Notes: generated by a model from the sequence alone, not told the origin. A DNA stretch of 30,203 bases from a virus (IMGVR_UViG_3300045738_000116:1-30203), one strand, 5' to 3'. Positions 1 to 30,203 are shown, numbered from the stretch's first letter. Translations and numbers: made by a program.

Positions 1-172
1 CTATCATCTCACCCGGACATGCTACAAAGACCAGGAGATTGCTTGTGGGAAATGTGGTGCCTGTCAAGAACGATTGGAGGCGTTCCAGAACAACAAAATT
101 GAAGACCCGATTGAATACGAATCCAGAGAAATCACGCCCAGAGATTGCATAGGACTACATCACGATGACTAG
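1..172 (+). CDS. queC: QueC, 7-cyano-7-deazaguanine (preQ0) synthase, C-terminal fragment
   Basis: Only the last 56 residues are present; the reading frame begins before the window and ends with TAG at 170-172. The visible part holds the QueC zinc site: CYK, then [14 protein letters not shown], giving the C-x(n)-C-x2-C-x2-C pattern, followed by the conserved IEDPIEYE tail. QueC converts 7-carboxy-7-deazaguanine to preQ0 using ATP and ammonia. Nothing is fused after the zinc motif. An N-terminal amidotransferase domain (as in Gat-QueC) cannot be excluded because that part is outside the window. The next gene starts 9 bases downstream, after an AGGAG site that overlaps this stop codon. This neighbour (FolE) and DpdA further on place it in a phage DNA-modification pathway rather than tRNA queuosine synthesis. 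The identification rests on motif recognition over a short fragment. Confidence 0.85.
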
Positions 173-181
173 GAGAAAAAA

Positions 182-1141
182 ATGATTGAACTGTCATGGA
201 CAGACATCCAAAAACGAGCAAAGAAACTGGTCAATGAAATCATTCTCAGCTGGAATGTCCCAACTCCCACAAAAGGAACCCCCACTTCTTTTGTCAAAGC
301 CTATCCCGTCCCACGGGGAGGAATCCACGCCACCCAGGCCATCCAAGCAGAATTCTTTGGGGAACATCCTCACTTGATGACGGATGGAACCTTCACGGGT
401 GGAGGGTTGGAGATCGTTGAATGTCCAGACCAAGCAGACATCATCATTGATGACATCATTGACACCGGAAAAACTCGCAAGGGATTCCGCTCCCGTTTTC
501 CAGAAAAACCATTCTTTGCCCTGGTGGACAAGACCCATTTGGACAGTCATTTGGAACAAGAGTGGGTTCAATTTCCCTGGGAAAGAATGACCGGGGAACA
601 AGGACCAGAAGAAAACATTGTCAGGACTCTTGAATTCATTGGAGAAGATCCATCAAGAGAGGGACTGAAGGACACACCCAAACGAGTTGTCAAGTCTTAT
701 GGTGAACTGTTTGCCGGCTACAACCAAAACGTGGAAAACATCTTCACCACCTTTGAGGATGATTCCACGGATGAGATGGTGGTTCTTCGGGACATTGAAT
801 TTCAATCCACTTGTGAACATCACATGCTTCCTTTCCTGGGGACCGCCTCCATCGCCTACATCCCCAACGGGAAGATCATTGGGATCAGTAAGTTGGCGAG
901 ACTTCTTGAAATCTTCTCCCGAAGACTTCAAATCCAAGAGAGAATCTGCCAACAAATCACGGACGCCCTGGACCTTCATCTTGGATGTCTTGGAAGTGGG
1001 TGTGTCATGAAAGCCCAGCATCTTTGTATGGTGTCACGGGGAGTCAAGAAACAGAACGCGACCATGATCACGTCTTCTCTGTCTGGAGTGTTCCGCCAGC
1101 CAGAAGTGAGGGCAGAATTTTTGTCATTGATTGGTTCATAG
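182..1141 (+). CDS. folE: Gpt-like phosphoribosyltransferase fused to GTP cyclohydrolase I
   Basis: This is a 319-residue two-domain protein. Residues about 1-135 look like xanthine-guanine phosphoribosyltransferase (Gpt): YPVPRGGI at 41-48, the PRPP loop DIIIDDIIDTGKT at 86-98, and EWVQFPWE at 127-134, matching the base-binding region of Gpt. Residues about 140-319 are FolE, with zinc ligands C211 and H214 in CEHHM and C282 in HLCMVSRGV. The C211-C282 spacing of 71 equals that of E. coli Cys110-Cys181. FolE opens the GTP imidazole ring to give dihydroneopterin triphosphate, the first step to preQ0. The ATG is preceded by AGGAG at 171-175. The fusion is unusual. By inference, the phosphoribosyltransferase may return guanine released by DpdA to GMP. 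The FolE call is very secure, the PRT fold is secure, and its base specificity is inferred from Gpt similarity. Confidence 0.93.
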   Translation: MIELSWTDIQKRAKKLVNEIILSWNVPTPTKGTPTSFVKAYPVPRGGIHATQAIQAEFFGEHPHLMTDGTFTGGGLEIVECPDQADIIIDDIIDTGKTRKGFRSRFPEKPFFALVDKTHLDSHLEQEWVQFPWERMTGEQGPEENIVRTLEFIGEDPSREGLKDTPKRVVKSYGELFAGYNQNVENIFTTFEDDSTDEMVVLRDIEFQSTCEHHMLPFLGTASIAYIPNGKIIGISKLARLLEIFSRRLQIQERICQQITDALDLHLGCLGSGCVMKAQHLCMVSRGVKKQNATMITSSLSGVFRQPEVRAEFLSLIGS

Positions 1142-1150
1142 GAGAAGAGT

Positions 1151-2023
1151 TTGACAGTCAACAAACTACGAACAGGAGAATTATTTGCCGGCATAGGTGG
1201 TATTGGACTTGGCTTGGAAATGACAGGAGAGTTTGAAGTTGTCTGGCAAGTTGAAAATGATCCGTATGCCACAAAGGTTCTGGAAAAGAATTGGCCAAAG
1301 GTGAAACGTCATGATGATGTCAGCACATTTCCACCAGTGGAAGGGGATTGGGATGTAGATTTGATCACGGCTGGGTTCCCCTGTACTGATCTCAGCATTG
1401 CAGGAAAACAGAAAGGATTAGAAGGTGACAACTCAAAATTATTCTATGAAATCATTCGCATCGCTAGGATACTTAGACCAAGGTGGCTTCTTCTGGAAAA
1501 CGTCTCAGCTCTCCTTATTCAGGGAATCGGAGAGGTTCTTGGGGAAATGGCCGCGATCCCTGGTAATGATAACTCACCGCACTTCAAACGGGTGGAATAC
1601 CATTGTCTTCCGGCATCCCGTCTTGGCGCGCCGCACAGACGGGACCGTATCTTCATATTGGCGCACACCACCAAAATTCTATCCAACTCCCCTCTCACGG
1701 GACTGGAAGGATTCGGGAGATTGGAGAAAGCTAGCCAAATACGCACACAAAAAACGCTTAGGGTGTGTAGTCGCGAAACAAGAGAAGACCAATGGGGGAC
1801 TCAATGCAGATTGGGTGTCCATCCTGATGGGCTTTCCACCGGATTGGACAACAATGAATGCGGAGGATGGGAATGTGGAATTGACAGATTGACCATCAAC
1901 CAAGTCAACAGGAAAGACAGATTGCGTTGCTTGGGAAATGCGGTAGTCCCCCAGGTTGCTCAGTTCTTTGGAGAGCTTATTCTGGACAAGATACGACAAC
2001 AGAAGGAAGAAACCGCATCTTGA
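1151..2023 (+). CDS. dcm: DNA (cytosine-5) methyltransferase
   Basis: The 290-residue protein carries the ordered C5-methyltransferase motifs: SAM-binding motif I LFAGIGGIGLG at 11-21, catalytic GFPC with nucleophile C78, ENV at 116-118, motif VIII RLGAPHRRDRIFIL at about 157-170, and motif X LGNAVVPQVA near the C-terminus. It transfers a methyl group from SAM to C5 of cytosine in DNA. The region between motifs VIII and X, the likely target recognition part, is short. The start is a TTG at 1151 with AGGAG at 1140-1144. Motif I begins at residue 11, so nothing upstream is needed. It sits between folE and dpdA in the same transcription unit and would give the phage DNA a second kind of modification. 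A long open frame with its own family-like sequence overlaps its middle (see 1425-1892). Sequence specificity cannot be predicted. Confidence 0.93.
   Translation: MTVNKLRTGELFAGIGGIGLGLEMTGEFEVVWQVENDPYATKVLEKNWPKVKRHDDVSTFPPVEGDWDVDLITAGFPCTDLSIAGKQKGLEGDNSKLFYEIIRIARILRPRWLLLENVSALLIQGIGEVLGEMAAIPGNDNSPHFKRVEYHCLPASRLGAPHRRDRIFILAHTTKILSNSPLTGLEGFGRLEKASQIRTQKTLRVCSRETREDQWGTQCRLGVHPDGLSTGLDNNECGGWECGIDRLTINQVNRKDRLRCLGNAVVPQVAQFFGELILDKIRQQKEETAS
1425..1892 (+). other. overlapping open frame inside the methyltransferase gene (155 codons, possible overprint)
   Basis: This open frame lies wholly within the methyltransferase gene, one base out of phase, starting with GTG at 1425 (AAAGG at 1412-1416). 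Its translation is not random-looking. It contains LGKWPRS, then LARRTDGT, TPLSRDWKD and GGLNADWVSILMGFPPDWT. From memory these strings resemble proteins annotated next to or as phage and bacterial cytosine methyltransferases (WPRSG, WPTPTARDWK, WVEWLMGFPxGWT). Each string is encoded by the same bases as a conserved methyltransferase segment in the main frame: LGKWPRS overlies LGEMAAI, and LMGFPPDWT overlies PDGLSTGLDN. It may be a frame echo of conserved codons that gene callers sometimes annotate, or a genuine overprinted gene. I see no independent proof that it is translated. Confidence 0.25.
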
Positions 2024-3156
2024 TCATTTATTATTCATCAGATGGATCACGGGCAAACCCAGAAATCTCCCTGGGGGATGACGCCACCATCATGTTGTCC
2101 CAGTATTACATGCAACACGGGCCGGACTTACGATTCAACAGAATCCTGCAAGAGATTGACACACCGAACAGAAAGCCAAGGAAGGGATCAAGACCCAGGG
2201 AACTTGAACACATCAAAAAATTGGCGGATGTTCCCGTGGGCGTTCCCCTCTCCCATTTCTATGATTCAGGATCGTTCACCTTGTGGACCACGGCGGCGAA
2301 ACACGGGAAGAAGCACAATTGTGGAGAGTGGGAATTCTATGACACGGATGAGTTCTGGGACTACTTTGAAACCTACGCGGAATTTGTGAAAACGTATTCA
2401 CGGGGGCTAACTTATTATGCCAACATTGATGTCCTTCCTTTCCGCAACCGGATCAAACCACCAAAAGGAAAATCATCCCATGAGCTGTCTTGGAGGAATC
2501 AAGTGGAGTTGGAGAAACGTGGAATCAACCCTGTCCCTGTTGTCCACTACAAGGCCCCCATGTCCGTTCTCAAACACTATTTAGGGAAAGGGTACGAATA
2601 TATTGGGTTGGGTGGGATGGGCGGAAGTGGTCACACGGCGTGGTTGAACTGGATGGATCGTGCCTTTGACGTGATATGTGACACACCCGACAAAATGCCA
2701 ATCGCCAAGATCCACGGTTTTGGAGTGACGGGATTCAGTGGGATCAATCGCTATCCCTGGGAGTCCGTGGATTCAACCAGCTGGACAAAAGCCGGGGGAT
2801 TCGGAAACCTTTTGATCCCCCACAAACGAGACGGAAAGTTTGTCTTTGATTGTCAGCAGTATTCAATCGCCGTCTCTTTTGAAAGCCCAGAAATCAAATG
2901 GAGGGGACGACATCTCACCAACCTGAACAAAGGGGAAAGAAAGATTGTGGAAGAGTGGTTGGAGTTCATTGATATTCCCTTGGGTGAATTCCACTATGAC
3001 GAAGACGGGAACCCAGTGAAAGACACCAACGGAGTTTTGACGGAACACACGAACCGAAGAATGGCGAACTTGCTATTCTTCCAGGAATTGCGAAAATCTA
3101 TCATCACCAAACCCTTCCATCACAACAGATCCAAAGGTTTTGGATTCTTCCAATAG
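2020..3156 (+). CDS. dpdA: DpdA-type 7-deazaguanine DNA transglycosylase
   Basis: A 378-residue protein of the tRNA-guanine transglycosylase superfamily, phage DpdA branch. DpdA swaps guanine in DNA for a 7-deazaguanine base such as preQ0. Family features seen: YDSGSF at 81-86 (D82, counterpart of the TGT DSGGFQ aspartate), YANIDV at 133-138, YIGLGG at 194-199 (TGT IGGL loop), HGFGVTG at 232-238, and SVDSTSW at 249-255, where D251 occupies the position of the TGT nucleophile. No TGT zinc cluster is present, as expected for DpdA. I prefer TTG at 2020, overlapping the previous stop, because it keeps the strand IIYYSSDG at the N-terminus; AAGGA lies at 2003-2007. ATG at 2092 is the alternative but removes that strand. 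Co-location with queC and folE strongly supports the role. Confidence 0.87.
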   Translation: MIIYYSSDGSRANPEISLGDDATIMLSQYYMQHGPDLRFNRILQEIDTPNRKPRKGSRPRELEHIKKLADVPVGVPLSHFYDSGSFTLWTTAAKHGKKHNCGEWEFYDTDEFWDYFETYAEFVKTYSRGLTYYANIDVLPFRNRIKPPKGKSSHELSWRNQVELEKRGINPVPVVHYKAPMSVLKHYLGKGYEYIGLGGMGGSGHTAWLNWMDRAFDVICDTPDKMPIAKIHGFGVTGFSGINRYPWESVDSTSWTKAGGFGNLLIPHKRDGKFVFDCQQYSIAVSFESPEIKWRGRHLTNLNKGERKIVEEWLEFIDIPLGEFHYDEDGNPVKDTNGVLTEHTNRRMANLLFFQELRKSIITKPFHHNRSKGFGFFQ

Positions 3157-3166
3157 GAGACAGCTC

Positions 3167-4201
3167 ATGTCATCGAAACAAATCAACCGGGAAATCTTTC
3201 TTCAACAACTGGAATCCGTCCAGGCCGGATTGTCTTCCCGTGAAGTCATGGAACAGTCATCTTGTTTCATTTTTCAAGGTGGTGTTGTTCAAACTTACAA
3301 CGATGAAATAGCATGTAAACAAAATTGTTCCCTGGACATCGTCGGTGCTGTTCAGGCAGAACCTCTCCTTGGGATTCTTCGGAAGTTGACGGAAGAAACA
3401 ATCATTGTCACCACCACGGACGAAGAGTTTGTCATTGAAGGAAAAAGACGGAAGGCGGGGATTCGGATGGAGAATGAAATTCTTCTTCCCGTGGACAGAA
3501 TTGAACAAGCAGAGGAATGGAAAGACCTTCCCGAAGATTTCAATGATGCGGTTCAAATCGTCATCCAATGTGCCGGCGATGATGAATCCCAATTCCGTCT
3601 CACTTGTGTTCACCTCACCCCCACCCACATTGAAGCCAGTGACAATTTTCAGGTGTCACGTTATTCCCTGGACACGGGAATCAAAGAATCAGCCCTTGTC
3701 CGTAGAGACTCCATCAAGCATATCATTGAATTGGGGATGACTCAGTTTTGTGAGACGGAGTCTTGGATTCACTTCCGCAACCCGTCTGATCTCACCTTGT
3801 CTTGTCGCCGATACGCAGAAGAAGCAAATGAGTTTCCAGACCTCTCCCCCATCATTGATTTCAAGGGAGAACCCACCACCCTGCCGGCGGGACTTGCGGA
3901 TGCGGTGGAGAAGGCGGAAGTGTTCTCATCAGAAAACACCGAAGAAAACCAAGTCATCATTCAATTGAAATCCGGCAAACTTCGCATCCGGGGAGAAGGA
4001 AACTTTGGTTGGTTCACTGAGGTGAAATCTTTGAAGTACAAAGGGGATGAATTGAGTTTCCGCATCTCCCCAAAACTCTTGGTGGATCTTGTATCCCGTC
4101 ACACTGAATGTGAAATCACATCGGATCGGCTGAAAGTAGATGGGGGCGATTTCATTTATGTGACAAGTCTGAGTCTCCCAAATGAGGCAGACAATTCATG
4201 A
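3167..4201 (+). CDS. DNA polymerase sliding clamp (DnaN-like)
   Basis: The 344-residue protein looks like a divergent bacterial-type beta clamp. The middle domain has LTCVHLTPTHIEASDNFQVSRYSL, matching the DnaN pattern of a strand followed by ATDGHRL. The last domain has FPDLSPII, a strand series with KLRIRGEG and GWFTEV, and ISPKLLVDLV, matching DnaN EYPDY, ISANN and FNPKYLLDAL. A clamp encircles DNA and tethers the polymerase. The length is close to the usual 365 residues. The start is ATG 3167 with AGGAG at 3155-3159; an upstream in-frame start would extend into dpdA. The stop overlaps the next start as ATGA. The neighbours are polymerase and clamp-loader genes, which fit. The N-terminal domain is too divergent to place by eye, so the call depends on the last two domains and context. 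Confidence 0.8.
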   Translation: MSSKQINREIFLQQLESVQAGLSSREVMEQSSCFIFQGGVVQTYNDEIACKQNCSLDIVGAVQAEPLLGILRKLTEETIIVTTTDEEFVIEGKRRKAGIRMENEILLPVDRIEQAEEWKDLPEDFNDAVQIVIQCAGDDESQFRLTCVHLTPTHIEASDNFQVSRYSLDTGIKESALVRRDSIKHIIELGMTQFCETESWIHFRNPSDLTLSCRRYAEEANEFPDLSPIIDFKGEPTTLPAGLADAVEKAEVFSSENTEENQVIIQLKSGKLRIRGEGNFGWFTEVKSLKYKGDELSFRISPKLLVDLVSRHTECEITSDRLKVDGGDFIYVTSLSLPNEADNS

Positions 4202-5418
4202 ATCCTGGTTTCTTTTCAACATCAACCCTGGATTCAAAAGCCCCACAAAGCCTGATTCCAAAATGTGGGGCATGTGGAATCTACAAGACTTGTGGTTCCC
4301 CCAAACTTCCACCCGTGGGAGAGGGGCGGAAAAAAGTGTTGATCATCAGTGAAGCCCCAAGTGGGAGGGATGATGATGCCGGGAGATTCCTTTCCGATTC
4401 TAAATCCTCCCTTCCCCTGGAGTCTGCTTTGAGAAAATGTGGCGTGGACATCTTGAGAGACTGTTGGTTGACATCCGCCCTCATTTGTCACACCAACGGG
4501 AAGTCTCCCACCAGTGACCAAATTGGCTATTGTCGTCCCAACCTGATCAAGACAATCAACACGCTCCAACCCAATGTGATCATCCCTCTTGGTGGGTCTG
4601 CTATCAACTCCATCATTCCCCATGTCTGGAAGGAGAACATTGGGATGGTGGGCCGGTGGTTTGGTTGGCAAATCCCCTGTCAAAAATTGAACGCATGGAT
4701 TTGTCCCACTCATTCCCCTATCTGGGTGAACCATGCCATCAACAATGATCACATGAATGCCAAGACGTTGAAAATCAACTTCAACAAACACATCACTCAA
4801 GCCCTCCGATTAGATGAAAAACCCTGGAACCCTGTTCCAGATTACCGCAAAGAAATAACCTTGATTCGAGAACCAAAGAAAGCGGCAAATCAAATCAGGA
4901 AGATGATTGAGTTGGGTGGACCCGTGGCGTTCGACTATGAGACAGACAGGATCAAGCCGGACTCTGATGACTCACGGATTGTGACGTGTTCCGTCTGTTG
5001 GAAAGGGAAACGCACAATCGCATATCCGTGGCATGGGGAAGCCATCACCGCCACAAAGGAGTTGTTGAGGTCTCCCCTCCCTAAAATCGGTTGCAACTTG
5101 AAGTTTGAAGATCGGTGGACCAGGAAACACATGGGCCACCGTGTTCGCAATTGGTATTGGGACACCATGTTAGCCGCCCACGTCATTGATGGTCGCCCTG
5201 GTGTGACAAGTATCAAGTTCCAATCATTCGTCTTGTTGGGGCAGGATTCCTATGACGGACACATCAAACAATTCTTCCAGAGTGTGAAGGGAGAAGAGAG
5301 GAACCAAATTGATCTTGTGGATGTGGATGACCTGTTGTTGTACAACGGGCTGGATTCTCTTCTTCAATATAAAGTTGCCATGAAACAGATGGACTTGTTG
5401 GAGTATCCCCGGCCATGA
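4198..5418 (+). CDS. uracil-DNA glycosylase (family 4-like) fused to DEDD 3'-5' exonuclease
   Basis: A 406-residue fusion. Residues 20-200 match Fe-S uracil-DNA glycosylases: C23 and C26 (CGAC), then C97 and C112, spaced as the four cluster cysteines; SEAPSGRDD at 51-59 for the GEAPG motif; HTNGKSPTSDQ for the NRxPT segment; and a THSP motif at 171-174. Residues about 215-400 are a PolA-type proofreading exonuclease: D246 and E248 in FDYETD, N300 with E304/D305, WDTMLAAH with D322, and YNGLD with D386. The gene ends where the polymerase domain of a normal PolA would begin, and the next gene starts in an ATGA overlap. So proofreading and uracil removal are on one chain and synthesis on another. 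Whether the glycosylase still cuts uracil is unknown, since the usual GEAPG glycine is Ser. Confidence 0.88.
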   Translation: MNPGFFSTSTLDSKAPQSLIPKCGACGIYKTCGSPKLPPVGEGRKKVLIISEAPSGRDDDAGRFLSDSKSSLPLESALRKCGVDILRDCWLTSALICHTNGKSPTSDQIGYCRPNLIKTINTLQPNVIIPLGGSAINSIIPHVWKENIGMVGRWFGWQIPCQKLNAWICPTHSPIWVNHAINNDHMNAKTLKINFNKHITQALRLDEKPWNPVPDYRKEITLIREPKKAANQIRKMIELGGPVAFDYETDRIKPDSDDSRIVTCSVCWKGKRTIAYPWHGEAITATKELLRSPLPKIGCNLKFEDRWTRKHMGHRVRNWYWDTMLAAHVIDGRPGVTSIKFQSFVLLGQDSYDGHIKQFFQSVKGEERNQIDLVDVDDLLLYNGLDSLLQYKVAMKQMDLLEYPRP

Positions 5419-6794
5419 CACCCACCCGCGCCGACGCCTACAAACTCCTTCATGATGGGTGTGTCACCCTGTCAGCCGTGGAATCCAATGGGATGAAAGT
5501 GGACGTGGACCACCTGGATCACTCCATTGAACGGATTGGAAAGGAGATCACCAGGGGAGAGGGAGAGTTGCGGGAAGACAAGTTGTATCATATTTGGCGG
5601 AGAGAATACGGGGCAAAAACCAAACTTGGAAGCCGGGAACAATTGGGGAACATCCTGTTCAATGTCCTGGGACATCCGTGTTCCGCATATACGAAAACAG
5701 GAAGACCCAAGACGGATGGAGCCACGTTTGAAGGTGTTGATGAACCCTTTGTTGTTCGCTATTTGGAGATTGAGAAACTGAAAAAGGTGCGGAACACCTT
5801 CTTGACTGGGATCAAACGGGAAGTCTGCAACGGGTTCCTCCACCCTGTCTTCAACCTGCACACGGTTCAAACCTATCGCTCAAGTTCCAATAGTCCCAAT
5901 TTTCAGAACTTCCCCATCAGAGATCCACAGATGGGGGAAGTGATCCGCCGTTGTTTCATCGCCCGCCCAGATCATCACATTGTGGAGATTGACTATTCAG
6001 GGATTGAGGTGCGGATTGCTACGTGCTACCACCAAGACCCTGAGATGAAGTCATACATTGAAGATCCCTCAAAAGATATGCACCGGGACATGGCGGCTGA
6101 GTGTTACAAGACCACCCCCGAACACGTCTCCAAGGAGATGCGATATTGTGGAAAAAACATGTTTGTCTTCCCTCAATTTTACGGGGATTACTATTTGAAT
6201 TGTTCCCGGACCTTGTGGGAAGCCATCGACAAAATGAAACTCCAAGTGGGAGACATTCCCCTGAAAGAACATTTGAGGAACAAGGGAATCTCTTCCCTGG
6301 GAAAGTGTAATGCGAACCAACCACCACGGGCCGGCACATTTGAACGTCACATCCGTTCCGTGGAGAGAGATTTCTGGGATCGGCGCTTCCGAGTTTACAA
6401 CGCATGGAAACAAAAGTGGTGGCACGATTATCAAGAGGAAGGTGGGTTCACCACATTGACAGGATTCAGGATCGATGGAGTCTATGGAAGAAATGATGTG
6501 ATCAACTATCCCATCCAGGGATCAGCGTTCCACTGTCTTCTCTGGTCCCTCATTCGTCTCCACAAGTGGTTGACGAAGAACAAGATGCGATCCCTGATTG
6601 TGGGACAGATTCATGACAGTATTGTTGCGGATGTCCACGAAGATGAGTTGGAAGACTACCTTTCAACCGCCAAGGAAATCATGACAAAGTCTCTTCCTCA
6701 AGCCTGGGACTGGATCAACATTCCCTTGGAAGTGGAAGCCGAGGTCACGCCTATCAATGGGACATGGCATGAGAAGAAAGAGAGGAAAATTTGA
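5415..6794 (+). CDS. polA: family A DNA polymerase, polymerase domain only
   Basis: The 459-residue protein carries the palm and fingers of family A polymerases. It has the template-binding TYRSSSNSPNFQNFP at 153-167, motif A EIDYSGIE at 191-198 with catalytic D193, fingers helix with R243, K247 and Y256-G257 (motif B), YPIQGSA at 365-371, and motif C QIHDS at 398-402 with D401. The motif C residue after the aspartate is Ser, where E. coli Pol I has Glu883. The fingers helix reads as if one residue longer than Pol I between K and YG. There is no exonuclease domain; it is encoded just upstream with a 4-base ATGA overlap, so the two chains are probably translationally coupled and associate. The phage also encodes a clamp and clamp loader, which suggests this is the replicative polymerase. 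Confidence 0.93.
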   Translation: MTPTRADAYKLLHDGCVTLSAVESNGMKVDVDHLDHSIERIGKEITRGEGELREDKLYHIWRREYGAKTKLGSREQLGNILFNVLGHPCSAYTKTGRPKTDGATFEGVDEPFVVRYLEIEKLKKVRNTFLTGIKREVCNGFLHPVFNLHTVQTYRSSSNSPNFQNFPIRDPQMGEVIRRCFIARPDHHIVEIDYSGIEVRIATCYHQDPEMKSYIEDPSKDMHRDMAAECYKTTPEHVSKEMRYCGKNMFVFPQFYGDYYLNCSRTLWEAIDKMKLQVGDIPLKEHLRNKGISSLGKCNANQPPRAGTFERHIRSVERDFWDRRFRVYNAWKQKWWHDYQEEGGFTTLTGFRIDGVYGRNDVINYPIQGSAFHCLLWSLIRLHKWLTKNKMRSLIVGQIHDSIVADVHEDELEDYLSTAKEIMTKSLPQAWDWINIPLEVEAEVTPINGTWHEKKERKI

Positions 6795-7708
6795 TGGAAC
6801 TTTATAAGAAGTACAGGCCAAAGAATTTCAAACGTATCGTAGGCCAACCCACCATCACGGAACAGTTGACATCCATGACACGGTCCAACCAGTTCCCCCA
6901 TTCCAGTTTGTTCAGTGGACCAAGTGGATGCGGGAAAACTACACTTGCCCGGATTATGCGGAACAAGTTGGATTGTGGGGACCAGGATTTTCAAGAAGTG
7001 AACTGTGCAGACTTCCGTGGAATTGACATGGTCCGTGACATCAGAAACAGAATGAATCTTGCCCCCATCGGTGGAGAGTGTCGGGTGTGGTTGATTGACG
7101 AAGCCCACCAATTGTCTTCCCAGGCACAAAACGCGTTCCTGAAAATCCTGGAGGATACTCCCAGCCACGTCTATTTCATGTTGGCGACCACCGATCCCCA
7201 AAAACTGATTCCCACCATCCGAACTAGATGCGCGGAATTCAAGGTTTCCTCACTCAACCCGATGGACGCCGCCACCTTGTTGGGGGTGGTTTGTGAGAAG
7301 GAGAAAATTGAACTCCCGGAAGAGGTGATGGAATGTCTGATCAAACACGGGGACGGGAGCCCACGGAAGTTGTTGGTCTTGTTGGATGGAATTCGTCACC
7401 TGGAAGGCGAAGAAGATCAACTTGAATCCATCCGAAACAGTGACGGAAGACGGGAGGCGATTCAACTTGCGAGATTGTTGATCTATCCAGACACAACGTG
7501 GAACGATGTGAGAAAAGTTCTTCAAGAGATCACCGAAGAACCGGAATCATTGAGGTGGATGGTCTTGGGATATGCGAATTCTGTTCTGCTGAAAGGTGGA
7601 CAACAAAAGGAGAAAGCCTATTTGATCATTGATGCCTTCCGTGACAATTTCTATGACTCCAAGAAAGCCGGATTGTCTGCGGCCTGTTGGGAAATAATCA
7701 ACACATAA
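6794..7708 (+). CDS. DnaX-like clamp loader ATPase subunit
   Basis: A 304-residue AAA+ protein resembling bacterial DNA polymerase III gamma/tau. It begins MELYKKYRPKNFKRIVGQ, the typical DnaX opening. Walker A GPSGCGKTT is at 42-50, Walker B VWLIDEAH at 98-105, sensor 1 ATTD at 131-134, and an RTRC arginine-finger segment at 143-146 corresponding to the clamp-loader SRC motif. The four-cysteine zinc module of cellular DnaX is absent, and the protein stops after the lid and collar-like part, so there is no tau tail. It would open and load the clamp encoded at 3167-4201. ATG 6794 overlaps the polymerase stop (TGATG) and is preceded by AGAGGA; a TTG one codon upstream is an alternative. Other clamp-loader subunits are not seen here, so it may form a homopentamer or use host subunits. 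Confidence 0.9.
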   Translation: MELYKKYRPKNFKRIVGQPTITEQLTSMTRSNQFPHSSLFSGPSGCGKTTLARIMRNKLDCGDQDFQEVNCADFRGIDMVRDIRNRMNLAPIGGECRVWLIDEAHQLSSQAQNAFLKILEDTPSHVYFMLATTDPQKLIPTIRTRCAEFKVSSLNPMDAATLLGVVCEKEKIELPEEVMECLIKHGDGSPRKLLVLLDGIRHLEGEEDQLESIRNSDGRREAIQLARLLIYPDTTWNDVRKVLQEITEEPESLRWMVLGYANSVLLKGGQQKEKAYLIIDAFRDNFYDSKKAGLSAACWEIINT

Positions 7709-7722
7709 AAAGGAGACGCAAA

Positions 7723-8187
7723 ATGGCAGATGACTTTTTGAATATGGATGTGGACCGATTGGATGAGATGTGGTTGGAACAACCACGACTCTTTCACAAG
7801 TATGCGAAGAAGTTGGCGAACACCAGACAACAACTTGAAGAAGAGAAAGCAGAATTGGAATTGTGCAAGGCTGAATTGGATCGTGACATCCGAGCCGTCC
7901 CGTCACAATTTAATTTGGAAAAGATCACGGAAACGGTGGTCTCTAACACGATTATAATCCAGGACAAATATCAATCACAACTTGCACAAGTGGGGGACTT
8001 GAAACATCAAGTTGACATCATTCAAAGTGTTGTCACTACATTGGACCACCGAAAACGCGCATTGGAAAACCTTGTCAGTCTCCACGGTCAAGACTACTTT
8101 TCTTCACCCAGGGCAAAAGACAATCTTTCCAGAGAAGCAATTGAAGAACTTGAGAAAACGTCTGTTCGTAGAAGAAACCGAAACTAG
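7723..8187 (+). CDS. coiled-coil protein, possible UvsY-like recombination mediator
   Basis: A 154-residue, strongly charged, mostly helical protein. It has a long predicted coiled coil from about residue 25 to 55 (QQLEEEKAELELCKAEL) and a second helical stretch about 85-125 ending RKRALENLVSLHGQDYFSSPR. ATG 7723 follows AGGAG at 7711-7715. It lies directly before the SSB and RecA-like genes. In T4-type phages the mediator UvsY has a comparable length and helical nature and loads UvsX onto gp32-coated DNA. The mediator role is inference from order and shape; I do not see a diagnostic UvsY motif. I recall similar proteins in other phages annotated as hypothetical. Confidence is high that it is a gene and low for the function. 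Confidence 0.6.
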   Translation: MADDFLNMDVDRLDEMWLEQPRLFHKYAKKLANTRQQLEEEKAELELCKAELDRDIRAVPSQFNLEKITETVVSNTIIIQDKYQSQLAQVGDLKHQVDIIQSVVTTLDHRKRALENLVSLHGQDYFSSPRAKDNLSREAIEELEKTSVRRRNRN

Positions 8188-8198
8188 GAGAAAGCAAA

Positions 8199-9083
8199 AT
8201 GGCAAAGACAAGAAAACAGAAGAAACGAAAACTAGCCTCAGCCAAGAGAAGGGCAGAGACTCATTCTCACGGATTTGAAAGAACGACAACCACAACTCCA
8301 GAAGGGATGTCATATTTCCAACTGAAAGCATCAGGAATGAAACGGATTGATGTTCTTCCCCATGTGGTTAAGGAGACAAACAAGTATGCGGATGCGGGTG
8401 AACTTCACTATGAGAAGACGTTTTTTGTTCACCGGATCGGACCCAACGGGGATGCATACATTTGTCGTGAGAAAACCACAAGCGAGAAGTGTCCGGTTTG
8501 TGAACATCTTGCGAAGTTGAGGCGAGACCCAAACGCCGACGAAGAGTTGATCAAGTCTCTTCGCCCAAAGGAACGGCAATTGTTTTATGTGATCGACCAT
8601 GACGAACCGGAAAAAGGAGTCCAGTTGTGGGACATCAGCTACTATCTATTTGGTAAACAACTGGATGCACGAATCAAAAACTCTGAGGAAGACGATGGGT
8701 TTGATTTGTTCTTTGATCCAGGAAGTGAGGGTCTGACTTTGAGACTTGGAATAGCAGAACGATCTTTTTCAGGGCGTGCTTTTTATGAGGTGGAGACAGT
8801 AGACTTCAAGCCTCGGAAGAACGCGATTGACCCCGAACTATATGAAGACCTCCCGTCCCTTGATGATTTGATCAAGGTGGAGGGCTACAACAAACTGAAA
8901 TCCATCTTCCTCCAGACCACTGAGGAAGGGGAGGAAGAGGAAGAAGAAGTGGAGGAAGTGGAGGAAGAGGTGATTCCCGCCACCATTGAAACGGTGGCCT
9001 CCAAAAATGGAGATGAAAAGGAAGAGGGCTGGGACGAAGAAGACGATGAAGAAGATGATGATGATGATGATTGGGATGACTGA
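8199..9083 (+). CDS. gp32-like single-stranded DNA-binding protein
   Basis: A 294-residue protein with the layout of T4 gp32: a basic N-terminus (KTRKQKKRKLASAKRR), a core with a zinc site, and a very acidic C-terminal tail (about 240-294, Glu and Asp runs). The zinc site reads H78, C89, C98, C101, close to the gp32 pattern H-x12-C-x9-C-x2-C. The segment from RQLFYVIDHDEPEKGVQLW onward also matches this group. It would coat single-stranded DNA and use the tail to contact replication and recombination proteins. The start is ATG 8199 with AGGAG at 8186-8190 overlapping the previous stop. The gene is followed by a strong terminator, so it ends a transcription unit. The acidic tail produces long but meaningless open frames on the other strand. 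Confidence 0.87.
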   Translation: MAKTRKQKKRKLASAKRRAETHSHGFERTTTTTPEGMSYFQLKASGMKRIDVLPHVVKETNKYADAGELHYEKTFFVHRIGPNGDAYICREKTTSEKCPVCEHLAKLRRDPNADEELIKSLRPKERQLFYVIDHDEPEKGVQLWDISYYLFGKQLDARIKNSEEDDGFDLFFDPGSEGLTLRLGIAERSFSGRAFYEVETVDFKPRKNAIDPELYEDLPSLDDLIKVEGYNKLKSIFLQTTEEGEEEEEEVEEVEEEVIPATIETVASKNGDEKEEGWDEEDDEEDDDDDDWDD

Positions 9084-9101
9084 ACTCCCACCATCCATCC
9101 A

Positions 9102-9147
9102 CCCACCTCAACCGTTGTTGACATCATCAGCGGTTGAGGTGGGTTTT
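9102..9147 (+). terminator. rho-independent terminator after the SSB gene
   Basis: A perfect 13-base-pair inverted repeat (CCCACCTCAACCG at 9102-9114 with CGGTTGAGGTGGG at 9131-9143) has a 16-base loop and is followed directly by TTTT at 9144-9147. It lies just after the SSB stop and just before the RecA-like gene, so it probably lets the abundant SSB transcript end here while some readthrough continues. I see no clear promoter between it and the next gene. Confidence 0.9.
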
Positions 9148-9157
9148 AGGTTATGCC

Positions 9158-10252
9158 ATGAACGAGATTGAAGACATGAAGAAAAGCTTGAGAAAGAAAC
9201 AATCAAATCAACCCATTCTCCCCACGGACCTTCTTTCCACTGGGTCCACTCTTTTGAATCTGGCTTGCAGTGGGGATTACCGGGGAGGATTCGCCAAGGG
9301 AAAATATCATTTCCTGGTTGGGGATTCCGCTTCTGGGAAAACATGGTTGTCTCTGACTTGTCTCGCCGAAGCAAACATCAATCCAGAGTTCAAGGACTAT
9401 CGTTTCATCTATGATAACGCCGAGGATGGGGCATTGATGGACATCGCTCGTTTCTTTGGGAAGGGTGTCAAGGAAAGGATGGAGCCGCCTGAACGAGACG
9501 GGGAAGTTCCCGTCTACAGTGAGACCATTGAAGACTTCTATTATCACATGGATGATGCGGTGAAGGATGGGCGACCGTTCATCTACATTCTGGACTCAAT
9601 GGATTCTCTGTCATCCGCCACCGAACAAGACAAGTTCCAGGAAGAAAAAACTGCTTCCCGAAGTGGGAAGAAAACCACCGGGAGCTTCGGAGACGGGAAA
9701 GCAAAAAAGAACTCTTCCAATCTTCGGAAGTTGATGCCGGCGATCCGAAAATCAAAGTCCATCTTGATCATCATCAACCAGACACGGGACAACCTGGGGT
9801 TTGGATTTGAGAAGAAAAGCCGAAGTGGTGGTCACGCTCTCCGTTTCTATGCTACTCTGGAAATATGGTCTTCCATCAAGAGTAAAATGAAACGAACCGT
9901 GAGAGGGAAGGAACGGGAAATTGGGATCATGTGCAAGGTCCAGGTGAAGAAGAACCGTTTCACTGGACGGCTCCGAACTGTTGAGCTTCCCCTCTATCAT
10001 TCATTTGGAATTGATGAGGTGGGGAGTTGTATTGATTATCTTGTTGAAGAAAAACACTGGAAGAAGAAAAGCAACCAACACATTGAGATCACTGGATTTG
10101 ACATCCCCGGATCAACTCCACCATCACGAAAAAACCTGATCAAGTACATTCAAGAAAACAACCTGGAAGAACTTTTGGCGGAGATCGTTTCCGATGTTTG
10201 GAACAGTATTGAGAAGGAGTGTTCCGTGGAGAGGGTTTCCCGCTACCATTAA
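9158..10252 (+). CDS. RecA/UvsX-like recombinase
   Basis: A 364-residue RecA-fold ATPase. Walker A is GDSASGKT at 55-62, Walker B is FIYILDS at 141-147, and the SILIIINQTRDNLG stretch matches the RecA and UvsX loop 1/loop 2 region that binds DNA. Before Walker A, STGSTLLNLACSG resembles the RecA family entry to the core. It would form filaments on single-stranded DNA and drive strand exchange for repair and recombination-dependent replication. I chose ATG 9158 because the upstream frame runs into the terminator hairpin; the AGG at 9148-9150 gives only a weak ribosome site. It follows the SSB and possible mediator genes, a T4-like recombination order. It is divergent from host RecA and lacks the RecA C-terminal domain, so a phage-type recombinase is preferred. 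Confidence 0.87.
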   Translation: MNEIEDMKKSLRKKQSNQPILPTDLLSTGSTLLNLACSGDYRGGFAKGKYHFLVGDSASGKTWLSLTCLAEANINPEFKDYRFIYDNAEDGALMDIARFFGKGVKERMEPPERDGEVPVYSETIEDFYYHMDDAVKDGRPFIYILDSMDSLSSATEQDKFQEEKTASRSGKKTTGSFGDGKAKKNSSNLRKLMPAIRKSKSILIIINQTRDNLGFGFEKKSRSGGHALRFYATLEIWSSIKSKMKRTVRGKEREIGIMCKVQVKKNRFTGRLRTVELPLYHSFGIDEVGSCIDYLVEEKHWKKKSNQHIEITGFDIPGSTPPSRKNLIKYIQENNLEELLAEIVSDVWNSIEKECSVERVSRYH

Positions 10253-10276
10253 CCGATGAACCGCATGGAGGTGGTC

Positions 10277-10402
10277 ATGACGTATGAAGAACACGAGAAG
10301 GAACGACAAAAGACCTTGAAGTTTTGGGGGATGGTTGTTTCCATGTCCGTAATTTGCGGGGCGATTGTTTGGGCGTTCTCTGAACTCCAAGGACGTTTGT
10401 GA
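10277..10402 (+). CDS. small single-span membrane protein (41 residues)
   Basis: A short gene between the recombinase and the nuclease. The protein begins MTYEEHEKERQKTLKFWG and then has a hydrophobic stretch at about residues 18-35 (VVSMSVICGAIVWAF), ending SELQGRL. The charged N-terminus followed by one span suggests an inner-membrane protein with a cytoplasmic N-terminus. The start is ATG 10277 with GGAGG at 10267-10271. Earlier in-frame ATGs at 10256 and 10265 lack such a site. The stop overlaps the next start as TGATG, which supports real translation and coupling. No function recognised; a role in lysis or in membrane attachment of replication is possible but unsupported. Confidence 0.72.
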   Translation: MTYEEHEKERQKTLKFWGMVVSMSVICGAIVWAFSELQGRL

Positions 10403-11007
10403 TGGCAAAGGGATCAGAATTTGAACGGGAGTTTTGCAAAGACCTTTCCTTGTGGTGGACTTATGGTGAACGGGAAGACATCTTTTGGCGGTCCAGTAAT
10501 TCAGGCGGACGGGCGACCGTCCGGGCGGCTCGTGGAAAAACAACATCCGGTCAATATGGAGATGTGGCGGCGATTGATGCGAGTGGGAATCCCCTTCTTG
10601 CACTTGTCACCATTGAACTCAAACGAGGCTATTCCAAACACACCATCCAAGATGTCTTTGACAGGAAATCAAAATCAGCACTCCAACAGTGGGAAAAATG
10701 GTATGAGCAAACCGTCATCAGCGCCAACAACGCCAAGTCCATTTCCTGGTTGTTGATCACTCGCCGAGACCAACGGGATTCCCTGGTCTACATGCCTTCC
10801 TCTTTTTATCGGGATCTGAGATTTGCCGGGAGTTTCAATGTGGAACCATCCCCCATTCTTCAATTCACCGCAACAATCCGATTGAGCCCCCTTTCTGAAT
10901 TCACAAAGATTGATCCTGATCCTTCTATCACAATGATGCGGTGGGAAGACTGGAAGGAAGGAACCTCCCAAATCAAACTCCAAAAAGTCATGGAAGAATT
11001 GAGATGA
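10402..11007 (+). CDS. PDDEXK-type phage nuclease (putative resolvase or endonuclease)
   Basis: A 201-residue protein with a nuclease core in its first half. GSEFEREFCKDLSLWW gives the first-helix glutamate, followed by FWRSSNSGG, then QYGDVAA with an acidic residue, and LVTIELKRGYS with the E-x-K half of the PDDEXK signature. These positions would bind the metal ion and cut DNA. In phages such proteins serve as Holliday junction resolvases or repair endonucleases; which one cannot be told from the sequence. The second half has no motif I recognise. ATG 10402 overlaps the previous stop, and the stop overlaps the next start (ATGA). The position between a recombinase and the Mre11/Rad50 genes favours a recombination or DNA-processing role. 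Confidence 0.7.
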   Translation: MAKGSEFEREFCKDLSLWWTYGEREDIFWRSSNSGGRATVRAARGKTTSGQYGDVAAIDASGNPLLALVTIELKRGYSKHTIQDVFDRKSKSALQQWEKWYEQTVISANNAKSISWLLITRRDQRDSLVYMPSSFYRDLRFAGSFNVEPSPILQFTATIRLSPLSEFTKIDPDPSITMMRWEDWKEGTSQIKLQKVMEELR

Positions 11008-11363
11008 CAGAAGACAAAAAACCAAGAAGAACCAGAAGACTCCTGGATGCGATCATCATCACCACGGTGTCCTCCGTGATTGCTACGGTGGTGGCTGGGA
11101 TCGCCCTGGTTGTCTTCCAACGGGTCTATCACGCCGAAGCAAACATCAGTGTTCACACCATTAAAATCCAAAACCTCCGCAAAGACTTGACCAAGACACA
11201 AGAACTCTTGGCCGAAGAACTCGCCCCCATCAAAGCGCATCTCCATCAACTGGAACATGACCCTCTCTTGTTGGAAGAAATTTATAAGCTCCGTGAAGAG
11301 ATTGAAAAGAAATTTGAGAATGAAGCAAACAACCAAGTCCAACAACAAGGATTCCGCCCATGA
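11004..11363 (+). CDS. membrane-anchored coiled-coil protein
   Basis: A 119-residue protein with a basic N-terminus (DKKPRRTRR), one transmembrane helix at about 13-36 (LLDAIIITTVSSVIATVVAGIALVVF as a hydrophobic block) and a long charged helix from about 45 to 110 with heptad-like spacing. The basic end predicts the N-terminus inside and the coiled coil outside the membrane by the positive-inside rule. ATGA overlaps link it to both neighbours. No family recognised. It could be a spanin-like or host-takeover protein, but no lysis genes are nearby. It could equally be a membrane scaffold for the DNA-processing genes around it. Confidence 0.7.
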   Translation: MTEDKKPRRTRRLLDAIIITTVSSVIATVVAGIALVVFQRVYHAEANISVHTIKIQNLRKDLTKTQELLAEELAPIKAHLHQLEHDPLLLEEIYKLREEIEKKFENEANNQVQQQGFRP

Positions 11364-12247
11364 TTGGACGTTTGAGAATCAAGAACTTCCAGAAACACAA
11401 ATCCATTGACGTGAAGTTTGATCCCCATGTGACAACCATTGTGGGTCCAAGTGATTCCGGCAAATCAGCATTGATCCGTGCTTTGAGGTGGGTGGTCTTC
11501 AACAAACCCAATGGCACAGAGTTCATCCGTTCCGGGGAAGAGAAGTGTTCCGTCCGTGTGGAAATCGAAGGACACAAGATCACCCGCATCCGTGGAAAGG
11601 AAAACACCTATCAACTGGACGGTGAAACCTATCGTGCGTTTGGGAACGATGTCCCTGGGGACATCCAAGATGCGCTTTCCCTGGGAGACCTCAATTTCCA
11701 GGAACAACATGATTCACCGTTTTGGTTGAGTGAATCAGCCGGACAAGTCTCCAGGAACCTGAATCAAATCGTCAACCTGGGGATCATGGATTCCTCATTG
11801 TCCCAAGCCGCCCAAATACTCAAGAAAGCAAAGTGGACATCAGAGACAACCAAAGACCGATTCAAATGGGCGAAGGGACAGAAAAACGCCCTCAAATGGG
11901 CCGTTGAGGCGTCTGATGGGTTGGATGTCTTGGAAACCCAAGAAACCGCTCTAGAAGCTCAACAGGCGGCTCTCACTCGCCTTTCTGTCCTTGTGGGAAC
12001 GGTTGAACGATATGATTCCAAGGAGACCACCCATCTCCAGGAATTCCGAAATGAAACCACTCTCATCCTCAAATCATCACAAGCACAAATTGATCACGAT
12101 TATGAATTGAAACGATTGAAATCCTTTGTGGATGAGATTGAAGGAAGTGAGAGAACACTGAAAAAAAGAACAAAAGTCCAAGAACAAATTCAACAACAAC
12201 TGGCAGAGATTGAGGTGTGTCCATTATGTCAAAACCCGATGACGTGA
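11360..12247 (+). CDS. Rad50/SbcC-like ATPase, N-terminal part ending at the zinc hook
   Basis: The 295-residue protein begins MIGRLRIKNFQKHKS, the usual SMC/Rad50 start, with Walker A GPSDSGKSA at 29-37, an ATPase lobe to about 160, and then a coiled coil of about 120 residues. It ends with CPLC at 287-290 and only five further residues. In complete Rad50 or SbcC the C-x-x-C zinc hook sits at the tip of the coiled coil, and the protein continues back to a second lobe with signature and Walker B. Here those are missing and are encoded at 13372-13932. So this is a naturally split Rad50 with the hook intact. Partners are the nuclease encoded next and the C-terminal piece. The ATGA overlap with the previous gene supports the start. 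Confidence 0.85.
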   Translation: MIGRLRIKNFQKHKSIDVKFDPHVTTIVGPSDSGKSALIRALRWVVFNKPNGTEFIRSGEEKCSVRVEIEGHKITRIRGKENTYQLDGETYRAFGNDVPGDIQDALSLGDLNFQEQHDSPFWLSESAGQVSRNLNQIVNLGIMDSSLSQAAQILKKAKWTSETTKDRFKWAKGQKNALKWAVEASDGLDVLETQETALEAQQAALTRLSVLVGTVERYDSKETTHLQEFRNETTLILKSSQAQIDHDYELKRLKSFVDEIEGSERTLKKRTKVQEQIQQQLAEIEVCPLCQNPMT

Positions 12248-13143
12248 GATTGATTCTTTGTTCAGACATCCACCTTTCTGAGCGTCCACCCGTCTTCCGA
12301 AGTGATGAACCCGACTGGTTTGAGGCGATGGCTCGCCCACTCCGTGAACTCTCAGATGCGGCGGATCACTATGGAGCCCACGTTGTTTGTGCGGGAGATG
12401 TCTTTGACAAATGGAATCCCTCCCCGGCCTTGATCAATTTTGCACTTGATGAACTCCCGTTGATGTACGCGGTCCCCGGTCAACACGATCTTCCGCATCA
12501 CCGATACAAAGATATCACGTCTTCCGCATATTGGACGTTGGTGAAGGCAGGGAAAATCATCAACCTGGAACCAGACCAACCCGTTGAAGTGAATGGGGTG
12601 GTTCTTCATGGGTTCCCCTGGAACTCCGAATTGAAACCCTGCACATCTTCGGATCTCTGTCTTCATCTCGCCGTGATTCATAAATACATTTGGAGTGATG
12701 AGACGAATCATTTCCCTGGTGCAGATTCTTCTGACCACATATCCGGTTGGCGAATTCGTGGGCTTTCAGGATTTGATGCGTTGGTGTTTGGCGACAACCA
12801 CAAAGGATTTTTGTCCAAACGTCCAGGGATGGGAACAATCTTGAACTCTGGTGGATTCATGAGACGGAAGAGAGATGAGATTGAATACACTCCTTCCTTT
12901 GCTCTCCTTCACGGGAACGGTGAAATTGAACGGTGGGCGTTGAATTGTAAGCATGACACCTATCTTGAACAGGGTGACGTGCGTGAAGTGAGTGATGAGA
13001 AGTTGGACTTGAAAGGATTCATCGCCGAGTTGGAACAGTTGGGAGGGGATGAATTGGATTTCACCACCGCCCTCCGTTTGTATTGTGAGACACACGATGT
13101 GGACAAGGAAACCCGTGAGATCATCATGGAGACCATACAATGA
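12226..13143 (+). CDS. Mre11/SbcD-like metallophosphoesterase nuclease
   Basis: A 305-residue protein with the calcineurin-like phosphoesterase order: D14 and H16 in SDIHLSE, D58 in AGDVFD, PGQHD at 84-88, HGFPW, and FGDNHKGF for the last metal-binding motif. It would cut DNA ends and hairpins together with the Rad50-like ATPase pieces on both sides. Two motif positions differ from the usual form: the GNHD asparagine is Gln86, and the GHxH motif reads GDNH. Phage enzymes of this group vary, so activity is still likely but not certain. ATG 12226 lies within the previous gene, inside the codons of its zinc hook, with GAGG at 12212-12215. A GTG at 12217 is a less likely start. The C-terminal part, from about 240, would be the region that contacts Rad50. 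Confidence 0.85.
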   Translation: MSKPDDVRLILCSDIHLSERPPVFRSDEPDWFEAMARPLRELSDAADHYGAHVVCAGDVFDKWNPSPALINFALDELPLMYAVPGQHDLPHHRYKDITSSAYWTLVKAGKIINLEPDQPVEVNGVVLHGFPWNSELKPCTSSDLCLHLAVIHKYIWSDETNHFPGADSSDHISGWRIRGLSGFDALVFGDNHKGFLSKRPGMGTILNSGGFMRRKRDEIEYTPSFALLHGNGEIERWALNCKHDTYLEQGDVREVSDEKLDLKGFIAELEQLGGDELDFTTALRLYCETHDVDKETREIIMETIQ

Positions 13144-13397
13144 GCGACCTGGAAGACTACAACGAACTTGCGAAGAAGTTGGACGGTGTGACGGAAGAGA
13201 TCAACCAACGTCAAGGTGCGTTGGATCATGTTCAATCCGAACTCAAAGAAGAGTTCAACGTGGGAACTCTGAAAACCGCCAAGGCTTTGTTGAAAAAGAT
13301 GACGAAGGACCGTGACAAATCTGAGGAAGAATACAATCAGAAGATGAGCGAATTCAAGGAAAGGTGGAAAGATGTCCTTGAGAAAACAAGTGGATGA
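13140..13397 (+). CDS. small coiled-coil protein, possible middle piece of the split Rad50
   Basis: An 85-residue, almost wholly helical and charged protein (MSDLEDYNELAKKLDGV through KTSG) with heptad-like spacing and no globular domain. It starts in an ATGA overlap with the nuclease gene and its end overlaps the next gene by 26 bases. Its position between the hook-bearing N-terminal part and the C-terminal part is where the return coiled coil of Rad50 would be encoded. Its length plus the first roughly 45 residues of the next protein is about 130, close to the roughly 120-residue outgoing coil. That match is suggestive but not proof. Otherwise it is an unassigned coiled-coil protein. Confidence 0.7.
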   Translation: MSDLEDYNELAKKLDGVTEEINQRQGALDHVQSELKEEFNVGTLKTAKALLKKMTKDRDKSEEEYNQKMSEFKERWKDVLEKTSG

Positions 13398-13932
13398 TGC
13401 GGTTTTGAAATTCAACACCGCCAGCCAACTATTGAAAACAACCCGACAAGAAATGATTGATGCGGAAGAATATGAATTCCGAGCGGGAGAAGCTCAACGG
13501 ATCATTCAAACAATCGCATCTTCAATCCAGGAAGAAGCCCATTCCAAGATCGCCGGTGTTGTCTCCCGTTGTCTTGAATCCATCTTCGATGAACCCTATG
13601 AATTCAAGATCACGTTTGAACGGAAACGGGGAAAGACAGAAGCCCGGTTGTCATTCATCCGGGATGACATGGAGATTGATCCTCTGTCTGCTTCGGGTGG
13701 AGGTGTGGTGGATGTGGCGGCGTTTGCTCTTCGGTTGGCGTGTCTGGTGTTGGCCACTCCCAAGAAGAGGAAGACACTGATCCTGGATGAACCGTTCAAG
13801 TTCTTGTCCAAGGATTACCGTGAGAACACAAAACAGATGATGGAAATTTTATCTGCTGAAATGGGTGTTCAATTCATCATGGTGACTCACATCCCAGAAT
13901 TGGTGTGTGGTAAATTGGTTGAAATTGGTTAA
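13372..13932 (+). CDS. Rad50/SbcC-like ATPase, C-terminal part (signature and Walker B)
   Basis: The 186-residue protein starts with a short coiled coil (about 1-50) and then the second ATPase lobe. It has the ABC signature SASGGG at 106-111, helix VVDVAAFALRLACLVL, Walker B TLILDEP at 135-141 with catalytic E140, and the H-switch histidine in VTHIPEL (H173). It has no Walker A, which is carried by the protein encoded at 11360-12247. The two would come together so that Walker A of one faces the signature of the other, as in Rad50 dimers. ATG 13372 has AAGGTGG at 13360-13366. It overlaps the preceding coiled-coil gene, which supports coordinated synthesis. Confidence 0.87.
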   Translation: MSLRKQVDDAVLKFNTASQLLKTTRQEMIDAEEYEFRAGEAQRIIQTIASSIQEEAHSKIAGVVSRCLESIFDEPYEFKITFERKRGKTEARLSFIRDDMEIDPLSASGGGVVDVAAFALRLACLVLATPKKRKTLILDEPFKFLSKDYRENTKQMMEILSAEMGVQFIMVTHIPELVCGKLVEIG

Positions 13933-13943
13933 GGAGAAAAATC

Positions 13944-14213
13944 ATGTCTTTTTTGCGACATCATTACAAGAAGATTGTAGCCCTGGAAAAAACCGTGGCA
14001 AATCATCAAACCGACTTGGATGCCATGCGAGACAATCAAGAAGACCTTCTTGGACGTATCCGTGAACTTGAATCCAGAATTGACAACATCGTTGGCTCCC
14101 AGGAACCCGCAAATGAAGACCATCATCCATGTCAATCAACACAAGATCAAAGCAAATTCAAAACTCAACCAACGGGAACCCGTGTTGACTGTCAAAACAT
14201 ACAAGACGAATGA
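13944..14213 (+). CDS. small coiled-coil hypothetical protein
   Basis: An 89-residue protein. Residues about 8-50 form a coiled coil (KIVALEKTVANHQTDLDAM and RIRELESRIDNIV); the rest is polar and probably disordered. The start ATG 13944 has AGGAG at 13932-13936. Its last 33 codons overlap the next gene in another frame, so its tail sequence is constrained by that gene. No family recognised. Confidence 0.68.
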   Translation: MSFLRHHYKKIVALEKTVANHQTDLDAMRDNQEDLLGRIRELESRIDNIVGSQEPANEDHHPCQSTQDQSKFKTQPTGTRVDCQNIQDE

Positions 14214-14346
14214 ATATGCGAACTCTGTCATCATCCTTGACGATGATGGGAAGGAAGTCGCTCGTGTGGTATATCGACCGGACAAACCTCTTTCATGTGG
14301 GGCAAAATGTTGGGTGGAAACACAAGGAAAGGTAATCACGGAATGA
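14113..14346 (+). CDS. conserved hypothetical protein (HVNQHKIK family)
   Basis: A 77-residue, mostly beta protein beginning MKTIIHVNQHKIKAN, with PVLTVKTYK, YANSVII and VVYRPDKPLSCGAKCWVET. I recognise this pattern (HVNQH, LTVKTYK, YRPDKPLSCGARVW) from small proteins repeatedly found in phages and bacterial genomes, with no known function. The start ATG 14113 has AGGA at 14101-14104. It overlaps the previous gene by about 100 bases and the next by ATGA. The strong family resemblance makes this frame certain over the overlap. Confidence 0.8.
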   Translation: MKTIIHVNQHKIKANSKLNQREPVLTVKTYKTNEYANSVIILDDDGKEVARVVYRPDKPLSCGAKCWVETQGKVITE

Positions 14347-14642
14347 GAGATTGGGGAGATGGGAACGAAAACAAGAGGCGACCACACCATCCGGTCACAA
14401 GTCCCAAGGCATACACCAAAGGACAAATTGAATTCACGGATGCGGTGGAACTGTTGGGGCTGGGTTGGTGTCAAGGAAACGTGGTCAAATACATTTGCCG
14501 TTTCCAGGACAAGGGTGGAATTGAAGACCTGGAGAAAGCTCGTCAATATATCACCATGATGATCAACAATTATCAATCATGGTATGGTGAAAAAAGCGGG
14601 ACCACCGCAGACCAGGAAGACCAGTTGGAGACCAAGCCCTGA
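14343..14642 (+). CDS. DUF3310-like small phage protein
   Basis: A 99-residue protein with the DUF3310 pattern: IEFTDAVELLGLGWCQGNVVKYICRF, then KGGIEDLEKARQYITMMI. This matches the family signature of GN-x-x-KYI-x-R, KGG, EDL and KA-x-Y. Members are common in phage early regions; some are annotated as nucleotide kinase-like, but no function is established. The start ATG 14343 overlaps the previous stop (ATGA). Its 3' end contains the left arm of the terminator shared by the two convergent gene blocks. It is the last + strand gene. Confidence 0.85.
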   Translation: MRDWGDGNENKRRPHHPVTSPKAYTKGQIEFTDAVELLGLGWCQGNVVKYICRFQDKGGIEDLEKARQYITMMINNYQSWYGEKSGTTADQEDQLETKP

Positions 14643-14668
14643 TCAACTGGCTACGGTGGTCCCTTTTT
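14590..14668. terminator. bidirectional terminator between convergent gene blocks
   Basis: GGGACCACCG at 14598-14607 pairs with CGGTGGTCCC at 14654-14663. Inside this, CCAGTTG at 14621-14627 pairs with CAACTGG at 14644-14650. On the + strand the stem is followed by TTTTT (14664-14668). On the - strand it is followed by GC and then TTTTTT (complement of 14595-14590). So it can end transcripts from both sides. It overlaps the 3' end of the DUF3310-like gene and abuts the glycosyltransferase stop. Confidence 0.8.
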
Positions 14669-15429
14669 CAATGGAGTTCTTCTGCTACCTCTTTCCGATG
14701 TCGGAACAACCCTTCCTCCGCCCGAGCGGTGTAGTCCTGGTGCCACTTCGGATTGATGTCAAACATGTCTTTTGCGATGGGACGATTTCCAATTGAATCA
14801 TAGTGTCTCTGGAGTCCTTCCGGTCCCCCACCCGATCCCGACAAGTGACGGTCTGAAACTCCCCAACGATAGAGATAAAAGATGTCTTCCGCAGGAATCA
14901 CCTCACCCGTGAATTCAGAAATCCCGGCCCGATGAAGCGCCTGGTTGAACGCCTGATCCTCCCAGCCGCTCGCCTTGGGAGGATAGCCACCTATCGCATC
15001 CAGAACCTCACGTCTCCACACCGCCATGCAATGGGTGTTCCCTGGACCTTCCACATAGATGGTTTCTTCCATCGGGCAATAGAAATAATTCTCCGCCCTC
15101 CACTCCAGGCCAACACCCAGTTTGTTCATGGAATATGTCAAACGATGTGGTAAACAGATGTCATCATCATCCCAACGGCACAAGACATCCCCTGTCGCCT
15201 CTCCAATCATCCATTCCAATTTGTCCGATAAAGTTGGGAACCGTGTTGACAGATTGAACACACGGACTCCCGGTTGGCTGAAAATCAATCTTTGCCCTGG
15301 GGTGTCATTGCAAATGATCAACTCCTTGTCTTCGTAATCTTGAAGCAAGAAAGAACGGACCGCCTCATCAATCAAAAATTGTTGGTGAGGGCATCGGTTA
15401 TAGGTGGGCATCAAGCAGGAGACTTTCAT
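14668..15429 (-). CDS. family 2 glycosyltransferase
   Basis: A 253-residue GT-A fold protein: KVSCLMPTYNR at the N-terminus, DKELIICND, then the metal and sugar-nucleotide motif RWDDDDICLPHRL (a DxD-type site), and a later GWEDQAFN segment matching the catalytic ED of this class. There is no membrane segment. It would transfer a sugar from a nucleotide sugar to an unknown acceptor. It is the last gene of the - strand block. Its ATG overlaps the methyltransferase stop (ATGA), with AGGAG just upstream. With the two genes before it, it forms a sugar-modification set next to a Thr-rich virion-region protein, a plausible acceptor. Modified DNA bases are another possible acceptor, but the distance from the dpd genes makes this less attractive. 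Confidence 0.88.
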   Translation of the reverse strand: MKVSCLMPTYNRCPHQQFLIDEAVRSFLLQDYEDKELIICNDTPGQRLIFSQPGVRVFNLSTRFPTLSDKLEWMIGEATGDVLCRWDDDDICLPHRLTYSMNKLGVGLEWRAENYFYCPMEETIYVEGPGNTHCMAVWRREVLDAIGGYPPKASGWEDQAFNQALHRAGISEFTGEVIPAEDIFYLYRWGVSDRHLSGSGGGPEGLQRHYDSIGNRPIAKDMFDINPKWHQDYTARAEEGLFRHRKEVAEELH

Positions 15430-16019
15430 TGAACTTTCTCCTGGAATTCAGAAATCCCCAAAGGTTTTGTTGAAAATGTGATCAATGATCCAACCAACTT
15501 CCCCAGCCGTCCACTCCTGGTGTGGTATGCGTCCATCAGATCACAACCACCTTGCCACTGGTCTCCTTGTCCTGGTTTGTAGTCATGAAGAGTGATGATT
15601 GTTTCATCAGAAACATCCTTCTCCACCCAATCAAAGAAGAACTCAACCGCCTCAGCCGTGTGGTCCGCATCATAGAAAATTAGCTCAAAGTCCTGGGGAC
15701 GGAGAAGAGGGAGGATGTTGTGCATGTCTCCCATCAACAAAGAACACTTCTCTTCAAACGGTTCAGTGTTATCCACCCAAGCCCGCATCACTTTCTTCCG
15801 AACTTCGGGAGAATCAATGTGACCCACGGAAGCGGTGTAGTCATCCCCGTGAAAATAATCCACGGAGAAAACGTGGGCGGCTGTCTCTGCGAGTGCCACG
15901 GTGGACCGTCCCTGGAAACAACCGATTTCCAAAACAGATTTCCCACGAGCCAATTCACTCAACATCCGAAATTCATTATCAAACAACCATCCCGCAACGT
16001 GAGGATATAGTTCAGTCAT
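15426..16019 (-). CDS. class I SAM-dependent methyltransferase
   Basis: A 197-residue protein with SAM motif I SVLEIGCFQGRSTVALAE, motif II-like HVFSVDYF, the acidic FELIFYDADHTAEAV segment and IITLHDY, typical of the Methyltransf_24-type small-molecule or sugar methyltransferases found with glycosyltransferases. I chose ATG at 16019 (MTELYPHVAG) because AGGAG lies just upstream; the longer frame runs through the previous gene. It overlaps that gene by 8 bases. It may methylate a sugar added by its neighbours; the substrate is unknown. Interestingly, the previous protein contains a related but degenerate domain. Confidence 0.85.
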   Translation of the reverse strand: MTELYPHVAGWLFDNEFRMLSELARGKSVLEIGCFQGRSTVALAETAAHVFSVDYFHGDDYTASVGHIDSPEVRKKVMRAWVDNTEPFEEKCSLLMGDMHNILPLLRPQDFELIFYDADHTAEAVEFFFDWVEKDVSDETIITLHDYKPGQGDQWQGGCDLMDAYHTRSGRLGKLVGSLITFSTKPLGISEFQEKVQ

Positions 16020-17949
16020 TTTGGTCTCCTTCTTCCTCAAGAGTTTCGGGTTCCCACAATCCAATTGGACAACCCTGTTCCTTCCAAGACGCCTTCTTTG
16101 AAATGAAGCATCCACAAACGGTGCAACGATCATCCACCCGTTGTGGACATGTTGAACACACCAACAATCTCTTCTCAAAAGTTTCCTCTGAGGCTTTTTG
16201 AGCCCCATCCACCACATGATCCGCCATCGCCTTCATCAAATTCTTCGCCATCTCAATCTTGGACGGGAGTTTTGGTTTGTCTTTTTTCAGACGCCCCATC
16301 ACCGTCAATCCATATTCGTCTTGGGTGTGATAGATCACGGTCCACTCTGGATTCTCTTTCATGAATTCCCGCATCGCCGGTAACTTCCCCGGACCCGCAT
16401 CTTCTCCCCGTTCTCCATAGAGAAGGGTGTCATGAATCACGATGTATCGCTTCACCTGGGGACCGAACTTTTTGAACTCTTCCTTCAAATAGGCATAGGT
16501 GTGGGTTGAATCGATGAAGAGCATGTCCGTCTCTTCTATTTCATCAACAAAATGGGAACGGAAAACAGAGTGGATGTACTCCGTGTCTCCTTCGCACATT
16601 CTTCCAGCATGTTCCTGAACGTGATCCCACTCCGTGTTGTAAGAGACTAACTTTTTGGGGCGTCCAGCCAAGAACCCAATTGTGGATTCTCTTCGTTGGG
16701 AGAACTCCGTGACGTGATCACATCCTTCTGCCAGTTCCTTCAACTTCGGAAGGTGCTGATCCAAGTCCCTGGGGATTTCTTTAATGGCATCAAATATCTC
16801 ATCAATGCTCTTCATGTTCTTCAAGTTTTTCAAACTCTTTCCCGCGCCTTTGTCACCACAAGTCCCACACTCTTCACCCTCTTTTGCTGGATCGCCAACA
16901 ATGTTTTTTGGATCGGCACTCAAAATCTCCCAAGTGCTTTCTGACATCAAGCCCGTTTTGACAAAGTGTTCATGGATGGGGGTGAGATCACGTCCCAACT
17001 CATTGAACTCAAGAATGTAGTTCCTCACCTTGTTGAATCGGGTCAAGGGAAACTTCACACCGTTGGGACGGGCGAACCGATGAAGCCACCGCATGAAGGG
17101 AAGACAAATTGACTTGGCTCCTTCCTGTCTGAATTTCTCATGGATGTAGAGTTCCTCCCCGCCAAATCCAATCGCATCGGAATTGAATCCCAACCACGCA
17201 TCTCGCCGGCAAGAGAACAACCCCAACCCATGACCAGGAGTCTCCCAGGGTTCTTCATCGTCACTTTTCCCAGCATACTCATAGCCCATCTTGAACAACT
17301 CCGTGGCATGACCAGGAAAAGGCATATTTGTCGGGAAGGGTTCGCATTGACCACATTGAGTGATCTCCACTGGTCCCATGTCCATTGAAATGAACTTGGC
17401 TCTTGAGGGATTTTCCTTGGTGGGGACACCCTCTTCCATGACTGAAAAAAGACATTCTTGACCATTGCAATTTCCCCTGAAAGTGGAACCCCATGTCCCC
17501 CACATCTCTCCCCGCCACTGATCATTGAAGTGGGTGGTGAAGGATGTCAGATTGTCGTAGATCAAGGGACCAGAATAGATGTCCCGTGTGGTGGGGTGGT
17601 CATCATACCACTTTACCAGTCTCTGGAGAGAACCAGGATGTAACAGAACATGACAATCAACCACAAGAACCGCATCACCAGTGGCAACGTCAAAAATTGC
17701 ATCACGGGCCACGCTCGTTCCGTGGACATCGGGAAGGGGATGGTAGATGGAACCCGCCGTTTCAATGGACACGAATCCTTGCATCATGTGTTCAATTTGT
17801 TTCCCCGCCCTGGTGTGGGGTGAATTGTCCACCACAACGAACTCAACGTCCTTCATCACTTCGGGATGAAAAATCCTCATAGCCTGGATCGTGAAATAGA
17901 CTCCATCGTAATCGTCAAAATGGGCCATCCCAATAGTTAGCTTCGGCAT
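16012..17949 (-). CDS. three-domain protein: glycosyltransferase, methyltransferase-like domain, zinc ribbon
   Basis: A 645-residue fusion. Residues 1-310 are a GT-A glycosyltransferase: KLTIGMAHFDDYDGVYFTI, VEFVVVDNS, VARDAIFDVATGDAVLVVDCHV (D98 in the DxD position), and FGGEELYIHEKFR, the acceptor-side motif seen in GalNAc-transferase-like enzymes. Residues about 375-545 look like a SAM-methyltransferase fold (TEFSQRREST in place of motif I, then DMLFIDSTHTYAYLKEEF and RYIVIHDT), but the glycine-rich loop is degraded. Residues 598-628 are a small zinc ribbon (C598, C601, C609, C612, C614, C627), a type of end domain I recall on phage proteins. ATG 17949 follows AAGGAG. The sugar donor and acceptor are unknown. 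It lies directly downstream of the Cys/Thr-rich gene. Confidence 0.85.
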   Translation of the reverse strand: MPKLTIGMAHFDDYDGVYFTIQAMRIFHPEVMKDVEFVVVDNSPHTRAGKQIEHMMQGFVSIETAGSIYHPLPDVHGTSVARDAIFDVATGDAVLVVDCHVLLHPGSLQRLVKWYDDHPTTRDIYSGPLIYDNLTSFTTHFNDQWRGEMWGTWGSTFRGNCNGQECLFSVMEEGVPTKENPSRAKFISMDMGPVEITQCGQCEPFPTNMPFPGHATELFKMGYEYAGKSDDEEPWETPGHGLGLFSCRRDAWLGFNSDAIGFGGEELYIHEKFRQEGAKSICLPFMRWLHRFARPNGVKFPLTRFNKVRNYILEFNELGRDLTPIHEHFVKTGLMSESTWEILSADPKNIVGDPAKEGEECGTCGDKGAGKSLKNLKNMKSIDEIFDAIKEIPRDLDQHLPKLKELAEGCDHVTEFSQRRESTIGFLAGRPKKLVSYNTEWDHVQEHAGRMCEGDTEYIHSVFRSHFVDEIEETDMLFIDSTHTYAYLKEEFKKFGPQVKRYIVIHDTLLYGERGEDAGPGKLPAMREFMKENPEWTVIYHTQDEYGLTVMGRLKKDKPKLPSKIEMAKNLMKAMADHVVDGAQKASEETFEKRLLVCSTCPQRVDDRCTVCGCFISKKASWKEQGCPIGLWEPETLEEEGDQND

Positions 17950-17974
17950 TCTTGGTCTCCTTAAAGTTCCTCAA

Positions 17975-20900
17975 TTAAGATTTATCAACACAAGTTCCAT
18001 CTGCAAGTTGGCCATTAGTAGTTCCCGCAAAACCTGGCTCTTCACATTCACAGTCCGTCCCACACGGCATTTCCGTGCAACTGTTCTCCCCGGCACCGGT
18101 TTGGTTCCAGGCACCTGTCATTTCACAATTCATCGGATCACAATCCCATTGATATTGGCAACTCTCTTCTTCACAATCACATCCCGGTGCTGGTGTTGTT
18201 GCACATGCGGTAGATGGGGGACATCCTTGTCCCGTATACCAAGCGTCCATATTTGGTTTGGCGTTGCAAGCTACTTCTGTTAATCCTGCTTCACAAGTTC
18301 CGTAATTGTAGCAACACGATCCGGTTGGTGGCGGTGTGGTTTCACAAGTCACCGCACCACAACCAACGCCCGCTGTCCATGATTGGTTGTCACGGGCTTC
18401 GCAATTGGATTCCGTTTCTATATTACACGTCCCGTAGTTGTAGCAACAAGCTCCATCACCTGGGGCAATCGTGGTGGCACATTCAACTTGGTCACATCGT
18501 TTCCCTTCGTACCAAACTCCTGTTCCTTCACCGCTTCCTAAAGCAGCACATTCGGATTGTGTGTTCACCGCACAAGTTCCGTAGTTGTAACAACAAGCGG
18601 AATCACCTGGGTCAAGTGAAGTGGGACACGGTGCAACTTCTGCACACGTTTTATCCGCTTCCCACGACATGGAACCTGTTTTCTGTTGGCACGCGCCATA
18701 GGTTAAATCTTCGGTGCAATCGTCGCCATAATTCCAACAACAGGCCGACCCCTCCGATTCAGGTGCATCGGTGGTGGTGGTTTCTGTTGTTCCACTATGA
18801 GTTTCGGGGCAATCTTCGCATGTGAATCCTTGACCAAGAAAATAAGTGTCAAATTCACAAGCGGCGGCGGGCGGTGACGGGTATTCTTGGCCACAACAAT
18901 CCCCACCCGAAGCACCACAATGCCAGACGGTTGAATTACCAACGCAATTCATCAACTCCCCGTCTACATATTGGGTGCATGATGGATTTGGATTCGTCGC
19001 ATAAATACAACACGGCCCGTGACAACAACAGGTGTCCCAATAAGCCGGATCAAAGGGTGGATTTCCACACGGGTAATGGGGATTGACTGGCTCCCCACAA
19101 CCAGGGGCGGGGTTGCAAGAAGTTGTGGTGGTGGATGTGGCCGTGGTGGTGGTTGAAGTTGGACAAACGGTGGTTGTGGTGGTGGTGGTCCACGGGGCGG
19201 GAGTGGTGGGATCACACGTTGTCACCGTGGTGTCTGAAGTGGTTGGTTCCACGGTGGTTGTGGTGGTGGATGTGGGTGTGGTGGTGGATGTGTTTATGGT
19301 CAAACAATAATTGGAATAAAGTTGACCACATGCGGGCGGAGCGGTTGTTTCAACACTGATCGAGTAATCACTTCCACACGCCGTCCAATTTGAATATGAA
19401 CGATTACATTCATAATCTGGAAAATAGCAAGGACATTCATTTTGATCACAACGGATGTCAAGTTCCACCCAAGCCGGGGGATCACATTGACAAGAGTATT
19501 TCCAATCGCATCTTCCGCACTGGTCCCCACTGTCACAATTTGAACCTTCTTCGTCACACGGACCAGGCGGTGGTGCCGTGGATGCCCCTCCGATACATGG
19601 GACACATTTTGAGACTCCTGAAGTCACAAATTTTGGCGGTGGCCAATCCATGAAACCAGGACATTCAGCGCATGTGGAACCCGCCGCCGATCCGCACAAA
19701 TCCAGAACCAAAACCCATTGGTCGCACTCAGTTGAATAGTTGAAGCAACATTTAGATTCAGGATAATCACAAGCCGTGCAGGGATCGCAAGACGTGGTAG
19801 TTGATGAAGTGGTTGGTCCAGGTGTGGTGGTTGATGAATAACACGGAGCGCATGGATCTTGTGTTGTTGAATTTTGTGGTGGGATGCGACAACCCGTGCT
19901 GGCAGATTCACAATCGTTTCCCGTGTGGGAAGGGTAATCACAACCGCAACAATAGCCACCTGAATGATAAGCCCCATTGCACCAACCCAAACTTGTGCAA
20001 TCATGGGACACCAAAACCCATCCAGCAAAAGATTCAGAATAATGGAAATGGCAATTTCCAGTACAAGGGGGTGCCGGTGGTCCTGGTCCGGGTGGTGGTA
20101 AATCAACGCAAGGAGTGTTTGCCGAATTACAAAACGGGTCATCTTCGGGATAGCCACACGGACAACGGGGGGCGCAATCATTACTGACCGCGGACCAGGC
20201 CCACGCTCCGCCGCCCATCCATACCGGTTCCCCTTCCCACTCACAACCAGCTCCACAAGCGGCGAGGGTTGTGGATGTATCACAATTGCAATCTGGTGTG
20301 GTAGTTGTGGTTGGCTCTACTGTTGTGGCCGTGGAAGTGGTGGTGGTGCAATCAAGTCCTGGGACGGGAACTCCAACGGAACAACTTGTCTCCGTGACTT
20401 CCCCGTCAATGTGACCACAATGATCAGGATATTGACATTGGCAATCTTCTCCAATATCGGGATCAAGAGTGGTGGTTGTAGGTGCGACGGTGGTGCTTGG
20501 ATTGGTGTAGCCCTCTTGCCCTGGACAACAAGAACAATCCCCGGCCGTCGCCGCAAACGAACACGGGTCCGACGTTGTTCCTGTTGTTCCTACATATTCA
20601 CACGCATCCTCATTCCCCTCATCAGGAGTCCACTCATAGCCCAATTCGTTCCAAGTCCACGAACAAGTTCCCGTGCAAGAATTTTCGGTTGGGATGACTT
20701 GATTGCCAGGGCCAGTCGCCGCCTCCGCCCCCGTGGGCTTTTCATTCAACCACCGCCCATATTTGGACCGTTGCAATCGGATGTATCGTTCCCCATCCGT
20801 GACCTCTTCTGCATAAATGTTGTAACAATCAATGCGGATCTGTTGTGGTGGATCTTGTAAATCAAGAACGGGAACCAATTTGTATGTTTGCCCTGGTTCA

Positions 20901-21151
20901 TCTTCCCCAGGACTTCCAATCGCCGTTCCTTCCATCTTATAAAGACAAACTTTGTTGGTGCCTGGAACATCTTTTGACCTTGCCGGAATGACTTCCCCAC
21001 AAGGAAGAATCCCAACGTAGATTTCCGGTGCCATCAAATTTTCAGGTGGTTGATAGCGATGAACAGCCGGGAAATTCGGATCACCATCTATCTTGTCCAG
21101 GGCGGCAAGAATCCGGTCTCTGTCTTTATCGTTGAGAAAGTATTGTGGCAT
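17975..21151 (-). CDS. very large Cys- and Thr-rich virion-region protein with repeats
   Basis: A 1058-residue protein. The first about 150 residues are ordinary and Cys-poor (MPQYFLNDKDRDRILAAL onward) and could attach it to the tail. The rest contains about 110 cysteines by my count, many in CxC, CC and CxxC pairs, separated by Thr/Ser/Pro linkers such as PTTTTT, resembling a mucin. Near the C-terminus four modules of about 45 residues begin with CCYNYGTC or a variant. There is no obvious signal peptide. Its position after the tape measure and two tail-region genes suggests a tail tip, fibre or surface display protein. Three sugar-type genes follow, so Thr O-glycosylation is an attractive inference. 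Disulfides would be expected after release from the cell. The protein family is not recognised as a whole. The ATG is preceded only by a weak AGG. Confidence 0.82.
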   Translation of the reverse strand: MPQYFLNDKDRDRILAALDKIDGDPNFPAVHRYQPPENLMAPEIYVGILPCGEVIPARSKDVPGTNKVCLYKMEGTAIGSPGEDEPGQTYKLVPVLDLQDPPQQIRIDCYNIYAEEVTDGERYIRLQRSKYGRWLNEKPTGAEAATGPGNQVIPTENSCTGTCSWTWNELGYEWTPDEGNEDACEYVGTTGTTSDPCSFAATAGDCSCCPGQEGYTNPSTTVAPTTTTLDPDIGEDCQCQYPDHCGHIDGEVTETSCSVGVPVPGLDCTTTTSTATTVEPTTTTTPDCNCDTSTTLAACGAGCEWEGEPVWMGGGAWAWSAVSNDCAPRCPCGYPEDDPFCNSANTPCVDLPPPGPGPPAPPCTGNCHFHYSESFAGWVLVSHDCTSLGWCNGAYHSGGYCCGCDYPSHTGNDCESASTGCRIPPQNSTTQDPCAPCYSSTTTPGPTTSSTTTSCDPCTACDYPESKCCFNYSTECDQWVLVLDLCGSAAGSTCAECPGFMDWPPPKFVTSGVSKCVPCIGGASTAPPPGPCDEEGSNCDSGDQCGRCDWKYSCQCDPPAWVELDIRCDQNECPCYFPDYECNRSYSNWTACGSDYSISVETTAPPACGQLYSNYCLTINTSTTTPTSTTTTTVEPTTSDTTVTTCDPTTPAPWTTTTTTTVCPTSTTTTATSTTTTSCNPAPGCGEPVNPHYPCGNPPFDPAYWDTCCCHGPCCIYATNPNPSCTQYVDGELMNCVGNSTVWHCGASGGDCCGQEYPSPPAAACEFDTYFLGQGFTCEDCPETHSGTTETTTTDAPESEGSACCWNYGDDCTEDLTYGACQQKTGSMSWEADKTCAEVAPCPTSLDPGDSACCYNYGTCAVNTQSECAALGSGEGTGVWYEGKRCDQVECATTIAPGDGACCYNYGTCNIETESNCEARDNQSWTAGVGCGAVTCETTPPPTGSCCYNYGTCEAGLTEVACNAKPNMDAWYTGQGCPPSTACATTPAPGCDCEEESCQYQWDCDPMNCEMTGAWNQTGAGENSCTEMPCGTDCECEEPGFAGTTNGQLADGTCVDKS
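18235..18765 (-). repeat. four tandem Cys-rich modules within the 1058-residue protein
   Basis: Four diverged copies encode an opening CC(Y/W)NYG-x-C, then about ten residues ending in a Cys, a Trp-containing middle and a closing Cys pair followed by a Pro/Thr linker (TTPPP, TTIAPG, TSLDPG). The CCYNYG codons start near 18306, 18433, 18582 and 18728, so the period is about 127-149 bases. The modules resemble extracellular bacterial repeats of the form ACC-x-x-G-x-C...TEAEC...W...C that I recall from Planctomycetota and others. Confidence 0.7.
19110..19310 (-). repeat. low-complexity tract encoding Thr-rich linkers
   Basis: On the + strand this stretch is built from GTGGTGG and GTTGTGG runs. 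On the coding strand it gives ACC and ACA codons, producing blocks of Thr with Ser, Pro and a few Cys (such as TTTTTTTVCPTS). Other short Thr runs lie around 20290-20345 and 20460-20490. Such tracts can slip in replication, so length variation between related phages is likely. Confidence 0.75.
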
Positions 21152-21154
21152 GAA

Positions 21155-21670
21155 TTAACCTGGAAACACGTTCACCACCGCCTTGGTGGAACCCGACAAA
21201 CAACGAACCTCAATCTCTTCGCCCCGTGTGGCAGCCATGAAAAAACCACCGGCTGGAATTGCCCACCCAATCGTTTCCTTCTTGTTTCGGATGAAGATGA
21301 CTTTCTTCTCCTCGGATTCCATTTCTTCTGGTGTGGGGACGGTTTGAAAAATCTTCTTCCTGTTCTCCAAAAGTATTGTCCCAACATTCTCCACCCATCC
21401 CAAATCCAACGGTTCCCATTCTTCTTCAACAGTGATCTTCCTGATGTAGACTTGCTCTTCACTCTTGGGGAGGGTTGTCACATAAGAACAAGAGATTTGC
21501 GTTGGTCCTGAATCTGCCTGTTCATAGTAGACATCCAGGCGAGCGGTGAGTCTGTCACGATCTTTGACAGGGGAATGGACTTCTTCGGTGGGAATTAAAC
21601 TGTCCACCAATTCTGCTTCTTCTTTGGGTGTGATTTCTCTCACGATGATCTCCAACGATTTTGCTAACAT
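21155..21670 (-). CDS. unrecognised tail-region protein (171 residues)
   Basis: A 171-residue soluble protein without Cys-rich or membrane segments. The N-terminal part is acidic and helical (REITPKEEAELVDSLIP); the rest alternates strands, including TARLDVYYEQA, VENVGTILLENRKKIFQT and a last small barrel-like part ETIGWAIPAGGFFMAATRG. Its start overlaps the stop of the preceding gene by a few bases with a weak ribosome site, so it is probably translated by coupling. Position between the tape measure and the large Cys-rich protein suggests a tail tip or baseplate part. No family recognised. Confidence 0.68.
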   Translation of the reverse strand: MLAKSLEIIVREITPKEEAELVDSLIPTEEVHSPVKDRDRLTARLDVYYEQADSGPTQISCSYVTTLPKSEEQVYIRKITVEEEWEPLDLGWVENVGTILLENRKKIFQTVPTPEEMESEEKKVIFIRNKKETIGWAIPAGGFFMAATRGEEIEVRCLSGSTKAVVNVFPG

Positions 21671-22557
21671 GACAAGGTGGACGGAATCCCCAACGACAAG
21701 AAATTCGATTCCTTGTAATACTCAATGTCTATTTCAACAGGGTCCGCGCCATCACCAAGGGCATTTCCGGCACCGTCCAGGAAGACACGGGTGTTCTCCC
21801 CATTCACGTCTTTGTAGACCTCAAAGTCATTCTTGTTGTCCTTGTCACCACCCTTGGTGAGAACCCTGGTCCCTTCGTCAATGATTGTCCGGTCAAAGGT
21901 CTCAAAATCAATGTCAAATTCATAAGTCACGGTGAAATAGAAAGCACATGTCCCGTAGAGAACCCGCGCCCAGCTCACATTGGACAACTTGACTGTCCGT
22001 TTGGGGAGTCCCCACATCGTTGCGTCATTCACGGTGTTGATCATGTCGGTGATGGTTGACAACGGAAGACAAAGAACATTTTTGGTGATTGAAATGTTTG
22101 CCCGGTTGTCATCAAATTCAACCGCAGGTCCACGAATGATTTCATGACTACTTGTGAGAATGTCTTTGCCATCTTTGTCCTTGACAACCTCTTTTTGAAA
22201 ATTGGAAAATCCCCCACTGATGTCCGGGGGTTCATCCAACGGATTTTCAATTGAAGCATCTTGACACCGTTCCCGTGCCTTCGTTGTGAAGTTTTGATCA
22301 ACCACCCAATAGTAGCTTCTCTCCTTTTGATAAAGAGGGGCGGCGGAAATTGCGGGAGTACAAAAAGCCCAAAGATCATAATCATTCCCAGGGTTCCAAT
22401 AGGAACCGATCTGAGGTAAACCGGCTGCGACGATGGCGTGGGCGGGACCATCATAAACAGAATTAGACTTCACCAACCACTTCACCTTGTACGATCTAAC
22501 ACCCTCGGCGGAACGGCTTCCCGTCCAATTCAACGCACCAATGACAGTCATCGCCAT
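21664..22557 (-). CDS. unrecognised tail-region structural protein (297 residues)
   Basis: A 297-residue protein rich in strands and aromatic residues (ALNWTGSRSAEGVRSYKVKWLV, then WGLPKRTVKLSNVSWARVLYGTCAFYFTVTYEFDIDFETFD). It ends with an acidic, Gly-rich segment and FLSLGIPSTLSC. It has no signal or membrane segment. ATG 22557 has AGAGGA upstream on the - strand, overlapping the tape measure stop. The gene directly after the tape measure in siphoviruses usually encodes a distal tail or tail-tip component, and that is the best guess here. No motif proves it. Confidence 0.7.
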   Translation of the reverse strand: MAMTVIGALNWTGSRSAEGVRSYKVKWLVKSNSVYDGPAHAIVAAGLPQIGSYWNPGNDYDLWAFCTPAISAAPLYQKERSYYWVVDQNFTTKARERCQDASIENPLDEPPDISGGFSNFQKEVVKDKDGKDILTSSHEIIRGPAVEFDDNRANISITKNVLCLPLSTITDMINTVNDATMWGLPKRTVKLSNVSWARVLYGTCAFYFTVTYEFDIDFETFDRTIIDEGTRVLTKGGDKDNKNDFEVYKDVNGENTRVFLDGAGNALGDGADPVEIDIEYYKESNFLSLGIPSTLSC

Positions 22558-22568
22558 GATTCCGTCCT

Positions 22569-25500
22569 CTACGTTCCTATGTTGGCCGGTTCAATGACTA
22601 CAAGATTGTTTTCCGCCATCTTGTTGGTGGAATCCTTGATGGCTTGAAGGGCTTCATCCATGTTCCCCATCTCATCACCTTCCTTGAAAGCTGCTGCCAC
22701 CGTGGCAGATTTGACCATGTCCATCTTGGTCGCATCTCCCGCCGCCTTGATTGGTTCTTTCAAGGGAGTGAGTAGCGCCCTCGCTCCCTCAATTCCCTGG
22801 TCTGCGATCATCTGTTTGGCACCTTCCTGGGTCATCCCTATTCCACCCTCTTCTTTGGAACGAGTCAGACCGGTGACAACCTCCGCCTCATCTTTGATTC
22901 TTCGGAACTCTTCAATGTTTGCTTTGAGGAAGTCCGCCCCCACGTTTCCAAATTCATCCTCATCCATTGATTTGAAAATCCCACTCGACAATTGTTCTCC
23001 AAATACCTGAGCGATTTGCTGTTCATTCATCTCGTTCAGCATCGCCCGAATTCCGGCAACATCTTTGTTGTCTTGAACCATGACCCGGATGGCCTCCAAC
23101 TCGGCCGCCCGTGCGGCCTTTTTCTCTTCGGCTAATTTTGCGGCGGCTTCTTCTTCTGCCTGTTGTCGTGCCAATTCTTTGTCCGCCGCCACCTTGATAG
23201 CCTTGTCCGCTTCAGTGGGTTGAAGGGACTTGAAAGCCCTTTCCACCTTTTCATCTTGTCCCGCTGCCTGGATTTGTCTTCCCTGTTCCTTGAAATCCAC
23301 GGGAGGGTCTTCGTCTTGTTTCTTGGACAACGCACGGAACTCTTCCAACCTCGCCGCCGCATCCGCCGTCCCTGCAATCACCGCCTCCACTCCCGACACC
23401 TTGAACTTGATCTTGATGTCCTTCTTCGTGTCTTCATGGAGTTGGATCATCGCACGATCATAAGTCTCCAAATCAATCGCGCCCGCCTTCAACATTTCCT
23501 CCAAATCTTCTTTCCCGTCCGTCATCCTCTCTTCTTCGGTACGGAGACTCTTCGTGATCTGCTCTCCCTTCTTCATCAATGCCTTGTTTTCATCCAGCGC
23601 TTTCTTCTCCTTTTCCAACTCCGTCAACTTGGCGTTCAACGCCCTCGCCATTTCCAACTCTTCCTCCGTGGCTCCCCGCATCTCTAACTTGTAAATCTGT
23701 GCCTCCCTGGAGGTCATCCCCCAGACGGCGATTGAATCAGACATCCCTTGTGAAGTCTTCTTCACGTCTGCCTCCAACTTTTCTTCTGCCTTGGCTGCCT
23801 CTTGGGTTGCTTTCACCGCCGCTGACTTCACCTCAATACTCTCCCGAAGAATCGCATTCTCCATTTCAACCGCTCGGAGAACATCCAACGTGGCTTCACT
23901 GGCTCCGTTTTGTTCTGCTTTGTATAGTTCAATCTCTCCCTTGGTCATTCCAACCGTGGCTTCTTGAAGTGCCAATTCTTCATTCATGTCTTTAAGATTT
24001 TTGTACTGTTCCTCCACAATCAGCATCTGGTCTTGTGATCCAATACCGGAAGACGCTGACAACGCCGTCAAAGCCGCCTGTTCTTCCTTGGCTGCGGCCA
24101 ATTGTTCTTTCAGTTCTTTTGCTCTTTCCTTTCCATCTTCCAACCTGTCTTCCATTTCTTCGGCCATTTTGACCTGAACTTTCCAAACCTCTTTCCCCGC
24201 CTGACCAAAAGACTTCCAAGTGGGCTTCAATTTTTTGGCTTCGTTGTGGGCGTTCCCAACTCCCCACTTGTAGCCTTCCACGTTTTTCTCGGCCCGTTTC
24301 AATTCATCCGCCAACCTCGCAATTTTGACAGCTGGATCATCTTCCGACGCAATTGAAGCATCAATCATCTCCCGTTCTTTGGTCCGAAGTTCTTCTGCCT
24401 CTTTGTTTAATTTGTTCCTTCTTTCCTCGGCTGCGGCTAGTTCGTCATAGGCGTCCGATGTCAAACCAATCGCATCCAGGAGAGCATAAAATGCCACCGC
24501 CGCTGCAATGATCGCAAAGAGAGGGAACGCCATCATCGCCACATTCAAAACCCATTGAGCCGCCGCCAACGCCATCGCCGTAATGGATGAGAAACCGTAA
24601 GCAGTAGCCATCGCAGCCAACGCCGCAGTGGTTCCACCAATCATCACAATCAAAGTTCCAATCGCAAGGATGACCGGACCCAGAACGGCCAAGAACATCC
24701 CAACCCAAAACACGGTTGTCTTGAATCCATCAGACTGCTTCTTCCACCACTCAAGACTTGCTTTGATTTTCTCAGATAGGTAAACGATCATCGGAGCCAG
24801 TTTCTCACCGATCTCCATCGCCGCATTTCTGATCTGGTTCCACATAATCTTCATTTGGGCGGAGAACGATTTCAATTGTTTGTCAGCAACTTCTTGAGTT
24901 TTCCCAGCCGCATCCTCCAAAGCCGCCTGTTTGTCCTTCAATGCCTTGGATTGTCCAAGGAGTGGGTTGATAACGGCCTGAACTTCCGCCGCAAATCCCA
25001 TCTCCGTCATCGTCGCCGCCTTCTGTTCAGCACTCATCCCAGAAAGAACCGTCTCCAGGTTTCTGATGATGTCCGCCATGTTCCTCATCTGTCCCGCACT
25101 ATCATAGACAGCAAATCCTAGAATCTTGTGTTGTTTAGCATTTCTCTGGGCGGACTGTTGAAGCATCAACAACATTCGATTCAATGAGTTTCCGGCCAAC
25201 TGGGCTTTCACACCCTGGTCCGCCATCACCGCCAAAATCGCAACTCCCTCTTCAATTGTTTTGTTGACCGCCTTCAACGCCGCCCCGGCCTTGGACGTGA
25301 GGGCAATGGCGTACTGTTCAATGGAGGCATTGGCCATGATGTTCGCTTGAGTCAGAACATCACTCACCCTGGTCATCTCTTTCATCTTTTGGGCTGTACT
25401 CCCCACCGACAAACCCAAGGCAGATTGTGCGTCCGTCACCAGATCGGTGGCGGTTGCCATGTCAAAGTTTCCGGCGATGGCTAGATTGGAGACAATCGGA

Positions 25501-25910
25501 AGGGCTTTGATTGTTTCTGCTGCGGTCAAACCTGCGGAGGCTAAAAAGTAATATGCCTCGGCGGCTGATTGGGCGGAAATGGTGGTGGTGTTCCCCACTT
25601 CAATCGCCGCCGCCTTCATCTGTTTCAACTCTTCCGTGGACACCTTCATGATGGCCGTGGCTTTGGTCAAGTTGTCCTCAAATTTTGCGAAGGCGTGAAG
25701 ACCCACCGCCCCGATAGCAGCAAGGGGAGCAGTGATGTATTTAGTCATCGACTTCCCGACATCCTGCATCCCCTTTCCCACCTTCTTCATCGACGCCCCG
25801 GCTTTGGCGGCGAAAGACTTGACAGACTTTTCAGCAGTTTTCAGAGCTTTCTCCAACGCTCGGGCGTCCCCGGCGATCTTGACAACAAGTTCTTCAATTT
25901 CTGCTGACAT
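22569..25910 (-). CDS. tail tape measure protein
   Basis: A 1113-residue protein with the TP901-type tape measure start: a helical N-terminus, then APLAAIGAVGLHAFAKFEDNLTKATAIM, SAAEAYYFLASAGLTAAETI and LSVGSTAQKM, all typical of this family. A hydrophobic block lies at about 399-482 with several membrane-like helices (GMFLAVLGPVILAIGTLIVMIGG begins it), followed by long charged coiled coils. It sets tail length and may help DNA cross the inner membrane. By the usual rule of roughly 1.5 Å per residue, the tail would be near 170 nm, a rough estimate only. The start overlaps the chaperone stop (TAATG). Confidence 0.95.
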   Translation of the reverse strand: MSAEIEELVVKIAGDARALEKALKTAEKSVKSFAAKAGASMKKVGKGMQDVGKSMTKYITAPLAAIGAVGLHAFAKFEDNLTKATAIMKVSTEELKQMKAAAIEVGNTTTISAQSAAEAYYFLASAGLTAAETIKALPIVSNLAIAGNFDMATATDLVTDAQSALGLSVGSTAQKMKEMTRVSDVLTQANIMANASIEQYAIALTSKAGAALKAVNKTIEEGVAILAVMADQGVKAQLAGNSLNRMLLMLQQSAQRNAKQHKILGFAVYDSAGQMRNMADIIRNLETVLSGMSAEQKAATMTEMGFAAEVQAVINPLLGQSKALKDKQAALEDAAGKTQEVADKQLKSFSAQMKIMWNQIRNAAMEIGEKLAPMIVYLSEKIKASLEWWKKQSDGFKTTVFWVGMFLAVLGPVILAIGTLIVMIGGTTAALAAMATAYGFSSITAMALAAAQWVLNVAMMAFPLFAIIAAAVAFYALLDAIGLTSDAYDELAAAEERRNKLNKEAEELRTKEREMIDASIASEDDPAVKIARLADELKRAEKNVEGYKWGVGNAHNEAKKLKPTWKSFGQAGKEVWKVQVKMAEEMEDRLEDGKERAKELKEQLAAAKEEQAALTALSASSGIGSQDQMLIVEEQYKNLKDMNEELALQEATVGMTKGEIELYKAEQNGASEATLDVLRAVEMENAILRESIEVKSAAVKATQEAAKAEEKLEADVKKTSQGMSDSIAVWGMTSREAQIYKLEMRGATEEELEMARALNAKLTELEKEKKALDENKALMKKGEQITKSLRTEEERMTDGKEDLEEMLKAGAIDLETYDRAMIQLHEDTKKDIKIKFKVSGVEAVIAGTADAAARLEEFRALSKKQDEDPPVDFKEQGRQIQAAGQDEKVERAFKSLQPTEADKAIKVAADKELARQQAEEEAAAKLAEEKKAARAAELEAIRVMVQDNKDVAGIRAMLNEMNEQQIAQVFGEQLSSGIFKSMDEDEFGNVGADFLKANIEEFRRIKDEAEVVTGLTRSKEEGGIGMTQEGAKQMIADQGIEGARALLTPLKEPIKAAGDATKMDMVKSATVAAAFKEGDEMGNMDEALQAIKDSTNKMAENNLVVIEPANIGT

Positions 25911-26296
25911 TACAACAACCCTTCATCCTCTTCATGTCTTTGTTCTTCTTCTTCTTCTTCTTCTTCCTTGGGATTCATCCACTCATCTGGTGGAGTCGCC
26001 CCAATCATCGCCGCCCACATTGACTTTTCCATCTGAACGGAAACTTCTTGTTTTTCCCGCTTCTTGACCTGTCTGGGTGTTTCATACTTTGGAAGGAAGT
26101 GTTCAATTTTTACCCTGTTTGGTTTCTTGGCAAGGACTCGCCGCACCTCCATCGCAATCATCGCAAAATTGTAATCATCACGGTGGAACCTGGATGGTTC
26201 CTCCATCAAATAAAGTTTCCAGAGAGTGAATTCACTGGATGACATTTTCTCTTGAGCTTCCTGGAGGGTCATTCCAAGTCGCTCACAAAGCATCAT
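25910..26296 (-). CDS. tail assembly chaperone, T part (expressed as GT frameshift fusion)
   Basis: The 128-residue frame begins MMLCERLGMTLQEAQEKMSSSEF, a pattern common in the downstream chaperone gene of siphovirus tails, and ends in a poly-Glu tract. In lambda the equivalent (T) is made only as a fusion with G by -1 frameshifting. Here the same frame is open upstream to the slippery site at 26326-26332. A -1 shift there joins G residue 134 to RLDQGETIIW and then this frame, giving about 272 residues. No ribosome site was evident before the first ATG. The protein coats the tape measure during tail assembly and leaves before maturity. Confidence 0.85.
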   Translation of the reverse strand: MMLCERLGMTLQEAQEKMSSSEFTLWKLYLMEEPSRFHRDDYNFAMIAMEVRRVLAKKPNRVKIEHFLPKYETPRQVKKREKQEVSVQMEKSMWAAMIGATPPDEWMNPKEEEEEEEEQRHEEDEGLL

Positions 26297-26319
26297 CCAA
26301 ATGATAGTCTCCCCCTGGT

Positions 26320-26727
26320 CTAATCGTTTCCCGCCGTTTCCTCAGCGTCATCGTCCATCCCTGAAATCGCTTTGGCTTTGTTGAACAATGCAGTTTGGAC
26401 TTTTGCCGGGAACTCTTGAATAGTTTTGTATAAAACTGATTCCTTCTTCCCATCCACAATCTTGAACAAACTGCGGGACAAGAGATTTGCTTGAAGTCCT
26501 TCATAGTCCGTCATCTGGATGTCACCATCCTTGGATGTGTTCATCTTGGCTCCAATAAATCCAAGATACTTGTCCCTCGCCGACCCGTTCATCTCTCTCA
26601 AGATGTACTTGGAAACCTCACCCGTCTCAGGGTCTTCCAACTCAACAGGAATTTCAGCCAATGAAAGACTGAATCGCAACACGCCATCATCTTCTTTTTT
26701 CTTGTCGTCTTTTTCTTTATCACTCAT
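26320..26727 (-). CDS. tail assembly chaperone, G part
   Basis: A 135-residue protein located between the tail tube and tape measure genes, the standard place of the lambda G-like chaperone. It has a charged N-terminus (MSDKEKDDKKKEDD), a central VPELEDPETGEV-like strand region (VELEDPETGEVSKYILREM) and a helical C-terminus (LFNKAKAISGMDDDAEE). I chose ATG 26727 because AGGAG lies at 26739-26735 on the - strand; a longer start lacks this. The last codons carry the GGGAAAC slippery site. Function is inferred from position and the frameshift. Confidence 0.87.
   Translation of the reverse strand: MSDKEKDDKKKEDDGVLRFSLSLAEIPVELEDPETGEVSKYILREMNGSARDKYLGFIGAKMNTSKDGDIQMTDYEGLQANLLSRSLFKIVDGKKESVLYKTIQEFPAKVQTALFNKAKAISGMDDDAEETAGND
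26326..26332 (-). promoter_or_regulatory. programmed -1 frameshift site GGGAAAC
   Basis: The heptamer reads G GGA AAC in the G frame, a canonical X-XXY-YYZ slippery site (lambda uses GGGAAAG at the same place). It lies two codons before the G stop. Slipping back one base puts the ribosome in the T frame, which is open from here to 25912. Only weak pairing is visible downstream, so the stimulatory structure, if any, is unclear. Confidence 0.85.
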
Positions 26728-26740
26728 TTCTGATCTCCTT

Positions 26741-26800
26741 ACAAAACACAAAAAACAACACGGAATCCCCTGGAGAATTGTTCACCTGGAGATTCCGTGT
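26741..26800 (-). terminator. terminator between tail tube and chaperone genes
   Basis: ACACGGAATC at 26758-26767 pairs with GATTCCGTGT at 26791-26800. Read on the - strand, the stem is followed by TGT and then TTTTTT (complement of 26755-26750) and a second short T run. It lies directly after the tail tube gene. It would reduce transcription into the chaperone and tape measure genes, matching the high copy need for tube protein. Confidence 0.8.
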
Positions 26801-26809
26801 CAATTAAAA

Positions 26810-27229
26810 CTATGCAAACACGGGAACCTGTTCCGCCGGTGGATCAGTATTGTCCGAATTTGATGCGATGATGGTCACATCCAACGTGGGTGCTTCCCCT
26901 TCCGTGATCTCACCCACTGACACCGAATCCACAAATCCCCAAAATGTGATTGTGGAGGTGTCAGCAAATGTGATGATAATTGATTGGTTCGTTTGGATTA
27001 CACCATACAAAGTCGCAATCGCCGCCGGATCATATTGAGCCGAAAATGAACACTCACCCAAGTCCTTCAAAATCTTGGGTTGGCGAGTTCGCACTGATTG
27101 ATTCTTCAATGTAGTGGTGTCGATTTCCCCGCCACCTTCAAAGGTTGGGGGTGTGATTCCTGTTGGAAACAGAGTTGCGATAGTTCCCACAGAGATTGTC
27201 GTTTTTGCTCCGTCAAATACTCTTGCCAT
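26810..27229 (-). CDS. major tail (tube) protein
   Basis: A 139-residue beta-rich protein: MARVFDGAKTTISVGT, FEGGGEIDTTTL, QPKILKDLGECSFSAQYDP, then strands ending in GEAPTLDVTIIASN. This is the typical compact tail tube layout of siphoviruses. The Asp-Pro and acidic C-terminus are short, with no added Ig-like domain. ATG 27229 follows AAGGAG. The order (tail terminator, tube, terminator hairpin, chaperones, tape measure) confirms the assignment. Confidence 0.88.
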   Translation of the reverse strand: MARVFDGAKTTISVGTIATLFPTGITPPTFEGGGEIDTTTLKNQSVRTRQPKILKDLGECSFSAQYDPAAIATLYGVIQTNQSIIITFADTSTITFWGFVDSVSVGEITEGEAPTLDVTIIASNSDNTDPPAEQVPVFA

Positions 27230-27248
27230 CAGTTTTCTCCTTCACTAA

Positions 27249-27701
27249 TTATGTTTCAGAAATAGCCACCAGGCTATTCACCGAAAAAGTTTCACGCCTT
27301 CTCTTGTCCGGTTCTGTCCCCAAAACAAAGAAAGAAGTCCGGCTTGAATTCACAAAATTGTAAGTGGTTGAATTATAAACAACCGACACCGATAATGCCA
27401 CGTCAAGTTTATCCATCACCAGTTTCAGCCTTGTCCAACCAGTGGGATAAGTGTCTGCGCGAATCAACACCTGGATTCCAAAATGCAAAAACACCTCGCC
27501 ATCTTGAACATCCCTTCCATCCATCACGGCGGTGGTGTCAAAAATAGCCAACGCCCTGTCCATCACATCATCATCATCCGGCATGGTCCCCACAAAAATT
27601 GGCCAATCCGTATCCGGGGAAGTCACGGGATCAACTCCCACGGATTGATTGATCAAGTATTGTTTCACAATCGCCGCCGGTGGATCTGTCAAGTTTGCCA
27701 T
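27249..27701 (-). CDS. tail terminator protein
   Basis: A 150-residue protein between the gp10-like neck protein and the tail tube. Its layout fits gpU-like terminators: an N-terminal helix (DPPAAIVKQYLINQ), DWPIFVGTMPDD, FLHFGIQVLIRADTYPTGWTRLKLVMDKLD, then strands with TTYNFVNSSRTSFFVLGTE. It would cap the tail and join it to the head. ATG 27701 is preceded by GGAGGGG overlapping the previous stop. The identification depends partly on position. Confidence 0.75.
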   Translation of the reverse strand: MANLTDPPAAIVKQYLINQSVGVDPVTSPDTDWPIFVGTMPDDDDVMDRALAIFDTTAVMDGRDVQDGEVFLHFGIQVLIRADTYPTGWTRLKLVMDKLDVALSVSVVYNSTTYNFVNSSRTSFFVLGTEPDKRRRETFSVNSLVAISET

Positions 27702-27704
27702 TCA

Positions 27705-28052
27705 TCACCCCTCCAGGGCGTCCATCAGTTCTTTTCTGATGATGGGGATGAGGGAACGATAAGTCTTCTCCAAGAACTTCTTTTTTGTCGGGTGTGTCTC
27801 ATGAACATAAATGGCATAGCTCGCACCATAGCCAACGGAAACAACCGTATCAAATCCTTTTCCTTGGCTTTTCGTGAAGGCACTCAATTTCAAAACACCC
27901 AGATCAACGGGTGTGACCTTCATCGCCTCCCTTTGAATCAACAGTCCCATCCTCTTCAAAGTCTTGGAGAAATCCCGTTCCATGTCTTCGGTGGCGCGTT
28001 CCAAAGACTGGATCACGTCCCTCACGTTCATGACTTTTGCGCTCATCCTCAT
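27705..28052 (-). CDS. HK97 gp10-like neck/tail-joining protein
   Basis: A 115-residue protein with gp10-like features: a helical N-terminal half (VIQSLERATEDMERDFSKTL), LLIQREAMKVTPVDLGVLKLS (the conserved TPVDTGxLRxS segment of this family) and VGYGASYAIYVHE before a C-terminal helix. These proteins connect the head to the tail. The start overlaps the previous stop as ATGA; a second ATG two codons later is an alternative. The family signature makes this a good call. Confidence 0.85.
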   Translation of the reverse strand: MRMSAKVMNVRDVIQSLERATEDMERDFSKTLKRMGLLIQREAMKVTPVDLGVLKLSAFTKSQGKGFDTVVSVGYGASYAIYVHETHPTKKKFLEKTYRSLIPIIRKELMDALEG

Positions 28053-28387
28053 AGCAAAACACTCTTCAAAAATTCGGTTGCTTTGAAATTCGGAACGGAC
28101 TCATATTTTCGGACTTCCCACGCATCGTCATCCAACTTCGGATCATCAGGAGCAGATCCAATCACCCCCAACCACAACATCCCACCAAGTTCAATTGTCC
28201 GGTCAACGTAGACACGTGCGTTGGAGAGTTGGTCTTGTCCAGTTGCGTCAAGGAACTGTTCAGACACATCCTCCCACCGACACTTGATGGCGGTAGCCGT
28301 CCCCAGGGTGGGTTGTCCATAACCGTCATAGGCTCCAGGAGCCCAATAAACGGCATCCTGTTTCCGCATCTTTGTGATCACGCTCAT
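28049..28387 (-). CDS. head closure / minor capsid protein
   Basis: A 112-residue protein beginning MSVITKMRKQDAVYWAP, then IKCRWEDVSEQF, VYVDRTIELGGMLWLG and a C-terminal VPNFKATEFLKSVLL. The pattern (short barrel with a W-rich start, followed by a gp10-like gene) fits a head closure protein that sits below the adaptor ring. GGAG lies upstream of ATG 28387. The class is inferred mostly from position and small barrel-like composition. Confidence 0.68.
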   Translation of the reverse strand: MSVITKMRKQDAVYWAPGAYDGYGQPTLGTATAIKCRWEDVSEQFLDATGQDQLSNARVYVDRTIELGGMLWLGVIGSAPDDPKLDDDAWEVRKYESVPNFKATEFLKSVLL

Positions 28388-28390
28388 TGT

Positions 28391-28804
28391 TTATGGACTC
28401 TCCGTTGTACTTCCCAACCAAAGGACTTGGACATTGTGGGCGGTGTTCTTGTCCAGACTCTTCAATCCTCCATTGGTGTCCAGCATCATCGCCTGTTGAC
28501 CATAGGAAGTGAGAGAAAGATTGAGGTCAACTTTCTGTTGATAATTGACCCCCACTGCCCCCGCCTTCTCAGACGATGGCCGTGGATCTCGGATGGCATA
28601 AAAATGGGCTGAGAGCCACCGCTCTATAAGTTCCAAACGTGCGGCGGTGTAGGCAGTCTTTGGTCCATTCGTTGTGCCTGTACACATCTCAGTGACAAGT
28701 TCATTTGCCACATCAATGAAAGCATCCATGTCGGCATCCACCACAATGATCGTGGCGTCCACCTCAATGATCTTTTTGACATTTGTTGCCGTTGTCCTGG
28801 CCAT
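28391..28804 (-). CDS. head-tail adaptor protein
   Basis: A 137-residue protein, mainly helical in the first half (VKKIIEVDATI, MDAFIDVANELVTEMCTG, ARLELIERWLSAHFYAIRDP). This matches the helical adaptor proteins that bind beneath the portal. The second half is polar with LDTNGGLKSLDKN. AGGAG precedes ATG 28804. Position between the capsid-side acidic gene and the head closure gene supports this role. No single diagnostic motif. Confidence 0.68.
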   Translation of the reverse strand: MARTTATNVKKIIEVDATIIVVDADMDAFIDVANELVTEMCTGTTNGPKTAYTAARLELIERWLSAHFYAIRDPRPSSEKAGAVGVNYQQKVDLNLSLTSYGQQAMMLDTNGGLKSLDKNTAHNVQVLWLGSTTESP

Positions 28805-28819
28805 CCCAGCCGTCTCCTA

Positions 28820-29200
28820 TCAACCAAAATAATCAACAACAAATGACTTCACCTTTGATTTTTCAAGGGGTTGTTCATTCACCGGCGAGTCACCATCAAA
28901 CACCCAATAGCCATCCGATCTTTCCACGATGGACAATCCATCTTTGACGAATTTCTTCAATCCATAGAAAGAACCGGCGATGTTCTCTGACTCTTCATCT
29001 TCCTCATCGGCCTCTTCCTCTTCCTCTTCCTCAACCACTTCAACAACCACGGGTTGGGGAACCGGAACTGGCTCCAATGATTCAAATTTCTCTGACCCAA
29101 AAACTTCAACAAGGTCAAGGTCCGAAGAACACACGTCTCCCTTACGGAAGATTTCTCGTCCCTCTGCGTGTGTTCCTGCTAATACTTTGAACTGTGCCAT
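28820..29200 (-). CDS. small acidic head-region protein
   Basis: A 126-residue protein in two parts joined by a Glu-rich linker. The first part (MAQFKVLAGTHAEGREIFRKGDV and DLVEVFGSEKFESL) resembles small phage domains in which GDV is followed by DL and the FG-x-x-KF strand. The centre holds a long run of Glu with Ala and Asp. The last part ends DGYWVFDGDSPVNEQPLEK and FVVDYFG. It follows the capsid gene, where decoration or adaptor genes often lie, but its role is unknown. A stretch near 29118-29138 resembles a sequencing adapter (see rejected items); the reading frame is intact. Confidence 0.68.
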   Translation of the reverse strand: MAQFKVLAGTHAEGREIFRKGDVCSSDLDLVEVFGSEKFESLEPVPVPQPVVVEVVEEEEEEEADEEDEESENIAGSFYGLKKFVKDGLSIVERSDGYWVFDGDSPVNEQPLEKSKVKSFVVDYFG

Positions 29201-29225
29201 GATTCTGTCTCCACAAATACGTTGG

Positions 29226-29254
29226 AAAACCTGGGGGAGGCTGACCCTCCCCCA
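29226..29254 (-). terminator. terminator after the major capsid gene
   Basis: TGGGGGAGG at 29232-29240 pairs with CCTCCCCCA at 29246-29254 around a 5-base loop. Read on the - strand, the GC-rich stem is followed by GG and then TTTT (complement of 29229-29226). It lies within the 75-base gap after the capsid gene and would favour short, abundant capsid mRNA. Confidence 0.82.
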
Positions 29255-29275
29255 AGTTCAATCCAACTGGTTCAA

Positions 29276-30202
29276 CTAGGCATGAGTCCCGTGGACAATC
29301 CCAGTGTTGCTATTGATGTCAGAACGAAGTTGAGGAACCAAGATCGCCATGACCTTGAAATTCAACTGCATACCACCCAGGGTTTCCCACTGGACGGTTG
29401 TGACATCCATGCCAACCACCATCCTTGCCACATCAGAAGTCTTCTGAACGAGCAGGAGAGTCTTGGTTGGGAGGAAATCCAACGTCGCCGGACGATCAAT
29501 CCCCTCAATAGCACTAATCCGATCACGGAGGGTGTTGTCACCCTTCGCAGCCAGATAATCCTCATCCATGAACTCATCCCACGAAGTGGAACAATAGCAG
29601 AACCAAGGACCATAATGTTTGGCGTCTTGGGACTGGGTTTTCATTTGGAGAATCTCAGCAATCGTGGTGGCGTGATTCCCCGTCGAAGGAATCGTCATCG
29701 TCTTGGTGAGACGGCTGGGGAAGTTGGTGTATCCGTAAATCGTACCGCCGCCGTAGGCATACGAATCGGAAACACCCAGAAGAAGATTTTCAGCCTCTTC
29801 CGCAACCTTCCGTCCAGCAAGTTCCGCCATTGTCGTATCCAGGGGACTTCCACCGTTCCGAGACGCCATCACTTGACGTGCCGAGAATTGGAAATCCTTG
29901 TGGATGATCGGCAACGGGAGATTGACCAGGGAATACTCTGGGCGATCCCCATCACTTTGACGAAGACCATCCATTGAGATCGTGGCCGCACTGATGTCAC
30001 TTTCATTCTCATACTGGAGAACGGTTTTGGACATCCCGTTGGGAACATTGAACTGGAGACCGGCTGAACGAAGATCGGCGACCGCCCGTAGACGTTGTTT
30101 CGCCGCCTTCACAACTACCTCATCCAGCAAAATCCAATCATCCTTGCGGAGAGTGGCGTTTGCGTTCGTCACCAGTGATTGGGCTTTGTCACCCTGGTTC
30201 AC
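29276..30202 (-). CDS. major capsid protein, encapsulin-like HK97 fold (N-terminus cut by window edge)
   Basis: About 308 residues are visible and the frame is open to the right edge, so the start lies outside; the GTG at the edge is probably not the true start. The sequence matches the encapsulin-like branch of HK97-fold capsids: LLDEVVVKAAKQRLRAVADL, YENESDISAATISMDG, LPLPIIHKDFQFSARQVMASR, then GSPLDTTMAELAGRKVAEEAENLLL and IYGYTNFPSR. Encapsulins have KDFxLxWRxI and PLDTxxAxxAAxxVAxxEE at the same places. The protein builds the icosahedral head. Its gene is followed by a strong terminator. Confidence 0.88.
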   Translation of the reverse strand: MNQGDKAQSLVTNANATLRKDDWILLDEVVVKAAKQRLRAVADLRSAGLQFNVPNGMSKTVLQYENESDISAATISMDGLRQSDGDRPEYSLVNLPLPIIHKDFQFSARQVMASRNGGSPLDTTMAELAGRKVAEEAENLLLGVSDSYAYGGGTIYGYTNFPSRLTKTMTIPSTGNHATTIAEILQMKTQSQDAKHYGPWFCYCSTSWDEFMDEDYLAAKGDNTLRDRISAIEGIDRPATLDFLPTKTLLLVQKTSDVARMVVGMDVTTVQWETLGGMQLNFKVMAILVPQLRSDINSNTGIVHGTHA

Positions 30203-30203
30203 T

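Follow-up and report, generated by a model that had tools for sequence, protein, structure and literature searches.

Positions 182-1141 of a 30,203-bp virus record from IMG/VR, which was analysed whole and is called here the window, encode a fusion protein whose N-terminal domain is confirmed to be a Gpt-type phosphoribosyltransferase (PRT), joined to a complete GTP cyclohydrolase IA (FolE). We propose, giving this reading about an even chance, that this PRT-FolE, encoded in the operon for 7-deazaguanine modification of the phage DNA, would be a bifunctional enzyme that salvages to GMP the guanine released by DpdA.

The window starts inside queC, so that only the 3' end of this gene is contained in it (positions 2-172, plus strand; encoding the last 56 aa, which include a CxxC...C zinc motif; PF06508, 6.6e-7; phrog_1550, 9.4e-10). 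The gene order is queC, PRT-folE, dcm and dpdA; the genes of the operon are preceded by AGGAG or AGAAGGA sites, and their ends overlap or almost do so. The fusion ORF (plus strand) begins with ATG, has an AGGAG ribosome-binding site at 171-175 and encodes 319 aa, with the XGPRT-like PRT domain, assigned from profiles, conservation and AlphaFold, in residues 1-134 (182-583) and the FolE domain in residues 144-319 (611-1141; PF01227, 3.6e-67 over residues 144-317). A gene for a C5-cytosine DNA methyltransferase of the dcm-like kind (1151-2023, plus strand, TTG start; PF00145, 1.3e-43; phrog_363, 1.4e-58) is inserted between PRT-folE and dpdA. The preliminary description had placed the fusion next to DpdA: the two genes do belong to the same operon, but the intervening methyltransferase gene had gone unmentioned. 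Given the position of dcm inside a 7-deazaguanine operon, it is possible that both C and G are modified in the window phage. Unlike in the window, the dcm-like gene of the closest relatives, L007 and L088, lies at the start of the operon. The gene for DpdA, the TGT-like DNA transglycosylase (2020-3156, plus strand; phrog_887, 8.2e-36, and family alignment), is best started at TTG 2020, overlapping the dcm stop codon. It is intact, and the two motifs looked for, DSG-[SA]-F and S-x-DS, are both present in the protein, with the two aspartates conserved in the family at Asp81 (DSGSF) and Asp250 (SVDS), in P0002 numbering. As in the operons of phages 9g and CAjan (PMC6884629), folE, queC and dpdA thus stand in one operon; relatives of the window operon also carry queD and queE, and where the window holds the end of queC, folE and dpdA, L007 and L088 have the full set.

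Elsewhere in the window, an ORF at 4198-5418 fuses a uracil-DNA-glycosylase-superfamily domain (PF03167) to a DNA polymerase A 3'-5' exonuclease domain, and the polymerase domain is found in the next ORF (5415-6794). The region 14668-17949 (minus strand), in the structural half, contains a methyltransferase ORF and two ORFs for family 2 glycosyltransferases, of which one encodes a GT2 protein of 645 aa that includes a DUF6171 region. Positions 17975-21151 (minus strand) encode a Cys/Thr-rich protein of low complexity, 1058 aa long, for which Pfam gave no match. A peptide near 29.1 kb resembling an Illumina adapter was also examined, and this reading was not supported.

Residues 3-135 of the fusion matched phrog_8995 ('phosphoribosyl transferase') with 2.1e-6 and the NCBIfam xanthine PRT model with 2.7e-5, which is below the cut-off of that model; a single-sequence search against E. 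coli Gpt gave 0.015, and a profile made from six fusions gave 9e-7 to 8e-6 against XGPRT chains. The motifs had been located correctly in the preliminary description (P44-R45-G46-G47, D86-T98 and W128-E134), and their residues are kept nearly throughout the 104 relatives aligned. In the pyrophosphate loop RGG (residues 45-47), R45 is present in 102 relatives, G46 in all 104 and G47 in 103. The PRPP loop (residues 86-98) follows the pattern [VI]DD[IL][IV]D[ST]GxT, with D90, D91 and D94 in 104/104 and G96 and T98 in 103/104 each. The residues of the 6-oxopurine site, K117 (102/104), W128 (104/104) and E134 (104/104), are retained to the same extent, as is P132 (103/104). In the HMMER alignment to 1a97, D90/D91/D94, K117, W128 and E134 fall on Gpt D88/D89/D92, K115, W134 and D140, and the shared lysine is presumably the contact for O6 of the base. 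Base-binding residues incompatible with purines had been named as a possible objection, but the residues found are those of 6-oxopurine PRTs. The PRT half is clearly under purifying selection (dN/dS 0.02-0.29 in unsaturated pairs), even if the constraint is usually weaker than on FolE. The Pfam PRT family matched no better than 5.1e-5 in any of the 104 relatives scanned, and because of this the domain is unnamed in the annotations examined.

The AlphaFold model of the full fusion, built with the 104 relatives, had a mean pLDDT of 92.6, and residues 1-138 could be placed on E. coli Gpt. When compared by VIA-align, the modelled PRT half gave a Z of about 11 with the XGPRTs of E. coli and Y. pestis, bearing out the likeness to Gpt proposed beforehand (against 1a96_D, Z 11.2 and rmsd 2.6 over 111 residues at 23% identity), and of about 10 with the purine PRTs of Sulfolobus and Pyrococcus. 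The smallest version, the 103-aa PRT of L122, which belongs to a divergent clade, was modelled at pLDDT 91.3; its top PDB matches were XGPRTs (VIA Z up to 10.1, 1vdm included), followed by 6-oxopurine PRTs of archaea and of H. pylori, and PyrR stayed below Z 7. Profile, structure and conservation together rule out a chance similarity to PRTs. With E. coli Gpt (PDB 1a95-1a98, 4jls) the predicted domain has in common the fold (Z about 10-11), the RGG pyrophosphate loop, the DDxxD[ST]GxT PRPP loop and the Trp-...-PW-[DE] base hood; it differs in being only about 23% identical, shorter and fused to FolE, and in that the flexible loop is missing from most relatives. The FolE half is intact: its model superposes on human GCH1 with Z 24.8, and the zinc and catalytic residues C211, E212, H213, H214, H280 and C282 are invariant in the family alignment. 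It is a complete domain, 43-47% identical to known FolE (Thermus 1wm9, human GCH1 6z86) and with the same zinc/catalytic Cys and His residues, from which it differs by the PRT domain at its N terminus.

The flexible loop deserves attention, since type I PRTs are believed to depend on it to catalyse efficiently. The distance from RGG to the DD of the PRPP loop is 20-42 aa in the family, and 20-33 aa in most relatives, as compared to 48 aa, by our count, in E. coli Gpt, so that the flexible catalytic loop of Gpt appears to be gone in most relatives. The longest spacing belongs to the window and its closest relative. At the place of the loop, between beta strands 2 and 3, the AlphaFold model of the window protein has in residues 61-74 a shorter stretch of low confidence (mean pLDDT 54 in block 61-70, and below 50 at 63-65). 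The missing loop favours the main rival explanation, a doubtful one, according to which the PRT would be a regulatory module: it would adjust FolE by binding a ligand (PRPP, GMP or a guanine nucleotide) that it does not convert. The PRT fold serves sensing in PurR and PyrR, and in the family under study the domain seldom occurs other than in fusion with FolE. Against a purely ligand-binding role, the base-site residues K117, W128 and E134 and the catalytic Asp94 are as well conserved as the PRPP loop, and the nearest folds are the catalytic XGPRTs, PyrR being clearly further away (Z < 7 vs. about 10). Neither PyrR nor PurR is known to have an XGPRT-type base site.

The distribution of the fusion was determined by scanning IMG/VR and genomes with local profiles, keeping the best 80 matches per scan with 8-kb flanks, which amounts to a targeted sample and not to a random census. 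The matches listed, with the GenBank and genome loci included, contained 176 fusion ORFs that form 119 clusters at 90% amino acid identity. In 105 of these 119 clusters dpdA was found within about 8 kb on the same strand, and que genes were also close by (queE in 110, queD in 105 and queC in 83), making the dpdA/que neighbourhood near-constant. The gene orders around the fusion are many, and thus the linkage to dpdA has survived rearrangement. The remaining 14 clusters among the matches listed are mostly virus contigs that end near the fusion on at least one side, with other que genes still visible; they include L203, which has queD, L189, a contig of 5 kb, and L201, a Peribacteria chromosome. 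A fusion common in the absence of dpdA was not found among these matches, the clusters without dpdA being nearly all truncated at a contig end or close to one; the situation that the preliminary description had singled out as damaging, namely the fusion being common in phages lacking dpdA and queC, was looked for and did not emerge.

In GenBank, at least 30 phage records have the fusion. They comprise Queuovirinae (NP1, PaMx25, JG054, VpKK5 and Vibrio 1.207.B) and unassigned phages of Stenotrophomonas, Variovorax, Xanthomonas and Sphingomonas, and in all five records examined the fusion of the que operon lies directly upstream of dpdA, with a homing endonuclease between the two in NP1. A match to DpdA was given by 233 GenBank records but a match to the PRT, in the PRT search, by only 31, which counts against the recycling reading. 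Recurrence in GenBank isolates and in the 119 clusters among the matches listed rules out an assembly error; together with the profiles and the AlphaFold model, it bears out the fusion as first described. Both the fusion and its association with DpdA operons are therefore supported. Some loci showed peculiarities. Two or more ORFs matching dpdA lie near one PRT-FolE in L020, L025 and L142; in L044 the PRT-FolE ORF (7959-9740; 594 aa) is interrupted within FolE by an intein-like insertion, located at the conserved HxC zinc/catalytic site; L017 has a further PRT-like ORF (289-510), which is short, truncated and altered in its PRPP loop. L112 corresponds to the L090 type but is divided between two ORFs, which we attribute to a frameshift.

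The exceptions to the link with DpdA are informative. Besides dpdA and que genes, both CAjan and MiCath carry an unfused FolE, with no PRT in the operon as opposed to the window, and CAjan nevertheless has about 32% of its G replaced (PMC6884629). No match to phrog_8995 that might represent a separate, compensating PRT was found among the records with unfused FolE that were searched. The PRT is therefore dispensable in DpdA phages such as these. A lone PRT of 148 aa with an intact site was found in L057 (8001-8447), a phage contig of 57.5 kb in which no folE, que or dpdA gene was detected; its tail resembles the FolE N terminus and is apparently a FolE remnant. In the class Peribacteria, 161 of 353 genomes matched the fusion query, mostly in the FolE half only, and three have the fusion (L201:7860-8831, L223 and L224), with KSG in place of RGG. 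Two of the three neighbourhoods were seen, one containing folK and folA and the other folA and thyA; dpdA gave no match in the one genome of the class searched. In Peribacteria genome G020 no match to FolP was found, and the folate reading there is drawn from the neighbouring genes.

From CAjan and MiCath, the lone PRT and the Peribacteria-class fusions it follows that the fusion is not strictly bound to DpdA, and these same cases speak for a further alternative, which we consider unlikely: the PRT would raise the GTP supply to FolE, or the purine pools, from any guanine, xanthine or hypoxanthine of the host, and the linkage to dpdA would merely mark the operons in which phages need FolE. This fits the chromosomal fusions beside folate genes, the retention of a PRT in a phage with no detected dpdA and the lack of a PRT in CAjan and MiCath; what tells against it is that chromosomal fusions are rare (3/353 genomes) and that dpdA is present in nearly every complete virus neighbourhood among the matches listed. 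'Salvage that feeds FolE' may nevertheless be a more accurate description than 'recycling specific to DpdA'.

In the tree of FolE, the PRT is carried by two well-separated lineages, of which one is the main lineage and the other is E. coli-like. The E. coli-like FolE is fused to the PRT in L016, L030, L070 and L086, and in L056 the PRT and a FolE of this second lineage are two adjacent genes of a dpdA operon. Scans for relatives of these two loci gave no other lone PRT like that of L057 and no other split PRT/folE like that of L056. Judging from these sequences, the two FolE partners would be due either to independent fusion or to replacement of FolE behind the PRT. In either case the joining of the PRT to two FolE lineages suggests that the pairing is functional. 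Unfused FolE sequences are nested among the fused ones, which calls for several changes of state, and so the PRT was probably lost several times. The existence of the PRT as a separate gene (L056) and apart from FolE (L057) is a further point against a module whose role would be to regulate FolE.

We return to the preferred reading, that the PRT salvages guanine released by DpdA. The PRT domain would join a 6-oxopurine, guanine above all, to PRPP, giving GMP, which kinases, presumably of the host, would convert into GTP; the FolE domain would commit this GTP to the synthesis of preQ0; DpdA would exchange preQ0 for guanine in DNA, and the freed guanine would be taken back by the PRT domain. On balance, PRPP and ATP would be spent to re-use the purine ring, and free guanine would be drained. 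Catalytic activity, guanine as the substrate and DpdA as its source are inferred. The balance would fit, as one GTP is spent per preQ0 and one guanine would be released per exchange if DpdA is TGT-like, and DpdA has been proposed to work like TGT (Hutinet et al., PMC6884629). In CAjan, 70,628 dPreQ0 per million nucleotides were reported, about 32% of G (PMC6884629). By our estimate these figures correspond to about 8,400 guanines for each genome of 59.7 kb, or about 1 mM guanine assuming 100 genomes in 1.5 fL, enough, in all likelihood, to be relevant for the GTP pool; in the phages, the guanine released by DpdA would probably be the main source for the PRT. The fusion gives no direct channelling, because GMP needs two kinase steps to become GTP, a point that also suits the regulatory explanation.

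A different substrate would be preQ0 itself or another 7-deazaguanine, turned by the PRT into a nucleotide for polymerase incorporation or for disposal. The pathway in which the PRT sits is indeed that of preQ0, and preQ0 resembles guanine along its 6-oxo and 2-amino edges, but we consider this very improbable: the PRT has the sites typical of PRTs for guanine and xanthine, and DpdA, which inserts the base by exchange (PMC6884629), is present. Moreover, in Campylobacter phages, which have the pathway but not DpdA (Hutinet et al., PMC6884629) and are thought to incorporate modified dGTP, 15 GenBank records matched FolE and none of them was among the PRT matches, an absence that also speaks for the preferred reading.

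Neither the fusion nor guanine recycling in 7-deazaguanine systems was found described in the open-access literature, in line with what had been supposed at the outset. The words 'phosphoribosyl', 'salvage' and 'fusion' are absent from the text of the 2019 survey (PMC6884629), which included Quinobequin-P09, a phage whose GenBank record has a PRT-FolE fusion; in the MMDA13 paper the fusion protein is called simply FolE. In those examined among the phage papers that name both GTP cyclohydrolase and a phosphoribosyltransferase, the enzyme meant is NAMPT.

The PRT domain is thus widespread in sequenced and environmental phages, hidden under 'GTP cyclohydrolase' annotations, and is notably small, a version of 103 aa having been modelled with confidence. 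Each site modified by base exchange costs the DNA about one guanine, and the open-access papers searched seem to pay no attention to the resulting guanine balance. We tentatively suggest a closed guanine loop, in which a dedicated PRT, reduced to about 90-135 aa, in most cases without the flexible loop, and joined to the enzyme that opens the pathway, would recapture the leaving group of DpdA, and every guanine expelled could return as precursor of the next modified base. If this is true, phages would balance the purines that their DNA modification consumes and releases.
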